Source of the DNA: a virus
Length of the DNA stretch: 51,705 nucleotides
Reading direction: 5' to 3' (one strand)
Virus record (IMG/VR): IMGVR_UViG_3300048834_000253
Coordinates: 1-51,705 of that record
Shown: positions 1-51,705 of the stretch, piece after piece
Layout of the letters: every line of letters starts with the position of its first letter
How positions within the stretch are numbered: position 1 is the stretch's first letter
Made by a program: the position numbers and the translations under genes
The notes under the pieces: generated by a model
The model's input: the letters and a program-made list of their open reading frames with translations, nothing else
The model's database searches: none
What the model was told of the DNA's origin: nothing

Positions 1-127
1 TGCTGGTCTTGAGCTTTTCGTGCGCCACTTGCTCGGTGTGCAGCCGCCCGGTTTGCACCAGCAGCAGGCCCGCCAGCGCCAGGGCGGCGGCGATGGCGCC
101 CCAGGCTTTGAGTTTGTCGAGGATCAT
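1..127. repeat. Left copy of exact terminal direct repeat
   Basis: Bases 1-127 are identical to 51579-51705. Read on the minus strand this copy is the first 42 codons of the Rz-type spanin gene, whose full copy is at the right end. Joining the ends puts the Rz start codon over the stop of the gene at 124-465 in an ATGA overlap, the coupling used throughout this operon, so the repeat is best explained as the overlap of a circular contig. A length of 127 is a common assembler k-mer. Genuine terminal redundancy is the alternative. Confidence 0.95.
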
Positions 128-465
128 TCAACCTCCACGTCCGGCAGATCGACGGTCTGCCCTGCCAGCGCGTGATTGCTATCCGTCAGAAATTGAATGC
201 GCCCATCAGTCACAAAGGAATGGCACACGTTCGGCACTGGGTTGCCATCCGGCCCGAGCTCCCACTCCCCATTCCACTTGCCATCTGGCCCGAGCTTGAC
301 CTTCATGCCTCTCGCAAGAATGGAAGGCTGTAGCGTCGGACGCGACAAACTGCCGTTGAATGTCCAGGCCCCGCTGCCCTCCAGCGGAAGGCAGTGCTCA
401 TTCCCGCATCCAGGGCACTGGAAAACAACGTGTTTGCTATCAAGTCGTTCAATTCGATCTGTCAT
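124..465 (-). CDS. DUF6527-type zinc-ribbon-like protein in the lysis cassette
   Basis: This encodes a 113-residue protein resembling the DUF6527 family of small phage proteins of unknown function. Visible features are a CPGCGNEH knuckle near the N-terminus, a WTFNGSLSRPT segment, a later Cys-His (VCHSFVTDGRIQFL) and an acidic end. The Cys and His residues could bind one metal ion; this is inference. The start at 465 was chosen because GGAGG precedes it by 8 nt and it begins directly at the conserved part; a longer reading frame to 636 would overlap the endolysin gene. Its stop overlaps the Rz start across the circular join. Position between endolysin and spanin suggests late expression but not a role. 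Confidence 0.75.
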   Translation of the reverse strand: MTDRIERLDSKHVVFQCPGCGNEHCLPLEGSGAWTFNGSLSRPTLQPSILARGMKVKLGPDGKWNGEWELGPDGNPVPNVCHSFVTDGRIQFLTDSNHALAGQTVDLPDVEVE

Positions 466-511
466 TCCCAGTACCTCCACCAGTACCAAACCATTGCGAT
501 CCAAATAGCCA

Positions 512-1027
512 TCACTGCACCCCCATGCACGCAGCGTTGCGCTGTTGTTGTCGCGTCCAGACTCCCATGCACCGTGTGTTGCCGGGTGTAGAACAGTCGT
601 AGCCTGCTGCGAATTTATAGCGCAGGTAAGCCCCACAAGCTGCGATGTAGTTGCCCTGTTTTGTCAGGCGCAGCATGGACGATTTCTGCCATGTGGCACA
701 CCCGTATTGCCCTGCGAAGTCCACGGCCTGCGCGAATTCGACGGGGTGAACTGGAGTCTCGCCCAGGCTGTCGCGCACGCATTTCCCGTATGTTTGCTCA
801 AGCAAGTTGGTCGCAAGCTCTGCCGCACGTTGCCTTGTGATGTGCTTGTCTGCCATCGTTACCATGGTTCCATCTTCGTAGTGCGTACTGCCGTGGCCGA
901 TGGTCGGTACATCGCCCTTTGTGGGGATGACCGGCGCAGGTGTAAAGCCCTCGAACGCGATCCACGCGGCGATGATGGCCGCGCCGATCTTCATCGTGTG
1001 GGCTGGAAGGCGCTTTGTGTCAGCCAT
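512..1027 (-). CDS. Endolysin, GH24-type lysozyme with signal-anchor N-terminus
   Basis: This 171-residue protein is a phage lysozyme that would cleave the glycan strands of peptidoglycan. A short hydrophobic stretch (MKIGAAIIAAWIAF, residues 12-25) immediately precedes the catalytic Glu26 (FEGF). This is the arrangement of SAR endolysins, which are exported by the host Sec system and held in the inner membrane until release. The GDVPTIGHGST block (39-49) is the second active-site region. Spacing from Glu to Asp is longer than in T4 lysozyme, so Asp39 and Thr42 as partners are inferred. Five cysteines in the body may form disulfides. The start overlaps the stop of the upstream membrane gene (ATGA). 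Confidence 0.88.
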   Translation of the reverse strand: MADTKRLPAHTMKIGAAIIAAWIAFEGFTPAPVIPTKGDVPTIGHGSTHYEDGTMVTMADKHITRQRAAELATNLLEQTYGKCVRDSLGETPVHPVEFAQAVDFAGQYGCATWQKSSMLRLTKQGNYIAACGAYLRYKFAAGYDCSTPGNTRCMGVWTRQQQRNAACMGVQ

Positions 1028-1401
1028 CAGATCAGTCCGAGTCTCTTAGCGATGAACATCACAACAAGACCAGCGGCGCCCCACACAGCGGACACAACCC
1101 ATGCGCTTGTTTGCTTTTGCATCGGCGCGTCGCGCTCAAGAACATCAACGCGCTTTTCAACGTCGCCAAGATTCTTTTCAACAATCGCCAATGCTGTGAA
1201 TGCCCTTTCCTGCGCTGCACTTGCGTTGCTCTGACGCTCTTCAATGACCAGCAGTTTTTGAAACGCTGCTGTCATGTCACGGTGCGAGCTTTTGAGATCC
1301 TGCATGTCGCCGTGCAGAGCATCGAGTCTTGTTGCAACTACTTCGATGAGCGCGTCAGATTGACGCCGTGCAAAGCTGTTGAATTGTTCAGTGTTTGCCA
1401 T
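1027..1401 (-). CDS. XhlA-like membrane protein, candidate holin
   Basis: This 124-residue protein has a long, probably coiled-coil helix (residues 10-95, including IVEKNLGDVEKRVDVLERD) followed by one C-terminal transmembrane segment (about 102-118, VVSAVWGAAGLVVMFIAK) and a short basic tail. That layout is shared with the haemolysin XhlA family, which assists holins. It sits directly upstream of the endolysin in an ATGA overlap, so a holin or holin-partner role is likely. No other candidate holin with several membrane segments is found in the cassette. A SAR endolysin needs only depolarisation, so a pinholin-type function is also possible. Confidence 0.6.
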   Translation of the reverse strand: MANTEQFNSFARRQSDALIEVVATRLDALHGDMQDLKSSHRDMTAAFQKLLVIEERQSNASAAQERAFTALAIVEKNLGDVEKRVDVLERDAPMQKQTSAWVVSAVWGAAGLVVMFIAKRLGLI

Positions 1402-1912
1402 CAGCAGCCCTCCCCATCACGGCCCGCAGCGAGCACGGGTCGAAGCGCCAGGCATCGAGCAGGCCCAGCATCTCGGCGCAGGCCTCGCTGCACATCACGC
1501 GGCTGCGCTTGTTGGGCACGACCCAGGCCAAAAAGCCCAGGATGAGCTGCCAGTCGTACAGCCGCCCCTCATTCAGCACCGCCCACGTCGCAGCGGCCTG
1601 CGCGCCGGGCATGTCGTCAAGCTGCCAGTGGTCCGGCTTGATGACGATGCGTTTGAACCGCACCCCACCACGCTTGCCGGGGCGCCGTGGGCTCCAGGCC
1701 GGGATGTGCTCAAGTCCGGTGCTGCTGACGCACCACAGGGCGCCGTCTGCATCGGGCGCACAGGTGCCATCGGGCATGAGCGCATCCACCCCATCGCCTG
1801 GCTCGAACACGATTTCGCTGTGGCTGTAGGGGCCGCGCAGGCGCAGGCGGATCAGGATGTTGCCCAGGCCCAGGATGCCCGCGCGGGTGCCGTGGTAGCT
1901 TGCGAGTTTCAT
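1388..1912 (-). CDS. Permuted papain-like (YiiX/NlpC-type) enzyme
   Basis: This 174-residue protein shows the order expected of circularly permuted NlpC/P60 (YiiX/LRAT-type) thiol enzymes: a conserved His early (YSHSEIVF, about residue 29) and the candidate nucleophile Cys late (VMCSEACAEML, about residue 140). Members cut amide or ester bonds in cell wall or lipid substrates; the substrate here is unknown. The start at 1912 overlaps the upstream stop (ATGA); upstream in-frame codons look like read-through of the neighbouring gene. Its place between tail-fibre and lysis genes fits a wall- or envelope-active virion or lysis enzyme. Related phage proteins are often left as hypothetical. Confidence 0.6.
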   Translation of the reverse strand: MKLASYHGTRAGILGLGNILIRLRLRGPYSHSEIVFEPGDGVDALMPDGTCAPDADGALWCVSSTGLEHIPAWSPRRPGKRGGVRFKRIVIKPDHWQLDDMPGAQAAATWAVLNEGRLYDWQLILGFLAWVVPNKRSRVMCSEACAEMLGLLDAWRFDPCSLRAVMGRAADGKH

Positions 1913-2316
1913 AGCGTTTTCGCCTGCAAAAACAGTGCGTCCGTCTGCGCATCCGTCAGCCCGAGCGCAGGCGCCAACGAGGCTACCAACCCATGGTGCC
2001 TTTGGACTTCCTGGCTGTATTCCCACTGAATCCGCGCCGCTTCTTTCTGCGGGCTGGGCAGGCCGTTGATGGCAGCGTCAATGTCATCAAGCAGGCCAGC
2101 ACCCAGCAGCGCAAGTCGAGCTTGGCGCATCGTGACTGCTGACGGTACGACAGGCGGCTCAGGGGGCGGCGGCGTCAGGTTCTCACCATCCCAGAGCCAG
2201 CCGATACCGCCGCCGTGCTGGTCGGCATCAATCAGCGTCACTCCGGGCAGCGCATTGAGACTCTCGACGGCAATGGTGTTGGCGACTGCGCCGCCCTCGA
2301 TGATGTGAGCGCGCAT
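1909..2316 (-). CDS. Tail fibre assembly-like / fibre-associated protein
   Basis: This 135-residue protein follows the tail fibre gene with no gap. The N-terminal half contains ALPGVTLIDADQHGGGIGWLWDGENLTPP, a tryptophan-bearing segment of the type found in small proteins encoded after fibres. A proline linker (PPPPEPPVVPSA) leads into a helical C-terminal part (TMRQARLALLGAGLLDDIDAAI) that is typical of phage tail fibre assembly or fibre-tip accessory proteins. Function as chaperone or fibre subunit is inferred from position and composition. Stop overlaps the next start. Confidence 0.6.
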   Translation of the reverse strand: MRAHIIEGGAVANTIAVESLNALPGVTLIDADQHGGGIGWLWDGENLTPPPPEPPVVPSAVTMRQARLALLGAGLLDDIDAAINGLPSPQKEAARIQWEYSQEVQRHHGLVASLAPALGLTDAQTDALFLQAKTL

Positions 2317-4155
2317 TTAGATCACCTCCACGATTGTGATTTTTCCGTCAGCGCCGTCGCCGCCCTTGCCTGCGGGGAAGCCGTTGATGTTGCCCGTGCC
2401 ACCGTCGCCGCCGTCGCCGGGGTTGACGCCGTTGGCGCCTGCCGTGCCCACTACCACGCCGGTTGCGCCGCCGCTTCGCCCGCCGCGCTGGCCACCCAGC
2501 AGGGCTTGAATGCCGGTTGCACTGGCGTCGCTGCCTGCACGGCCATTCGGACCGCCCCACTCCGTATTTGTAACGACACTAATACCTGACCCTCTGAGCT
2601 GCCCTGCTGCATTGCCAGCGGGTGCGGCGTCTTTTCCTCCGCCGAGTGGGCCGTCGCCGTGCGAAGAACTGGAGCCGCCGTTGCCGGTGTGCACACCCCC
2701 GGCTGCAGAGCGCAGCGCGCCGATGCTTGATGCGCCGCCAGACGTCCCCGCCCCGATGGTCTTGTTTGCGGGGGAGTTATCTACCGATGCAGCAGCACCA
2801 CCCGTGCCTTTCGCGCCCACGGTGCACGTCACCGACGCCCCCACCGTGACCTCGGCAAGTGCAATGCTGGTTTTCCAGCGCTCGCCCGCACCACCCCCGC
2901 CGCCGTTGTAGCGTGCTGCTGCACGGGCGCCACCACCGCCGCCCGCGCCCCCAGCAATCAGGTCGGCATCCCACTGCTGGATGCCCGGCGCCCATACGTA
3001 GCTGCCCGTGGTCGTGAAGGTCTTGGTGCCACCAACAAGTGGAATGGAATAGAGCGCGGCGCCGTCGCACAGCACGAGCCGGACGGCGCCGGGGTACAAC
3101 ACAAAGTTCGCAAGCCCGTCAATCGTCTCGGCGCTGTTCGGGTCGAGCGTAATGTCACCCGTGTCATAGTTGCGCACGTAGCACCACCAGCCGTTACCCA
3201 GCGTGGCGGCTGCAGTGAGTCCAAGCGTCCATGTGCCGCTGCAGTCGATGAGTGCGCCTTTGTCCGTGCCGACAAGCGTGTATGCGCTGGTTTTTGTGGC
3301 TCGGGCCATGCTGCCCGGTGCGGCTTCCGAAGTCCACTCCACCCCTGTCTCATTGCTCTTGACGCGCAGGTTTTTAAGTGCCTGACCAGCCAGCGCCGGT
3401 ATATCAGCCCCCAAATCCTCCACCCACGATGCGTCTTTTCTCGCGTATGCTTTTCCATCGCTGGGCGCCTCTGGCACAGGCCCGCCAGCAATGGACGCAG
3501 CGCTCGCCGCAGCCTCTGCCGCTTTTGTCGTTGCGATGCCAGCCTGCGTCGTTGCGATGCCAGCCTGCGTCGTTGCGATGCCAGCTTGCGTGGTGGCTAC
3601 GCCAGCTTGCGTTGTGGCCGTAGAGGCTTGCGCCGCAGCAACGCCAGCCTGCGTTGTGGCCGTTCCGGCCTGCGTGGTGGCGACCCCTGCTTGAGTCGTG
3701 GCCGTTGTTGCCGCATTCTGCGCAGCCGTATTTGCCACCTCCACATCCTCCACATTGATGGCCAACTGCACCCGGCCTGCGGAAATGTCGGTGGCCAGCA
3801 CGCCAGAGGTGTGCCCCGCGATGACGGAATAGATGTTCTTGCTGACCGGATCGCGGAAGTAGTCACTGATGACGTAGGCGGTGGCGGTCAGCCAATCGCC
3901 TCTATACCGTCCGTAAGAGATTGCCGTGATGTTGCCTGACGCATTGAAGGCCAGCACCAGATTGGCCCGGGCGCCCGCGTCCATGGCCAAGGTCTGATCT
4001 GCCGTGCCTACCGGGAGTTTGATGGCCCGGTCTGCATCGCCCTGCACTTCATCAAAGCCAGCTTCTACGCGGGCGAACTCGTCTTTGAGCACCTGGGACG
4101 AAACCCGCTGTTCTGGGAGGGGGTTATAGGCGCGCGTGTAAAAATCGTTGGGCAT
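2317..4155 (-). CDS. Tail fibre protein with glycine-rich tip
   Basis: This 612-residue protein is the likely receptor-binding fibre. Residues 1-150 form an N-terminal domain beginning MPNDFYTRAYNPLPEQR, probably for attachment to the tail. Residues 150-210 are tandem heptapeptide repeats (TTQAGVA type), which would form an extended or coiled-coil shaft. The middle has two short beta-rich segments. The C-terminal 200 residues are extremely rich in Gly, Ala and Ser (for example GGAGGGGGARAAARYNGGGGG), comparable to adhesin tips that fold as packed polyglycine helices. Overlap or abutment with the following assembly-type gene supports the assignment. No diversity-generating retroelement accompanies it. 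Confidence 0.8.
   Translation of the reverse strand: MPNDFYTRAYNPLPEQRVSSQVLKDEFARVEAGFDEVQGDADRAIKLPVGTADQTLAMDAGARANLVLAFNASGNITAISYGRYRGDWLTATAYVISDYFRDPVSKNIYSVIAGHTSGVLATDISAGRVQLAINVEDVEVANTAAQNAATTATTQAGVATTQAGTATTQAGVAAAQASTATTQAGVATTQAGIATTQAGIATTQAGIATTKAAEAAASAASIAGGPVPEAPSDGKAYARKDASWVEDLGADIPALAGQALKNLRVKSNETGVEWTSEAAPGSMARATKTSAYTLVGTDKGALIDCSGTWTLGLTAAATLGNGWWCYVRNYDTGDITLDPNSAETIDGLANFVLYPGAVRLVLCDGAALYSIPLVGGTKTFTTTGSYVWAPGIQQWDADLIAGGAGGGGGARAAARYNGGGGGAGERWKTSIALAEVTVGASVTCTVGAKGTGGAAASVDNSPANKTIGAGTSGGASSIGALRSAAGGVHTGNGGSSSSHGDGPLGGGKDAAPAGNAAGQLRGSGISVVTNTEWGGPNGRAGSDASATGIQALLGGQRGGRSGGATGVVVGTAGANGVNPGDGGDGGTGNINGFPAGKGGDGADGKITIVEVI
3527..3715 (-). repeat. Nine tandem 21-bp repeats in the tail fibre gene
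   Basis: Nine consecutive 21-bp units encode a heptapeptide of the QAGxATT type. The first two units (3527-3547 and 3548-3568) are identical and the third (3569-3589) differs at one base; the others have diverged. Near-identical neighbours suggest recent expansion by slipped pairing, which would change fibre shaft length in steps of seven residues. Confidence 0.9.
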
Positions 4156-4161
4156 AGTGGT

Positions 4162-6201
4162 TTACCGGTCAAGCCTGCGCGGCGTGTACACCACGGAAAC
4201 GCTTTGCAGGGTGTGGGGGAGTTCGTTGCTGGCCTGACTGATCACGCTCAGGCTCAGATCGGCACCAACACCGTCGAGCCGAACCTTGCTGATGGTGTTG
4301 CGCGGGATGTCGTAAAAGCTCTCGTCGTAGCTGCTGACGTCGTAGTACGCGCCATTGGCAGAGCGCAGCACCTCGGCGGCATCGGTCAGGCCAATCTCTG
4401 GGTTGCCCAGGCTGTATTCGCCCTGGACGATCACCCGGAAGGCGCTGTCAGATTTGCTTTCCAGGTCGGCCCGGCGAAAGCGCTTTTTCTCCATCGGGCT
4501 TTTGATGTGGTTGAAGGCCAGCTTTAGGTAGGCGAAGATTTCCAGCCCGTCGAAGCTGCGCCCCCGGTCGGCTTCATAAACGTAACCGTCATCGCTGCCA
4601 AAGAAAGTGCGGTTGTCACCGGCCATCACGGCTTCGCAGGTGCACCACACCGTCTTGCCGTAGTTGATGGGCATGAACGACAGAGCCACACCGTCCCGGG
4701 TTGCGATGGGGGTGATGCTCAAGCTATCACCGGTGGCAAAGAACAGGCGCATGCGCTGGTCTGCGCGGTTCACCACCGAAGCAATGGCGAGGCGGTTGCG
4801 CAGCAGGCGCTGGATGCGCGCCGACAGCGGCAGGCGAGAGAAGTTTCCGAAGGATTGGGATGCTTCCAGCGTGGCCAGCCCCAGGGTATCGAAGGCGATG
4901 ATTCGCCCCAGGCTCTGCACGCTCCAGCGCTGGGCGCCCACGTCATCCGAGAATGACGACAGTTTCCAGTCTGCGGTGCTGCTGCCATACAGCACCCAGG
5001 TGCGGGTTGCAGAAAACACCATGAGGGCGCCGCCGTCCGCATCCGATGGCAGCACCTTGAAGCCGGTCACCACGTCGCCCGCTGCAATCTCCCCGGCGCC
5101 AGTCACAGCAGACCACCGAAACGGCTCGGCAATGGAGCTGTTCTGCACCGACCCGTCGAAGCTGAAAAACAGGTGATTCTTGTGCGCCACGCAGTGCACA
5201 GGCTTGTCCACCGCCATGCCGGTTTTGATGGGCACCAGCACGTCGCCGTCAAACTCGAAGCCACGGTTCACACCGTCTGAGCCATAGATGCGCTGCGCAC
5301 CTGCACGTCCGGTGAAGTTGTACACGCACAATTCCAGCCTGCCGCCTGGCAGCATGGTGATCGAAGTTTCCGCTCCACTGGCAGTAGCCGTGACACCTGC
5401 GGTGAAGGCCCCGGCAGTGAATGACCCGCCCGATGGCGCAGCGATGATGAAGCGCCCGGCTGCAGTGCCCGCAGCCCAAGTGCCCGACTCCAGCGAGATC
5501 CGTTTGAGTACGGCAGACACTGCACCTTTAGTGATCGTTGCCCCTTCGGCGGGGGCGGGGCCACTGCCCGCAGTGAATGCCAGTTCACGATAGAACGGAA
5601 CCAGCACCCAGCCAGCGGCTGAACTCTTGTACATTTCGCACGCAGTCACCCCGGCGTTGTCGCGCCAGGCATAGACCACCGTGCCCAGAATGCCGATGCC
5701 ACGGATTGGCCCAGAGCCAGGAACAGCGCCAATGTCTGCCCGGTAGCTGGCGGCTGCCAGCGTTGCAAACTCGTTGTCATCGAAACCGTCAATGTCCGAG
5801 GCGTCGCCGTAAATCACGCCGATGGGGGTTCCAGCGACATTCAGCGTCTCGCCCGATTCAAAGGCGCCCACCACGCGGGTGATCACGATCTGGGATGCGC
5901 TGCGCACCTGAATGACGCGCCCGGTGGCTGCGGATGTGACGCCCGTCACGGTGTTTCCAACCGCAACCCCGGTGAAAACATCAACCGCCTGGAAGCACTT
6001 GTAGTCGGCATCGCTGGGACGTGGCCGACCGTCAAAGCGCTCGTACCCGCCAATGCGCTCGTACCCTTCCAGTGCGGAGCTTTCGTAGTTCATGGCGCCG
6101 ACCACCGTTCCAGGCTTCAGCGTCAACTGAGCCGACTCGGCATCCAGCCCCCCCGCCAGCGGGAAATACTGGGTCTTGGTGGGCGGCATCTGCATGCTCA
6201 T
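4162..6201 (-). CDS. Tail tube/stabilisation-type structural protein (podovirus nozzle-like)
   Basis: This 679-residue protein begins MSMQMPPTKTQYFPLAGGLD and is beta-rich throughout, with repeated Gly/Ala and Trp-containing strands. It matches the style of large podovirus proteins annotated as stabilisation or tail proteins that lie between the head-tail adaptor and the fibre. The order portal, head, adaptor, this gene, fibre supports a role in the short tail. No enzymatic motif is seen. The start overlaps the stop of the adaptor-like gene. It may carry the fibre attachment site; this is inference. Confidence 0.65.
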   Translation of the reverse strand: MSMQMPPTKTQYFPLAGGLDAESAQLTLKPGTVVGAMNYESSALEGYERIGGYERFDGRPRPSDADYKCFQAVDVFTGVAVGNTVTGVTSAATGRVIQVRSASQIVITRVVGAFESGETLNVAGTPIGVIYGDASDIDGFDDNEFATLAAASYRADIGAVPGSGPIRGIGILGTVVYAWRDNAGVTACEMYKSSAAGWVLVPFYRELAFTAGSGPAPAEGATITKGAVSAVLKRISLESGTWAAGTAAGRFIIAAPSGGSFTAGAFTAGVTATASGAETSITMLPGGRLELCVYNFTGRAGAQRIYGSDGVNRGFEFDGDVLVPIKTGMAVDKPVHCVAHKNHLFFSFDGSVQNSSIAEPFRWSAVTGAGEIAAGDVVTGFKVLPSDADGGALMVFSATRTWVLYGSSTADWKLSSFSDDVGAQRWSVQSLGRIIAFDTLGLATLEASQSFGNFSRLPLSARIQRLLRNRLAIASVVNRADQRMRLFFATGDSLSITPIATRDGVALSFMPINYGKTVWCTCEAVMAGDNRTFFGSDDGYVYEADRGRSFDGLEIFAYLKLAFNHIKSPMEKKRFRRADLESKSDSAFRVIVQGEYSLGNPEIGLTDAAEVLRSANGAYYDVSSYDESFYDIPRNTISKVRLDGVGADLSLSVISQASNELPHTLQSVSVVYTPRRLDR

Positions 6202-6890
6202 GCCAGCGGCCTTGCGCCAAAGCCAGGCGCTGGAAGCTGTGACTGCGTGAGAGCAGACATCAGCATGTTGTAGTTCTGGTCAGCACGTTGGACGACTTCG
6301 CTTGCCGCGTCGAACCCGCCGTACTCACGCAACGCCCTCCAGACGATCATCATGTGGAACCGCTGCGGCATGGCGGGCTCGTCGGCATCAGCCGTCATGT
6401 CCAACACGTCGCGGATGTAGGACGCACGCACCTTGTGGGCAGAGTCAGGGGTGGGCGCGACAAGCAGATCGCCCGATGGGTCAACGCTCCAAAAGCGCAC
6501 CGGCCCGGCTGAATGCACACCCACAATGAACCGGCGTCGGAACGTGTCGTAGGGCAGGTACTGCAGGCCATATTCGGCGGCCTGTCCATCGGTCAGCCGC
6601 CAGGCGCTGGGCCGGTAGTCGTCGGCCTGCGGCTTCCACGTCGCCCAATCGGTCAGGGCAAACCCCGGCGCACTGGCTGTGGGCGACATGACCATCGCAG
6701 ACGTTTCGCCAAGCGCCTCACCGCGCCGGAAGAACCAGCTTTCGTGCATGAGCGCAATATCGCGCCATGCAAAGTTGACCCATTGGAAGATCCGGGCGTC
6801 ATCGCCCTTTGCCGTGGCAAGGGACGCAGGAGCGCCACCTGACAAACCGCTCTCGCGCTTGACTGCTTGGGCCAACTGCAGGAAGTTCAT
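6198..6890 (-). CDS. Head-to-tail adaptor-type protein
   Basis: This 230-residue protein starts MNFLQLAQAVKRESGLSGG and has a pattern seen in podovirus adaptor proteins that bind beneath the portal ring: an N-terminal helical part with a KGDDARIFQWVNFAWRDIAL segment, a central beta section (LQYLPYDTFRRRF, VDPSGDLLVAPTP) and a C-terminal helix (QRFHMMIVWRALREYGGF). The gene lies between head genes and the large tail protein. Function is inferred from this pattern and order. Confidence 0.65.
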   Translation of the reverse strand: MNFLQLAQAVKRESGLSGGAPASLATAKGDDARIFQWVNFAWRDIALMHESWFFRRGEALGETSAMVMSPTASAPGFALTDWATWKPQADDYRPSAWRLTDGQAAEYGLQYLPYDTFRRRFIVGVHSAGPVRFWSVDPSGDLLVAPTPDSAHKVRASYIRDVLDMTADADEPAMPQRFHMMIVWRALREYGGFDAASEVVQRADQNYNMLMSALTQSQLPAPGFGARPLA

Positions 6891-6896
6891 GAAGGA

Positions 6897-7241
6897 TCAA
6901 GCCTGCATGAAGTTGCGCGACTGCATGGGAAAGCGTGCACGCTCCACCCAGGTCATCTTTTCGAGGTTGTCCGGCTCGTTCGGGTCAGCTTCTTTGACCG
7001 TGTAGGACAGGCTCTCGATGTGCTTGGCCATCTCCACGGGGACGCGAACCCACTTCTCGAAATGGACTTTGATTTGGTAGTTGTTCAGCCCAAAGAACGG
7101 CTGCTGCGGCTCGTTCGGGTCAGCGCGCGTGAGCTTGATTTCGCAGGTTTCACCGCTGAAACCATGCTGCTGAATTGCCTTGGCAATATTGGTGGTCGAG
7201 TCGGCGTCGGTGGTGGATTCGAACGCGGGTTGCTTGGCCAT
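6897..7241 (-). CDS. Small structural-region protein of unknown function
   Basis: This 114-residue acidic protein (MAKQPAFESTTDADSTTN) has no membrane segment and no motif that I recognise. It contains two copies of DPNEP (residues about 42-46 and 87-91), suggesting an internal duplication. A GGAG precedes the ATG, and it is the first gene after a strong minus-strand terminator, so it is probably expressed from read-through or its own promoter. Position between decoration-like and adaptor genes suggests a minor virion or head-completion role. Confidence 0.6.
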   Translation of the reverse strand: MAKQPAFESTTDADSTTNIAKAIQQHGFSGETCEIKLTRADPNEPQQPFFGLNNYQIKVHFEKWVRVPVEMAKHIESLSYTVKEADPNEPDNLEKMTWVERARFPMQSRNFMQA

Positions 7242-7255
7242 GGGGTACTCCAGTT

Positions 7256-7285
7256 AAAAAAATGGGGAGAGGTCGCCCCCTCCCC
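7256..7285 (-). terminator. Strong intrinsic terminator after the capsid genes
   Basis: On the minus strand a 9-bp G+C-rich stem (7264-7285) closed by a GCGA tetraloop is followed by A and seven T (7256-7262). It lies between the decoration-like gene and the 7241 gene, so it would end a short abundant scaffold-capsid-decoration transcript. Confidence 0.85.
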
Positions 7286-7305
7286 TGTGCCTGTATGGCC
7301 GACGC

Positions 7306-7845
7306 TTACAGCGCGGTCGTGGCAGGCAGGAGCGAAATGTCCGTGTAGGTCACGGTCACGTTCGCGGCATCCAGCAACGTGGTGCCAGGGGTGAAGGTCG
7401 TAGCACCCAGCACCACTTTCATCACACCGATAGGCGCATAGCCCGCAGGCACTACCGGCACTTCACCCTTGGAGGTGGACACAATCCCACCGGGCAGCGT
7501 CACGGCCTGGCCGTTGTAGCCCCCCTGCACGACCGCCACAGTGCCTGCGGAGTTGAGTGCCACCACGTAATGCACCGTGGTGCTGGCAGGCTGCACATAG
7601 GCGCCGGGGCCGCTGGCAGAAGCACCAGACACTGGAAGGCCCAGCAGGTTGTGCGTGACAGCGATGGTCTGCGCAGCCAATGCGGCCTTGCTGTAAAAAA
7701 TGCCGTCCACCGTGTAGGTGGTGGCGCCGGTCGTCTTCACGGTGGCAGCGCCGCCTGCATTGATGGCAAGCGCTGCCTTGGAGTAGCAGCGGTCGCCAAG
7801 AGCGCGGCGCAGGCCGTGGTCATTGACTTGGGCAAGAGTGGTCAT
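7306..7845 (-). CDS. Probable head decoration / capsid-associated protein
   Basis: This 179-residue protein has a beta-rich, Thr/Val/Ala-dominated sequence (for example TTYTVDGIFYSKAALAAQTIAV) without charged coils or membrane segments. FYSKAALA and CYSKAALAI are near-identical segments about 27 residues apart, so the N-terminal half contains a short internal repeat. It follows the major capsid gene by 29 nt and precedes a strong terminator, the usual place for an abundant capsid-surface protein. Function is inferred from position and composition; it could also be a small fibre on the head. Confidence 0.55.
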   Translation of the reverse strand: MTTLAQVNDHGLRRALGDRCYSKAALAINAGGAATVKTTGATTYTVDGIFYSKAALAAQTIAVTHNLLGLPVSGASASGPGAYVQPASTTVHYVVALNSAGTVAVVQGGYNGQAVTLPGGIVSTSKGEVPVVPAGYAPIGVMKVVLGATTFTPGTTLLDAANVTVTYTDISLLPATTAL

Positions 7846-7874
7846 GGTTCGATTCCTTTCTTCAAGTCAATGGG

Positions 7875-8864
7875 TTAGGCGGTGACGGCGTGCTCGATGC
7901 GCGTCATCCATGCGTCGTTCAGGATCGCAGCGGCTGACCACATCTTGAAAGCCACATGCCCGCGCTGGCCCATGGGGTCAGAGTCCGAGGGCTTGGGGTT
8001 CACCACGATGGGAGTCAGTCCAGAGCCAGACGCCGACAGGTTCACCGTGGCGTAGCTGTCCTTGCCGACGATGAGCGACTGGTACACGTCCGCAGCCGAC
8101 CCGCCCAGCATTGCGCCCAGCGCACCACCGGCATTGGCCAGGGGCGTGTAGAGCGTGGAGCTGATGAACCGGATGTTCTCGAACGAACCAATTTCCGAAT
8201 CACACAGCGGCTTGAAGGTGCCGTAGTTCTGGATTCGGGTGTAGCCCGTCGGAATGTTGGTCGTGTTCTGCAGATCCATTTCCACGTTCGGATGCACAAA
8301 GCACACGTAGCACGCGGGAATGGGAGTGGTGCCCACGCCATCGGTGGCGTTGAGCATCATGGTCAGGGGCTTAGTGTCCTGATTCTTGAGCTGGCGGATT
8401 GCGCGGCGCAGAACAGTCGCCGTGATGGGGGTATTGACGTCCGTGCGCGCGGTGCCGTTGGAGTACAGCACCTGAGTGCCCGCCTTCAAGGCGTTGTACA
8501 TGATCAGCTCTTGCGTCTGGCCAGCCGTTTCGCCAAGCGAACCGCTCAGCTCGTTCAGTACCGGGTCTTCATGGGTGTCCATGATCACGTCGGTAATCTG
8601 CACGCGCTGGCCGTACTGCTCCAGGTTGGCGGTCACGTCAGTGGCGGCAATGTTGCCTTGCACTGGCGTCACACCTTCGGTCAGCGGAGTGGTGGTGGCG
8701 GCAAGTCGGCCGTAACGGCGCCACTTGACCACCTTGGTTTTGCCCTTGGGCACGGCGGTAACCACGGCGAATTTCGCCATGTTCAGGGAAGGCTGGGCAC
8801 GCTCCAGCATCTTGTCCACAGCGTAAGCTGCGGTACGGGGGGTGATATCACCGTAGACGGTCAT
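7875..8864 (-). CDS. Major capsid protein, N4 gp56 family
   Basis: This 329-residue protein starts MTVYGDITPRTAAYAVDKMLERAQP and resembles the N4 gp56 family of major capsid proteins, which have an HK97-type fold and build the icosahedral head. Family-like features are the N-terminal RAQP/L segment with the F.V..A.PKGKTK pattern, the TPLTEGVTP loop, the LEQYGQRVQITDVIMDTHEDPVL core and a basic TLRRAIRQLKNQ helix. Length fits the family. A good TAGGAG site precedes the start. It lies directly downstream of a scaffold-like gene, as usual. Confidence 0.9.
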   Translation of the reverse strand: MTVYGDITPRTAAYAVDKMLERAQPSLNMAKFAVVTAVPKGKTKVVKWRRYGRLAATTTPLTEGVTPVQGNIAATDVTANLEQYGQRVQITDVIMDTHEDPVLNELSGSLGETAGQTQELIMYNALKAGTQVLYSNGTARTDVNTPITATVLRRAIRQLKNQDTKPLTMMLNATDGVGTTPIPACYVCFVHPNVEMDLQNTTNIPTGYTRIQNYGTFKPLCDSEIGSFENIRFISSTLYTPLANAGGALGAMLGGSAADVYQSLIVGKDSYATVNLSASGSGLTPIVVNPKPSDSDPMGQRGHVAFKMWSAAAILNDAWMTRIEHAVTA

Positions 8865-8889
8865 GATCTGCTCCTAGAAGGAATTGGTT

Positions 8890-9873
8890 TCAGGCTGCTG
8901 CCAGGCGCTTGCGTCGGAAGAAGTCCAGCGATGCCTCGAAGTCGTCTTCGGGTGGCATCCCGCCCTTGGCTCCGCTGTTGCGGGAGGGCAGGCCGACAGC
9001 GGCTTGCAGCCGTGCGGCGTTCGTGCTGGCCTTCTGCGCTGCGGGCGCTGCTGGCTGGTTGGGTGTTTGCGCAATCGATGGACGGCCCGACCGGCGCAGG
9101 TGTGCGTCGTAGGAATCCATCACTGCGATGGCTTCATCAGGGGTTTGGCCCCGGTAGAAAGCCACTTGGGTGGTCTGCGGTTGAGCCTTGATCCAAGCGC
9201 CGAATTCGGGGCTTTGAACCACGGCTGTGGCTGTGGGGTAGGTGGACTGGAACGTGCCCATTGCGGCCTCGTAGGCGGCGGTGCGTTGTTCCTGCGCCTT
9301 CTGCTGCTGCTCGGCCCGCAGCTCTTCAAGTGGTTCAACCACTTGGGCGGCGGCCTGTTTGGCAACATGGGCGGCTTTCGTCTCGATCTCGCGCATGGAC
9401 TCTTGCAGAGCCCCCACGATCCCCGACAACTCCGGAAAGTCTTTGAGCTTTTCAGACAGCTCGGCCAGCTTTGCAGCGGCACCCTCGACAACTGGCGTAC
9501 CTGTGGCAGGGGCCTGTTTCAGTCGGGCGTTCTCCTGCCTGATCTGCTCCAGTTGCGCGCGGGTTTCGTTCAGGTGACGATTGAGGTGCTTGACGCGGCC
9601 AATCTCGCTTTGCGCTCTGTGCAATTCCTCTTGGGTCTTGCGCAACGTCTCGGCGGGGTCTTCCTTGGCGGCAGGCTGCGATTCAGCGGCTGGGCTGTCT
9701 GCTGCTGGCGTTGTGCTGGCATCAGTGGGAGGATCGGTGGCAACCGGTGCGGCGGCGGGCTGATCCACTTGCGTGGTGGCCAGCGCTGCGTCTTGTGGTT
9801 CAGATTTCTCAGTGCGCAGTTCAGCCAAGGCTGCTGCCATCTGGTCTTCGTCGCTCAAGAGTTCAGTGCTCAT
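8890..9873 (-). CDS. Scaffolding protein
   Basis: This 327-residue protein is strongly charged, with an Ala/Pro-rich N-terminal third (residues 1-80) and a long coiled coil (about 85-150, RKTQEELHRAQSEIGRVKHLNR and following) and a basic C-terminus (FFRRKRLAAA). This is the layout of phage scaffolding proteins, which guide capsid assembly through a basic C-terminal helix and then leave the procapsid. It is directly upstream of the major capsid gene with a GAAGGA site before its ATG. No protease domain is seen. Confidence 0.8.
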   Translation of the reverse strand: MSTELLSDEDQMAAALAELRTEKSEPQDAALATTQVDQPAAAPVATDPPTDASTTPAADSPAAESQPAAKEDPAETLRKTQEELHRAQSEIGRVKHLNRHLNETRAQLEQIRQENARLKQAPATGTPVVEGAAAKLAELSEKLKDFPELSGIVGALQESMREIETKAAHVAKQAAAQVVEPLEELRAEQQQKAQEQRTAAYEAAMGTFQSTYPTATAVVQSPEFGAWIKAQPQTTQVAFYRGQTPDEAIAVMDSYDAHLRRSGRPSIAQTPNQPAAPAAQKASTNAARLQAAVGLPSRNSGAKGGMPPEDDFEASLDFFRRKRLAAA

Positions 9874-9910
9874 CGTTCCTTCGGCATGGCCCTTGTCGGG
9901 TCAGAGGCGG

Positions 9911-9941
9911 TTGACACCAGGCAAATCGCCTGTGAGGTCAA
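9911..9941. promoter_or_regulatory. Two-part inverted repeat upstream of scaffold gene
   Basis: TTGAC (9911-9915) pairs with GTCAA (9937-9941), and inside it CAGGC (9918-9922) pairs with GCCTG (9928-9932) around AAATC. It lies in the divergent gap between the scaffold gene and the moron. It could be an operator or an RNA hairpin in the scaffold 5' leader. The left arm also reads as a -35-like TTGACA, but no matching -10 is visible. Confidence 0.4.
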
Positions 9942-9972
9942 TGTCTTAGGAAGGAGTGCGCGCGGGGAGTGG

Positions 9973-9986
9973 CGGCATATATGCCG
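9973..9986. promoter_or_regulatory. Late-block palindrome, copy A (perfect)
   Basis: The site reads CGGCATATATGCCG, a perfect 14-bp palindrome. It lies in the divergent gap, 106 bp upstream of the scaffold start (minus) and about 36 bp upstream of the moron start (plus). Near-identical sites occur only at 19599 and 27038, also upstream of minus-strand late blocks, suggesting a shared regulator. Confidence 0.6.
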
Positions 9987-10021
9987 TTTGCGCTACGATG
10001 AGTGCAACCTTTGGAGGTGCT

Positions 10022-10600
10022 ATGCGTGCTTTAAGAATCGGCGGGTTGATATGTGCGGCTGCTTTGCTTGGGTGCGGCTCCGCGTCAGCTCAGTTGGCCG
10101 ATACTGTCTTTATCACGGTGCACAGCCAGCCTGAAGGCGCGTACATAACAGACATGCTGAAGCATGCGGGCGGCATAGCCCCGCAGGTCTACAGCTACCC
10201 TGCGTCACAGTTCAAAAAAGATGACAACGGTTGCATCTATACGTATGGATTTGACGCCCGTTGGGGAAGTGGGGCTGCAGCGTCGAGCACGAAGTCCATC
10301 CTCCTGTGCCCATCGGCATCAAAAGACCAGTTCTACGTAATCCTTAAACGCGATCCGTCCGCCCCTGGATTGGACAAGGATCTTCGTTTTTCCATGGAGC
10401 TCGCTGACCGCAAGCAGAACGCCGCCGCTCAAGTGCAAGCTGAAAAAGATCGCCGCGAAAACGCCATGATTGAAGGGCTTGCCGAAGGGTTCGCGGGGGC
10501 TATGGGTGCTAGGGCTGCAAGGCAGCCCGTGCAAGTTGCCCCTTTGCGCTGCACTTCCAAACGGACTATCAGCGGCTCCGTGGATACTGTGTGCGAATGA
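10022..10600 (+). CDS. Moron: exported protein or lipoprotein against the structural operon
   Basis: This 192-residue protein is read opposite to all surrounding structural genes. It starts at 10022 after GGAGG with 6-nt spacing. The N-terminus is a signal sequence: MRALR, then a hydrophobic core to LLGCGSASAQ. LLGC fits a lipobox (Cys about residue 18) and ASA/Q fits signal peptidase I, so lipoprotein or periplasmic protein are both possible. The rest has DNGCIYTYGFDARWGS and a charged helix (ELADRKQNAAAQVQAEKDRREN) and ends with two cysteines. I do not recognise the family. Such lone reversed genes in late regions are usually morons, expressed from the prophage and altering the host. Base composition appears lower in G+C than its neighbours. 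Confidence 0.75.
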   Translation: MRALRIGGLICAAALLGCGSASAQLADTVFITVHSQPEGAYITDMLKHAGGIAPQVYSYPASQFKKDDNGCIYTYGFDARWGSGAAASSTKSILLCPSASKDQFYVILKRDPSAPGLDKDLRFSMELADRKQNAAAQVQAEKDRRENAMIEGLAEGFAGAMGARAARQPVQVAPLRCTSKRTISGSVDTVCE

Positions 10601-10612
10601 CTGCATGCGCAG

Positions 10613-13600
10613 TTAGTTTGCCGATTTCTCCATCTCCATCACCTTGTCATTGAGCGCCCGCATGTAGGTCGTTCTCGCCGCGTCAATGCGCTTGAGGGCT
10701 TCCTTGTCGTTGATGCTCTCTGACGCCAGCTTGTTGAGCTTGGTGACATTGCTGCGCACCTCGTCGTTCAGCTCGTACAGCTTCACCAGCGGGTTATCGT
10801 CAATCAGCTTGCGCACCTCATCGCCCCGGCCCTCTTTGGACAGGCCCTTGAGCTGCGCTTCCAGCTTCTCGATCTTGCTGGAGTTCTTGAAGAACCGGCT
10901 GCGCTGCAGGTCTTGGTCTTCCACCTCGCCAGCGAATCGACTCCCCAGCGGAACCTCGCGCGCCTTCAGGCCTTCGCCCTGGGCGGTCAGCACCGATGCG
11001 TTCAGGATCTTTTCCAGCTCCCGGAACACGCCACCGCCCACCGTGGTGAAGACGTAGCGCACCTCTTCGGGTGAAGGGCTGGCAAGCCCTTGGGCAAAGT
11101 CGTTCCCACCAGTCAGGCTGTTGATGGCCTTGCTGATGCCGATGTACGCCTGGCCGGTGAACGACCGCTGCGTGCCCTCGCGGCCCATGGTGAAGCCGGG
11201 CCGGGTGTCCCACGGCATGCGCTCCTTACCGATGGGCTTGCCGGTAAAGTCCGTATTGGTGGCCATATCCACGATGGGATCAATCACAGTGGGCGAGATC
11301 GTCTTGAGCGCGCCTGCTCCAGTGAAGATGTTGCCGCCACCCAGGGGGTTGAACGACCCCGCCAGCTCGCCCAAGGCGTTAAAAGACTTCTCGCCCCAAT
11401 CCTTGCCACCGCTCATCAGCAATTCGGTGACCACGCGCCCGGTGTTGGGCAGCGCATTCAGGCCGAACTGCAACGGGATGGTGATGTACTGCTTGCCAGC
11501 CAGAGGAATGATGAAGGCGCGGGCCTTGACGAACTCGGGGATTTCATCGTCCTCATACCCGGCCATGGACAGCAGCAGCGCCTGAATCACGCCCAGGCTC
11601 AGGCCGCCGATCAAAATGCGCTTGCCCGCAGGCCCTTGCAGCGCCTTGAGCGTGCGCGCCGTCCCCTGCACCGATGCGTTGAAGAAGGCGAACAGCGGCC
11701 CCATCTCGCGCCCTGCCCGCCCCTTGCGGTTGAAGTCCAGCGTCAGCTCGCGCGCCATCCGGGCAGACTCGGCGCGGCTCATGCCCTTGTCCAGTGCAGC
11801 CTTGTACGCTGACAGACGCACACCGTTTTCCAACGTGGTGTTGAAGTCGTCCAGCAGGTCCAGCACCGCATGGGCAGCAGCGCCCGGCGTCAGCTTGCCA
11901 TCCTTACCCAACTTGTCCAATTCACTCTGCACGGCGTCGGCTCGCTTGTACGGGTCAATGAACAAATCGCGGTAGCCCGTGCGTCCGCCATCGTCCTGGA
12001 ACTGCTGCCACAGGTCCGACCATGGCGTGCGCTGCGCATCGCCCCTCAAGTCCCGCGCGATGCCAATCATTGCGGGGATGGAGTCGGACAGCACCCGCGC
12101 CTGTTTTCCGGCCAGGGCGGTGTCGGTCAGGTTGACCATCGCGCCGCCCACATCCCGCACGATGTTGACCATGCCGAATGCCGGGTTGTACTGCGTGTTG
12201 ATCGATGCAAAGTAGCGCGTGGCCTTGCCCACGATGCTGCCAGCCAGATCAAGCTGCCCCAGCACTCCATCCTGATTCTTCAGGTTGCGCACCAGTCGCA
12301 CCGCCCGCTCGTTGCTGGCGTTGAACAGAATCACACGATCCTCGCCGTTGACCTTGACCACCAGCGAATTGTCCAGCCGCTTGTACATTGGGTTGGGCCG
12401 GTCAACCACCTTGCCAGATACCGGCTCAACCCCGCGAATCGTGGGCACGCCCTGCATGCCTACCTCGGCTTCCATGGGGTCAACGCCCATCCTGACCAGT
12501 TCGTTCGCAATCTGGTCAGACGGCATGGATGGCCGAATGGTCGTCCACATTTCAGCGTTGGGGTTCGTCAGCGCCAGGCCGTACAGGCTCATGGCCACGC
12601 GGTTCTTTTCCGCCCGGGTAATGGCGGCTTCGCGCTGCATCAGGATGTGCGCCAGCATGTTGGTCACTTCGCCCGTGCTGCCGGTGGCCCGCTTGGATGC
12701 CGTCCCCGTCACGCTTACACCGGCCCCGATGGGGTGGCCCGGGGTTTCCATGGCCTCATCCTTGAACAGCGGCACGTAATGCTTGTACGCACCCGTCCAG
12801 GCGTCCACTGTCTCTTGCTTCTCCAGGCCCTCACGCACCAGCACTTCGCGTGTGCCCAGTGTCAAATCATCGACCCGCTTTGCCAGCAGCTCCAGCACCA
12901 GGCGCTTGCCCTGCGTCAGCGCTGCAATGTGGTCGCGCGCTGCTTGCGTGGTCATAAGCACGCCCTGGCTGTTGGTGCCTGCGCCGCCATCGGGCATCTC
13001 GTCGTTCACCTTGGCAATCTGCGCGTTGCGCTCGGGGGCGTGCCGGGCCAGCAGGTAATCCGACAGCTCATCCTGGCTGACGTTGTTCTTGGCCATCGAC
13101 TCCAGCAACGGCTTCACCTCGGCCGACAGGAACGACTCAGTGCGCCGCGCGATGCGTCCAGGCATCAGCGTTTCCGCCAGCCGGGCATCAAACCCTTCGG
13201 TGATCTGCTTGCCAGTCGCTGCAATAGCCTCTTGCACGCGCTTGAGGTCGATTCGCCCATCCTGCAGTTCGTAGATCAGCTTGTCGGTGCGGGTCGCTTG
13301 GGGAAGCTCCCACGGGTTGGAAGGGGCGAACAGGCCCGCTTGCGCGTTTGTGGGGATGGGGGGTGGGTTGTTGCCCGCTTTGCTGTAGAGCAGCCCAGGC
13401 ACATCCGTGCCCGCATGGTCGCGGGTAATCAGTGCGCGTTTGAGGGTTGAGACTCCGACTCCATGCGCCTCAAAGCCTCCGCGAGTGCTGGCGAGATAAC
13501 GTGCAAGTTCGGAATCCGACAGGCGATTGCCCTGAATGGCGGCTCCATTGCCCACGGCGTCAGCGTCTCGGGCTGGTGTGCCCACAACATCTTGTTCACG

Positions 13601-16600
13601 CCCGTCAAATCGTCGTGGATTTTTCTTGCCTGCTGCAAGTCGCATTTCAAGTTCTGCGAGATTACCAGCGCCGATTCCTCCCGATTCATTTGCACCAATT
13701 CGGCCATCCACGGGTGCGCCGTCGCCCAGTCTTTGCCCCTCTGGCTCCAGTACGGTGCCGCCTCTGGAGTAAACGTCCCCCGTGGCGGGGTCAATTTCAA
13801 GGAATTTGAATACAGGGATGCGCTCATTTACTTTCTCCAGTTCGGCTTGTGCGTAATTCAGCCATCCAGCACCCCGCGCCATACTCCGCGCATTGGCCCG
13901 TGCCACCGCAGCAATGTCGGCCACGGTCAGTTGGTCAGCCTTCAGCAGCACGCCCTTGCCAAACAACCATGCGCGCACAGCAGCCGTGAAGTCCTGCACC
14001 CACTTGGCTACCGATGGCGGCGAATTGGCGCGGTCGTTCTCGTACTCGGTGACGATGTAAGCCGCAGCTTCTTCACCGCTGGTTTCGCCCGAACGATCCA
14101 TGCGCGCCTGCACCCGCTGGATGAAGGCATTGCCACGGTCAGCACTCAGCAACTGAGCAGCCCGTTCAAACAGCGGCTGCAGCTTGCTGTCTGCGGCCAT
14201 GTGAATGCCCACCTCGTGCATCAGCGTGCCCGGTGCGGACTCGGCGGTCAGGTTGTCGGCAATCAGGAATGATTGGCCGGTCTGCGGGTCGAAAAAGCCC
14301 TCTATGGCGCCGTCTGCGCTGCGCTTGATGTCAAGGCTGTCTGCTGTGTCGCTTTGCGTGGCTGACAAAAGCGACTGCCTGATCGCCTCAGCATCCCCTC
14401 CCGTCTTGTCCGCCCTGGCCCGCGCTGCCGCCTCAATCGCCTGCTCCTGCGTCTGCGTCAGCGTGACAAGGCCCTTGGCTTCCAGCTGGCCCAGCAGCTT
14501 GCCGTAAGCCTTGGTGATAGCGGCGCGGATGGCGGCGGCGGGGGTGCGCATGGGTTGCACGGTGCGACTCATGGCAGCGCCTGCAGGCTTGATGCTGCTG
14601 GGCACCGCCTCGTCCACCAGGTACTGCAACGCCTGGCGCTTGGTGTCGAACCGGGTGTCGCCCCAAGGCTCGCCATCCTTGCCAAAGCGCGTCAGTTGCC
14701 AACGGCCTTGCTCACTGGCCGAAGGCGTCACGATCAACATGCGCCCATCGCTTGTGCGCGCCTCGACGGCAAACCCGCTGTCTGGTAGTTGGGCCAGCGC
14801 GTCCAGCATGGCAGCTTCTGCCGCCCGTCTGGCGTCGCCCACAGCGCTGAACTCTTCCGGGGTGACAGTGCCCGGCTCGGCGTCGTAAAGCGCATCTGCC
14901 CTGCGGCTAGCCTCTTCCATGGCGGCTGCTGCACTGCTGATGGCAGGTTGGGCGCGGCTGAAGCGCACATCGCCATTGCGCGCATTAAAGCGCTGACTCA
15001 GCGGGATCACTGCACCGTCATCATCGTGCGTCACGGCATCCAGCAGTTTGCGGTTGTTCTTGGTGTTCTTGTAGCCGTAGCTCTGTCCGTCGTCATAGCC
15101 GAACTCGGCCACGCTGTTGCCGTCCCAGTACAAGTTCTTGGCGGAGGCTGGGAGCGAAATGATGCGGTATCCACCAGGTATGCTTTCCCCTTCCAACTTG
15201 GCGTACTCAAGGGACGGGGTCACCCAGTCGCCATTGCGAATGGCGCCATCCTTCACGGTTTTGGGGATGGCCCGGTACACCACCATGGCCACCGAACCCG
15301 GGCTCTTGCCTGCCGCCTTGCGCGCATCCGCTGAGCGCATGGCAGCCACCACAGCGCGGTGCGCCGCGGCTTCTTCGGGCGTGCTCACGTACCACTGCGG
15401 GTGCGTCCAGTAATCATCAGGCACAAGCCCGTTGTCACGCAGCTCATCCAGCCGGACGCCATCGTTTTCTGCGCTGGGCGCTTCGTGCTGCATGCGGTAA
15501 TCGCTGCCCACGTATCCCGCCTCGGCAGCAGCCTCATTCACCAATCGCTGCGCAGTAGCCATATCGCCGCGCTCTACAGCGGCAAGGTACTCAGCATCCT
15601 TGTTGGGCTTCGCCTTCCGGCTGAACATCAGCCCGCCCTGCCCGCGATCCGCCATCGTGGCGTTGTACAGCGCAATCGCTTTCTGATTGATCTTGTCGAA
15701 TGCGACGTGCTCCAGCATCTCAGTGGGCGCGCGCTCAATTGACGTGGTGCCACGCGAGCGAATCACAGAGTAAAGCTGCGCGCCGATCCTGTCGCCGCCG
15801 AAGTCCTCTACGGTGACGATGTACTCTCCGCTGGCGTAACGCGCGTATGGCGTAGCCTCTTGGCGTTTGGTCATATCGCTCTTGACCATCTCGCGGGCGA
15901 TCACCTTGCCGGACGCGGGAAGTTGCGCCTCTTGCTGTCGTGCAGGCGCATCAAACATGCCGCCCTGCCCAGTCAGGCTATCCAGCGGGTCTTGCCCCAA
16001 CTCGAACTCATCAGCGGCGCGCACGCTGGCCTGGGCAATGCGCTTGCGGTCTTCGTCCTTCGATGCTTGCACGTCGGCAGCGCGCTTGGCTGCGGCTTCT
16101 GCCTTGGCGGCCTGCTCTTGCGATTCTTGGAGTGCCGCTGCTTCTGCGGGCGTTTGTGATGCCAGCTCCAGCGGTTCAGGCGCTACGTTTTCAGTAGCTG
16201 CTTGCGCTTGCTGGTCAAGCGCTACGGGCTGATTTAACCCTTGGGCTGCGGGGCCTGTTGCTGCTCCGCTTTGGCTTTGGCCTTCGCTGCCAGCAGGCGT
16301 GCGACGATCTCCATTGCTTCGGGTGATGGCTGTCTCAAGGGCGGATTTTGCGGCTGCATAGTAGTCCTGCTCGGTTGCGTTGATGGTCTGCTCATGGGCG
16401 TCGAGCATGATGGATTCGGCGTCGATGCCCAGCGCATTCGCCATTTCAAGCAATGCGCGCACCTCGGCCTTGATGGCGTCTGGTGCTGCATCGTACCCGC
16501 TGGATTCGAGCATGTCATCCGAGAAATCATCCAGTGCGACAGGTTGCGTATCGCTCCATGGGTCGCCATCGGATGCCGATTCTTCCTGCGCTGCAAGGTA

Positions 16601-19531
16601 GTCATCAAACTGGGCATTGGCTTCTGCTTGTGCAATTCGTTCAATGCCGTCTGCTGTGTACTGCGGGCGGGATATGCTCGTCTTGATGAGGGCATACGCA
16701 TCATTGAGCGTTGCGCCTTCCCCCAAATAGCCGTCAGCGATCAGCTTTTGGGTTGCCTGCTCCATCGACAAGCCACGGCCACGGCCCGCGAACAGGCGCC
16801 GGTTGCCAACGCGCGGGTTGTTGTCAATGCCCAGATCGGATGCCGCGATGGCGCTCAACCCGCCTTCTGCCGCGATGAACTCGTGCGCGGCCAGTGGGGC
16901 GCCTGCCGTGCCGGTTTTGGGCTGCGACAGTCGGCGTGCAGCTTTTGCCTCTGCTGCCAGTTGCGCGGGCGTTTTCTCGGCCAGGGCATACCCGCCTTCG
17001 ACCGGCACCACACGCATCATGGGCTGCAGCTTCTTGGCGTCGCCTGCTGCTTTGCGGGTCTTGAAGGGCTTCCCGCCTTCGCTCAGCGGCGTCTGTTCGC
17101 GCCCCAAGCGCACAGACGCCGCTATCGGCTGGCCCGCAGCTTGCGCCGCTCCTTGCGCGCTTGGCGTTTGGCTTGCTTGCGTTCCAGGTTGCGCAGGTTG
17201 GGGCACATTGGCGGGGACTCCTTGGGCGGTGGGCGGGCTGCTGAGACTGGCCAAATGCTGACCAATGGGGACAGCCTCGTATTTGGCAGTGTTGATTTTG
17301 TCGGCCACGGATTTTTGCGATGTTTCCATCACGACTGCCCCCGTGGATTTATCGCGAAGCACCCAGCTTGTCGCTGGTTGGCGCGTGGCGGGGTCGATGA
17401 CGGGCGCTGCACCTACCCCAGCGGCTTGAGTTGCGGCAACTCCCGCACCGGAAAGGTCGGCGGCAGGTACTGGCGCATTAACTCCCGCGACGTCAGCCGC
17501 TTGGGCACTGGTGGCTTTGGTCTGCTGCTGGGTGTCCGATGGCGTGCGTTGTGGTGCATTTGCTGCCTCCTGGGGTGAAGATCGGGCGCGCAAGGCTTGC
17601 AACTCGGCGGCCAGCCCGCCGGTCACCGGAACACTGCCGGGCTGCGCCTGTGGCGTGGTGCTTCGCTGAGTGAAGTCAGGCGCGCTGCGCGCACGCAGGG
17701 CCTCCAGTTCGACGGCAAGCCCGGTCGCTTGTGGTTGTGCTGCCTCGGCCTGCAGGATCTGGGCGGCAACATCGGTCTGGGCAGACTGCGGCGACTGGGG
17801 TGCAACCGGGGCCGACGGGACAATAGGGGCTTGGGGCGTCGTGGGTTGGTCTTCCACGCGCGGCGCCCGGCTGCCATACGCTTCCTGCATGCCAGCCACC
17901 TTGCCCATCACCAGACCGGCAGCCGCACCCTGCCCGTAGGCCTCGCCAGCCATCTCGGATAGATTGACCCGCTGGCCTGCGCGCGACAGTTCCAGACCCT
18001 TGGCAATCGCGCCGGTGCCCTCTTCGACGCCTTCCGACACAGACTCCAATGCACCCGCCTGGCTGCCCTTGACGATCAATTCGACCGCCTTGGAAACCAA
18101 CCCGCCCTCCATCCCCTTGCCCATGGGGCGCGTCAGCAGGGATGTGGACGCCACGGCAGCCTTTGCGGCCGCGCCCTTGAGCGACGGGGGCAAGAACATT
18201 TTTTCAATGGCATCACCGCCAGGAACCAGCTTCATCGACAGCACCGACGCGCCCGTAGCCATCAGCAGCGCCCGGTTCGCCGCAGCGCCCGCCAAAATCT
18301 CCTTGGCCTGCTGCGCGCCGTGCTGTGCCTCCAGGTCCTTCCATTCGGGCTCTGACTTGAACGCCTCCACCGGGAGCTTGCTCAGTTCCTCGTAGGTTTC
18401 GCTCGCCACCGATGCGCCCTGAATACCCGCAGCCGTACCCGTGGCCGTGGCGCGCGCCAGCACCCCGGCGCCATTCTTGGCCGTCACTGCAACGCGCGCT
18501 GCCAGCTCAGACCCCGTGCCCAGCGCCTTGGCAAACGCGGCATTACCAACCGCATTGGCTGCAGCACCCGCACCACGACCGACCACGCCCCCCGCAAACA
18601 TGCCCGGCGCACTGCGCGCCAGCGTGTCAAACAACAGCGTCGGGTCTTTCAGCGTCTCAATGCCGCCGACTGCCAGCTTTTCGCGCCACCCCTCGGCGGT
18701 ACTCAGTTTGTCCTGCAGGGCTTTCCCCCGCGCCTGAATCTCGGATGATTTCTGGTCTTGCAGGACGTCCTGCGTGCCACGGATGGCCTTCAGGTAGCCC
18801 GTGTCCCAATCGCCCGTCACTGCGGAATAGGCCACGCCCGGCAGGCTGCCAACATCCAGCAGGCCCTGCGCCAGCGATTTGGTGGTGTCTCCAAACGCCT
18901 CCCCCCATGTGCGCTCAGGGGTCGCCCCCGGCTGCGCCTTCGCCGCCTCGGGCGCTGCTGCATTCTTGGGCGGCAGCTCTACAGGCGGCATGGGCGCAGG
19001 CGCGCGCAACTTCAACTCGTCGGCCGCTGCAAACACGGTCTTGAGATAGCCCTGGGTTTCCTTGGGCGCGAGCGATTGCCAATCCTCGGCGTCGTAGGCC
19101 TTGCGGTTTTCGCCCCAGTTGTAGGCCGCCACAGCCTTGCCGTAGTCGCCGCCGAACTTCTCCAGATTAGCGCGCATGTAGGCCGCAGCCCCGAAAATGC
19201 TCTCCACCGGGTCCAGCGGATTGATGCCAAAGCGCTCGGCCGTGCCGGGCATGAACTGCATCAAGCCTGCTGCACCAGTGCGGCTCTTGACCTGGCCGCT
19301 GATCACGTCGGGGCGAAACCGGCTTTCGGCAAACGCCATGGCCCGCAGCACGTCGGGGTCAACCCCGTATTCATCACCAGCCGCCTGAAAAGCTGCGTCG
19401 AACTCCTGGGGAACGGCAAAGCGCGAACCTGCTGGCGCTGGCTCAAACGCCAAAGGCTCCCGCTCAGGTGCCGATTCATCCGGCAGGGCGTCAAGGTCGA
19501 TGCCGCGAGAGGCAAGCTGGAAGAGATTCAT
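10613..19531 (-). CDS. Giant polyvalent virion protein: transglycosylase, ART-like, zincin-like, LPD38
   Basis: This 2972-residue protein takes up 17% of the genome. In order: SLT-type lytic transglycosylase (about 41-165; catalytic Glu69 in AFAES, GAAGLMQFMPGTAERFG, AYNWGE); Ala/Pro/Gln-rich linkers with a duplicated GLAxELxALRARS (about 620-665); several polyvalent-associated segments; an ADP-ribosyltransferase-like part (about 1370-1475) with Arg1420 in VYRAIP, GDWVTPSLEYAKLEG and AEFGYDDG as R-[ST]-E-like elements; a zincin-like part with GTLMHEVGIHM (His1772, Glu1773, His1777) and EEAAAYIVTEYE; then a long helical part ending in an LPD38-like segment (about 2595-2780). This matches the phage polyvalent proteins described by Iyer, Aravind and colleagues, thought to be packaged and injected. 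The transglycosylase would help pass the cell wall. The start lacks a clear Shine-Dalgarno sequence. Confidence 0.85.
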   Translation of the reverse strand: MNLFQLASRGIDLDALPDESAPEREPLAFEPAPAGSRFAVPQEFDAAFQAAGDEYGVDPDVLRAMAFAESRFRPDVISGQVKSRTGAAGLMQFMPGTAERFGINPLDPVESIFGAAAYMRANLEKFGGDYGKAVAAYNWGENRKAYDAEDWQSLAPKETQGYLKTVFAAADELKLRAPAPMPPVELPPKNAAAPEAAKAQPGATPERTWGEAFGDTTKSLAQGLLDVGSLPGVAYSAVTGDWDTGYLKAIRGTQDVLQDQKSSEIQARGKALQDKLSTAEGWREKLAVGGIETLKDPTLLFDTLARSAPGMFAGGVVGRGAGAAANAVGNAAFAKALGTGSELAARVAVTAKNGAGVLARATATGTAAGIQGASVASETYEELSKLPVEAFKSEPEWKDLEAQHGAQQAKEILAGAAANRALLMATGASVLSMKLVPGGDAIEKMFLPPSLKGAAAKAAVASTSLLTRPMGKGMEGGLVSKAVELIVKGSQAGALESVSEGVEEGTGAIAKGLELSRAGQRVNLSEMAGEAYGQGAAAGLVMGKVAGMQEAYGSRAPRVEDQPTTPQAPIVPSAPVAPQSPQSAQTDVAAQILQAEAAQPQATGLAVELEALRARSAPDFTQRSTTPQAQPGSVPVTGGLAAELQALRARSSPQEAANAPQRTPSDTQQQTKATSAQAADVAGVNAPVPAADLSGAGVAATQAAGVGAAPVIDPATRQPATSWVLRDKSTGAVVMETSQKSVADKINTAKYEAVPIGQHLASLSSPPTAQGVPANVPQPAQPGTQASQTPSAQGAAQAAGQPIAASVRLGREQTPLSEGGKPFKTRKAAGDAKKLQPMMRVVPVEGGYALAEKTPAQLAAEAKAARRLSQPKTGTAGAPLAAHEFIAAEGGLSAIAASDLGIDNNPRVGNRRLFAGRGRGLSMEQATQKLIADGYLGEGATLNDAYALIKTSISRPQYTADGIERIAQAEANAQFDDYLAAQEESASDGDPWSDTQPVALDDFSDDMLESSGYDAAPDAIKAEVRALLEMANALGIDAESIMLDAHEQTINATEQDYYAAAKSALETAITRSNGDRRTPAGSEGQSQSGAATGPAAQGLNQPVALDQQAQAATENVAPEPLELASQTPAEAAALQESQEQAAKAEAAAKRAADVQASKDEDRKRIAQASVRAADEFELGQDPLDSLTGQGGMFDAPARQQEAQLPASGKVIAREMVKSDMTKRQEATPYARYASGEYIVTVEDFGGDRIGAQLYSVIRSRGTTSIERAPTEMLEHVAFDKINQKAIALYNATMADRGQGGLMFSRKAKPNKDAEYLAAVERGDMATAQRLVNEAAAEAGYVGSDYRMQHEAPSAENDGVRLDELRDNGLVPDDYWTHPQWYVSTPEEAAAHRAVVAAMRSADARKAAGKSPGSVAMVVYRAIPKTVKDGAIRNGDWVTPSLEYAKLEGESIPGGYRIISLPASAKNLYWDGNSVAEFGYDDGQSYGYKNTKNNRKLLDAVTHDDDGAVIPLSQRFNARNGDVRFSRAQPAISSAAAAMEEASRRADALYDAEPGTVTPEEFSAVGDARRAAEAAMLDALAQLPDSGFAVEARTSDGRMLIVTPSASEQGRWQLTRFGKDGEPWGDTRFDTKRQALQYLVDEAVPSSIKPAGAAMSRTVQPMRTPAAAIRAAITKAYGKLLGQLEAKGLVTLTQTQEQAIEAAARARADKTGGDAEAIRQSLLSATQSDTADSLDIKRSADGAIEGFFDPQTGQSFLIADNLTAESAPGTLMHEVGIHMAADSKLQPLFERAAQLLSADRGNAFIQRVQARMDRSGETSGEEAAAYIVTEYENDRANSPPSVAKWVQDFTAAVRAWLFGKGVLLKADQLTVADIAAVARANARSMARGAGWLNYAQAELEKVNERIPVFKFLEIDPATGDVYSRGGTVLEPEGQRLGDGAPVDGRIGANESGGIGAGNLAELEMRLAAGKKNPRRFDGREQDVVGTPARDADAVGNGAAIQGNRLSDSELARYLASTRGGFEAHGVGVSTLKRALITRDHAGTDVPGLLYSKAGNNPPPIPTNAQAGLFAPSNPWELPQATRTDKLIYELQDGRIDLKRVQEAIAATGKQITEGFDARLAETLMPGRIARRTESFLSAEVKPLLESMAKNNVSQDELSDYLLARHAPERNAQIAKVNDEMPDGGAGTNSQGVLMTTQAARDHIAALTQGKRLVLELLAKRVDDLTLGTREVLVREGLEKQETVDAWTGAYKHYVPLFKDEAMETPGHPIGAGVSVTGTASKRATGSTGEVTNMLAHILMQREAAITRAEKNRVAMSLYGLALTNPNAEMWTTIRPSMPSDQIANELVRMGVDPMEAEVGMQGVPTIRGVEPVSGKVVDRPNPMYKRLDNSLVVKVNGEDRVILFNASNERAVRLVRNLKNQDGVLGQLDLAGSIVGKATRYFASINTQYNPAFGMVNIVRDVGGAMVNLTDTALAGKQARVLSDSIPAMIGIARDLRGDAQRTPWSDLWQQFQDDGGRTGYRDLFIDPYKRADAVQSELDKLGKDGKLTPGAAAHAVLDLLDDFNTTLENGVRLSAYKAALDKGMSRAESARMARELTLDFNRKGRAGREMGPLFAFFNASVQGTARTLKALQGPAGKRILIGGLSLGVIQALLLSMAGYEDDEIPEFVKARAFIIPLAGKQYITIPLQFGLNALPNTGRVVTELLMSGGKDWGEKSFNALGELAGSFNPLGGGNIFTGAGALKTISPTVIDPIVDMATNTDFTGKPIGKERMPWDTRPGFTMGREGTQRSFTGQAYIGISKAINSLTGGNDFAQGLASPSPEEVRYVFTTVGGGVFRELEKILNASVLTAQGEGLKAREVPLGSRFAGEVEDQDLQRSRFFKNSSKIEKLEAQLKGLSKEGRGDEVRKLIDDNPLVKLYELNDEVRSNVTKLNKLASESINDKEALKRIDAARTTYMRALNDKVMEMEKSAN

Positions 19532-19598
19532 GCAGAGGCCCGGGTTGATGGTGGCGCGTGTGCCACTGTCGCCCGTTGCCCCTGTTTGTCACAGATCA

Positions 19599-19610
19599 GG
19601 CATATATGCC
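19599..19610. promoter_or_regulatory. Late-block palindrome, copy B
   Basis: GGCATATATGCC is a perfect 12-bp palindrome between the stop of the 20646 gene and the giant gene, about 70 bp upstream of the giant gene start. It equals copy A except for one flanking base (13 of 14 positions). Confidence 0.6.
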
Positions 19611-19614
19611 GGAA

Positions 19615-20646
19615 TCACCGGGCCGTCACAGAACCCGGCTGGTACTTGAATGCCCGTGCAGCTTCGGATGGCTTGCGCGGCGCGAAGGGCGCGGGCGGCA
19701 ATTGGCGGGAATCTCCTGCTGCTGCAGGCGAATTGCCCACCCAGCGCTCTGAATCCAAGGCGTCGAGTTGGGCCTGCAGGCGGCCTACCGTTGCGGCTTT
19801 CTCGGCCTTGGCGCTTGGGTTCAGCATGTCCTCTTTTGCCCCCTGCGCTTTCAACAACAAGTCCTGCAGCTTGCGCCGTTCTGCTGATTTGCGGTTTGCA
19901 TCGGCGTTGGAGTCCGTCGCTGCAGTGCGTTCGCGCGTGGCGTCAATGCGCTCCCGGGCCAGGTCGTTCTTGGCCGTCTCATCCTTGGGGCTGCTGTACT
20001 GGCTGAACCCGGTAGCAGCTTCTGCCAGCGATCCGCCGCGCTTGAGCGTATCGCCAGCCACGGCCTGGCCGAAGTCGTTCAGCCCGAACTGCCGCTCTGC
20101 CTTGGCGAAATCATCGGTCTTGGCCGGGTCGAGTGCCAAAGCGTACAAACGCTGCAGCGCCTGACGGCCCTTGTCGGCGTCGTAGGCTGCACGCTCTACC
20201 GTTGCCGTGGGCGGTGGGGCGTCCATTTCCCCGGCCCGGTCGTACCGCGCGAAGTCGCCCGCCGTCGCGTTGGTGGTGCTGGTCATCGGACGGCCATACA
20301 TCTGCTCCGAAAGCAGCCCAGCCACGTCATCACCGCCGAACGTGCGCGCCAGGCGCACCACCTGCTGCTGTTCTTCGGGCGTCTTGGCTTGCATCATCAT
20401 CTCGGCCAGGTTGATGCCATCACCACCGCCACGGCGCCCACCAGACGGCCCCTTCAGCGCCTGTAACTGCTCGGCCTGCATCATCCGGTCTTCTGACCGC
20501 TGACGCTGTAGTTCAAGGTTCTGCTGATGGCGCTCTTGGGCCAGCATGCGTTTCTCGGCCAATCGTTCCTCGTCAGCCCCCATGGACGCCATGCCAGCGC
20601 CCACACCAGACATAGCCCCTCCGAGCAGTGCGCCAAAAAAGCTCAT
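19615..20646 (-). CDS. Internal-virion-type protein of unknown function
   Basis: This 343-residue protein has a hydrophobic Gly/Ala N-terminus (MSFFGALLGGAMSGVGAGMASMG) followed by a long charged helical stretch (about 25-65) rich in Gln, Arg and Glu and further helical segments with many Ala, Lys and Arg. This resembles internal core or ejection proteins of podoviruses that lie upstream of a transglycosylase protein. A strong AAGGAGG precedes the ATG, which overlaps the previous stop. Role in DNA ejection is inferred from position and composition. Confidence 0.6.
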   Translation of the reverse strand: MSFFGALLGGAMSGVGAGMASMGADEERLAEKRMLAQERHQQNLELQRQRSEDRMMQAEQLQALKGPSGGRRGGGDGINLAEMMMQAKTPEEQQQVVRLARTFGGDDVAGLLSEQMYGRPMTSTTNATAGDFARYDRAGEMDAPPPTATVERAAYDADKGRQALQRLYALALDPAKTDDFAKAERQFGLNDFGQAVAGDTLKRGGSLAEAATGFSQYSSPKDETAKNDLARERIDATRERTAATDSNADANRKSAERRKLQDLLLKAQGAKEDMLNPSAKAEKAATVGRLQAQLDALDSERWVGNSPAAAGDSRQLPPAPFAPRKPSEAARAFKYQPGSVTAR

Positions 20647-21170
20647 TGCACACCTCCTTGCTGCGCCATCTGCGCCAGGTTCACGCCTTCCGGCTCGGCT
20701 TGTGTTGCGTCAGGCTGCATCTGCTCGGGCGAGATCAAACCCTCGTCCGCGTCCATGCGCAGGTACTCGGCAATCGACTGCTGCATCACGTCTTGTAGGA
20801 AGGATTCCAGTTTGTCATCCGGCACAACGCCCGCCTCATTGGCGATACCGGCCACGTCCTTGACCAGTTGAATGCCTGCATGGATGAGCACGGCAGGGTC
20901 AACCGGCTGACCTGCCTGCTCGGACTGCTGGGCCAGGTGGCGCAAGGTCTGCGTGCCGAACTTGACCGCCGTGGTTACGGGGTCGAGTTTGAGGGCCTGC
21001 ATCCATTCCTCGGCAGTTTCGCCCATGATCTGGCGCGCACGCCCGAGAAGCATGTCGAACTGCGCCTGCTGCTCAGGACTGGCGGGCTGCTTTGCGGCCT
21101 GCTCTGTTTGGCCCGGCGCCATGGCTGGGTCTTGTGGCTCGCCCTGTTGGGCCAATTCGTTCAGGTTCAT
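20643..21170 (-). CDS. Internal-virion-region protein, helical, unknown function
   Basis: This 175-residue acidic protein starts MNLNELAQQGEPQDP and ends VNLAQMAQQGGVQ; the L-N-E/A-L-A-QQG element is present at both ends. The centre is helical (FDMLLGRARQIMGETAEEWMQAL). It resembles small proteins in podovirus portal-to-core regions that I cannot name. Start preceded by AGGGG; stop overlaps the next start by ATGA. Possibly a chaperone or minor component for the neighbouring internal proteins. Confidence 0.55.
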   Translation of the reverse strand: MNLNELAQQGEPQDPAMAPGQTEQAAKQPASPEQQAQFDMLLGRARQIMGETAEEWMQALKLDPVTTAVKFGTQTLRHLAQQSEQAGQPVDPAVLIHAGIQLVKDVAGIANEAGVVPDDKLESFLQDVMQQSIAEYLRMDADEGLISPEQMQPDATQAEPEGVNLAQMAQQGGVQ

Positions 21171-21179
21171 CGTTGCCCC

Positions 21180-22112
21180 TTATTGCACGACACGGAAATT
21201 GCCCGTGGCGGTGTAGCGTTTCTTCTGCCAGTCGAGTGCTTCCTGCTGGGCCTTGTTTGCCTGGGCCGCAGTCAGACCTTGACCAAGCCCCTGAATGGCA
21301 AGGCCCATGGCTTTCTCGTTGTTCAGCAGCTTGTCGAAGAAGCTGCCAGCCTTGGCGCCGAAACCAGCGGGCGCCTGGGGCTGCAAGCTCGAAGGCGGCC
21401 TAACTCCGAGTCCGCTGCTGGACACGGGGGCCGATGCGTTGCCCTGCGGAGCCAGCGAATATTTATTGCTCGCCGCGTTTGCTCCAGCAGCATCAACGCC
21501 AGCGGCGCCGGGCTGCGGTGCTGCAGCCTGCTGGAGTCCTTCGGTCGCAGATGGCGCGGTTGCCGTGACCTTGGAGTCAACACCCAGCGGCTTTCCGGGG
21601 TTGATCAAGTCCGTTCCCGCGCTTGCATCAGGCGCCATGGCGCCCATCTCCACGCTGTTCATCCCGCCGTCCGGCACGTATTGTTTGGCGCCGGACAAAC
21701 CGTTGCTCGAAAGGGTGTCGATCACATTGCCTGCCGTGCCGGGCGCGTTGTAGATGCCGCCAAAGCCATCAGAGGCAAGTCCGCCACCGGCTGCGCTGTT
21801 TGCGGCTGAGAACGCATCACTTGCGGCGTCCATGCCGTTGACGGATCCAGCAGACGATGGATCAATGGCCGACGCTGCGCCGCCTGCATCAGCACCACCA
21901 CCAATATCAAACCCGCCGTTGAACATGGCATAGCCAGCCCCGGCGATGTTGGCGAATTTCACCAAGTCATCTCCGAACACCTTGGAGGCGGCCTTGTTGA
22001 TCTTGTCGTTGACGCCGGTCACCTGGAAAACAACCGAGGCGATGGTTCCGACCATTGTGGCGCTGAGACCTACGGCAGCTCCGATGGCTGCGCTGGCGCC
22101 CGTGGCCGACAT
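21180..22112 (-). CDS. Internal-virion-type protein with hydrophobic N-terminus
   Basis: This protein (310 residues from the ATG at 22112) is rich in Gly, Ala and Ser with a hydrophobic N-terminal part (AAIGAAVGLSATMVGTIASVVFQV) and NDKINKAASKVFGDDLVKFANI, typical of podovirus internal proteins that contact membrane on ejection. The ATG has no Shine-Dalgarno sequence. GGAG at 22143-22146 lies 6 nt before an in-frame ATC (22134-22136), and the codons between that ATC and the ATG spell a hydrophobic AIAIPFL segment continuous with the N-terminus. A rare AUC start, giving eight extra residues, is therefore possible. Confidence 0.65.
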   Translation of the reverse strand: MSATGASAAIGAAVGLSATMVGTIASVVFQVTGVNDKINKAASKVFGDDLVKFANIAGAGYAMFNGGFDIGGGADAGGAASAIDPSSAGSVNGMDAASDAFSAANSAAGGGLASDGFGGIYNAPGTAGNVIDTLSSNGLSGAKQYVPDGGMNSVEMGAMAPDASAGTDLINPGKPLGVDSKVTATAPSATEGLQQAAAPQPGAAGVDAAGANAASNKYSLAPQGNASAPVSSSGLGVRPPSSLQPQAPAGFGAKAGSFFDKLLNNEKAMGLAIQGLGQGLTAAQANKAQQEALDWQKKRYTATGNFRVVQ

Positions 22113-22146
22113 GAGGAATGGGATTGCGATGGCGATGATGTTCTCC

Positions 22147-22587
22147 TCAGAGCGCCGTCACATAGGACGCGCCCAAATGCCCGAACCCCTTGCGGGCCAT
22201 GGCCTTGTTGAAACGCTCAGGGGAATTGATCCCCGCATAGTTGTGCACCACCAATTCAACGGCGCGCATTTTCCGTGACCAGTCCTTGAGTGCGTCCAGC
22301 AGCTTCAGCCCGGCGCCGTCTTCGGCGTACCAAAGCAGCTCGTAGGCCGTCGTGTAGCGGTTGAACAGATTGGATTGGGTGATGCCGACGATCATTCCGC
22401 CTACATTCCCGCCTGTCTCGCTCACAAACACACCGGACGTCAGGCCGTGCACCGCGCCAAGGAAGGATGCATGCACCTTTTCTGCATCGAACGGCTGCCG
22501 GGCAAAGCGGCTGCGGCCATGCTCGCGCTTCGCCAAAGCACACAGCGCTGGCACGTCCTCGCGTGTGGCGCGGCGAATCGTTGTCAT
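22147..22587 (-). CDS. GNAT-family N-acetyltransferase
   Basis: This 146-residue protein has the GNAT order: TTIRRATREDVPALCALAKREH (beta 1, alpha 1), a central VFVSETGGNVGGMIVGI strand pair, the acetyl-CoA-binding region near EDGAGLKLLDALKDWSRK, and a C-terminal INSPERFNKAMARKGFG helix (N-x3-RF-x8-GF, the usual end of the fold). It would transfer acetyl from acetyl-CoA to an amine; the target is unknown. It is translationally coupled within the virion operon (ATGA with the 24530 gene). Acetyltransferases in this position occur in related podoviruses and may modify a virion or host protein. Confidence 0.85.
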   Translation of the reverse strand: MTTIRRATREDVPALCALAKREHGRSRFARQPFDAEKVHASFLGAVHGLTSGVFVSETGGNVGGMIVGITQSNLFNRYTTAYELLWYAEDGAGLKLLDALKDWSRKMRAVELVVHNYAGINSPERFNKAMARKGFGHLGASYVTAL

Positions 22588-24530
22588 GCGAAACCTGACG
22601 TGCCAGCGGCGGCGGGAGTTGTGCTTGCATCAGCCTCTGCTTTCTTGACTGGGACTCTGATGTCAATGAGCCAAGTTGCCGGGTCATAGCCCAGCTTGGT
22701 CGCTGCCGACGTGATCATGGGGTTGTAGGTCGCTGCCAAGTCCATCACCGCCTTGTCGGCCTTTTCTGGCGACAGGTCGCTGGTGTTGATGCGGAAAACC
22801 TTGTCCGCGTACTCGCTGCGCAGGGCGTTGAGGTTTGCAACATTGTCCGATTGCGTTTGTGCGTCGATCTGTATGCGCTGGCGCTCTACCGACGAGTCCA
22901 TTTGCGCTAGCCGCAAGCGCAGGGCCGATTCTTTATCGTCACGGATGGTCTGCTGCTGCGCGGCGAACTGATCGCGGGCGCTGGTGTAGCCGTTCTGGAT
23001 GGCGTCTCGCTCCAGCGTCAGTTGCTGCTGGCGGTCGAGCATCTTGTACTCGCGCTCGAACTGCTGCTGCGCTGCCCAGTCGTTGGCCTGCACATTGAAA
23101 TCGGCCATGTACGCATCGCGCACAAATTGATTGTTGTCGCGCGAGAACGTGTTCTTGGTGTTGGAGTTGAACTCGCCAGCTCGGGCGTAGGTGCTGGCGT
23201 CCTGGGTGGCAATCGGCATGGCCGCGTCATACATCGCAGAGTCTGCCGCTGTCATGGCCATGCTGCTGTTGAGCAAGCCCCGGCTGTTGGCCGTCTGCAA
23301 TGCCCTGGTGCGCGCCTGCTGCATCAGTGGGCTATCGTCGGCGATGATTTGCTGCAACTGGCTGCGCACCGTTTCGTTTGGCTGCACATCCCATCCGGTA
23401 GGATTCTGTAGTTGCGATAGGTTGATGCCAGTCGTTGGCATGCCAAAAGGCCCACCGCCACCGAAGCCGCCCCCGCCAGCGCCACCGGAGCCGCCTCCAT
23501 ACCCCCCGGCGCCACCCCCGGCGCCGCCAGCATAGCCACCGCCCGATGCATCGCCTGCGACGCCAGCCCCGCCCATATTCCACCCAGCGTAGTTTTTGGA
23601 CACTGCCTGGCTGGCAATCCCGGCCATTCGCGGGTCGGCGGCAATCGCTGCATACGCCGCATTCAACGCGCGCGCCGGGTCGGGCGAAGCCATCACCTTA
23701 TCCCAATCCACCAGCGCAGCGCCTGCCGAGCCAAGCCCGGTCGAACTCAGCGCCCCGCTCGCCGCCTCAAAGCTGAGGCCGGTCTTGTCCATGAACTCCT
23801 TGATGGTCGGAGTGCTTGCGCCAAAAAACGGGCTGGCGTCTTTGGTGGGGTCCAGCCCTTGGCGCAGCATCCCGGCATCCGCCGCGCTGGCATACAGCGG
23901 CTTGTAGTTGTTGGCCGAGTGCCAGTAATTGGCCGCCTGTGGGTTGCCCGCCTGCTGCATCTGCGCGGCTGCAGCCTTCAGGCTGGCCGGGTCCACGCCG
24001 AGACGGTCCAAGGTGGACCAGTCCGAACCAATGAGCCCGCCATTGTTCCACTGCGTCAGATTGACGCCGTTCTTGTCCCGTATGACCATCGAGCCCGTCT
24101 GGGGGTCATACGTTGCCGCAGATCGATACACAGCATCCGCAGGTGCAGCCGTGCGCCCGGCCTCGTTCAACCGCTTTTGCATGTCGTCGTTGTACGACTT
24201 GTAGGCCATGTAATTCGGGTCTGCAGCGCCCTCGCCGGGGTACAGGCCGATGCCTGTTCCGTAGCCCTGCCCGGCCGCAGTGAGCTGCTCCGCCGTGCGG
24301 CCATAGAGCTGCTGCGCACTGTTGGCGACCTGTTGCTGCTGCTGCGTCTGCGTGCCGGTGAGGGTCGGGTAATTGGTCGGACGCGCGGAAATCTCGGCGG
24401 CGGCGGCGGTTTGGAATGCAGACCGCCAGTTGTCGCCCTGGTTCATCCAGTAGCCGAGACTCCCATCCGAGTCCACATCGCGGCCCAGCGTGGTCTTGTA
24501 GGCGTCGCGGATTTGCTGTTCCAGGCTCAT
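22584..24530 (-). CDS. Large virion protein with DUF4214-like N-terminus
   Basis: This 648-residue protein begins with a DUF4214-like unit (IRDAYKTTLGRDVDSDGSLGYW). The centre is a glycine-rich spacer of about 45 residues (GGGYAGGAGGGAGGYGGG and following), and the C-terminal 270 residues are strongly helical and Gln/Arg/Asp-rich (QQFEREYKMLDRQQQLTLER). The two ends joined by a flexible glycine linker fit a core or ejection protein. It lies between portal and the smaller internal proteins. I find no catalytic motif. Confidence 0.6.
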   Translation of the reverse strand: MSLEQQIRDAYKTTLGRDVDSDGSLGYWMNQGDNWRSAFQTAAAAEISARPTNYPTLTGTQTQQQQQVANSAQQLYGRTAEQLTAAGQGYGTGIGLYPGEGAADPNYMAYKSYNDDMQKRLNEAGRTAAPADAVYRSAATYDPQTGSMVIRDKNGVNLTQWNNGGLIGSDWSTLDRLGVDPASLKAAAAQMQQAGNPQAANYWHSANNYKPLYASAADAGMLRQGLDPTKDASPFFGASTPTIKEFMDKTGLSFEAASGALSSTGLGSAGAALVDWDKVMASPDPARALNAAYAAIAADPRMAGIASQAVSKNYAGWNMGGAGVAGDASGGGYAGGAGGGAGGYGGGSGGAGGGGFGGGGPFGMPTTGINLSQLQNPTGWDVQPNETVRSQLQQIIADDSPLMQQARTRALQTANSRGLLNSSMAMTAADSAMYDAAMPIATQDASTYARAGEFNSNTKNTFSRDNNQFVRDAYMADFNVQANDWAAQQQFEREYKMLDRQQQLTLERDAIQNGYTSARDQFAAQQQTIRDDKESALRLRLAQMDSSVERQRIQIDAQTQSDNVANLNALRSEYADKVFRINTSDLSPEKADKAVMDLAATYNPMITSAATKLGYDPATWLIDIRVPVKKAEADASTTPAAAGTSGFA

Positions 24531-24764
24531 TTAATACCCCGTTCTTGTAGGTTTTGCGCTCTGCTGGCCGTGAATCTTGATGCGGTCGGGAATCGACAAG
24601 AGCCCATACATCTCTGTCATTGCAGCCTGGGCCTGACGAATCTCTGTATCGCTGGAACGTGGGTTGATGCACACCGTGGTCAATTGACCAATGCGCTCTT
24701 GTGCGTAGGCTTCCACTCCGCGCCACACTGCGGTCTGCGTGTTGATCAGGTCTTGCCAGCTCAT
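24531..24764 (-). CDS. Small protein following the portal gene
   Basis: This 77-residue protein (MSWQDLINTQTAVWRGVEAYAQERIGQL) is mostly helical with a basic end (KPTRTGY). The start overlaps the portal stop in an ATGA, and the stop TAA abuts the next gene. No recognised family. Tight coupling to the portal suggests a head or portal accessory role. Confidence 0.6.
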   Translation of the reverse strand: MSWQDLINTQTAVWRGVEAYAQERIGQLTTVCINPRSSDTEIRQAQAAMTEMYGLLSIPDRIKIHGQQSAKPTRTGY

Positions 24765-26998
24765 ACGCCTCTCCCGGTTTGTGCTGCGAACTGCATCTCG
24801 GCGTTGAGCATCTGGGCCTTGGTGTCGCGGTCGGCTTGCTTGTCGGCCAGCACCGCCTGGGTCTTCTGTGCCTCAAACCCGTACTTGGCCATGGCCTGCT
24901 CCTGGGTCATGTTGGTTTTTGCTGCTGTATCGGCAATCTCCAACTGCATGCGCGCTTGCATGATCTGCTGATTCGCTGCAATCTCTTCCCGGCGAAGCTG
25001 CATATTTTCCTCATGGATCTTCGCGTCAAGATCCATGCGCGCCTTATCCAGCTCCAGCTTCGCCATGGCCGGGTCTTGCTTGGGGCCTTGCTGCTGCTCG
25101 GCAGCTTTCATCTTCTCGATCTCTTGCTCAGACGGCAGCACGCGGTCGGGGTCGAGCTTGAAAGCCCGGGCAAACTCGCGCATCATGCTCATCTGGTTGC
25201 TCAGTGGCAGGCCCATGGCCTGGGCGGTCTGCATGAACTGCTGCAAGCGCTGTGACTGGCCCTCCAGCTCTACCAGTGCGGCGATGCCCATGGCGCGCAC
25301 TCGACTGTCGCCCTTGATCTCTTCCTTCTCGCTGTACTGCATGTTCCAGTCGAAAAAGCGCGTGATCAAGGGGGCAACGATGTCGTCATCCCAGTTGCGC
25401 ACGGCCCGGCGAACCCACAGATTCGCGGCGGTGTAGGCAATGCTTGCCCCGGTGGCGCTCTGCATGTAGTTGGGCGCCTCAGTGCCTTGCATGAACGCAG
25501 GCAACGTGCCGACTTCCTCGATGAGTTGCTTGCTCATGCCAAAGATGGCCTGAAACTCTTCTAACCTCGAATCAATGGCTATGAACTGGATTCCCTGTCG
25601 CGCATCGGCGCCTGGGCGTTTGTTGCGCCAGAACTTGCCTGGGGCGAGTCTCCAAGACCCATCCACCGGCTCAATGGATTGATCATCCGTCACCACTTGG
25701 GGCAGCACGCAAAGGCCCATGTTGTCGTGCATGGCGCGGAATGCGCTGTTCGCGCTCTCTTGGTTGTCGCGTACCTCGTAGGGCATGCCGAATCCGAAAA
25801 TGCTGGCCTCGTCCATTTGCCAGGTGAACACGCTGTAGGGGTGCTCGTTGCTGTCCAGTGGGTTCAGAGCGGCTTTGAGCACTTCCCCTTGGGAGCCAAA
25901 CCAGACGATGCCGGTATAGGTCTTGAGCGGGTCATCCTCCACGTCACAGCCGCAGTCCATCAGTTCCTGCGCGGTGATAGGGCCGTGGTACTCCCACACC
26001 TCATAGCGCCGATCTTTGGCCCCACTGGTGCCGCTGATGGCCCGCAGGCGTTCGCGGTAGTTGTTGCTGGGCGTGGTGGGGTCGGTAGACAGCATGGAGC
26101 GCAGTGCATCCACGTCCACGTCGGGCATATCCTGCAGGTCAGCCGCTTCCTGCTTTGTGAGGTAGTGGCGCTCAAACACGAACTCCGCCTGGCGGATGTG
26201 CGTGGCGCTCATGTCCGGGAAGAAGTTCCACAAATCCACCCGCGCCGCCTCGGGCAGTGGCTTGCGCTCCAGGCGCATCACAAAGGTGCCGTCCTGCTGA
26301 ATCCAGCGCTTGGTGGTGCGGAACATCGGCACCGGGCCTTTGATGACACCAGTTCCATAGAGCACAGCGTCATGAATCACATCCCGCGCGTGGCGTGGGT
26401 AGCTGCACTCTGCAAGTTGGTCATCAATCTCGCGCTGCATGGCGTCGCAGCGCTTCTTGGCCTCTTCCACAATCTGCGCAATGGACTGCTGCATGGCGCC
26501 TGCCGGGATGGTCTGGCCGTCTGGCGTCTGAATCGGGGTGTCGGGTGGCAGCTTCTCGGCCAGTTGCATGGCTTCCTGCAGGTCTGGGACGGGTGTAGGC
26601 TCAATGACGTAGTTGCGCTCGTCACTCGGAAACAGCATGTCAAACAGCCGCGCCTCGACCAATCCACACAGTCGGCGGGTCAGCGGGACAAAGATGCGAC
26701 TGCCGTACTCGCTTTCGTCACCGAACGTTCCCGGGTCGTACTGCCCGTTGAACTGGCGCACGTCCTTGTACCAGCGTTCCTCTATCGCCTGGCGCTGCTG
26801 AACCTGCTCATTGGCCAGGCCCAGCAACCGGTGCCCCAGCGCTGCCACGCGGCCTTTGCGCGCCTCTGCCTCTTGTCGCTCCTGCTGCGGGTCAACCTCG
26901 GCTCCCAGCATCTCGGCCATCTCATCAACGCCCACGGCGCCGCTGGCCACCATCTCGGCAATGCTCGCGGCCAGGTCGTCGTCGGGTCTTTGATTCAT
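24761..26998 (-). CDS. Portal protein (podovirus head-tail connector)
   Basis: This 745-residue protein lies directly downstream of the large terminase, as portals do. Portal-like content includes FVPLTRRLCGLVEARLFDMLFPSD early on, the basic wing and stem region (SANSAFRAMHDNMGLCVLPQV), and a long C-terminal Gln/Glu/Lys-rich coiled coil (about 650-740) that could form the barrel projecting into the head. The length suits portals of large podoviruses. It would form the ring through which DNA enters and leaves. The ATG has no Shine-Dalgarno sequence and directly follows a hairpin (see separate entry). Confidence 0.8.
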   Translation of the reverse strand: MNQRPDDDLAASIAEMVASGAVGVDEMAEMLGAEVDPQQERQEAEARKGRVAALGHRLLGLANEQVQQRQAIEERWYKDVRQFNGQYDPGTFGDESEYGSRIFVPLTRRLCGLVEARLFDMLFPSDERNYVIEPTPVPDLQEAMQLAEKLPPDTPIQTPDGQTIPAGAMQQSIAQIVEEAKKRCDAMQREIDDQLAECSYPRHARDVIHDAVLYGTGVIKGPVPMFRTTKRWIQQDGTFVMRLERKPLPEAARVDLWNFFPDMSATHIRQAEFVFERHYLTKQEAADLQDMPDVDVDALRSMLSTDPTTPSNNYRERLRAISGTSGAKDRRYEVWEYHGPITAQELMDCGCDVEDDPLKTYTGIVWFGSQGEVLKAALNPLDSNEHPYSVFTWQMDEASIFGFGMPYEVRDNQESANSAFRAMHDNMGLCVLPQVVTDDQSIEPVDGSWRLAPGKFWRNKRPGADARQGIQFIAIDSRLEEFQAIFGMSKQLIEEVGTLPAFMQGTEAPNYMQSATGASIAYTAANLWVRRAVRNWDDDIVAPLITRFFDWNMQYSEKEEIKGDSRVRAMGIAALVELEGQSQRLQQFMQTAQAMGLPLSNQMSMMREFARAFKLDPDRVLPSEQEIEKMKAAEQQQGPKQDPAMAKLELDKARMDLDAKIHEENMQLRREEIAANQQIMQARMQLEIADTAAKTNMTQEQAMAKYGFEAQKTQAVLADKQADRDTKAQMLNAEMQFAAQTGRGV

Positions 26999-26999
26999 G

Positions 27000-27015
27000 C
27001 CCGGAGTGTTCCGGG
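27000..27015 (-). promoter_or_regulatory. Hairpin abutting the portal start codon
   Basis: CCCGGA and TCCGGG (6-bp stem, 4-nt loop) end two bases before the portal ATG. In the mRNA the hairpin fills the place where a ribosome-binding site would be. It may restrict initiation so that portal is made in small amounts. Confidence 0.45.
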
Positions 27016-27037
27016 CGGGGGTCTAGCGGGCTATTCC

Positions 27038-27051
27038 CGGCATATATGCGG
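27038..27051. promoter_or_regulatory. Late-block palindrome, copy C
   Basis: CGGCATATATGCGG matches copy A at 13 of 14 positions. It lies in the 54-bp gap between terminase and portal genes, about 40 bp upstream of the portal start. Confidence 0.55.
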
Positions 27052-27052
27052 C

Positions 27053-28516
27053 TTAGTAGCCTGCTCTGCGCTGTGAGTAGTTCGGCCCGGCGCCCAAAGT
27101 GGATCGCTTGGGCTCGGTGATGGCGAAGCGCAGCATCATCATTCCGTAGCGGCTCGCACTCAGAACGTCGTCGTTCAGCTTGACGATCAAGCCGTCCTTG
27201 CGGTGGTACATGCGGAACTCGGCCAGCCAGGCCGTGCAGGTGCTAAACACCTTCCATCGCCCCGTCTGCATCCGCTCAAGCATCTCAGACACACCAGCCT
27301 CAAGGCCGTTGCCGCCCTCGCCTTCCTTCTGCCCCTCTGCCGGCGCATGGGTCGCGCGCTCAGGCAGCATGTTCACCCCGCCGTTGCGGTACTGCTGCGC
27401 CAGCTGCTCGCCGCTGCCCTTGTCGTGCTGCAGCCCATCGTGTGGCCATGCCACCGGAATCCACTTGCCTTTTGCAGCAAGCAATGGCGCCTGCATCACC
27501 GGCGTGGCCTCGCGCAGCTGGAACTCGTTGACCACATACACCGTATCGGCGTCCCGATCCCATGCCAGCCAGGCGGCTCCAGCCGGGTGATCCCAGCCGA
27601 AATCCAGCCCGATGATTCGCGGCCAGTGCGCCGGAAGCGGGAAAGGATCGACCCGAATGGCGTCTTCTTCGATTGGAAACACTTTCCCACTCCCCATAGA
27701 AGGGACGCCCAGCGTTCGCGCGGCGCGCTCATGGGCTGGGTAGCCCGCGATGATCTTCGCCTTCTGGTCGGCGGTGTAGTGGTCCACGTCATGGATGGTC
27801 ATGTTGACCATACCTGCGTCTTGGTACTTGCCCAGCTCGCTCCAGAAGCGCATGGCAATTGCCGTCATGCCTTTGAGCAGCGTGCAAGTGACAATGACCG
27901 GGCCGAACGCCGCGTTGGTGCGGGTCAACCCTTCCATGTAAATGTCTTCAGGCGGCTCTTCGTCGAACCACACCCCATCCACGGTATCCGCCTGCCACTT
28001 GCCTCGGCCCTGGTCGTAGGACTTTAGGCTGATGGTGCTGGTTGTGGTCACACCGTCCGGAGCCACAAATCGAATCTTGGCGGTATCTATGAACTCGTTG
28101 ACGTGGCGGCTCCATGTCAGATCGACGATGCAATCCTTGGGAATACTGCCCGTGCCGGGGTCTTTTTTGGGATCTCGCCCGAACAAATACCGCTGCACAC
28201 CGCGCCTGGTCAGTTCGCCAGACTCCGACCCAGCCAGCCAGTTGTTGCCTTTGGTGAAGCGTTTGCCACCCCACCATTCGGGATAGCGCCCGGTCAGGTG
28301 CATGGCCACCTCGTTGGCGGCGCTAAGAGTCTTGCCCAACTGGTTGCCAGCAGACAGCATGCGCTCGCGCTTCTCCGCTCCCATGGTGTGAAACTCGGCC
28401 TGCTTGGCGTAGGGCTTGTACCCGGCCAACTGGTTCTCCACGACCACGCGCAACAATCCATGACGCACCAGCGCCAGTTCCTCATCCGTCATTGACTCCA
28501 GCACGTCAGGAAGCAT
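27053..28516 (-). CDS. Terminase large subunit
   Basis: This 487-residue protein is the packaging motor. Residues 55-63 (SAGNQLGKT) form Walker A, VWFDEEPPED (182-191) forms Walker B with the catalytic Glu, and GLDFGWDHP (303-311, Asp305) begins the RNase-H-like nuclease domain; a further acidic segment VKLNDD near residue 455 could supply the last metal ligand. It would cut concatemers and pump DNA through the portal using ATP. Start overlaps the TerS stop by one base (TGATG type). The set of motifs and length are normal for the family. Confidence 0.92.
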   Translation of the reverse strand: MLPDVLESMTDEELALVRHGLLRVVVENQLAGYKPYAKQAEFHTMGAEKRERMLSAGNQLGKTLSAANEVAMHLTGRYPEWWGGKRFTKGNNWLAGSESGELTRRGVQRYLFGRDPKKDPGTGSIPKDCIVDLTWSRHVNEFIDTAKIRFVAPDGVTTTSTISLKSYDQGRGKWQADTVDGVWFDEEPPEDIYMEGLTRTNAAFGPVIVTCTLLKGMTAIAMRFWSELGKYQDAGMVNMTIHDVDHYTADQKAKIIAGYPAHERAARTLGVPSMGSGKVFPIEEDAIRVDPFPLPAHWPRIIGLDFGWDHPAGAAWLAWDRDADTVYVVNEFQLREATPVMQAPLLAAKGKWIPVAWPHDGLQHDKGSGEQLAQQYRNGGVNMLPERATHAPAEGQKEGEGGNGLEAGVSEMLERMQTGRWKVFSTCTAWLAEFRMYHRKDGLIVKLNDDVLSASRYGMMMLRFAITEPKRSTLGAGPNYSQRRAGY

Positions 28517-28971
28517 CAGCTTGCTTTCGCCTTCTCTCGGATTGTCTGCACCCTGTCCAGCGCGTCCAGCATTGCCATGGCCTTCTCGGGCGTCATGTTG
28601 CCCATGGCCTTCTTGAGCGGGTCTGTCACATCCTCGACCTTGGCAACATAGAACCCTCGAGCCTTGCCCCTACTGATCTCCGCATTGATGGCGGCGCTGA
28701 ACTGCCCGGCTTGCCGCGCTTCCTCTCGCAGGGCCTCAAGGTCTGCCATGTGTTGATCCAGGCTCAAAACCGCTGCGGATGCCGCAGAGTTGCGCAACTC
28801 CTTGATTCTTGCGGCTACCTTGGGGTTTTCGATCAATTCATGCGCACATCGGTGAACTGTCGCATCTTTTGTGCCTGACTTGACGTTGTAGACCTTCCGA
28901 TATGCGTCGCTGCATCTCTGATCAGCCTTCAGCATCTCCTGGCAAAACAGCTCTTGTTTTTGCGTCAGCAC
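28516..28971 (-). CDS. Terminase small subunit
   Basis: This 151-residue protein has the small-terminase pattern: an N-terminal helix-turn-helix (LTQKQELFCQEMLKADQRCSDAYRKVY), ARIKELR at about residue 55, and a helical oligomerisation part with PLKKAMGNMTPEKAMAMLDAL. It would recognise the packaging start site and activate TerL. The start is GTG, overlapping the end of the GIY-YIG gene by 7 bp. Confidence 0.85.
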   Translation of the reverse strand: MLTQKQELFCQEMLKADQRCSDAYRKVYNVKSGTKDATVHRCAHELIENPKVAARIKELRNSAASAAVLSLDQHMADLEALREEARQAGQFSAAINAEISRGKARGFYVAKVEDVTDPLKKAMGNMTPEKAMAMLDALDRVQTIREKAKAS

Positions 28972-29594
28972 ATCAACCCCCTTGATTTGAAGTTGTCGAC
29001 TTGCAGGTGAATCACGTCTTCGATCCCATCCAGCATTTGGTTATAAAACCCTACTGGACCGCCGAAATGCTTTTCCGCCAGCGCCAACTGGTCTTCTCTG
29101 GCATTCCTGATCCAGTCATCAAAAGGTCTGATCGAGCCAATGACCTGCGTGATCCTCTTCAGAAACTCGCCCACCTCATCACGCGGGCGGCGCTCAGAAC
29201 TGCCGAGCAAGATGTTCGTCAGTTGCGACTTCCATGCCGAAATCAACCGCCTTTCGATACCCAGCGCTTCGCCTTCTGAATCGCACACGACGAATACCAG
29301 AGGCTTCACGGTCAACCCGGCTGCGCGTATCTCCAAGATGCGCTCTGATTTTGGGTGGCCACGCTCCCGGGGGGCTTGAGCACATCTGTTGTGGTTGAAC
29401 ATCCGATCTCCAAGTCCCTTCCCTACATAGAAGATGGCACCGTCTCGTGGGTCCACCAGCACGTAGACGTAATACTGGCCTGCTGGCGGCTTGTCGTGCA
29501 GCGTCAGACCGGCCAACGTGCAGGCGTCGCTGTGGCTCTTGCCCTGCGCCACAAGCTGGGCGAAGTGCTCCTGCTGGCTGGTCAGTGGCTTCAT
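28965..29594 (-). CDS. GIY-YIG nuclease with terminase-small-subunit-like N-terminal helix-turn-helix
   Basis: This 209-residue protein has a GIY-YIG-type domain from about residue 35: YYVYVLVDPRDGAIFYVGKG, then Arg in GDRMFNHNR and Glu in GEALGIERRLI. Such nucleases cut DNA and are often homing endonucleases. Residues 1-30 (LTSQQEHFAQLVAQGKSHSD) strongly resemble the first helix-turn-helix of the small terminase encoded immediately downstream (LTQKQELFCQEMLKADQRCSD). The ATG at 29594 overlaps the previous stop and was preferred over an upstream in-frame start. The fusion suggests that the nuclease gene invaded or duplicated the start of a terminase gene. It may act near the packaging site. 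Confidence 0.8.
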   Translation of the reverse strand: MKPLTSQQEHFAQLVAQGKSHSDACTLAGLTLHDKPPAGQYYVYVLVDPRDGAIFYVGKGLGDRMFNHNRCAQAPRERGHPKSERILEIRAAGLTVKPLVFVVCDSEGEALGIERRLISAWKSQLTNILLGSSERRPRDEVGEFLKRITQVIGSIRPFDDWIRNAREDQLALAEKHFGGPVGFYNQMLDGIEDVIHLQVDNFKSRGLMC

Positions 29595-29833
29595 GCTGCA
29601 GCCTCCCAATGGATGCAGCCGAACTTAGGGCCGACATAGACGCCTGACAAAAACCCCTCTTGATCCCACGAAGCGATTCGATCAATGTCTACTTTCAAAT
29701 CATCAAAAGCCCGGTCATTTGAATCTATAGCAAGTGCGCACTCCCCGGTGTATTGGTGGGCAGTCTCGTAAATTGCATTTTTGAAACGCGCCACATGGGG
29801 CGTGTAGTGCTTGCATGCATCACAGGTTTTCAT
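29591..29833 (-). CDS. Small Cys-rich protein, unknown function
   Basis: This 80-residue protein starts MKTCDACKHYTPHVARFKNAIYE, with CxxCxxY and later Cys (GECAL, FGCIHWE), the arrangement of small phage metal-binding proteins. Overlaps with both neighbours (ATGA). Metal binding is inferred from the cysteines. Confidence 0.65.
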   Translation of the reverse strand: MKTCDACKHYTPHVARFKNAIYETAHQYTGECALAIDSNDRAFDDLKVDIDRIASWDQEGFLSGVYVGPKFGCIHWEAAA

Positions 29834-30090
29834 TGCCCTGCTCCTTGCAGTACGGCCATTCCTTTGTCGCCGATCTGCAGAACCAGTCGCGAGACGTGCA
29901 GCGGGTCGTCGTCGTAGATAGCACGCCAGGCATCACCGGGGTCGCTGTGGCCTTTTAGACGCACCGCCGTGAAGGTCTGGCCGCTGACCGGATGCCACAT
30001 GCGGTCGCCGTGGTGAATGGGGTTGCCGTTGAAGTCTGGCCATGGGGCCAGATCAGCCGGGTCCAGCAGCTTGTTGGTATCTCGTCTCAT
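29830..30090 (-). CDS. Small protein, unknown function
   Basis: This 86-residue protein (MRRDTNKLLDPADLAPWPDFNG) contains GNPIHHGDRMWHPVSGQTFTAVRL, a beta-type segment common in accessory phage proteins that describe no known enzyme. Both ends overlap neighbours by ATGA, so it is translated with them. Confidence 0.6.
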   Translation of the reverse strand: MRRDTNKLLDPADLAPWPDFNGNPIHHGDRMWHPVSGQTFTAVRLKGHSDPGDAWRAIYDDDPLHVSRLVLQIGDKGMAVLQGAGQ

Positions 30091-30383
30091 TGCCCCCTCC
30101 TTACCAGTTCTTCCATATTTCCAATCACCCGCAGCCTATCCATGTCATGCATGCACTCAGCCCGCAGCCAGTCGGACGGGTATAGCACTTGCACAGCGCT
30201 GACAGCCACGTAGGGCACATGCATGCGGGCGGCAGTCAGGAGCGCGCAGGCACTTCCAAGGGGGTGAAGGTCTCCCGGCAGGTACACATCGCCCGATTCG
30301 CTGATGCCAGCGTGTAGCCCTGGCTGAATCCCTGCGCCTTTGATAGCCAGGATGATGAGGTCTTCGCTTGCTTCGGTTTCCAT
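30087..30383 (-). CDS. Small protein, unknown function
   Basis: This 98-residue protein starts METEASEDLIILAIKGAGIQPG at 30383, after AAAGGAG. It has a central hydrophobic LGSACALLTAARMHVPYVAVSAVQVL segment and a C-terminal helix with MHDMDRLRVIGNMEELVRR. It could be cytoplasmic, as the hydrophobic part is short. No family recognised. Confidence 0.6.
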   Translation of the reverse strand: METEASEDLIILAIKGAGIQPGLHAGISESGDVYLPGDLHPLGSACALLTAARMHVPYVAVSAVQVLYPSDWLRAECMHDMDRLRVIGNMEELVRRGQ

Positions 30384-30393
30384 GGTGACTCCT

Positions 30394-30708
30394 TTACCGG
30401 GTAAACGCCAATGCTCTGCGGGCATCCATCTCGGACACCACGATCACCTTGGGCTCTTTTTGCTTCTTTGCCATGCTGTAGCGCTTCACGAACCTGCGGC
30501 CTCTGGCGCTTGATGCGGGGCCAAGAGCAGACTTCACAGCACCAGAGTCGCGCAGCTTGGACAAGCAGCTACTGATTTCGGCGTGCATGGTTTTGGGCAA
30601 ATCCAGGGCGGCGCTGATCTGGCCCAGCGTCAGCGACTCCCCTGCTTTGTCATCCAGCAGCTTTTCGATTCGCGCCTTCAAGCCTGGTTGGTTTTCCTGT
30701 GCTGTCAT
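30394..30708 (-). CDS. Winged-helix DNA-binding protein, candidate late regulator
   Basis: This 104-residue protein contains a winged helix-turn-helix: KARIEKLLDDKAGESLTLGQISAALDLP (helices 1-2), EISSCLSKLRDSGAVKSAL (recognition helix) and a basic wing GRRFVKRYSMAKKQKEPK. It probably binds DNA. It lies at the end of the nin-like region, where lambda keeps its late antiterminator Q, and is the best candidate in this operon for controlling the three late-block palindromes; that link is inference only. Confidence 0.65.
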   Translation of the reverse strand: MTAQENQPGLKARIEKLLDDKAGESLTLGQISAALDLPKTMHAEISSCLSKLRDSGAVKSALGPASSARGRRFVKRYSMAKKQKEPKVIVVSEMDARRALAFTR

Positions 30709-30758
30709 GTTCTCCCTTTCAGTTCTTTCAGCTTTGCCCGGTAGGTGTCTCTAGTCAT
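30705..30758 (-). CDS. 17-residue ORF coupled on both sides
   Basis: MTRDTYRAKLKELKGRT is encoded between two genes with ATGA overlaps at both ends. Without it, a ribosome leaving the HNH gene would have no coupled start for the winged-helix gene. AAAGGGAG within it serves as ribosome-binding site for the next gene. It may be a real small protein or a translational bridge. Confidence 0.4.
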   Translation of the reverse strand: MTRDTYRAKLKELKGRT

Positions 30759-31528
30759 GCGAACCGCCCTTGTTGAAACAGCGCACGGCTTGGCTCCCAT
30801 CCTTGGCGAAGACGCCAAATCAAGCCCGCGCGGCTGACGGTTACACCAGGCTCTCGCACCCATTCCGCAGCGGTCAGCGTCTTCCCGTTGCAGGTGATTG
30901 CCACTGAGTTAGACCGCTCGTGCTTGGCGTGCGTCTTTGGCTCGTAGGGCTTGGGCTTCCGTCCGTTGTGAGTGACCTTGGGGCCGAACAGTGCCTGCTC
31001 TGCAGTCATTCCTGCCTTGATGCGGGCCCTGATAGTCGAACCACTCACCTCCACCCTTGGATCACGCGACCATTCATGCGGCGTCAGGGCAACCCCCTCA
31101 TACTCAACGCTGATAGTCCGATTCCACTGGGCCGGAGGCCTCATGCCGCGGCGCGTGTTGCAGGTGCAGCAAGTTGGGCGCAGGTTGGCCCGCGTGTTGT
31201 TCCTCACATCGGCGTCGATGTGGTCCACATGGCAAGTCGCCCAAGTCAGAGAAATACCGCACAGCTCGCAACTCAGTGGACTGTCGCCCAGGTCTGCATA
31301 CAGGACTGCGCGATGCTCCGCCACGTATCCGCTATTCCGGTGGCGGAGTGGGTGCGTTGGCTCATAAACCCACTGATACCCTTGCGGCGTCTCCTGTCGA
31401 GGCTTCGCCTTGCCGCGCTTCACTGTCTCGGTTGTGCCGTACCGGCGTTGGCGGAAATAGTGCATTTGGCACAGTTGCGCAGCCTTGTATTGCGCATCGC
31501 GCTCGCAACCTTCAACGCAGCATTTCAT
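30755..31528 (-). CDS. HNH endonuclease with repeated DNA-binding segments
   Basis: This 257-residue protein starts with a zinc-binding MKCCVEGCERDAQYKAAQLCQMHYFRQ and has an HNH core: CELCGISLTWATCHVDHIDADVRNNTRANLRPTCCTCN. The C-terminal half repeats a basic segment beginning ISVEYEGVALTPHEWSRDP and AITCNGKTLTAAEWVREPG, followed by similar helices, as in intron- or phage-type homing endonucleases with modular DNA binding. It is inserted at the end of ninG, overlapping it by 17 bp, so it is likely a mobile free-standing endonuclease. Confidence 0.85.
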   Translation of the reverse strand: MKCCVEGCERDAQYKAAQLCQMHYFRQRRYGTTETVKRGKAKPRQETPQGYQWVYEPTHPLRHRNSGYVAEHRAVLYADLGDSPLSCELCGISLTWATCHVDHIDADVRNNTRANLRPTCCTCNTRRGMRPPAQWNRTISVEYEGVALTPHEWSRDPRVEVSGSTIRARIKAGMTAEQALFGPKVTHNGRKPKPYEPKTHAKHERSNSVAITCNGKTLTAAEWVREPGVTVSRAGLIWRLRQGWEPSRALFQQGRFA

Positions 31529-32108
31529 ATCGCTTCTCCAATCTACGAACCTTTTTAGTCATCACGGCCTTTAGGCGCTTGAGGTAATCCACATCGAACT
31601 TCGCGATGTGCTGCATGGCCTCCAGCCGGGCAACCCAATCCTCCCCGTGGTCACGCACCAGCCGCTCGCGAAAAGCCAGAGCCATGCCGCCTTTGTGGCG
31701 ATTGCAAGGAATGCACTGGAGCTTGATCTGTGGAATCCAGTAGCGGAGGTGCGGAGCGCTGCCTACTGACCTAAAGTGCCCAGCGTCATAGGTGCCTCCG
31801 AACTTCTGCTCCGGTGTTGCTCCGCAGGTGTAGCAGCCCTCTCCGCGAGAGAGCGCAAGCAGCCGCACATATCGGTTCACGATGGCCTGGCACTCGGCAA
31901 GCCACTTTGCGCGGGGCTTAATGGCCTCCTTGCGCGCCCGGATGCTGGCTCTCTCTACCTTGGCAGCAGCGCGGGCCTTCTTGGCTTCGGCACGCTTTGC
32001 TTTCTCGGCCTGGGCATCGGCCCAAGGTGCGATGCACTCGGCATGGATGCGCTGGCCTGGTTCGAGCTTTGCGCGGCAGTGTGGGCATGTGGTGCGGCGG
32101 AATGTCAT
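31512..32108 (-). CDS. ninG: NinG recombination protein
   Basis: This 198-residue protein fits NinG (Rap), the recombination nuclease of lambdoid nin regions that resolves branched DNA. It has an N-terminal CPHCRAKLEPGQRIHAECIAPW knuckle, a basic coil (AEKAKRAEAKKARAAAKVERASIRARKE), then an HNH-like core: CYTCGATPEQKFGGTYDAGHFRSV, KLQCIPCNRHKGGM and LEAMQHIAKF. The length is usual. It overlaps its neighbours and sits with ninB, as in lambda. Confidence 0.88.
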   Translation of the reverse strand: MTFRRTTCPHCRAKLEPGQRIHAECIAPWADAQAEKAKRAEAKKARAAAKVERASIRARKEAIKPRAKWLAECQAIVNRYVRLLALSRGEGCYTCGATPEQKFGGTYDAGHFRSVGSAPHLRYWIPQIKLQCIPCNRHKGGMALAFRERLVRDHGEDWVARLEAMQHIAKFDVDYLKRLKAVMTKKVRRLEKRYEMLR

Positions 32109-32353
32109 GCGAACACCCCCGCCATATCCATCACCAGGCGCCGCACGAAAGGGCGCAGAACGATATCGACCAACTCGCGTTTGAGGTGATCGCGCATGGC
32201 CTCCGCAGCGCTCTTGCTGCCCTCCATGTAGTCGATCATGGCCCGGCTGGTGGCTTCAGATATGCGATTGCGTAACGTGCGAAACCGGATGAAAACCAGT
32301 GGCCTGTTTTTTGCTGATGCGCGCATCTGGCGCTTTTTCTGGCGGGGGGTCAT
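32105..32353 (-). CDS. Small basic protein between ninB and ninG
   Basis: This 82-residue protein (MTPRQKKRQMRASAKNRPLVFIRFRTLRNRIS) is very basic at the N-terminus and helical afterwards with a possible short hydrophobic end. It is coupled to ninB and ninG by ATGA overlaps. No recognised family. Confidence 0.55.
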   Translation of the reverse strand: MTPRQKKRQMRASAKNRPLVFIRFRTLRNRISEATSRAMIDYMEGSKSAAEAMRDHLKRELVDIVLRPFVRRLVMDMAGVFA

Positions 32354-32817
32354 TGCTCACCCTCCCACGCCTTGAACCGCACGCCCTGCTCTGACCCGAA
32401 GGCGTACAGCCAAGCGATGAACGCCCGCGCCAGCTTAATCGTGAAGTCTCTGGATTGGATACCCAGCAACACCACCTCACCACGAAGGCCACGGCCCATA
32501 CGAACGTCCCCGAACTTCGCCCACTCGCCCATCAAGTCCGGGTCGTTGCGGGTGTCGATACGGAAAGCGGAAATCAGGATGCGCTTGGCGTCCTCTGGAT
32601 CGGCAATGTCCGGCACTGTGGCTCCCAACTGCTGGGCAATCTGCCCAATCAGCGAATGAAAGTGCCGGTTGTGGTTCTCGCGGCGGTTCTCGGGTTCCAG
32701 CTTCGCTACCATGCGATGCCCCGCCATGAGATAGGGCTTGGCAGTGTTGTACAGGTGCGTGAATGCCTTGTGAGCCTGTACCGGCTCCCACAGGGGCACG
32801 GTGATGCGCTCAGCCAT
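32350..32817 (-). CDS. ninB: NinB recombination protein
   Basis: This 155-residue protein fits NinB (Orf) of lambda, which binds single-stranded DNA and SSB to help start recombination. Family-like features are the RRENHNRHFHSLIGQIAQQL stretch near residue 45-65, the PEDAKRILISAFRIDT segment and SRDFTIKLARAFIAWLYAFGSEQGVRF at the end. Coupled to neighbouring genes in the nin-like block. Confidence 0.9.
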   Translation of the reverse strand: MAERITVPLWEPVQAHKAFTHLYNTAKPYLMAGHRMVAKLEPENRRENHNRHFHSLIGQIAQQLGATVPDIADPEDAKRILISAFRIDTRNDPDLMGEWAKFGDVRMGRGLRGEVVLLGIQSRDFTIKLARAFIAWLYAFGSEQGVRFKAWEGEQ

Positions 32818-33040
32818 GGCTCGCCCTCACGCGCAGCCGCTCGAACACGCGGCGCAGGCAGTAGCTGCGGACAATGCTCACTACCGTGAAAATCGCCCCG
32901 ATGGCGGCGTTTTGCGCCAGCGATACATGCAGCCCGAAGGCCGGAAACACCGCCAGTTGCGTGAGCAAGGCGATGCCGTAGCCGACGGCGACGTTTGCCA
33001 CGGATTCGACAAGCGACATGCGGCGGGATTGCTCAGCCAT
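32810..33040 (-). CDS. DUF7220-type small membrane protein
   Basis: This 76-residue protein starts MAEQSRRMSLVESVANVAVGYG and has two membrane segments (about 14-30 and 40-58) followed by a basic tail (SYCLRRVFERLRVRASHG). It resembles the DUF7220 small membrane proteins common in phages of Gram-negative bacteria. Function unknown. The start at 33040 was taken from the ATG within the overlap with the upstream gene; upstream codons of the longer frame are out-of-frame coding sequence. Confidence 0.7.
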   Translation of the reverse strand: MAEQSRRMSLVESVANVAVGYGIALLTQLAVFPAFGLHVSLAQNAAIGAIFTVVSIVRSYCLRRVFERLRVRASHG

Positions 33041-33275
33041 GCTTGCGGCCCTCCTGCGCGTCAATCTCGGCAATGGCCCGCTTGCAGTAGATCGCCGCAT
33101 CAAGCAGCTCTTCGTACTGGTGCGTGAGCCAGCACCGCAGAGAAAGCTGGTTCTCTGCCACGGTGGTGCCGTACTTGTTCTTGCCCAATGCCTGACGGCG
33201 GGCAATGTCCGCGCAGACTTCGGCCTCGATACCTTCGGGCAGGAATACGCCTACTGTGTGGGATTCGTGGGTCAT
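33033..33275 (-). CDS. Conserved phage protein, unknown function
   Basis: This 80-residue protein (MTHESHTVGVFLPEGIEAEV) contains IARRQALGKNKYGTTVAENQLSLRCWLTHQYEELLDAAIY, a segment common to small phage proteins in replication or accessory regions. A GTG start at 33290 is possible, but the ATG at 33275 has GTAGGGG in front. No biochemical role known to me. Confidence 0.65.
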   Translation of the reverse strand: MTHESHTVGVFLPEGIEAEVCADIARRQALGKNKYGTTVAENQLSLRCWLTHQYEELLDAAIYCKRAIAEIDAQEGRKHG

Positions 33276-33279
33276 ACCC

Positions 33280-33474
33280 CTACCCCCCACTCTTGCGCGG
33301 TGCGGCTGATGACAGCATGGCCTGCTTCAGATCCTCGGAGATGCCCTCCCACATGCCTGTTCTGCAGCTCTCTAGCTCCTTTGCGCGGCTCCATGCGTAT
33401 TCCTTCCATCCTGGTGTTTTGGCTAGCTTGATGAGGTGGGCTAGTGCTTTGTCGTAGGCGGTCATGCATGTCAT
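33280..33474 (-). CDS. Small helical protein, unknown function
   Basis: This protein is 64 residues long (61 if the third-codon-later ATG at 33465 is used) and contains TAYDKALAHLIKLAKTPGWKEYAWSRAKEL. The first ATG overlaps the upstream stop. It is helical, moderately basic and without recognised family. It looks like a small phage accessory protein. Confidence 0.55.
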   Translation of the reverse strand: MTCMTAYDKALAHLIKLAKTPGWKEYAWSRAKELESCRTGMWEGISEDLKQAMLSSAAPRKSGG

Positions 33475-34004
33475 CCCCTTCGCCCGATCTGGTGGTTTGC
33501 TACCAATTCATCTATGAACTGGCGCGCCACCCCTGCGCAATGGTTTTCCTCGTCGTAGTCGGTCAGGCATTCCTTGCCTGATAGGCGATAGACCGACCAG
33601 CCTGCGGCCTCTATGGCTCGCTGGCGCGCCTCGTCTTTCGCTGTGTCTCGGTGGAATGCCGCGCCGTCACACTCGATGGCCACCTTGGCTACCGGGTTGC
33701 CGAAGTCAACGAAGTAATTGAGGACGGGGTACTGTGGGTATAGAACCGCACCAGACATGCGAATGTCGTACCAGAGAGCGTTTTCAATCGGCGTGAAGAC
33801 CATCAGCCAGTCCACCTCATAGGGATCAATCCCCCATTCGGCGCGGCCTGCATTCAGAATGTCTGCTTCGGCCATCTTGTAGAAGCTGCGGATTGCGGCC
33901 AGGCGCTCAAACCCCTTTGTTTTGCGAATCAGCTCGACAAGGTGGTCACGATCACGCTCTGCTGCGAAGAATGTGAATACTTCCTCCAAATTGACGGTTT
34001 TCAT
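33471..34004 (-). CDS. PD-(D/E)xK nuclease-fold protein (Vsr/DUF559-like)
   Basis: This 177-residue protein carries a C-terminal nuclease-like motif: YFVDFGNPVAKVAIECDGAAFH, then KDEARQRAIEAAGWSVYRLSGKEC. The D...E-C-D plus K-x2-x-R and GW.V.R pattern is that of Vsr/DUF559 enzymes, which nick or cut DNA. The N-terminal 80 residues are helical and unrecognised. It follows the helicase gene with an ATGA overlap. It may process replication or recombination intermediates, or act against host DNA. Low G+C in the middle compared with its neighbours suggests later acquisition. Confidence 0.75.
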   Translation of the reverse strand: MKTVNLEEVFTFFAAERDRDHLVELIRKTKGFERLAAIRSFYKMAEADILNAGRAEWGIDPYEVDWLMVFTPIENALWYDIRMSGAVLYPQYPVLNYFVDFGNPVAKVAIECDGAAFHRDTAKDEARQRAIEAAGWSVYRLSGKECLTDYDEENHCAGVARQFIDELVANHQIGRRG

Positions 34005-35338
34005 TCAAAGCCTTTCGATTGCGAACCGGCGCCCTTTTGCGGCGCTGGCCCGGCCCATGATTCAAAGCAGGTGTATTGGCCGTGGTAGAACAGATTGACG
34101 TCGCCTGTTCTGCCTTGGCGGTTCTTTGCCAGTCGCAACAAAGCGAAGTTCTGGAAGTTCGCGCCCAGCTCTGGCTGCGCTTCAATCGGGCGATGGATGA
34201 ACGCCACCACGTCCGCGTCCTGCTCTATGGCGCCTGAGTCGCGCAAGTCCTGCAACCCTGGGACTTGACCTACACGCTCCACGCCGCCCCGGTTCACCTG
34301 GGCAAGACACACCACAACAATGTCCAAATCCTTCGCCAGGCCCTTGAGGCCGCGGCTGATTTCTTCGATTTGGTAGGCGCGCGGCTGCTTGCTGTCCATG
34401 CCGCTCATGAGTCCGATGTAATCCACAATCAGAACGTCAAGGTTCTGTCGGCGCTTCAGCGCGCGGGCCTTGCTGCGCAGTTGCATGATGTTCAGCCCGG
34501 ACTTGTCAGACACGAACCACCGCAGCGTCTTGGCCTTTTCCACCCCATCCACAATGCGGTCGTAGTCAAGCCCCTGCGCGGGTCGCTTGATGAACCCGAT
34601 GGCAGCGCGGCTCAGGATGGCGGCTTGACGGTCGCGCACATCGCTGTGTGGCATTTCCATGGACAAGAAGCCGACGCAATAATCACGCGCCACGCTCAGG
34701 CCGACAGTCATGGCGAGCGCTGTTTTGCCCATCGCAGGGCGCGCTCCAATCACCACAAGGTTGCCCCGGTACATGCCGCCGTGCAGCATTTCGTCCAAGT
34801 CCGTCAACCCTGTGGCGATGCCCTTGATCGCCCCGCTTTGACGCGCATCGAGCAAATCGAGATGCTTGATGGCTGCGGTGTGTGCATCCACCCAATCGTC
34901 CGTCTGCTCGGCATCGTCAAGCTTTGCCAGCTCGGCCTGGGCGCGGTCGATTCTGTCTTGGATCGGGCCATCATCAAACGCAAGCTCGGCCAGCTTGTAG
35001 CTCAGGCCGTGCAACTGGCGGGCCTTGTGCGTGTCGATCAGCGTCTGCACATGGCGAGCGATGCCGCGCGGGCTGTGGTCGTTGTAGGAACTCACACCCA
35101 GCAGCACATCGGGCGGAACCACGCCATCCAGCGCCTCGACAAGCGTGATGGTGTCCACGCCCTTACCGGCGGCCATTTGGCTGCACAGCTCGGCGTAGAT
35201 GGCGCGGTTGTCGTCGTTCGTGAAGTGCTCAGGCCGCAGGCGGTCGGACACGTCATCAAACGCCGCCGGGAAGTTGATCAGGATCGAGAGAGCCGCCGCT
35301 TCCGTCTGCTCGCTGCGCAGTTGTTCGGGGGAGTTCAT
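34001..35338 (-). CDS. Replicative DNA helicase, DnaB-like
   Basis: This 445-residue protein has the two DnaB domains. The N-terminal domain (about 8-110) contains EAAALSILINFPAAF and RAIYAELCSQM. The ATPase domain contains Walker A GARPAMGKT (198-206), the SMEMP segment, Walker B LDVLIVDYIGLM, the LAQVNR and DLRDSGAIEQDADVV motifs. It would unwind DNA at the phage replication fork as a hexamer. Length is close to the bacterial enzyme. It follows the O-like initiator, as lambda P follows O, and may load itself or use host DnaC-type partners. Confidence 0.92.
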   Translation of the reverse strand: MNSPEQLRSEQTEAAALSILINFPAAFDDVSDRLRPEHFTNDDNRAIYAELCSQMAAGKGVDTITLVEALDGVVPPDVLLGVSSYNDHSPRGIARHVQTLIDTHKARQLHGLSYKLAELAFDDGPIQDRIDRAQAELAKLDDAEQTDDWVDAHTAAIKHLDLLDARQSGAIKGIATGLTDLDEMLHGGMYRGNLVVIGARPAMGKTALAMTVGLSVARDYCVGFLSMEMPHSDVRDRQAAILSRAAIGFIKRPAQGLDYDRIVDGVEKAKTLRWFVSDKSGLNIMQLRSKARALKRRQNLDVLIVDYIGLMSGMDSKQPRAYQIEEISRGLKGLAKDLDIVVVCLAQVNRGGVERVGQVPGLQDLRDSGAIEQDADVVAFIHRPIEAQPELGANFQNFALLRLAKNRQGRTGDVNLFYHGQYTCFESWAGPAPQKGAGSQSKGFE

Positions 35339-36297
35339 GCGGCCTCCTTCGTCTTCTCGATTACGTGCTTTTTGCCCTTCTCCGTCAGCAGAAAATCAAA
35401 GTCGCACTGCCAGCCCTCATGCCCCGGAGCCTTGCTTCCTCGGCCCATCAAAAAATCGTTGTCCCGCGCTCGGCCAAAGTAGCCACGGATCCAGGCCATC
35501 GCCTCTTCCGCGTTCGTGGCCCGTGGCGTCCCGTCTGATTTTTTGCTGGTCAGCACGAAACGCCAGAACGCGGATATTGCTTTTCGGCGGTTGTCGTTCA
35601 TCAGCCGCACCGTTGGCAATTCGGGCAGGATTTCGTGATACAGCGCAACCACCGAATTCGTGTCGCATCTCGGCAATTTGTCGGCGCCGCCGACAGAAGC
35701 GTTAGCTTCTTTATCTTGTTCCTGTTCCTGTTCTTGGCTTGCAAGGGGCTTGCAAGGGGCTTGTATGCCCCTTGTTATTGCGCCAGGATTCGGCAGGCGG
35801 AATGACTCAAAATAGATAGCAAAGAATGCAGCCTTGAGCGAAGGTGATCCAATGTTTGACCACTCACGCTCAACTCCCTTCACACGGTTGTCACCGGGCT
35901 TGAGAGACTCCGCGACTTGGTATGCGGCCATGCGGTGGACAAAGATGGTCTCTGAAGCCTCGTCGTAGGTGCAATACTTGGCTTCGATGAGGCTCTGAAG
36001 GGCCTTGGAAGCCCCTTCCATGCCAAGGCCGGTTTCATGTGCCATGTAAAGAATGGGGCAATGGAAGACGCCGATCATGTTGGCGTGCGGGCAAGTCATC
36101 AGGTACAGCGCAAGCACTTGCGCAGGCGCATTTCCTCGCAGCGCTTTTCCAGTGTCACCAATCCAGAATTTGGGTGATACCACCCCATAGTCACGCATCT
36201 GTTCGCCCTTCAATGCCCAAAAAAAAGAAACCATCGGCAGGCAGGCGGGCGTGTCCTGCTTTTCGGGAGCTACCCTAGCCGTGGCGTCAAAACTCAT
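35335..36297 (-). CDS. O-like replication initiation protein
   Basis: This 320-residue protein precedes the helicase in the position of lambda O. The segment MRDYGVVSPKFWIGDTGKALRG through ALYLMTCPHANMIGVFHCPILYMAHETGLGMEGASKALQSL is typical of phage initiators with a winged-helix N-terminus. A Gln/Glu-rich linker (SQEQEQEQDKE) leads to a C-terminal domain ending WQCDFDFLLTEKGK, the pattern by which such proteins recruit helicase. Two starts are possible: ATG 36297, coupled by ATGA to the upstream gene, or ATG 36198, at the beginning of the conserved part (287 residues). Direct repeats in or next to this gene usually form the origin; I saw no clear iterons. Confidence 0.7.
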   Translation of the reverse strand: MSFDATARVAPEKQDTPACLPMVSFFWALKGEQMRDYGVVSPKFWIGDTGKALRGNAPAQVLALYLMTCPHANMIGVFHCPILYMAHETGLGMEGASKALQSLIEAKYCTYDEASETIFVHRMAAYQVAESLKPGDNRVKGVEREWSNIGSPSLKAAFFAIYFESFRLPNPGAITRGIQAPCKPLASQEQEQEQDKEANASVGGADKLPRCDTNSVVALYHEILPELPTVRLMNDNRRKAISAFWRFVLTSKKSDGTPRATNAEEAMAWIRGYFGRARDNDFLMGRGSKAPGHEGWQCDFDFLLTEKGKKHVIEKTKEAA

Positions 36298-36410
36298 ACC
36301 CCGTAGCGCTTGGCAATAGACCGCATGGCGGCCTCGTACTCAGCAGGCGATGCGCTGGTGTTTGCTGCCACCCATGCGCGCTTTGCTGCTTCGTAGGCTT
36401 GCCAGCGCAT
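36294..36410 (-). CDS. 38-residue protein, unknown
   Basis: MRWQAYEAAKRAWVAANTSASPAEYEAAMRSIAKRYGV is encoded with ATGA overlaps at both ends, so the three genes 36652-36410-36297 are coupled. The composition is that of a real small helical protein. Such short proteins before O-like genes are frequent and uncharacterised. Confidence 0.6.
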   Translation of the reverse strand: MRWQAYEAAKRAWVAANTSASPAEYEAAMRSIAKRYGV

Positions 36411-36652
36411 CACTGCACCCCACTGCGGCTGATGCGCCGGGTCTTGTCGCGGCTGGCTTCGGCCTGCTCCCGTGACTCGATCACGATGGATCGGGAAGCG
36501 TCTGGGTTCAGCGGCGCCTGCAACTTGCCGTTGACGTTCAGCACGCGCTTTGTGCTGTACGTGATTGGCACAGGAGCCTTCTTGGGCTTGGTGGGCAGCT
36601 TGGCGGGGGCGTCGATGCCGCGTGGCCTGACGGATGTGAAGGCGTTATGCAT
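36410..36652 (-). CDS. Small basic protein, unknown
   Basis: This 80-residue protein (MHNAFTSVRPRGIDAPAKLP) is basic and proline-rich in the first half; SIVIESREQAEASRDKTRR is helical. No recognised motif. Located in the early minus operon between cro and the initiator gene. Confidence 0.55.
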   Translation of the reverse strand: MHNAFTSVRPRGIDAPAKLPTKPKKAPVPITYSTKRVLNVNGKLQAPLNPDASRSIVIESREQAEASRDKTRRISRSGVQ

Positions 36653-36663
36653 TGCTATGCCCG

Positions 36664-36849
36664 TTATTCCTTGCCCGATTCGTCAGACGGGCCGACAGTG
36701 CAGGCATGACCAAAAGCGTGATGACTGAGCACCAACTTGATGTATTCGCTCAAGCTGCGCTCATGCGTGGAAGCAAGGCGCATCAAGACCACTTCCAGCG
36801 ACTCAGGGACGCGGACGGGCGGCAGTTGCCGGGTGCACTTCTCGGCCAT
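36664..36849 (-). CDS. Arc/CopG-like ribbon-helix-helix protein
   Basis: This 61-residue protein has QLPPVRVPESLEVVLMRLASTHERSLSEYIKLVLSHHAF, which fits a ribbon-helix-helix: one strand (PPVRVP) and two helices, as in Arc. It would bind DNA as a dimer. It lies 4 nt after the Cro-like gene and is probably an early regulator. Confidence 0.6.
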   Translation of the reverse strand: MAEKCTRQLPPVRVPESLEVVLMRLASTHERSLSEYIKLVLSHHAFGHACTVGPSDESGKE

Positions 36850-36852
36850 GGG

Positions 36853-37110
36853 TTACGCGGCCTCTGTGGTGGTGGTCTTGGGCTTGCGGGGCTTGGCGCG
36901 CAGCACCGCCCAATTCACATCGGGGCGCAGCGCCTCACACTTGACTCCGGTAGCGGCCTCCACATCAGGGCAGTGTTCTGCTGGGATGCGGTTCTGCTGC
37001 CACTGATAGACAACTGCGTGGCCGCTGAGTCCAAGTTTCCTTGCGAGCTTGGTGCGACCGCCCGCAAGGCGGATAGCCTGATCGAGTGGGGTTTCGGTGG
37101 TGGTGTCCAT
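36853..37110 (-). CDS. YdaS/Cro-like regulator
   Basis: This 85-residue protein begins MDTTTETPLDQAIRLAGGRTKLARKLGL and has the YdaS/Cro-like helix-turn-helix (GGRTKLARKLGLSGHAVVYQW) with the following PAEHCPDVEAATGVKCEALRPD that is typical of this family; the C-terminus is basic. It diverges from the cI gene and probably takes the part of Cro, shutting off repressor synthesis. ATG 37110 is preferred to an upstream GTG at 37119: the predicted -10 ends at 37120, so the mRNA would begin close to the ATG with almost no leader. Confidence 0.82.
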   Translation of the reverse strand: MDTTTETPLDQAIRLAGGRTKLARKLGLSGHAVVYQWQQNRIPAEHCPDVEAATGVKCEALRPDVNWAVLRAKPRKPKTTTTEAA

Positions 37111-37119
37111 ATGCCCCAC

Positions 37120-37148
37120 ATCTTACGATAGTTTTTCTATCTTGTATA
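37120..37148 (-). promoter_or_regulatory. Leftward early promoter (lambda PR equivalent)
   Basis: On the minus strand TATACA (37143-37148), a 17-bp spacer and TAAGAT (37120-37125) form a promoter for cro and the replication-late operon. Operator O1 fills the spacer and O2 reaches over the -35. The geometry is identical to that of the rightward promoter at 37885-37913. Confidence 0.6.
37127..37141. promoter_or_regulatory. Repressor operator O1
   Basis: GATAGTTTTTCTATC is a perfect dyad (GATAG/CTATC around TTTTT). It fills the spacer of the leftward promoter. Three related sites are at 37145, 37874 and 37892. Confidence 0.75.
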
Positions 37149-37159
37149 GATTTTCTAGC
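37145..37159. promoter_or_regulatory. Repressor operator O2
   Basis: TATAGATTTTCTAGC matches O1 at most positions, centred 18 bp from it. It covers the leftward -35 and lies upstream of cI, where it could also help repressor control its own gene. Confidence 0.65.
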
Positions 37160-37183
37160 GCTCCAAGTGATTACCCTGATACC

Positions 37184-37795
37184 ATGAGCATCCACAAATT
37201 GATCAGACAGGGCCGCGAGCGCCTCGGGTTGACCGAGGAAGCATTCGGAAAACTTTTCGGAGTGAGCCGTGGCGCGGTGCAGCAATGGGAGCGGGAGGGG
37301 GGGACGGCCCCACGGCGCAAGATTCAGCCCCTAGTCGCTCAAGCTTTAGGCATTTCTGTTGCACAGCTCATGGGTGGCGGCGCAGACACTGCGGATGGCC
37401 CGGATATAGGAGGTGTTGTGCCGCTTTTAACGTCAGTACAGGCTGGGGATTTCAAAGAATTTGTGGATAACTTCCACCCAGGGGACGGGGCCATGGAGTC
37501 CATACCGACATCAGTGCCCGTCAACCGCCACACTTTCGCGCTCCGGGTAGCTGGTGACAGCATGGAGCCTGAGTTTCACGCTGGGATGATCCTCATCATT
37601 GAGCCGGAAATGGAGCCAAACCCCGGAGATTTCGTCGTGGCGCGCAATGGCGACAACGAAACTACGTTCAAGCAACTGATTCAAGATGGCGCAGACTGGT
37701 ATCTGAAGCCCTTGAATGACCGCTACCCAATCAAACCACTTGGGAAGTCATCAATCATTGGGGTGCTGCGCGCAGTAGAGAAGCGCTACCGCTAA
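37184..37795 (+). CDS. CI-type repressor with LexA-like S24 protease domain
   Basis: This 203-residue protein keeps the prophage silent. The N-terminal helix-turn-helix (LIRQGRERLGLTEEAFGKLFGVSRGAVQQWEREG, 6-39) binds operators. The C-terminal S24 domain has Ser126 in VAGDSMEPE and Lys163 in TTFKQL as the catalytic pair, with a likely self-cleavage site at Ala87-Gly88 in SVQAGDF. RecA-stimulated cleavage would cause induction. Start ATG 37184 matches the family N-terminus; no Shine-Dalgarno sequence precedes it. A weak -10 (TACCCT, 37172-37177) would put transcription start on the ATG itself, as in lambda PRM. Confidence 0.93.
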   Translation: MSIHKLIRQGRERLGLTEEAFGKLFGVSRGAVQQWEREGGTAPRRKIQPLVAQALGISVAQLMGGGADTADGPDIGGVVPLLTSVQAGDFKEFVDNFHPGDGAMESIPTSVPVNRHTFALRVAGDSMEPEFHAGMILIIEPEMEPNPGDFVVARNGDNETTFKQLIQDGADWYLKPLNDRYPIKPLGKSSIIGVLRAVEKRYR

Positions 37796-37816
37796 ACCAA
37801 CCAAATTCAACAATCG

Positions 37817-37840
37817 GCCACCTTCGGGTGGCTTTTTTTT
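37817..37840 (+). terminator. Intrinsic terminator after cI
   Basis: GCCACC-TTCG-GGTGGC followed by eight T. It lies 21 nt after the cI stop and isolates the repressor transcript from the rightward promoter. Confidence 0.92.
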
Positions 37841-37873
37841 CGTCTGTACGGGTAACTACTTACAACATTCTTA

Positions 37874-37888
37874 GATAGTTTTTCTTGC
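37874..37888. promoter_or_regulatory. Repressor operator O3
   Basis: GATAGTTTTTCTTGC has one perfect O1 half and a weaker second half. It overlaps the -35 of the rightward promoter. Confidence 0.68.
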
Positions 37889-37913
37889 TTTGCTAGTTTT
37901 TCTATCGCATAAT
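37885..37913 (+). promoter_or_regulatory. Rightward early promoter (lambda PL equivalent)
   Basis: TTGCTT (37885-37890), 17-bp spacer, CATAAT (37908-37913). O4 fills the spacer and O3 overlaps the -35. It would drive the whole plus-strand operon after a long leader. Confidence 0.72.
37892..37906. promoter_or_regulatory. Repressor operator O4
   Basis: GCTAGTTTTTCTATC is centred 18 bp from O3, the same spacing as O1-O2, and lies within the promoter spacer. Confidence 0.7.
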
Positions 37914-37997
37914 TCACTCACGCCAACAAAACGGCGCGGGTGACAAGCCATCGAGCAGGCCACCGACAGGAACCTTAAAAATCTTTTTCCTGCGGAT

Positions 37998-38024
37998 CAG
38001 TTGTTGCACTTTACGCAACAACTG
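37998..38024 (+). promoter_or_regulatory. Leader hairpin 1
   Basis: CAGTTGTTGC and GCAACAACTG are perfectly complementary (10 bp) around a 7-nt loop. There is no T-run after it, so it is not a terminator. Its right arm plus AC recurs at 38809-38820. Confidence 0.65.
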
Positions 38025-38026
38025 AC
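38015..38026 (+). repeat. 12-bp direct repeat, left copy, before HNH cassette
   Basis: GCAACAACTGAC occurs here and at 38809-38820. The two copies bracket a 782-bp segment that contains the HNH-AP2 gene. This could be a target-site duplication from insertion. Confidence 0.45.
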
Positions 38027-38250
38027 AGCCCTTGATTGGGTAGTGGGCGCGGACACCGGGCGTGAGACGGTGATTGAGGCGATGCCAGCCAACAACAGCA
38101 AGGGCATCAAGACAGCGAGCGTCCCGCGTGGGGTAGCGCTTGAGTCGAGAAGCTGGAGCCGGTGCATACCGGGAGACGCCAGCAGCAGCACACACCAAGG
38201 CGAAGCGCCATGGTTTGAAAGGACGTGCTGCAAACACCTTCGCAGAGGGT

Positions 38251-38282
38251 GCAAACAGAAGGCGAACAAGCCTTCTGTTTGC
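38251..38282 (+). promoter_or_regulatory. Leader hairpin 2, just upstream of HNH ribosome-binding site
   Basis: GCAAACAGAAGGC and GCCTTCTGTTTGC form a perfect 13-bp stem with a 6-nt loop. It ends directly before GAGGAAAGT-ATG of the HNH gene. It lacks a T-run. It may control translation or be an RNase III site. Confidence 0.65.
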
Positions 38283-38291
38283 GAGGAAAGT

Positions 38292-38786
38292 ATGACGAAA
38301 CACATGACTGCAGAGGTGGCGCGTGAAATCCTAATTTACGAGCCGGAAACAGGTCTGTTCCGCTGGAGAGTGGATCGGGGAAACGGGCATCGTGCCAATG
38401 ATCTGGCTGGAAGGATGAACAGCAATGGGTATTGGGTTGTTGGGTTCAAACAATATCCGCTACTCGCGCATCGTCTTGCCTGGCTGTACATGACCGGCGA
38501 ATGGCCTCCCTTCAATGTTGATCACATAAATGGGGACAGGTGTGACAACCGCTGGGCAAATCTCCGAGACGGCAGCGGCCCCATAAACGCACAGAACGTC
38601 AGGCGAGCGCAAAGAAATAACAACTCATCCGGGCTTCTTGGTGTAACCAAGAGGCAAGGCAGGTGGGAAGCGCAAATCAAGTCGCAAGACGCAAAGAGGT
38701 ATTTAGGCTCTTTCGGATCGCCGGAAGATGCCCATGCCGCCTATGTTGAAGCCAAGCGCAGGCTACATGCTGGATGCACCATCTAA
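38292..38786 (+). CDS. HNH-AP2 homing-type endonuclease 1
   Basis: This 164-residue protein has an N-terminal unit with ILIYEPETGLFRWRVDRGNG, an HNH core (HRLAWLYMTGEWPPFNVDHINGDRCDNRWANLR, with H-N-N pattern) and a C-terminal AP2-like DNA-binding unit (GVTKRQGRWEAQIKSQDAKRYLGSF.SPEDAHAAY). These are free-standing homing endonucleases of phages. ATG 38292 is preceded by GAGG. A longer in-frame extension upstream is rejected because it has no protein-like composition. The gene is first on the rightward transcript and flanked by a 12-bp direct repeat. Confidence 0.9.
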   Translation: MTKHMTAEVAREILIYEPETGLFRWRVDRGNGHRANDLAGRMNSNGYWVVGFKQYPLLAHRLAWLYMTGEWPPFNVDHINGDRCDNRWANLRDGSGPINAQNVRRAQRNNNSSGLLGVTKRQGRWEAQIKSQDAKRYLGSFGSPEDAHAAYVEAKRRLHAGCTI

Positions 38787-38808
38787 CAAGGCGGGCGCTC
38801 AGGTGGGC

Positions 38809-38820
38809 GCAACAACTGAC
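38809..38820 (+). repeat. 12-bp direct repeat, right copy, after HNH cassette
   Basis: GCAACAACTGAC, identical to 38015-38026. The following 150 bp (to 38968) contain no gene, include GAGATCAGCA at 38837 shared with the region after HNH 2, and end in a terminator. Confidence 0.45.
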
Positions 38821-38921
38821 GGACACGGCACTGATAGAGATCAGCAAAGCACCGGCCAGCGGTGCAGCAGGAACCGGCACAGCCGGAATATGCCTGCAAG
38901 CCATTCGAGAGAGTGGCAAAG

Positions 38922-38956
38922 CCCATGCGCCAGTCACTGAGGGCGCATGGGTTTTT
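38922..38956 (+). terminator. Intrinsic terminator before the 38969 gene
   Basis: CCCATGCGCC (38922-38931) and GGCGCATGGG (38942-38951) pair perfectly, followed by TTTTT. The downstream gene begins 12 nt later with no visible promoter between, so read-through or antitermination is implied. Confidence 0.85.
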
Positions 38957-38968
38957 CAAGGAGCCAGA

Positions 38969-39181
38969 ATGATCGAAGTCACGAAAGAACGGTTTTTCGC
39001 AACAGTAGGGCTGATGGACGTGCACCCAAGGGCCAACCCTGACCACTCGTCATGGGAGACACGCAGCCGCGAGGTTGTCGGGCGCACCACGCCGGGCTAT
39101 CTGTGCCGCGATGAAATCGGCCAATGGACGAACAAGAGCAGGTACTTCGTGGCCGAGCGCTTCTCCAGGGACAGCCAGTAA
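38969..39181 (+). CDS. Small protein, unknown; first non-mobile gene of the rightward operon
   Basis: This 70-residue protein (MIEVTKERFFATVGLMDVHP) starts after AAGGAG. It contains two Trp and NPDHSSWETRSREVVGRTTPGY and ends FVAERFSRDSQ. I recognise no family. It sits between two HNH genes, immediately after a terminator and as the first non-endonuclease gene of the operon, the place of lambda N. It is not obviously Arg-rich like N; a role in antitermination would be speculation. Confidence 0.6.
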   Translation: MIEVTKERFFATVGLMDVHPRANPDHSSWETRSREVVGRTTPGYLCRDEIGQWTNKSRYFVAERFSRDSQ

Positions 39182-39241
39182 CCCCCCCCGCCCCTACACC
39201 AGGGGCCGGGAGTTCACGCCTCGCCCCACGTAACGTGGCGG

Positions 39242-39256
39242 CCATCACAGAACAGG
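39242..39256. repeat. 15-bp inverted repeat, left arm, flanking HNH 2
   Basis: CCATCACAGAACAGG is exactly complementary to 39748-39762. The arms enclose the whole HNH-AP2 gene 39274-39726, 18 bp before its start and 21 bp after its end. Confidence 0.6.
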
Positions 39257-39273
39257 AATGCGCAGGAGGAGTT

Positions 39274-39726
39274 ATGCGACCAACGAAAGAGCAGATTGCC
39301 GAGCACTTTGACTACATGGCTGGCGCATTGATTCGCAAGACGACGGGAAAGCGCGGGTACGCCAGGCCAGACGGATATGTTTACGTGCGCCTGCATGGCA
39401 GGTCATATGGCGAGCATCGGCTGATCCATTTGCTGTTTACCGGCGAGTGGCCGCACCAAGTTGACCATGCGAATGGCGTTCGTAGTGATAACCGCCATGA
39501 GAACCTGCGTTCGGCCACACACGCTCAAAACTGCATGAATCGCAAACAGATTGGCGTCACAAGCAAAGGGTGCTACTGGCTGCCAAAGCGGCAGAGGTGG
39601 ATGGCTCAGATCGGCAGCGGCGGCAAGCGCAAAACCATTGGCTACTTCAGGACAGAGGCTGAGGCCGCAGCGGCATATGCCATGGCCGCAGAAGCCCTCC
39701 ACGGCCCGTTCAAGCGAACTTCCTAA
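39274..39726 (+). CDS. HNH-AP2 homing-type endonuclease 2
   Basis: This 150-residue protein is a paralogue of the 38292 product. It has HRLIHLLFTGEWPHQVDHANGVRSDNRHENLRSATHAQN as HNH core and a basic AP2-like C-terminal unit (GVTSKGCYWLPKRQRWMAQI, RKTIGYFRTEAEAAAAYAMAAE). AGGAGG precedes ATG 39274. It is enclosed by a 15-bp inverted repeat. It probably spreads by copying itself into phages that lack it. Confidence 0.9.
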   Translation: MRPTKEQIAEHFDYMAGALIRKTTGKRGYARPDGYVYVRLHGRSYGEHRLIHLLFTGEWPHQVDHANGVRSDNRHENLRSATHAQNCMNRKQIGVTSKGCYWLPKRQRWMAQIGSGGKRKTIGYFRTEAEAAAAYAMAAEALHGPFKRTS

Positions 39727-39747
39727 ATGCCGGAGATCAGCACCGGC

Positions 39748-39762
39748 CCTGTTCTGTGATGG
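39748..39762. repeat. 15-bp inverted repeat, right arm, flanking HNH 2
   Basis: CCTGTTCTGTGATGG is the exact reverse complement of 39242-39256. Confidence 0.6.
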
Positions 39763-39946
39763 TGAATGCCCGGTGGTGATGGGCTATGAGAAAGAGCAGT
39801 GCAACAAGCCGTTCCTGATTTCAGGACTGCACGGCAAGCCGGAGACACACCACCGGCCACCATCTTCAATTCGCCCAGCGCCTCTGCTTCGGTACGCGCT
39901 GGCTATCAACTATCCCCAAATATCTGGCAGCAGATATTCCACAAAC

Positions 39947-39970
39947 AGCCCTGCAATGCGGGGCTTTTTT
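39947..39970 (+). terminator. Intrinsic terminator-like hairpin
   Basis: AGCCC (39947-39951) pairs with GGGCT (39961-39965) around TGCAATGCG and is followed by six T. The next gene begins 13 nt later. Confidence 0.7.
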
Positions 39971-39982
39971 CATGGAGCAACT

Positions 39983-40696
39983 ATGGCCCACAAGCAATCG
40001 TGCACCGAGGAACGATTCCTCAAAGACGCGGCAGCTCACCATATGGAGGTGCTGCGCGATGACGGTGTGAACCGCCATTTGCGATTCAAGAATCCCGAAT
40101 CGAACGCCTACTGGTTCGACATCATCACTTGGCCCGGCACGCTGTGCGTTGACGGCGACATGGGCACCTTCGTGTTCCGGCGCCTGCATGACATGTTCGT
40201 GTTCTTCCGCACGGATCAGGAGCACTACGACCGGACGGGCCGCGCCGACCGGTTGGCGATCAACCCCAGCTACTGGGACGAAAAGCTGCGCGCGCCAGCG
40301 CCACGCGATGCCCAGGAATACTGCGCCGACAGCTTCCGCCAGCATGTCCAAGAGGCTTTCGACAGCTGGAAGGAGAGCAATCAGCCCGACGACGACGAAT
40401 GGACCACCGATGCCGACCGGCGCCAATTTGAAGAGCAGCGGGATGCGCTCTGGGCCGCGCTGAAAGAGGACGTGATGTCGTATGCCGATGACGGCTTGAT
40501 TCGCGCCTACGACGCGGCCCGCGACTTCCGCTGCGATGAGGTGCCGGGGTTCAACCTGGAGGACTGCTGGGAGTGGGACTGCCAGGTGTTCAAGTTCGAT
40601 TTCCTGTGGAACTGCTACGCCATCGCGTGGGGTATCAAGACCTACGACAAGGCGAAGCAGGCGGCGCAAGCAGCTCCGGAACTGCAGCAGGGCTGA
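39983..40696 (+). CDS. Conserved phage protein, unknown function
   Basis: This 237-residue acidic protein begins MAHKQSCTEERFLKDAAAHH and contains HLRFKNPESNAYWFDIITWPGTLCVDGDMGTFVFRRLHDMFVFF, a segment that I have seen in proteins of many proteobacterial phages without assigned function. Many Trp, Asp and Glu residues occur in the second half; no catalytic motif is clear. Acidic composition raises the possibility of DNA mimicry, without direct support. GGAG lies 5 nt before ATG 39983. A terminator ends 13 nt upstream. Confidence 0.75.
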   Translation: MAHKQSCTEERFLKDAAAHHMEVLRDDGVNRHLRFKNPESNAYWFDIITWPGTLCVDGDMGTFVFRRLHDMFVFFRTDQEHYDRTGRADRLAINPSYWDEKLRAPAPRDAQEYCADSFRQHVQEAFDSWKESNQPDDDEWTTDADRRQFEEQRDALWAALKEDVMSYADDGLIRAYDAARDFRCDEVPGFNLEDCWEWDCQVFKFDFLWNCYAIAWGIKTYDKAKQAAQAAPELQQG

Positions 40697-40700
40697 ACTC

Positions 40701-40910
40701 ATGGCCCGCAAGTTCCGCTGGACGCGCGCCCTCTACCGCCGCGCGCACCGCGAGGCCCGTGTCTATGACGGCTACGGGTTCATGTACCACAACGAGCCCG
40801 CCCTTGTCCGGCGCTGGCGCGAGCTGTGGGACCAGCACCCGCAGCACGAAGACCCGTTGACGCGGCCCAAGTGGCAGCGATACCGGCCAGACGACGGAAT
40901 CCCGTTCTGA
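40701..40910 (+). CDS. Small basic protein, unknown
   Basis: This 69-residue protein (MARKFRWTRALYRRAHREARVY) starts 5 nt after the previous stop and is rich in Arg and Trp, ending RYRPDDGIPF. It may bind nucleic acid or a partner. No family recognised. A terminator follows at once. Confidence 0.6.
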   Translation: MARKFRWTRALYRRAHREARVYDGYGFMYHNEPALVRRWRELWDQHPQHEDPLTRPKWQRYRPDDGIPF

Positions 40911-40920
40911 ATTCACACAG

Positions 40921-40940
40921 CCCGCCTAGCGGGTTTTTTT
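40921..40940 (+). terminator. Intrinsic terminator
   Basis: CCCGC-CTA-GCGGG (40921-40933) followed by seven T. It lies between the 40701 and 40962 genes in the plus operon. Confidence 0.85.
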
Positions 40941-40961
40941 ACGCCCGCAAGGAGGCCCCCC

Positions 40962-41321
40962 ATGCAGAACGTGCACCCCATCTTTCAGCAGGCCCTAGCA
41001 GGCATCGCACCGCCTGCCGACGCAAAGCACTGGCAGGCGATGTGCATCCGACTGCGCACAGAGCTGACGCTCTACGACGCTCCACAGCCGCCGCGTGGGC
41101 AATTCGCCTTCACCTACCGCCACCCCGAGCTGGGCACGCTGGAGTGCCACCTCGAAGGCGAGCGCGGCGACCCGGACATCGGGCAGCGCGACACGGCAAC
41201 GCTGTACAGCGCCTACCTGCGGGGGGTGGACATTGCCGACCGGCTGACCCGCGACGAAGTGGAAGCAATCGAACTTGCAGCGGTCAAACAACCACACCAG
41301 GAGCTACACCATGTTGATTGA
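40962..41321 (+). CDS. Small protein, unknown
   Basis: This 119-residue protein (MQNVHPIFQQALAGIAPPADAKHWQAM) has GQFAFTYRHPELGTLECHLEGERGDPD in the centre and a helical ending rich in Glu and Asp. AAGGAGG precedes the ATG. Similar proteins occur in phage early regions. Function unknown. Confidence 0.65.
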   Translation: MQNVHPIFQQALAGIAPPADAKHWQAMCIRLRTELTLYDAPQPPRGQFAFTYRHPELGTLECHLEGERGDPDIGQRDTATLYSAYLRGVDIADRLTRDEVEAIELAAVKQPHQELHHVD

Positions 41322-41600
41322 AATGAAAGGCTTTGTGTTCTGCCGTGCATCCGGCGGAAAAATCGAATTTGAACTCATGCCATGGGACTGCCGCTTGTGG
41401 GGCGAAACAGCACAAGACGGGCGAATCTTTGTCAAAGAGCACCTGACCACAGTCGAAGTGCCTGACGACTTCGACCCACGCCCCAGCAAGTCGCGGCACT
41501 GGAAGCCGAGAAGCAAAAGGCCCGCGCCGACTTCCAAGCTCGCATTACTGAGATTGACCGGCAGATTCAGAGCCTGATGGCAATTGAGGGGACAGCATGA
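41311..41600 (+). pseudogene. Small coiled-coil protein gene with a -1 frameshift in a C-run
   Basis: The first 57 codons (MLIEMKGFVFCRASGGKIEF to DDFDPR) read in one frame, which ends at 41577 after unconvincing Arg/Lys-rich residues. In the -1 frame from 41484, codons give QQVAALEAEKQKARADFQAR through SLMAIEGTA with TGA at 41598-41600, overlapping the next ATG in the usual ATGA. The second part is clearly protein-like and would form a coiled coil. One missing C in the four-C run at 41481-41484 explains the break. It may be a real mutation, an assembly error, or a programmed shift, although no typical slippery heptamer is seen. Confidence 0.7.
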
Positions 41601-41881
41601 ACACACACCCCAACCTCAGCACCGGCCTTTTCGTCTGCGCAATCTTCGCCGCTTTTTTCGCAGCGCAGCACTTGGACATGACCGACCACAGCGCAGAGCA
41701 CGCGCAGGCTCAAGAAATCGAGCAGCGCCTGAGCGAAGCAGAGCAGCAGCGCAGACGAGACACGGCAGCGCAGTACGCATGCGGGCCGCAGTCTGCTTAT
41801 GAGTGGATCACGCCCACAGTAGTGCAGTGCTACACGACACGGGGCAAGAAATCAGGCGCGGTGGAGGTAGCTGCGAAATGA
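41597..41881 (+). CDS. Small membrane-anchored protein, unknown
   Basis: This 94-residue protein has a hydrophobic N-terminal segment (LFVCAIFAAFFAAQHL, about 11-26), a Glu/Gln/Arg-rich coil (AQEIEQRLSEAEQQRRRD) and two Cys later. One membrane pass with a cytoplasmic or periplasmic coil is expected. ATG overlaps the preceding frame's stop. Function unknown. Confidence 0.6.
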   Translation: MNTHPNLSTGLFVCAIFAAFFAAQHLDMTDHSAEHAQAQEIEQRLSEAEQQRRRDTAAQYACGPQSAYEWITPTVVQCYTTRGKKSGAVEVAAK

Positions 41882-42201
41882 CCACACCAACCACAGACCG
41901 CGAACTGCTGGAGCTTGCGGCCAAGGCTGCGGGTTACGAATATGCCAAACACGGCGGGTACATCGTCGTTGATGGCATCCCTGGAAACTGGAACCCACTC
42001 ACCTACGACGGCGATGCGCTGCGGCTGGCGGTGAAGTTGAATCTCGGGATCAGCATCCCCGTGCATCAGACCATTCGTGCTGACGTTGTTTGCTTTCGTG
42101 ACGCTTCGGTAAATGTCAGAGAAGGCGGCGATGACCCCTACGCTGCAATCCGCCGCGCCATCGTCCGCGCAGCCGCCGCCATCGGGAAGGCAATGCCATG
42201 A
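41878..42201 (+). CDS. Conserved small phage protein, unknown
   Basis: This 107-residue protein (MTTPTTDRELLELAAKAAGYEY) contains the phage-type pattern GIPGNWNPLTYDGDALRLAVKLNL and ends AIRRAIVRAAAAIGKAMP. This composition is found in many accessory proteins of proteobacterial phages with unknown role. Coupled to both neighbours by ATGA. Confidence 0.7.
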   Translation: MTTPTTDRELLELAAKAAGYEYAKHGGYIVVDGIPGNWNPLTYDGDALRLAVKLNLGISIPVHQTIRADVVCFRDASVNVREGGDDPYAAIRRAIVRAAAAIGKAMP

Positions 42202-42455
42202 GCGAAGCCTACGCAGCAGCCCACATCGCGCAGGAACTCGGAATCACCGTCCTGGCAGACGACGTGCCGAAGATCGTTGCGGCAATCCACCGCGCCTATG
42301 CCGTCGGGCAGCGCGATGGCGCCGCCGCAGAGCGCGATGCATGTGCCCACATTGCCAAGGCCGTCAGCGACAAATACGCCATCGGCTACTACGGCAACGA
42401 AGTGGACACCGCCGACGAGATCGAGTCCTCCATCCGTGCCCGAGGTGCCGCATGA
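42198..42455 (+). CDS. Small helical protein, unknown
   Basis: This 85-residue protein has AAAHIAQELGITVLADDVPKIVAAIHRAYAVGQRDGAAAERD, mostly helical and acidic. Coupled by ATGA at both ends. No family recognised. Confidence 0.6.
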   Translation: MSEAYAAAHIAQELGITVLADDVPKIVAAIHRAYAVGQRDGAAAERDACAHIAKAVSDKYAIGYYGNEVDTADEIESSIRARGAA

Positions 42456-42556
42456 ACACCGCCCGCATGTTCCTGAGCGTGTACCGCTTGTACCGCACCT
42501 GCAACCCGCGCCGCGTGGCTATATCAGCCGCTTGGAGCGCTATCAGACGGGGGTGA
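42452..42556 (+). CDS. 34-residue basic protein
   Basis: MNTARMFLSVYRLYRTCNPR and 14 further residues form a very short basic protein whose ATG overlaps the previous stop. Similar short proteins with FLSVYRLYR occur in phages of Gram-negative bacteria. Role unknown. Confidence 0.5.
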   Translation: MNTARMFLSVYRLYRTCNPRRVAISAAWSAIRRG

Positions 42557-42557
42557 T

Positions 42558-42821
42558 ATGACACATCCAATGCTCCAAGAATCATGGGACGAAGCCGCAG
42601 CTTGCGCCCAGATCGAATACGACCAGAAACAATCTAAGGAGAGCACCAATGGACAACATGAAACTTTGGCAGTCGGTTTGTGTGACCGACCCGAAAGCAG
42701 TAAAGCCGATCACGGGGAAGCAGTACAAGGGCAACTCCCCAAAACCATATTGGGTTATCCAGCGGGCTACAGAGGTGTTCGGCCCCTGTGGCCTGGGCTG
42801 GGGAGTGCAGATCCTTTCTGA
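42558..42821 (+). CDS. Doubtful small ORF overlapping the annealing protein gene
   Basis: An 87-codon frame (MTHPMLQESWDEAAACAQIEYD) starts right after the 34-residue gene. The first 35 residues look protein-like, but the rest overlaps the next gene by 173 bp and looks like out-of-frame sequence. It may be a remnant of a small gene whose end was lost. Confidence 0.3.
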   Translation: MTHPMLQESWDEAAACAQIEYDQKQSKESTNGQHETLAVGLCDRPESSKADHGEAVQGQLPKTILGYPAGYRGVRPLWPGLGSADPF

Positions 42822-43308
42822 GCGATTTGAGCGCTTCGGGGATGAAGCCCTGCACATCGCCCATGTCATGGTCTGGTACATGCAGGACGGCAAGCGCTGC
42901 GAGATTGAGCAGATGGGACAAACCCGCGCCGCGTACATCTCAGCCGCAGGCAAACACATCGTGGACGAGGACGCCCCCAAGAAGTCGGCCACGGACGGAA
43001 TGGTGAAGTGCTTGTCCATGCTGGGTTTTGCTGGGGACATTTTCAGCGGCCAGTGGGACGACTCCAAATACGTTGCATGGGCAGCGGAGGAAACCAAGCG
43101 CCGCGAGATGCCCACCATCACAGAGAAGCAGGCCGCAGACGTTGTCGCGCTGATTCAGGAAGTCGGTGCAGACAAGGTCGCATTCCTTGCATGGGTGGAA
43201 AAGATGGCGGGCCACCCCGTACCGACAGAGCAAGACATTCCAGCCGCCGCGCTGGACACCGTTACCAAAACCCTCGAAAAGAAACGCACTCAGAAAGCAG
43301 CAGCATGA
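42649..43308 (+). CDS. Rad52-like single-strand annealing protein (probable)
   Basis: This 219-residue protein has the pattern of phage Rad52-superfamily annealing proteins: VKPITGKQYKGNSPKPYWVIQRATEVFGPCGLGWGVQIL, HVMVWYMQDGKRCEIEQMGQT, then DEDAPKKSATDGMVKCLSMLGFAGDIFSGQWDDSKYV. It would anneal complementary single strands during phage recombination. AAGGAG precedes the ATG, and the gene is coupled to ssb, the usual partner. The C-terminal 60 residues are helical and variable. Family assignment is by pattern only. Confidence 0.65.
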   Translation: MDNMKLWQSVCVTDPKAVKPITGKQYKGNSPKPYWVIQRATEVFGPCGLGWGVQILSERFERFGDEALHIAHVMVWYMQDGKRCEIEQMGQTRAAYISAAGKHIVDEDAPKKSATDGMVKCLSMLGFAGDIFSGQWDDSKYVAWAAEETKRREMPTITEKQAADVVALIQEVGADKVAFLAWVEKMAGHPVPTEQDIPAAALDTVTKTLEKKRTQKAAA

Positions 43309-43703
43309 ACAACATCACGATCACCGGAACCCTTGGACGCGACATGGAGCAGCGCGTAATGCCAAACGGCGACCCCGTAGGCAATTTCTCAGTAGCAGAC
43401 AGCCAAGGCCGCGAAAAGCCCACGATCTGGTGGAACTGCCAGCTTTTTGGCAAGCGAGTATCTGCCCTTGCGCCCTATCTCATGAAGGGCCAGCAAGTGA
43501 CCGTGGCAGGCACTGTGACAGAGCGCGAGTGGACGGACAAAGAAGGCGGCAAGCGAAAGCAGATGGACGTGCGCGTGAATGACATTGCATTACAGGGTGG
43601 AAAGCGCGATCAGTCGGAAGCACCGCGCCAACCTATGGCGTCAGCACCTGCGACCACCTTTGCAGGCGGTTTCCCGAATGATGAAGACCCGATTCCATTC
43701 TGA
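43305..43703 (+). CDS. ssb: Single-stranded DNA-binding protein
   Basis: This 132-residue protein has the OB fold of SSB: NNITITGTLGRDMEQRVMPNG, VGNFSVADSQGRE, WWNCQLFGKRVSALAPYLMKGQQVTVAGTV, and RKQMDVRVNDIALQG. The flexible end finishes in DEDPIPF, the acidic tip that SSB uses to recruit partners. It would coat single strands and work with the annealing protein encoded just upstream (ATGA overlap). Confidence 0.95.
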   Translation: MNNITITGTLGRDMEQRVMPNGDPVGNFSVADSQGREKPTIWWNCQLFGKRVSALAPYLMKGQQVTVAGTVTEREWTDKEGGKRKQMDVRVNDIALQGGKRDQSEAPRQPMASAPATTFAGGFPNDEDPIPF

Positions 43704-43705
43704 CC

Positions 43706-43879
43706 ATGGCCCAACGCGATTACAAGCGGTACGCCCAGACGCCCAAGGGCAAGGCCGCAAGAGCCAGGGCGCACGCTAAGTACATCGCAAAACGGCGTGA
43801 ACTGAATCAACAACCGAAGGCCAGCACTGCCGCAGTCGCTGGCCTTATTACTTCATGGGGGCGCAATGGCAATCCCTGA
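43706..43879 (+). CDS. Small basic protein, unknown
   Basis: This 57-residue protein (MAQRDYKRYAQTPKGKAARA) is very basic. Its end overlaps the next gene by 14 bp and its last third lies over a hairpin. The composition resembles small HNH-associated or nucleic-acid-binding phage proteins. Existence is plausible from the start 3 nt after the ssb stop. Confidence 0.45.
   Translation: MAQRDYKRYAQTPKGKAARARAHAKYIAKRRELNQQPKASTAAVAGLITSWGRNGNP
43817..43846 (+). terminator. Hairpin, possible weak terminator
   Basis: AAGGCCAGC (43817-43825) and GCTGGCCTT (43838-43846) pair, with an inner ACTG/CAGT. It is followed by ATTACTTC only, so termination may be weak. Confidence 0.5.
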
Positions 43880-44084
43880 CCTGAGCGATACCGAGAAGAT
43901 GGCCTTGATTGGCCGTCAGACGGTTCTGAGAAAAGCACGACGCGAAGCAGCGCAAAAGATACGTGATCGGATCGTCCCGATATGCAACGCCTTTGACAGC
44001 GGGCATGACTGGGACTTGTCTGGAATCGTCCCGCTGATTGAGGAAATCAACAGGATCAATCACGCACTGAACGAGCTTTGCTAA
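43866..44084 (+). CDS. Small helical protein, unknown
   Basis: This 72-residue protein (MAIPDLSDTEKMALIGRQTVL) is helical with VLRKARREAAQKIRDRIVPICNAFDSGHDW and a conserved-looking LIEEINRINHALNELC end. No family recognised. A strong terminator follows. Confidence 0.6.
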   Translation: MAIPDLSDTEKMALIGRQTVLRKARREAAQKIRDRIVPICNAFDSGHDWDLSGIVPLIEEINRINHALNELC

Positions 44085-44095
44085 ACCCACACCCC

Positions 44096-44118
44096 AGCCC
44101 GCACCAGCGGGCTTTTTT
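44096..44118 (+). terminator. Intrinsic terminator
   Basis: AGCCCGC-ACCA-GCGGGCT with six T (44113-44118). It lies between the 43866 gene and the methyltransferase. Confidence 0.9.
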
Positions 44119-44129
44119 ATGGATAACCA

Positions 44130-44872
44130 ATGCAAATCGCATCCGAAGTTCTCGCCGTTCTCAGTGCCGCCCAGGTGGATGGCTGTCATGTCGCACTCAC
44201 CGGTCAACTAGACCGCAAGCTGTATGAGCGCACAAACAAGGTTCTGGAGGCTGCTGGAGGCAAGTGGAACCGCAAGGCGCGTGCCCATGTCTTCGACGGC
44301 GATGCGGCAGAGCGGATGGACCAGATCATCCTCAGTGGCTCTGTCGAAGTGCCAAAGGATGAATTCAACTTCTTCCCCTCACCACCGGCTGTGATTGAAC
44401 GCCTGATGGAACTGGCCGACATTGAGCCAGGCATGCGCGTGCTGGAGCCCAGTGCGGGACAGGGCGCAATTGTGCATTGGCCTGCGCCGAGGCGGGCGCC
44501 CTGGTGGACTGTTGCGAGCTGATGGCAGCGAACCACGAGCACCTACTGAAGTTGCCGGGCCTGCGCATTGTGGAGCGTCGGGACTTCCTGGCCGCGCCAC
44601 CAGACCAGACCTACGATCGTGTGGTGATGAACCCGCCATTCCTCAAGCAAGCAGACATCAAGCACGTCACCCACGCGCACAAGTTCTTGAAGCCGGGGGG
44701 GCTGCTGGTGTCTGTCATGGCGGCCGGTGTCACTTTTCGCACAGATGCCAGCACCAAGGCATTTCTCGCCCTGGTCGAAGAGCGCGGCGGCCATGTCGAG
44801 CCGCTACCAGAAAACTCCTTCAAGACCAGCGGCACCGGCGTCAATACGGTGATTGCGGTCATACCTGCATGA
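44130..44872 (+). pseudogene. Frameshifted DNA N6-adenine-type methyltransferase
   Basis: The first part (44130 to about 44475) encodes an N-terminal unit (QLDRKLYERTNKVLEAAGGKWNRKARAHVF) and SAM-binding motif I (VLEPSAGQGAI). The rest (from about 44477 to 44872, -1 frame) continues ACAEAGALVDCCELMAAN, motif IV NPPF (DRVVMNPPFLKQ) and HKFLKPGGLLVSVMAAGV. Together they form one class I methyltransferase with an NPPF active site as in adenine-N6 enzymes. One lost base near 44470-44480 splits it. As it stands the protein would stop at 44522 without motif IV. Disabled gene, sequencing error or phase variation are all possible. Confidence 0.85.
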
Positions 44873-44879
44873 GGCCGTC

Positions 44880-45149
44880 ATGACCACTCTACCCCCCCCG
44901 CAAAAACTGCGCCTGAAACACGAAACCAAGCGCTTGATGCTGCGCCGCAAGCTGTGGCGCCGCCGCGCCCTTGACGCAGCCCTTGAACTCGCCACCTGGC
45001 CGCCCGGCAAGCCCGACCGCGAGAAATGCGAGGCCGAGGTGCACAAGACCATCAACAAGCTGCGCCAGTGGTTCCGAGATCCCCGCGCGTCGCTGGTGAT
45101 TCAGGCGGTGCAGCGCAGAGCGGTTGCCGCGTTTCGCTCGCGGTCATAA
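44880..45149 (+). CDS. Small basic protein, unknown
   Basis: This 89-residue protein (MTTLPPPQKLRLKHETKRLML) is very rich in Arg and Lys with ALELATWPPGKPDREKCEAEVHKTINKLRQWF. It starts 7 nt after the methyltransferase stop. It may bind nucleic acid. A terminator follows. Confidence 0.6.
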   Translation: MTTLPPPQKLRLKHETKRLMLRRKLWRRRALDAALELATWPPGKPDREKCEAEVHKTINKLRQWFRDPRASLVIQAVQRRAVAAFRSRS

Positions 45150-45157
45150 CCAACCCA

Positions 45158-45181
45158 GCCACCCGACGAGGTGGCTTTTTT
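45158..45181 (+). terminator. Intrinsic terminator
   Basis: GCCACC-CGACGA-GGTGGC followed by six T. Confidence 0.88.
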
Positions 45182-45186
45182 ACGCC

Positions 45187-45516
45187 ATGACCAAATCCAA
45201 GTCCCCAATCAACTTCCTCGACCCATCCACCCTGCGCATCGTTGACGAACCCTACAAAGACGGGCGATCAATCCCGGTGTCAAAGTACGAAGCCATCTTC
45301 TCTGCCCTCAAGCCGAACCAGCGCATGGTGTGCCCGAACGGTTCAGCCAGCCGCCTATCTGCCCAGCTTCGCAACTGGCTGGAAAAGAAGGGCCACAAAG
45401 AACCCATCGTTCGCGCCAGGGAGCGGTGCGATGACGGAGAGGGTGGCGTCCGGTGGATCAAGGAAGCTGAAAAGCCCAAGAGCGTGTGGCGCGGCCTGGA
45501 GAAGAAAGCAGCATGA
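45187..45516 (+). CDS. Conserved small phage protein, unknown
   Basis: This 109-residue protein (MTKSKSPINFLDPSTLRIVD) has PVSKYEAIFSALKPNQRMVCPNGSASRLSAQLRNWLEKKG, a helical pattern suggesting a DNA- or RNA-binding fold, and a basic end. The ATG directly follows a terminator and lacks a strong Shine-Dalgarno sequence. Function unknown. Confidence 0.6.
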   Translation: MTKSKSPINFLDPSTLRIVDEPYKDGRSIPVSKYEAIFSALKPNQRMVCPNGSASRLSAQLRNWLEKKGHKEPIVRARERCDDGEGGVRWIKEAEKPKSVWRGLEKKAA

Positions 45517-46004
45517 GCACGCTACTCGACTACCTCAAACCCCGCGTGAAAGAGGATGCCGACTGCTGGATCTGGCAGCTTGGATTGACCAGCAATTGCA
45601 CCCCCACAATGCACCCCACCGGGCACAAACAGACTTCCGTGCGGCGGTGGATGGCGCAGCAGATGGGCAAAGCTATCCCTGCAAACCACGTCGCCACAAA
45701 CACTTGCGGTAATCCTCAGTGCGTTGCACCCGATCACCTGCTGATTGCATCGCGCAGCAAGCTGGGCAAGATGACAGATGCACGCACGGGGTTTACGCGC
45801 ACCCCGCAGCGCCGGAAAAAGATTTCCGACAGCAAGCGTGCCACGGCCAAGCTCAATCCCGAAGCGGTGCGCGCCATTCGCGCAGCGAAAAGCTCGGTGC
45901 AAGTCGCGCAGGAATACGGCATTGCCAAAGCCACTGCGATCCGCATCCGAGCTTATGAAAGCTGGCGAGACTACAGCAGCCCATTCGCTGCGTTGATGGG
46001 TTAG
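45513..46004 (+). CDS. HNH-type endonuclease with C-terminal helix-turn-helix
   Basis: This 163-residue protein has CWIWQLGLTSNCTPTMHP early, then VATNTCGNPQCVAPDHLLIASRS, the CGNxxCVxPxHL pattern of phage HNH endonucleases. The C-terminal part (LNPEAVRAIRAAKSSVQVAQEYGIAKATAIRIRAYESWRD) is a helix-turn-helix that would bind DNA. It is coupled to the upstream gene by ATGA. Probably a mobile endonuclease. Confidence 0.8.
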   Translation: MSTLLDYLKPRVKEDADCWIWQLGLTSNCTPTMHPTGHKQTSVRRWMAQQMGKAIPANHVATNTCGNPQCVAPDHLLIASRSKLGKMTDARTGFTRTPQRRKKISDSKRATAKLNPEAVRAIRAAKSSVQVAQEYGIAKATAIRIRAYESWRDYSSPFAALMG

Positions 46005-46008
46005 GCAA

Positions 46009-46464
46009 ATGAAAAAGCAATCAGCCTACTCCCGCAAACGCTGGCAAGCTGACCCGCTGGCATCCCTGCGCCTGCTAGACCGCGCCCGGCCATTTGATGC
46101 GGGCGACACCACAGAGCAGCACATCAAGACCCGCGCCGCGTTTGAGCGACTGGCAGACGGCACCGCAGACAACGACGATTTCGACCGCGTGGCGATGGCG
46201 CTGAATCTTGCCAAGATTCGGGCGCTGGAAATTGATCGTGGCCTGGCTGACCTGCTCGAAGTCGGGCAAGAGGCAATGACAGCAGTCAGAAAGCGGCATG
46301 ACAAGTGGGCGAAGTGGGAAGTGCTGCCAGCAGAGCGCACGGCCATCGTTGACGCATTGGACGCACACGAAGCCATCACAGACGCCAGCAGCCCATTGCA
46401 GATGTATGAAGCGCTGGATGTGGTGCGGCGCAGTGTGTTGAAGAACATGAGGAACGCAGCATGA
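46009..46464 (+). CDS. Conserved small phage protein, unknown
   Basis: This 151-residue helical protein (MKKQSAYSRKRWQADPLASL) has DDFDRVAMALNLAKIRALEID and LQMYEALDVVRRSVLKNMRNAA. I have seen similar sequences in proteobacterial phages as hypothetical proteins. No catalytic motif. Confidence 0.65.
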   Translation: MKKQSAYSRKRWQADPLASLRLLDRARPFDAGDTTEQHIKTRAAFERLADGTADNDDFDRVAMALNLAKIRALEIDRGLADLLEVGQEAMTAVRKRHDKWAKWEVLPAERTAIVDALDAHEAITDASSPLQMYEALDVVRRSVLKNMRNAA

Positions 46465-46742
46465 CAACCAAAGGACACGAAATGACAGACCAATTTTCCC
46501 CCGCCGACATGGCAACAGCATCCGCCGATGGATTCCGCGCCAGAGATGCCGAAGTGGCGAAGCTCAAAGGCCAGCGCGCCGTGCTGTGTTCGCTGCTGCG
46601 CGAGTGCCTGCCGGTGATTGATGCGCTGATGCAGATGCCCGGAGACGACGACAGCGACGCACGCTTGAATGGGCTGGCAGGCCGTATCACGGGCGCGCTG
46701 AATGCGCTGGCAGAGGATCAGGTGAAGGGTGGTGAGTCGTGA
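46461..46742 (+). CDS. Small helical protein, unknown
   Basis: This protein is 93 residues from ATG 46461 (overlapping the previous stop) or 86 from the inner ATG (MTDQFSPADMATASADGF). It has DAEVAKLKGQRAVLCSLLRECLPVIDALMQM and may form a coiled coil. No family recognised. Confidence 0.6.
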   Translation: MTTKGHEMTDQFSPADMATASADGFRARDAEVAKLKGQRAVLCSLLRECLPVIDALMQMPGDDDSDARLNGLAGRITGALNALAEDQVKGGES

Positions 46743-46981
46743 AGCGCAAAGAAATCGACGCCATCAAGACCGAAGTCAACAGACTTCTCCAGCGCATTGA
46801 CGACATGGAGCGATGCGCAGGATGGACACGGTACAGCTCCACACAAAATGCAGCCGGAAATTACGACCATGCAACCAGCAAGCCGCACCCGGAAGACGTC
46901 TTCAACTACGGGAAGTACACCGCAGCGGTCAAGCGCGCAAGCCTTGATTTGAGCAAAGCACTTGTGGAGATTCGGAGATGA
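46739..46981 (+). CDS. Small coiled-coil protein, unknown
   Basis: This 80-residue protein starts with GTG in a GTGA overlap. KRKEIDAIKTEVNRLLQRIDDMER is a coil, followed by a Tyr/Asn-rich middle and a helical end. Role unknown. Confidence 0.6.
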   Translation: MKRKEIDAIKTEVNRLLQRIDDMERCAGWTRYSSTQNAAGNYDHATSKPHPEDVFNYGKYTAAVKRASLDLSKALVEIRR

Positions 46982-47352
46982 CAGGCAAACAACAACCCGA
47001 GGCGCTGCGGCTGGCCGATGCGCTTGCATACTGCGATGCCAGCGTCGCATCGCAGGCAGCCGCCGAACTGCGCTGCCTGCACGCCGAGAACACCGCACTC
47101 CAGGCTGGCTACGCAGCAGCGCGGCTGGAGATTGAGTCGCTACGAGCCGCACAGCCTGCGGGAGCACCCCAGCCCTCGCCCGCATCGCAGGATGCTGCGC
47201 GGCTGGACTGGCTAGAAAACGACGCAGGATGCCGCGTATTCCACCTGGGAAAATCTTGGTACACCCGCGCCAACTTCGGGATGCCGTACCGCAAGCGAGC
47301 AAGCCTGCGTGAAGCAATCGACGCTGCCAGTGCAGCACAGGAGGGGAAGTGA
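46978..47352 (+). CDS. Phage-type coiled-coil protein, unknown
   Basis: This 124-residue protein has a coil (ELRCLHAENTALQAGYAAARLEIESLRAA), a proline-rich hinge and a C-terminal SQDAARLDWLENDAGCRVFH with SLREAIDAASA. This is a common modular phage protein of unknown function. Confidence 0.7.
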   Translation: MTGKQQPEALRLADALAYCDASVASQAAAELRCLHAENTALQAGYAAARLEIESLRAAQPAGAPQPSPASQDAARLDWLENDAGCRVFHLGKSWYTRANFGMPYRKRASLREAIDAASAAQEGK

Positions 47353-47645
47353 TGAGACTCCGTTGGAAATTGAAACCCAGAAAAACCGGCCTGATGGCCA
47401 TCGGCGCCGGGCCTCGCGGTAGCGTTCTGCATGACGGGAAAAGCACTTTCGCCTCTGTGATCGCACATATCCCGCAGCACACAGGGCGCACAGAATGGCT
47501 TTGGGTAGCAGGCTGGGACTCCGATGTCCCGTACTACAACTCATGCAACGACTCTGGATTGACGGAAGCGGAAGCCAAAGCTGCGGCCATGGCGTACGTC
47601 AAGAAGCATTTGGCGCGGCTGGAGGGCAAGAGCCATGACAACTGA
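47352..47645 (+). CDS. Small protein, unknown
   Basis: This 97-residue protein (MRLRWKLKPRKTGLMAIGAG) starts at ATG 47352 (overlapping the previous stop by one base) and is beta-rich with TEWLWVAGWDSDVPYYNSCND, followed by a helix (TEAEAKAAAMAYVKKHLARL). The pattern is common in phage accessory regions. Confidence 0.65.
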   Translation: MRLRWKLKPRKTGLMAIGAGPRGSVLHDGKSTFASVIAHIPQHTGRTEWLWVAGWDSDVPYYNSCNDSGLTEAEAKAAAMAYVKKHLARLEGKSHDN

Positions 47646-47793
47646 AGAACTACTCAGCCTGATGCGCCTGCTCTCTGCGATGGAAAGCGCAATGCTGGCA
47701 TCCAAGGTGCCGTTCCCGGACTACCTCAGCGATGAGGTAACGCGGCACACGAAGATCATCGAACGAGAGATTTTGGCAAGGAGCAAACCATGA
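47635..47793 (+). CDS. 52-residue protein, unknown
   Basis: MTTEELLSLMRLLSAMESAM begins a small helical protein that overlaps both neighbours. It is too small for further assignment. Confidence 0.6.
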   Translation: MTTEELLSLMRLLSAMESAMLASKVPFPDYLSDEVTRHTKIIEREILARSKP

Positions 47794-48332
47794 CTGAGCC
47801 GACAGAACTGCTGCCGTGCCCGTTTTGCGGTGCCGGTGAATCGCAAATCCATGTGAACAAGGGCACATGGAACGGTCGCGGGTATGGCGAGCCAGTTTCC
47901 GTCGAGGTGCGGCACTGGTGCACCGATGTTCCGGGCCAGCCTTCGCGCATGATTTCACGAGCTGGGCGTGATGCGGCATCCGCAACAGCTGCATGGAACA
48001 CGCGCACCCCGCAGCCCACCCAGGCGCAGGCCGGGGCGGTTCCGCTGACGGACATTCGCAAGGCTGCGCTTGACCTGTATACGCCGCCATTCCGGCATGA
48101 GTATGGCTACATCCGTGACGCCAATCACCAGATGGTTGCCGATGATGCTGGCTCCGAAGGCACCGGTCTGATTACCTCTCGCATCCGAGGCTGGGGGCGC
48201 ATTCAGTACATGGACAAGCCGGAGCAGCGGGCAGCAGCGCTGCAGGACGAAGTGGCCGAGATCGTTGCCGAGGCGCTGAATGCGTACTGGTCCATCCACG
48301 GCATCAAAGGAGGCCAGCATGGAACTGAGTGA
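47790..48332 (+). CDS. Lar-like zinc-ribbon protein fused to a phage C-terminal unit
   Basis: This 180-residue protein starts with the Lar (restriction alleviation) pattern ELLPCPFCGAGES...., a Cys/His set (HWCTDV) and SATAAWNTR. Lar-type proteins soften host restriction by altering type I enzymes. A Pro/Gln/Ala linker leads into an unrelated C-terminal unit (FRHEYGYIRDANHQMVADD, SRIRGWGRIQYMDKPEQRAAALQDEVAEIVAEALNAYW) found in other phage proteins. This fused form may add a second function. Activity is not proven by sequence. Confidence 0.7.
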   Translation: MTEPTELLPCPFCGAGESQIHVNKGTWNGRGYGEPVSVEVRHWCTDVPGQPSRMISRAGRDAASATAAWNTRTPQPTQAQAGAVPLTDIRKAALDLYTPPFRHEYGYIRDANHQMVADDAGSEGTGLITSRIRGWGRIQYMDKPEQRAAALQDEVAEIVAEALNAYWSIHGIKGGQHGTE

Positions 48333-48576
48333 TGAGCAGATCAGTCGCATATGGGATGCGCACACCGTTCCGGTGTTCGGCAAGACGGGTATCAACCCAA
48401 TTGTGTTCGCCCGCGCCATCGAAGCCGAGGTGCGCAAAGGCGACACAGAGCTGATTCGGCAACTGGTGGAGGCGCTTGAGCAAAGTCACGCAACTCTGTG
48501 GGAAGAAGATGACGACCCCGCACGACCAGTGCATGAAGCAATCGTCGCAGGCCGTGCGCGGCTGGAGAAACCATGA
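48319..48576 (+). CDS. Small helical protein, unknown
   Basis: This 85-residue protein (MELSDEQISRIWDAHTVPVF) has an N-terminal helix-loop pattern shared by small phage proteins and a following ARAIEAEVRKGDTELIRQLVEAL helix. AAAGGAGG precedes its ATG. Confidence 0.65.
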   Translation: MELSDEQISRIWDAHTVPVFGKTGINPIVFARAIEAEVRKGDTELIRQLVEALEQSHATLWEEDDDPARPVHEAIVAGRARLEKP

Positions 48577-48737
48577 ATCTTATTGAAATCACCTTCGCCT
48601 CCTGCATGGCAGCCTGCTTTGGACTGCTGATCGGATGGGCTTCGGCGCACGAAACCGTTGCGAAAGAGTGCGAGCGCCTTGGCGGGTTTTACGTCAACAA
48701 GACGGTTTACAAATGCGCGAAGGACAGCAAGCCATGA
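48573..48737 (+). CDS. Small single-pass membrane protein, unknown
   Basis: This 54-residue protein has a membrane segment (ITFASCMAACFGLLIGWA, about 6-23) and then HETVAKECERLGGFYVNKTVYKCA with two Cys in the exterior or cytoplasmic part. Small proteins of this kind are common in phages of Gram-negative hosts. Confidence 0.65.
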   Translation: MNLIEITFASCMAACFGLLIGWASAHETVAKECERLGGFYVNKTVYKCAKDSKP

Positions 48738-48889
48738 CCCCCGAAGAAATCATCGCCATGGCGCGCGAAGCGGGCTTTGAGCTGGCAGACAACGCAACGG
48801 ACGAGGCACTCAATCGCTTCCGCGCCTTCGCCGCCCTTGCCTCCGAAGCAGAGCGAAAAATCACAAGCCCCGGTAAGGGGCTTTTTTAA
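48734..48889 (+). CDS. 51-residue protein, unknown
   Basis: MTPEEIIAMAREAGFELADN begins a helical protein ending in ITSPGKGLF, the last codons of which lie within a terminator. Similar short proteins (IIxMAREAGF) are frequent near phage int genes. Confidence 0.6.
   Translation: MTPEEIIAMAREAGFELADNATDEALNRFRAFAALASEAERKITSPGKGLF
48865..48887 (+). terminator. Intrinsic terminator before excisionase
   Basis: AAGCCCC-GGTAA-GGGGCTT with a run of six T (48882-48887), overlapping the end of the preceding gene. The Xis-like gene begins 15 nt later. Confidence 0.88.
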
Positions 48890-48901
48890 TGGGGGGACGG
48901 A

Positions 48902-49111
48902 ATGAACGATCTCATGACGCTTGACGACATAGCGCAGATGCATCGCTGCTCAGTGCGCCACACTCGCGACGTACTGGTTCGGTTACCTGGTTTCCCGGAC
49001 GAAGCACCAACGTCAACGCCGCGCAATCGGCTATGGCTGCGAAGCGAAGTTCGAGCTTACGTGCACAGGAAATCCGCACAAATCACGCACATGCGCCTGA
49101 AAGCCGCATGA
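48902..49111 (+). CDS. Excisionase-like helix-turn-helix protein
   Basis: This 69-residue protein has a MerR/AlpA-type winged helix-turn-helix: LMTLDDIAQMHRCSVRHTRDVLVRLPGFPDEAP and RNRLWLRSEVRAYVHRK. Its place immediately before integrase makes an excisionase likely: it would bend DNA at attP and favour excision. A weak GGGACGGA precedes the start. Confidence 0.72.
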   Translation: MNDLMTLDDIAQMHRCSVRHTRDVLVRLPGFPDEAPTSTPRNRLWLRSEVRAYVHRKSAQITHMRLKAA

Positions 49112-49199
49112 ATGCTGTGTTTGCATTCCTGTCGAGGGGACCAGTGAAGGGAATTAAAGGGAAATAGCGAACATCCCACAGAGGGCAAGTGCTACAGTC

Positions 49200-49252
49200 C
49201 CACGCACGGAAGTCGCAATCTCCACGCACGCGGCCCGCACAAGATCACGCAC
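49200..49252. repeat. Three evenly spaced CACGCAC repeats before int
   Basis: CCACGCAC (49200-49207), CCACGCAC (49222-49229) and TCACGCAC (49245-49252) are spaced 22 and 23 bp, about two helix turns. A fourth copy, TCACGCAC, lies within the excisionase gene end (49083-49090). They could be arm-type binding sites of Int or Xis sites, which would place attP on this side of int. Confidence 0.5.
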
Positions 49253-49255
49253 AGC

Positions 49256-50179
49256 ATGGCATCAATCCGCAAGTACCGCGACAAGTGGCGCGCAGAAGTG
49301 CAGCGCCATGGCATCCGGGCGTCCCACCTGTGCGCGACAAAACGCGAGGCCCAGGCATGGGCGCTTGCGAAAGAGGCCGAGCTAGACCGGCTCAAAGGCT
49401 CAGGCGGCAAGACGTTGGGGGATGCTGTGGGCGAGTACCTGCGGACGGTAAGCGTGCGCAAGAAAAAGCCAGAGTGGGAAGCGCGCCGATTCGATTACTT
49501 CATGGCGCACTTTGGCGAGAGCACGCCACTGGCTTCAATCACGCGGGCAGAGATTGGCAAGTGGCGAGACGAACGGCTGAAAACCGTAGTCGGGGCCACA
49601 GTGCAGCGCGAAGCGAACCTGCTGCGCAACCTGTTCACCGTCGCCATGAATGAATGGGAGTGGATTGAGTCGCACCCATTCCGGGGCGTGCACATGCCTG
49701 AACAGACAGAAGCGCGCCGTCAGGTGTGGGGATGGCAGCAAATCAAGCGCGTGCTGCGCTCTGACCGAGACAAGAAGATGGGCGAGGTGGTGAAGGCGTT
49801 CCATATCGCATTGCATACCGGCATGCGGCTGGGCGAAGTGCTGACGGGCACCTATGACGCCAGGCGCCGGGTGTATGTTCTAGAGCGCACGAAAACCGGT
49901 GGCTATGTCGAGGTGCCACTTACCCGGCGCGTGGTGAAGCTGCTGCCTTCCACTTTCACCATAGAGGCAAATGAGGCCAGCACGTTGTTTTCGCGCCTAA
50001 CCCGACAATTGCTGCTGGGCGACCTGACGTTTCATGACACGCGCGCCACGGCATTGACGTTGCTTGCTCGACGGGTAGATGTCATGACTTTAGCCCGCAT
50101 ATCGAGGCACAAGGACATCAGCCTGCTTTTTCGTGTTTACTACCGAGAATCAGCGGAAACTATATCCAAAAGACTCTAA
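49256..50179 (+). CDS. int: Tyrosine integrase
   Basis: This 307-residue protein is a site-specific recombinase. The N-terminal SAM-like core-binding domain is about 50-150. Catalytic residues are visible: Arg191 (HTGMRLGEV), Lys213 (RTKTGGYVEVPL), His260 and Arg263 (TFHDTRATAL), His285 (RISRHKD), and the nucleophile Tyr295 or Tyr296 (VYYRES). It would integrate the phage at its host site. No Shine-Dalgarno sequence precedes the ATG; the CACGCAC repeats end four bases before it. The stop overlaps the end of the convergent HNH gene. Confidence 0.93.
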   Translation: MASIRKYRDKWRAEVQRHGIRASHLCATKREAQAWALAKEAELDRLKGSGGKTLGDAVGEYLRTVSVRKKKPEWEARRFDYFMAHFGESTPLASITRAEIGKWRDERLKTVVGATVQREANLLRNLFTVAMNEWEWIESHPFRGVHMPEQTEARRQVWGWQQIKRVLRSDRDKKMGEVVKAFHIALHTGMRLGEVLTGTYDARRRVYVLERTKTGGYVEVPLTRRVVKLLPSTFTIEANEASTLFSRLTRQLLLGDLTFHDTRATALTLLARRVDVMTLARISRHKDISLLFRVYYRESAETISKRL

Positions 50180-50736
50180 ATGTGCTTCCAAGTCTTGCCG
50201 GTCCGGATCGAGCTCAGTGCAGGCAGGCTAAGGCCGTACCGGCCCGCCAACACCGTCAACGTCTCGGATGAACCTCGGATGTCCATCGCATCGGCCTCGG
50301 TGATCTTTGCCGCGTGGTGAGCGGAACCCTCCGCCGTTTTATGTACGCCCCGCCCCTTGTTTACCATATCCCTCATGTTCGCCGATTGGTTGCCAGTAAA
50401 CAGGTGTGCAGGATTGAAGCACGGACGATTGTCGCAACGGTGGAGGACAGACATTCCGTCCGGAATCGGGCCGTTAAAAGCCATGAACGAAACTCTGTGT
50501 GCGGTGTACAGCTTTCGCTTGCCTCCTTCCCATCCAGACAACTGCCCGTAGCCAGTCTTAGGGTTGCGCGACCCCTCCCACTCCCAGCAAGCCGAAGCAT
50601 CACTCAATGCCGCAGCGGCGCCTCTGACCCGGCACTCTGGCGAGCAGTGAACTTTGATGGACGACCCAGTTGCGAAGTCGTTGCCGCACACGAGGCACGC
50701 CCTCTGAATCAATCGCTCTTTGGTATGTTTACTCAT
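50176..50736 (-). CDS. HNH endonuclease with zinc-finger N-terminus, between int and lysis genes
   Basis: This 186-residue protein has a zinc-binding CLVCGNDFATGSSIKVHCSPECR, then WEWEGSRNPKTGYGQL, and the HNH core SVLHRCDNRPCFNPAHLFTGNQSANMRDMVNKGR. The end holds a small helix-turn-helix (AKITEADAMDIRGSSETLTVLAGRYGLSLPALSSI). It is read convergent to int with a 4-bp overlap. A perfect -10 (TATAAT) within a palindrome lies 7 nt before its ATG, with no ribosome-binding site, so the mRNA may be leaderless. Codon use and lower G+C suggest acquisition. Confidence 0.87.
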   Translation of the reverse strand: MSKHTKERLIQRACLVCGNDFATGSSIKVHCSPECRVRGAAAALSDASACWEWEGSRNPKTGYGQLSGWEGGKRKLYTAHRVSFMAFNGPIPDGMSVLHRCDNRPCFNPAHLFTGNQSANMRDMVNKGRGVHKTAEGSAHHAAKITEADAMDIRGSSETLTVLAGRYGLSLPALSSIRTGKTWKHI

Positions 50737-50948
50737 ATCGCTATTATAGCGAAACTACCGAGAGACGGCAGAGGCTATATCAGCTCGCCTGTAGCGCGTC
50801 TGCTCCCAAAGCAGCGGTGCGACCGTTTAAAATCAACAACATAGGTCACTTTTGTCTAACGGCGCTATGCTTTTAGCCAGTCGTTTTCTATAGCTACGGG
50901 CGAACGCGGTTAGACAGGTTTTAGGGCTGATTTTAACTAGGATGGGCC
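50737..50948. other. Gene-free stretch between HNH and Zn-ribbon genes
   Basis: No gene is seen. Besides the palindrome at 50738, it holds AT-rich segments and a tRNA-like piece (CTGC/GCAG around TCCCAAA near 50806) without T-arm. It may include part of attP, as it is close to int, but no core can be named from one sequence. Confidence 0.4.
50738..50752 (-). promoter_or_regulatory. Palindrome over consensus -10 of the HNH gene
   Basis: TCGCTATTATAGCGA is a perfect dyad (TCGCTA/TAGCGA) and on the minus strand includes TATAAT (50743-50748). Transcription would start at about the ATG at 50736. The dyad could be an operator that silences the gene. Confidence 0.5.
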
Positions 50949-51227
50949 ATGAGCGAATGCCAACACACCATGACACAGGGGCGCGCGGGCGAGACGGGAA
51001 GCTGGTGTATCCAGTGCGGAGCAAAAGCTTACTCCGTCGATGAGCGAGAATGCGGCGATTGCACGCACCACAGTCGGCTTGCGACCGGAAGCATTTGCAA
51101 AAAACACTTGATGGCAATCGTGCCCACGATGCATGTCACATTTCGCGTTGCTGACGGCACATGCTGGGAGGCGCCAGCTACTTCGGCTCTGACAGCAGCG
51201 CCCGATCCGCCTCAATCTGCCCCCTGA
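50949..51227 (+). CDS. Zinc-ribbon-like small protein
   Basis: This 92-residue protein has CQHTMTQGRAGETGSWCIQCGAKAYSVDERECGDCTHH and ICKKH, up to seven Cys in a zinc-ribbon-like set, then PTMHVTFRVADGTCWE. It resembles small phage proteins of unknown role. The last 50 bp overlap, in antiparallel, the 3' end of the spanin gene. Weak ribosome-binding site. Confidence 0.65.
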   Translation: MSECQHTMTQGRAGETGSWCIQCGAKAYSVDERECGDCTHHSRLATGSICKKHLMAIVPTMHVTFRVADGTCWEAPATSALTAAPDPPQSAP

Positions 51228-51705
51228 GCAACACTACTTCGCTATCCCTTCGGACAAGATCGCCTCTGAGGTTTGCGACCACTCCAACCCCTTCGACAAG
51301 CTGGCGGTCGAGGGCTTCAAGTCGATCCGCTGCACTGCTGCAGGCAGCGGCGTTGGCTTGGGACATGGCACGATAAGTGGCGGCTCGGCGTTCGGCGCTG
51401 TTGCGCAGCCGGTCAAGGCGGTCAAGATCAGCGCGGTGCAGAGCATCGCGCACTGGCTGCGAAAGCGTGAAGGCATCGCTGTTCTCCTGGGTTGCGGTGG
51501 CGTGGGTTGATATGCTGGCGGCGTTGCGCTGCGCTTGCGCCAGCGCGGCGGCGGTGCGCTGCGCTGCGGCCTTGGCCGTGCTGGTCTTGAGCTTTTCGTG
51601 CGCCACTTGCTCGGTGTGCAGCCGCCCGGTTTGCACCAGCAGCAGGCCCGCCAGCGCCAGGGCGGCGGCGATGGCGCCCCAGGCTTTGAGTTTGTCGAGG
51701 ATCAT
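51178..51705 (-). CDS. Rz: Inner-membrane spanin (Rz type)
   Basis: This 175-residue protein has an N-terminal membrane segment (AIAAALALAGLLLVQ, about 11-25) and a long periplasmic coiled coil rich in Ala, Arg and Gln (VAHEKLKTSTAKAAAQRTAAAL; DLDRLDRLRNSAERR). This is the i-spanin layout; with the nested Rz1 it would fuse inner and outer membranes in the last step of lysis. The start lies at the contig end and overlaps the stop of the 124-465 gene after circular joining. Confidence 0.88.
   Translation of the reverse strand: MILDKLKAWGAIAAALALAGLLLVQTGRLHTEQVAHEKLKTSTAKAAAQRTAAALAQAQRNAASISTHATATQENSDAFTLSQPVRDALHRADLDRLDRLRNSAERRAATYRAMSQANAAACSSAADRLEALDRQLVEGVGVVANLRGDLVRRDSEVVLLRGQIEADRALLSEPK
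51234..51476 (-). CDS. Rz1: Outer-membrane spanin lipoprotein (Rz1), nested in Rz
   Basis: This 80-residue lipoprotein is encoded entirely within Rz in another frame. It has a signal sequence (MLCTALILTA) and lipobox LTGC with Cys24, followed by Ala/Pro-rich APNAEPPLIVPCPKPTPLP. Nested, proline-rich lipoproteins of this sort are the o-spanins of lambda-like phages. It would be lipidated and bind the Rz C-terminus. Confidence 0.9.
   Translation of the reverse strand: MPSRFRSQCAMLCTALILTALTGCATAPNAEPPLIVPCPKPTPLPAAVQRIDLKPSTASLSKGLEWSQTSEAILSEGIAK
51579..51705. repeat. Right copy of exact terminal direct repeat
   Basis: Identical to bases 1-127. It contains the first 42 codons of the intact Rz gene. 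See left copy for interpretation. Confidence 0.95.

What the first reader, a model, noticed from the sequence alone, without database searches (positions are those of the whole stretch)
19599..19610. A three-copy palindrome marks the starts of late minus-strand blocks
CGGCATATATGCCG (9973-9986), AGGCATATATGCCG (19598-19611) and CGGCATATATGCGG (27038-27051) are the only occurrences I found. All three lie in intergenic gaps: upstream of scaffold-capsid, of the giant protein, and of portal. A 14-bp near-perfect site three times, only in such gaps, is not expected by chance and does not resemble the CI operators. It could be the operator or activator site of an undescribed late regulator. The winged-helix protein at 30394-30708 is a candidate ligand.
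Basis: partly seen in the sequence, partly recalled or inferred. Interest (0 to 1): 0.8.

Follow-up and report, generated by a model that had tools for sequence, protein, structure and literature searches.

The report
Activator sites of phage late promoters
The three-copy palindrome is the upstream control element of three matching switch-on sites (promoters) for the virus's late, particle-building genes, and it is probably bound by a small winged-helix protein of a family no library recognises, so a whole lineage of Acidovorax prophages appears to use an undescribed late-gene switch.

Summary
Observation confirmed: the core GCATATATGC occurs exactly three times, in gaps before scaffold, giant protein and portal (0.02 expected). 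In relatives (portal 57-82% identical) the site recurs at the same places. In 23 of 23, a -10-like hexamer (N-A-N-N-N-T, mostly GACATT, GACAGT, AACACT or CAGAAT) starts 38 or 39 bases after the palindrome's first base, on the gene side; the next unrelated offset reaches 5. A T at the -35 position (17-bp spacer) is also enriched. The palindrome is therefore centred near -46 of sigma70-type promoters with poor -35 boxes: an activator-site architecture. Held-out sites fit; 401 genomes of the host family hold one exact composite, in a genome carrying the prophage. The predicted start of portal mRNA in the window is the A of its ATG (leaderless). The only non-structural genes found in all sampled motif-bearing relatives are the winged-helix gene 30394-30708 and its overlapping neighbour 30087-30425, at the position of lambda Q. 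Neither has a confident match in PHROGs, Pfam, NCBIfam, PDB sequences or 50,697 phage records. Binding and activation are inferred, not shown. The alternative ligand 36664 is unsupported.

The parts
9973..9986 (-). palindromic activator site, scaffold-capsid late promoter
   Evidence: composite score 37.5; shuffled-control maximum 16.7
9963..9968 (-). -35 position (TCCCCG), 17-bp spacer
9940..9945 (-). -10 hexamer GACATT
9933..9933 (-). predicted transcription start, scaffold-capsid transcript (60-nt leader beginning with a hairpin)
   Evidence: inferred
19598..19611 (-). palindromic activator site, giant-protein late promoter
   Evidence: composite score 33.2
19588..19593 (-). -35 position (TGTGAC)
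19565..19570 (-). -10 hexamer GACAGT
19558..19558 (-). predicted transcription start, giant-protein transcript (27-nt leader)
   Evidence: inferred
27038..27051 (-). palindromic activator site, portal late promoter, directly after the terL stop
   Evidence: composite score 32.6
27028..27033 (-). -35 position (TAGCCC)
27005..27010 (-). -10 hexamer AACACT
26998..26998 (-). predicted transcription start = A of the portal ATG (leaderless mRNA)
   Evidence: inferred
30394..30708 (-). candidate late activator, 104-aa winged-helix protein
   Evidence: conserved in motif-bearing relatives; AlphaFold winged helix; Foldseek winged-helix neighbours; weak PHROG 2440 hit, E 0.018
30087..30425 (-). obligate partner protein, 112 aa, no known family or fold match
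24761..26998 (-). portal gene, target of late promoter 3
10613..19531 (-). giant protein gene (2972 aa), target of late promoter 2
8890..9873 (-). scaffold-like gene, target of late promoter 1, followed by major head protein 7875-8864
   Evidence: major head protein by PHROG 1357; the scaffold label is inferred from position

Best explanation
The palindrome is the binding site of a phage-encoded late activator. Together with a -10 hexamer at a fixed distance it forms three coordinated sigma70-type late promoters, for portal, giant protein and scaffold-capsid. Proposed steps: (1) after induction, read-through of the nin-like early operon makes the winged-helix protein 30394-30708 and its partner 30087-30425 (inferred from position and overlap); (2) a dimer of the winged-helix protein binds GCAT-WW-ATGC, centred near -46 and just upstream of the -35 (inferred); (3) it recruits host sigma70 RNA polymerase to a promoter with a degenerate -35 (usually only the first T kept) and a -10 of type NACANT (element and spacing shown by comparison, recruitment inferred); (4) transcripts start about 7 bases past the -10, giving a leaderless portal mRNA, a 27-nt leader for the giant gene and a hairpin-headed leader for scaffold (inferred from spacing).
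For: All 23 non-redundant sites have A and T at the -11 and -7 positions of a hexamer 38 or 39 bases after the palindrome; 0 of 20,000 shuffles reach this (maximum 8). The result holds for 13 of 13 sites whose downstream DNA is under 45% identical, and the next unrelated offset reaches 5 of 23. The window's three sites all point the -10 towards the late minus-strand gene, with partner scores +10 to +14 on that side and -10 to -12 on the other. Held-out sites split into a high group with GACAGT-, GACAAT- or GAGAGT-like hexamers and a clearly negative group of background matches. Sites sit upstream of portal and scaffold in diverse relatives. Only 1 of 401 host-family genomes has the exact composite, and it carries the prophage and partner gene. 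Winged-helix and partner genes occur together wherever the contig reaches and are absent from distant portal relatives without the motif. The winged-helix fold is predicted with pLDDT about 85-91 over the core. The gene lies after NinB, NinG and HNH genes and before terminase, where lambdoid phages keep Q. One lineage with TTAA-centred sites at both its portal and scaffold promoters has a winged-helix protein lacking a four-residue turn.
Against: No binding, transcription-start or induction data exist. The winged-helix assignment rests on co-occurrence and fold; the partner co-occurs equally well, so either or both could be the regulator. The winged-helix gene was missed in one relative by pairwise search and recovered only by inspection and profile (L012). 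Two spacings (38 and 39) occur. The TTAA covariation is essentially one lineage. Several contigs are fragments, so 'all relatives' means those where the region is present.
Confidence: 0.72

Rival explanations
1. The sites are late promoters as described, but the protein that binds the palindrome is the partner 30087-30425, a complex of both, or another phage protein, not the winged-helix protein alone.
For: The partner is as well conserved and always adjacent; its AlphaFold model is confident but matches no solved fold.
Against: The partner has no recognisable DNA-binding fold; the 104-aa protein is a predicted winged helix.
Confidence: 0.15
2. The palindrome is an operator for repression of late genes in the lysogen or early phase.
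For: Dyad symmetry suits any dimeric regulator; site 1 also lies 36 bases from a plus-strand ORF start.
Against: The site lies upstream of the -35 rather than over the core promoter, the spacing to the -10 is rigid, and the -35 is degenerate, as in activator-dependent promoters.
Confidence: 0.06
3. A host regulator binds the palindrome and links late transcription to host state.
For: The promoters must use host RNA polymerase, and one host genus predominates among the hits.
Against: Only 1 of 401 genomes of the host family holds the exact composite site, and that genome has the prophage; the remaining palindromes in host genomes lack the -10. So there is no sign of a host regulon.
Confidence: 0.04
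4. The palindrome acts as an RNA hairpin or terminator at the end of the upstream gene.
For: CGGCA-UAUA-UGCCG folds at site 1, and several copies lie directly after the terL stop.
Against: Site 3 and several relatives break the outer stem pair, and the hairpin is not in the best fold of sites 2 and 3. No U-tract follows, and the rigid distance to a -10 is unexplained.
Confidence: 0.02
5. Chance repetition.
For: The sites are short, and repeated 10-12-mers occur.
Against: P about 2e-6 in the window alone, plus conservation at equivalent places in relatives.
Confidence: 0.01

Closest known systems
P2 Ogr / P4 delta late activation
   Same: Several separate late promoters in one temperate phage share an activator site (TGT-N12-ACA; four promoters in P2) and depend on one small phage activator (PMC3931495).
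   Different: P2 Ogr is a zinc-finger protein with CX2CX22CX4C; the protein here is a winged helix without that motif, with a different site and an additional conserved partner.
Lambda Q / P22 gp23 late antiterminators
   Same: Gene position: after nin-type genes, before terminase and late genes.
   Different: Q acts at one promoter by antitermination; here there are at least three promoters, each with its own site upstream of the -35. (Q mechanism from general knowledge.)
Phage Mu C activator
   Same: A phage activator with a dyad site just upstream of weak sigma70 late promoters (general knowledge).
   Different: The Mu C site and fold differ; no relationship was tested or found.
MarR/ArsR-type winged-helix regulators
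   Same: Same general fold in Foldseek (ZitR, SmtB, CzrA and others; best E about 2e-3).
   Different: No significant sequence relationship (Pfam E 0.05 or worse); no metal- or ligand-sensing domain recognised.

Membership tests
Activator-dependent (class II-like) sigma70 promoter | regulator site adjacent to or overlapping the -35 at fixed distance from the -10 | tested here: met
   38/39-base spacing in 23/23 sites, centre near -46
Activator-dependent (class II-like) sigma70 promoter | weak or degenerate -35 element | tested here: met
   only the first T is strongly enriched; no consensus promoter found by scan around site 1
Activator-dependent (class II-like) sigma70 promoter | transcription depends on the regulator | not testable with these tools
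   needs transcription assays
P2 Ogr-type late activators | zinc-binding CX2CX22CX4C motif | tested here: not met
   absent from the 104-aa sequence; definition from PMC3931495
P2 Ogr-type late activators | TGT-N12-ACA site | tested here: not met
   the conserved site is GCATWWATGC
Lambda Q antiterminators | sequence match to a known Q family | tested here: not met
   no Q match for 30394 or 30087 in Pfam, PHROGs or NCBIfam
Lambda Q antiterminators | gene between nin region and terminase | tested here: met
   NinB 32350, NinG 31512, HNH 30755, winged helix 30394, TerS 28516
Winged-helix transcription regulators | three-helix HTH core plus beta wing | tested here: met
   H10-20, H28-34, H39-54, E58-64, E73-79; Foldseek neighbours
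Winged-helix transcription regulators | sequence-specific DNA binding | not testable with these tools
   needs gel shift or footprinting

The most novel reading that the evidence does not exclude
A two-protein late-transcription switch of an undescribed family (a winged helix plus an obligate partner with no matching solved fold) replaces Q in a lineage of Acidovorax-type prophages. It drives three or more late promoters that share a -46 palindrome, and some of these promoters fire leaderless structural-gene mRNAs.
Probability: 0.45. Interest if true: 0.7.

Novelty: new variant of a known kind. Interest (0 to 1): 0.6.

Why it matters
It gives a complete, testable late-gene circuit (regulator candidates, sites, -10 elements, predicted start points) for a phage lineage with no close cultured relative in the 50,697 phage records searched. 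It also names two protein families without annotation, and it predicts leaderless mRNA for a virion structural gene. The composite motif can be used to find late operons in other prophages of this lineage.

Tried and rejected
Rfam: no family at or near the sites. RNA-hairpin reading: broken outer pairs and poor folds at sites 2 and 3. Product 36664 as ligand: not conserved in any relative. Further sites in the window by composite scan: none above control; the best other score is 13.7 against a control maximum of 16.7. Literature: no paper among those containing GCATATATGC concerns a phage late promoter. A scan of 2.9 million viral contigs with the exact composite gave known members, one new scaffold promoter (L127) and matches without homology to the late genes, one of them in a distant terL contig; most are in AT-richer contigs and are taken as chance. 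The 5' hairpin at the predicted start is clear for scaffold leaders but is not an independent signal in the other leaders.

Full report
Observation. GCATATATGC occurs three times in 51,705 bases against an expected 0.02, each time in the gap before a minus-strand late gene: scaffold 8890-9873, giant protein 10613-19531, portal 24761-26998. Terminase, portal and major head protein were identified with PHROGs. The scaffold label follows from its place before the major head gene.

Conservation. Portal relatives were collected from IMG/VR and from bacterial genomes; most named hosts are Acidovorax. In members with 57-82% portal identity the core GCATWWATGC recurs, usually within about 15 bases after the terL stop and upstream of portal. 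It also recurs upstream of the scaffold gene in other contigs and prophages, where it is followed by a conserved leader. Members with about 30-34% portal identity lack it. Acidovorax genomes of about 7 Mb hold only 8-10 GCATWWATGC each, and many of these are prophage late-gene sites.

The second element. When the sites are aligned on the palindrome in the direction of the late gene, positions +39 to +45 (counted from the first base of the 10-mer) form a hexamer of type NACANT, +16 is T in 20 of 29 sites, and +51 is A or C in 28 of 29. This is the layout of a sigma70 promoter with a 17-bp spacer and a start point seven bases after the -10, with the palindrome centred near -46. All 23 sites kept at a 60% identity cut have A and T at the -11 and -7 positions at offset 38 or 39. 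In shuffles of the downstream bases the maximum was 8 of 23. With 13 sites under 45% identical downstream the score was 13 of 13, with a shuffle maximum of 6. No unrelated offset exceeds 5 of 23. Leave-one-out composite scores run from 21.6 to 37.2, while the best hit in four Markov-generated copies of the window is 16.7. In the window the composite finds the three sites and nothing else above that control level, always on the minus strand. Sites not used in the model either carry the -10 (GACAGT, GACAAT, GAGAGT, CAGAGT, and CACAGT at a one-base longer spacing) or score below zero, the latter being background matches.

Specificity. Among 401 genomes of the host family only one contains GCATATATGCC-N27/28-NACANTG, and it is one of the two genomes in that sample with the partner gene. 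The second partner-positive genome has the 38-base spacing with a different hexamer, so the exact pattern misses it. A scan of the whole viral collection returned members of this lineage plus unrelated matches.

Start points. The rule places the portal start at 26998, which is the A of the portal ATG. It gives an ATG at the predicted +1 or +2 in 6 of 23 sites (binomial P about 1e-5). In one of those six (L017 portal) this ATG opens only a short frame and the portal start lies about 20 bases further on. The agreement between a spacing rule and gene starts that were not used to derive it is independent support, and it predicts leaderless portal mRNA in the branch that includes the window. In other branches the leader is about 20-60 nt or somewhat longer. 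Scaffold leaders begin at the predicted start with a hairpin. In all of this the start points are inferred.

Regulator. Comparing every window ORF with the relatives leaves two non-structural genes shared by the motif-bearing genomes: 30394-30708 and 30087-30425. They overlap in the window and lie next to each other in relatives. Every partner locus whose contig reaches far enough upstream has the winged-helix gene there, including L012 where pairwise search missed it, and all eight host-genome copies do too. The 104-aa protein is a predicted winged helix whose structural neighbours are MarR- and ArsR-type regulators and other winged helices. Its only family hint is a weak PHROG 'transcriptional regulator' match, E 0.018. 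The partner gives a confident model with no meaningful match. Neither protein has a match in the annotated phage collection. The pair lies after NinB, NinG and HNH genes and before terminase, where lambdoid phages carry Q. One lineage has TTAA-centred sites at both its portal and scaffold promoters, and its winged-helix protein lacks a four-residue turn between recognition helix and wing. This is suggestive of co-evolution but is one lineage.

Comparison with known systems. The logic is closest to P2, whose four late promoters share a TGT-N12-ACA site read by the zinc-finger activator Ogr (PMC3931495). The protein here fails both the motif and the site test for that family. It occupies the place of lambda Q but shows no sequence relationship, and site plus promoter argue for initiation control. 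It is therefore filed as a new variant of a known kind: phage late activation at multiple promoters.

What is shown and what is inferred. Shown by computation: the sites, their conservation, the fixed -10, the orientation, the specificity, and the co-occurrence with the gene pair. Inferred: binding by the winged-helix protein, activation rather than another role, the exact start points, leaderless translation, and the part played by the partner.

Noticed in passing
30087-30425 (-): Conserved partner gene of the winged-helix gene; confident AlphaFold model (E, E, E, H, E, H, H) with no solved-structure or family match.
   Followed up: partly
26998 (-): Predicted start of portal mRNA coincides with the A of the ATG; similar coincidences in L009, L010, L018 and L031 (portal) and L017 (giant) suggest leaderless late mRNAs.
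   Followed up: partly
9873-9933 (-); L046:14235, L055:4870, L082:4336: Scaffold leader begins at the predicted start with a conserved hairpin (such as CGGGCGATGTGCCCG) followed in several members by ACCGCCTCTG; no Rfam match.
   Followed up: partly
10022-10600 (+): 192-aa plus-strand ORF with a GGAGG ribosome site and a signal-peptide-like start, lying between giant and scaffold genes on the opposite strand; possible lysogenic conversion gene starting 36 bases from late site 1.
   Followed up: no
36216-36285 (-): Rfam int-alpA RNA (53.7 bits) lying inside the 5' end of the O-like replication gene 35335-36297.
   Followed up: no
28965-29609 (-): GIY-YIG nuclease-like protein whose N-terminus looks by eye like that of the small terminase encoded next to it; possible nuclease inserted into a terS-type gene.
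   Followed up: no
L046:14175-14235, L061 near 4112: By eye, a terminator-like hairpin with a T-run lies just upstream of the late site in these relatives, suggesting separate transcription units.
   Followed up: no

What the first reader, a model, noticed from the sequence alone, without database searches (positions are those of the whole stretch)
37914..38291. Hairpin-rich 378-nt leader could be an RNA antitermination or riboregulator element
The rightward promoter is followed by a long stretch without a convincing gene but with perfect 10-bp and 13-bp hairpins that are not terminators. HK022 put RNA shows that such a leader can modify RNA polymerase directly. No N-like gene is recognised, while the operon is full of terminators.
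Basis: partly seen in the sequence, partly recalled or inferred. Interest (0 to 1): 0.75.

Follow-up and report, generated by a model that had tools for sequence, protein, structure and literature searches.

The report
Phage leader mimicking ribosomal RNA leader
The phage's early operon begins with a long, folded, apparently non-coding RNA that carries a close match to the short signal bacteria use to keep RNA polymerase going through ribosomal RNA genes, so the phage may read through its own transcription stops without the usual phage antiterminator protein.

Summary
The leader at 37914-38291 folds far better than shuffles (z = -6.5) and has perfect 11-bp and 13-bp hairpins. It is part of a longer leader that runs to 38968 and is interrupted by an HNH gene (38292-38786); none of 17 other leaders compared has a relative of it.

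By synteny the promoter corresponds to lambda pL. Relatives share the transcript start, hairpins, and in nine leaders a 3' pair of abutting hairpins, the second terminator-like, before the first gene. Stem sequences change while pairing is kept.

The key test used a matrix built only from ribosomal boxA sites of three bacterial genomes. Its best hit in the whole window, both strands, is 37970-37981, inside the leader, about 55 nt from the transcript start. Of 18 leaders, eight have a significant site, two are borderline, eight have none. The host rRNA leaders show the same order: two hairpins, then boxA. Five strict terminators follow on the operon strand, none in 100 shuffles, and no N family was found.

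Best reading: an N-less, boxA/Nus-dependent (rrn-like) antitermination leader. A put-like mechanism is not supported for the window but not excluded. Function is inferred.

The parts
37865..37908 (+). Operator-like repeat overlapping the pL-equivalent promoter
   Evidence: 75% identical to 37118-37161; L004 and L005 have a closely similar site
37885..37913 (+). pL-equivalent promoter, -35 TTGCTT, 17 nt, -10 CATAAT
   Evidence: sequence; below the cut-off of the stricter scan
37914..37943 (+). Leader hairpin 1 at the transcript start (CACTC-A-CGCC ... GGCG-C-GGGTG)
   Evidence: folds; inner stem differs in relatives: CGCC/GGCG, TCGC/GCGA, GCCGC/GCGGC (by eye)
37944..37969 (+). Second hairpin region, ATCG..GG(T/C)CACC..CGA, weakly folding in the window
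   Evidence: shared sequence with L338, L341, L342, L363; pairing not settled
37970..37981 (+). boxA, GAACCTTAAAAA
   Evidence: rank 1 of 103,388 positions with a matrix from host rRNA boxA only
37997..38025 (+).
   Evidence: same place, different stem sequence in L339, L359 (overlaps L366) and L368
38251..38282 (+).
   Evidence: no counterpart in relatives was looked for by a search
38292..38786 (+). HNH endonuclease gene lying inside the leader
   Evidence: Pfam HNH_3 7e-15 (AP2 match below its cut-off), phrog_99 2e-55; no relative in 17 other leaders, tblastn E 0.01
38787..38968 (+). Rest of the leader
   Evidence: ends like L004 and L099
38900..38917 (+). Hairpin A of the 3' module
   Evidence: 7 bp; RNAalifold: 5 of 7 pairs have compensatory changes in 9 sequences
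38918..38955 (+). Hairpin B of the 3' module, terminator-like, abutting hairpin A and followed by a T run and AGGAG
   Evidence: not listed by the terminator scans, and not recovered by RNAalifold
38969..39181 (+). First gene after the leader, 70 aa, in the position of lambda N; no family, not arginine-rich
39242..39762 (+). Copy of a second phage RNA element (15-bp closing stem, kissing-loop type) with a second HNH gene 39274-39726 in place of its middle
39947..39971 (+). Intrinsic-terminator-like site, first of five downstream (others at 40919, 44096, 45157, 48865)

Best explanation
Shown by sequence: the phage's pL-type transcript begins with a long, apparently untranslated leader of conserved architecture. 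It has a hairpin at the start, a second hairpin region, a boxA about 55 nt in, further hairpins that differ between relatives, and a 3' module of two abutting hairpins (the second terminator-like) right before the first gene's ribosome-binding site. Inferred: the boxA in the nascent RNA binds NusB-NusE and, with NusA, NusG and SuhB, converts RNA polymerase into a termination-resistant form, as in ribosomal RNA operons and without a phage N protein. This protects the long untranslated RNA from Rho and, with the hairpins, lets polymerase pass the leader's own terminator-like hairpin and the five later terminators to reach the recombination genes and integrase. The HNH gene is an insertion and not part of the mechanism.
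For: Host-only boxA matrix: rank 1 of 103,388 positions in the window and rank 1 of the whole fetched stretch in 6 of the 10 leaders that have a site (window, L338, L341, L366, L368, L113). Over 18 leaders (first 250 nt, 300 shuffles each): p <= 0.02 in 8, about 0.05 in 2, no signal in 8; best hit 54-59 nt from the aligned start in 8, and 143 and 146 in 2. Host rRNA leaders of three genomes fold as two hairpins directly followed by boxA. 11 of 15 leaders aligned start CACCCATCGCA(G/C)C or CACCCATGCCGCA (one lacks the first C), under at least five operator types (by eye). 3' module in 9 leaders, strict fold criterion 8 of 9 against 1 of 1800 mononucleotide shuffles, compensatory changes. Five strict terminators on the operon strand, 0 in 100 shuffles, 0 on the opposite strand, and 0 on the leftward operon strand 37.1-17.2 kb. 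No N or Q family in 35 proteins. boxA is reported necessary and sufficient to recruit the rrn complex (PMC10250234, passages).
Against: 8 of 18 leaders have no significant boxA, though four of these (L004, L099, L364, L365) have the 3' module. The long leader does not go with the promoter: of the five contigs with the window's operator-promoter pattern only L004's has it; in L005, L092 and L094 a gene seems to start within about 30-80 nt and in L096 after about 190 nt (by eye). The rrn complex is known mainly for resisting Rho; that boxA alone overcomes strong intrinsic terminators is doubtful (general knowledge). The window's site has three mismatches in ten fixed positions to the gamma-proteobacterial consensus GYTCTTTAANA (PMC5725501); one host's own rRNA leader site, GAACATTAAAAA, has three too. 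Leaders are partly related (L338, L341, L363), so counts are not independent. No boxA hit lies in the leftward transcript among the window's 25 best. Three small basic ORFs were flagged (40536, 43866, 44880); the first lies in another frame of the gene 39983-40696.
Confidence: 0.6

Rival explanations
1. put-like: the 5' hairpins bind RNA polymerase directly (beta' zinc-binding domain) and give antitermination with no protein at all; the boxA resemblance is secondary.
For: Same place as HK022 putL: about the first 70 nt of the pL transcript, two stem-loops (PMC9378689 passages). One boxA-less leader, L365, matches putR at leader position 29-50, 86% over 22 nt, E 0.011.
Against: No put similarity in the window's 5' element, and no hit with E below 1 in the other boxA leaders compared (15 leaders). 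The second hairpin folds poorly in the window. No second copy after the leftward promoter was recognised; it was not searched for systematically.
Confidence: 0.15
2. lambda-nut-like: boxA is part of a nut site used by an unrecognised N-type protein of the phage.
For: Same genomic position as nutL; enterobacterial phages with DNA like L127's leader have N annotated there. Small basic ORFs at 43866 and 44880.
Against: No conserved boxB-like hairpin close after boxA: 5 of 10 leaders have no stem of 5 bp or more starting within 20 nt. The window's first gene is not arginine-rich and has no family; the basic ORFs have no PHROG and lie behind two or three of the five terminators.
Confidence: 0.1
3. 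Attenuator or riboregulator: the leader senses something and switches the 3' terminator-like hairpin before the first gene; no processive effect.
For: Terminator-like hairpin B directly before the ribosome-binding site in 9 leaders. Possible alternative pairing CTCACGCC 37917-37924 with GGCGTGAG 38059-38066, present with a compensatory change in L004 (by eye; positions).
Against: No common core was seen in the middle of the leaders, which differ in their modules (by eye); the later terminators would remain unexplained.
Confidence: 0.1
4. The leader is a locus of non-coding cargo (small RNAs); boxA only prevents premature Rho termination of that RNA, as proposed for CRISPR arrays.
For: Leaders are long and differ in modules; L368 carries the kissing-loop element inside the leader, the window carries one further down. 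[quoted passage not shown]
Against: Does not explain the terminators that lie between genes further down.
Confidence: 0.2

Closest known systems
Ribosomal RNA operon leader antitermination (boxB-boxA-boxC, Nus factors, SuhB, S4)
   Same: Hairpins directly followed by boxA near the transcript start; long untranslated structured RNA; no phage protein recognised
   Different: On a phage early promoter; no identified boxC; precedes an mRNA with intrinsic terminators; variable modules after boxA
Lambda nutL and N leader
   Same: Position after the promoter downstream of cI; boxA; structured leader
   Different: No N gene recognised, no conserved boxB after boxA; hairpins precede boxA
HK022 putL
   Same: Stem-loops in the first 70 nt of the pL transcript; N-less phage logic
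   Different: No sequence similarity in the window's 5' element; carries boxA
boxA before CRISPR arrays and suhB (Nus-factor targets outside rRNA)
   Same: boxA placed upstream of a long non-coding or regulatory leader
   Different: Here in a temperate phage early operon

Membership tests
rrn-type boxA antitermination leader | boxA matching the host's rRNA boxA | tested here: met
   rank 1 of 103,388; the window's own host is unknown, the matrix is from three genomes of the family of Curvibacter
rrn-type boxA antitermination leader | hairpin(s) 5' of boxA, near the transcript start | tested here: met
   hairpin 1 clear, hairpin 2 weak in the window
rrn-type boxA antitermination leader | boxC downstream of boxA | tested here: inconclusive
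   Only looked at by eye; GATGTGATGGG strings after boxA in L338, L366, L368, not in the window
rrn-type boxA antitermination leader | NusB-NusE binding and read-through | not testable with these tools
   needs bench work
HK022 put | sequence similarity to putL/putR | tested here: not met
   window hit 16 nt, E 0.046, inside the HNH gene
HK022 put | two stem-loops immediately after pL | tested here: inconclusive
   first stem-loop clear, second weak
HK022 put | activity without any protein factor | not testable with these tools
   needs bench work
Lambda nut site | boxB hairpin shortly after boxA | tested here: not met
   in the window the next hairpin is an 11-bp stem with a 7-nt loop starting 15 nt after boxA; 5 of 10 leaders have none within 20 nt
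Lambda nut site | N-type protein gene | tested here: not met
   no N family in 35 proteins (not every ORF of the operon was scanned); basic ORFs not excluded
Known Rfam RNA families | match at gathering score | tested here: not met
   window; L004, L099, L110, L111, L113, L117, L119; L338, L339, L341, L342, L363-L368: no match in any leader

The most novel reading that the evidence does not exclude
A group of temperate phages, known so far mainly from Curvibacter-family bacteria, has replaced the N protein by copying the host's ribosomal RNA leader: hairpins plus boxA at the start of the pL transcript recruit the complete rrn antitermination machinery, and the same untranslated leader serves as a dock for swappable RNA modules. 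Relatives without boxA would have swapped in a different RNA-only device, possibly put-like.
Probability: 0.4. Interest if true: 0.82.

Novelty: new variant of a known kind. Interest (0 to 1): 0.66.

Why it matters
Phage antitermination is known through N/nut, Q and put. A phage early operon that uses the host's ribosomal boxA with no recognised phage protein would be a further solution, would explain how some N-less phages read through terminators, and would give a natural test of whether the rrn complex can overcome intrinsic terminators. The leaders are also an unannotated group of long structured RNAs: in the deposited genome of Acidovorax phage AP1 the stretch between the genes at record 4700 and 5665 carries no feature. 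No report of this was seen in the listings, which cover open-licence PubMed Central papers only.

Tried and rejected
Rejected or fruitless. Coding leader: no ATG-started reading frame of note. Known RNA family: no Rfam match, also with lax limits for the window. A scan with the loop motif GCGCC..CACTGAGGG finds only the window, L004/L203 and L099 as leaders; the other hits looked unrelated by eye, and 1 of 399 family genomes matched: it is one variant of hairpin B, not a general mark. Repressor relatives in 399 family genomes: 4 genomes, one being L004's; L217 and L218 show no such leader in the stretch read, and for L216 the wrong side was printed. DNA searches of the phage collection with the window, L099 and L004 leaders gave nothing relevant; plasmids with L338's leader nothing. 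MAFFT did not align the 5' hairpins usably, so no covariance model was built and the 5' covariation is by eye.

Limits of the counts. One search uses each sequence's own predicted fold, so 'all paired' is by construction; (MAFFT plus RNAalifold) is less biased and recovers hairpin A only. The lax terminator scans are at chance (21 against 20.3; 17 against 18.5); only the strict criterion separates, and I set it after seeing the sites. Choice of leaders: of the 80 loci, 13 were printed; L110, L111, L113, L117, L119 were kept, L112 is L099, L127 is the N-bearing lambdoid type, and L109, L118, L120, L121, L123, L126 were left out by eye because a gene follows closely or no leader was evident. Of the 16 loci, L338, L339, L341, L342 have leaders, L340 equals L339, L343 and L344 (= L345 there) look coding by eye, and L346-L353 were not read. 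The nine 3' modules were chosen by eye; L338, L339, L341 and L367 end in another tandem hairpin, and L110, L111, L113, L117, L119 were not examined for it. Leader starts were set by eye to within about 2 nt; leader ends of L110, L111, L113, L117, L119 are arbitrary cuts. L113 has a different start and appears to carry an opposite-strand gene in its leader. The leaders of relatives were not tested for coding.

Full report
What is there. The window is an IMG/VR virus record of 51,705 bases; its host is unknown. A CI-like repressor gene, HTH plus S24 peptidase, lies at 37184-37795 (+); a Cro/YdaS-like gene is divergent at 36853-37110 (-). The + strand operon downstream encodes, among unknown genes, HNH endonucleases, an exonuclease-like protein (42649-43308), SSB, a Lar-like protein and integrase; the - strand encodes an O-like protein and a DnaB-like helicase. 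This is the lambda plan, with the promoter at 37885-37913 in the place of pL.

Observation. Both hairpins are real and perfect and the strand folds with z = -6.47, 0 of 100 shuffles as stable. Rfam has no family for it.

The leader is longer and interrupted. In L004 (repressor 75% identical; the same DNA occurs in a Curvibacter lanceolatus genome) a closely similar promoter is followed by about 550 nt without any HNH gene, ending in two hairpins and a ribosome-binding site. The window ends the same way at 38899-38971, after the HNH gene. L099 has a third copy of this end, with an unrelated repressor N-terminus and promoter. Thus the HNH gene 38292-38786 sits inside a leader that runs to 38968; no relative of it is found in the 17 other leaders (tblastn, E 0.01). 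The first genes after the three leaders look unrelated (by eye). The leader does not go with the promoter: of five contigs with the window's operator-promoter pattern only L004's has it.

More relatives. Relatives of the window's gene 39983-40696 in viral contigs (16 loci) include L338, L339 (= L340), L341 and L342, which have long leaders; L343 and L344/L345 look coding there, L346-L353 were not read. A DNA search with L341's leader over 399 genomes of the family of Curvibacter matched 6, which gave L363 to L367 (the sixth is L004's genome), and the phage collection gave Acidovorax phage AP1, L368. With five leaders of repressor relatives (L110, L111, L113, L117, L119), the window, L004 and L099, 18 leaders were compared. 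L338, L339, L341, L342, L363-L368, L004 and L099 run from 321 to 1,136 nt. Fifteen were aligned at their starts: 11 begin CACCCATCGCA(G/C)C or CACCCATGCCGCA (L342 without the first C), the window and L004 begin CACTCA(C/T)GCC, L113 and L099 differ. The operator palindromes upstream are of at least five types (by eye), so the leader is inherited independently of immunity type.

Structure is conserved rather than sequence. Hairpin 1 keeps its outer stem while the inner stem changes from CGCC/GGCG to TCGC/GCGA to GCCGC/GCGGC (by eye). The 3' module was examined in nine leaders: all nine fold as two abutting hairpins with no base between them, the second ending in a T run before AGGA and the start codon. 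A strict fold criterion is met by 8 of 9 modules, 1 of 1800 mononucleotide shuffles and 3 of 6886 tiles of the window, one of which is the module.

boxA. Downstream of the 5' hairpins many leaders have NGNTCCTTAAAA-like sequence. To test this without circularity I took boxA sites only from rRNA leaders and spacers of three genomes (G263, G147, G295; six sites, five distinct). The best hit of that matrix in the whole window, both strands, is 37970-37981, rank 1 of 103,388. In the 18 leaders (first 250 nt, 300 shuffles each) p is 0.003-0.02 in eight (window, L338, L341, L363, L366, L367, L368, L113), 0.053 and 0.05 in L339 and L342, and not significant in eight (L364, L365, L004, L099, L110, L111, L117, L119). 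In the ten with a site the position is 54-59 from the aligned start in eight and 143 and 146 in L339 and L368. In six of the ten it is the best hit in its whole fetched stretch; in the others it ranks 2 (L367), 5 (L363), 10 (L339) and 13 (L342). The rRNA leaders of the three genomes fold as two hairpins directly followed by boxA, the same order as in the phage, and the opposite of a lambda nut site, where boxB follows boxA (general knowledge).

Why antitermination. With a strict criterion (stem of at least 7 pairs, at least 5 G-C, then 5 T) the operon strand 38900-49200 has five terminators (39947, 40919, 44096, 45157, 48865) against none in each of 100 shuffles; the opposite strand there has none, and the leftward operon strand 37.1-17.2 kb has none. 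The laxer scans are at chance level. The promoter scan finds 3 sites over 32-51.7 kb against a shuffle mean of 6.4, one of them (42558) inside the operon. No N or Q family appears among 35 proteins scanned, 28 of them in the pL operon. Enterobacterial phages with DNA like the leader of L127, a locus with a distant relative of the repressor, have N annotated at the match in several records. Literature, read as passages: put is about 70 nt, two stem-loops, putL just downstream of PL (PMC9378689, also abstract); rrn order boxB-boxA-boxC, boxA necessary and sufficient for recruitment (PMC10250234); boxA consensus and targets outside rRNA (PMC5725501); boxA improves transcription of CRISPR arrays (PMC7862264, citing Stringer et al., not read); Nus-dependent non-lambdoid coliphages still use an N-like protein (PMC11893012).

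What is inferred. That the boxA is bound, that it acts without a phage protein, and that it overcomes intrinsic terminators are inferences. The largest points against are the eight leaders without a significant boxA and the doubt whether boxA alone overcomes strong intrinsic terminators; the leader's extra hairpins may supply what is missing. One boxA-less leader, L365, resembles putR over 22 nt (E 0.011), a lead only.

Verdict.

Noticed in passing
window 39242-39762; L330, L249, L221, L127 near 5895-6003, L368 near 3143-3275 in reverse-complement coordinates, and others: A widespread phage RNA element: variable closing stem, AATGCGCAGGCTGATGCGC hairpin, variable middle, GCCGGAGATCAGCACCGGC hairpin; the loops GCTGAT and ATCAGC are complementary (possible kissing loops). 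68 distinct copies; closing stem of at least 7 contiguous pairs in 62 of 68 against a mean of 10.9 (maximum 19 in 200 rounds) with shuffled partners. No Rfam match in the copies scanned, sequences not found in the papers held; also in a phage P1 record.
   Followed up: partly
window 39274-39726: A second HNH gene replaces the middle of that RNA element, inside a perfect 15-bp stem; HNH genes are thus lodged in structured RNA twice in this operon.
   Followed up: partly
window 36216-36285 (-): int-alpA RNA (RF02996, 53.7 bits) in the leftward early operon just before the O-like gene, with a T-rich end.
   Followed up: no
L365 2140-2161: boxA-less leader with a stretch like HK022 putR (86% over 22 nt, E 0.011).
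   Followed up: no
L004 7427-7448, L338 5465-5486, L341 5405-5426: Shared module GCGCTGCGAAGGAGAACACATG: a good ribosome-binding site before a very short ORF (4 codons in L004 and L338) within the leaders.
   Followed up: no
window 44130-44883: DNA methyltransferase-like gene spread over two overlapping frames (44130-44522 and 44477-44872).
   Followed up: no
L113 after 5594: A gene on the opposite strand appears to sit in the leader between the arms of a long inverted repeat (by eye).
   Followed up: no
start of the rRNA leaders in L369, L370 and of the phage leaders: The string ATCGCAGC occurs at the start of both the host rRNA leader and many phage leaders; may be chance.
   Followed up: no
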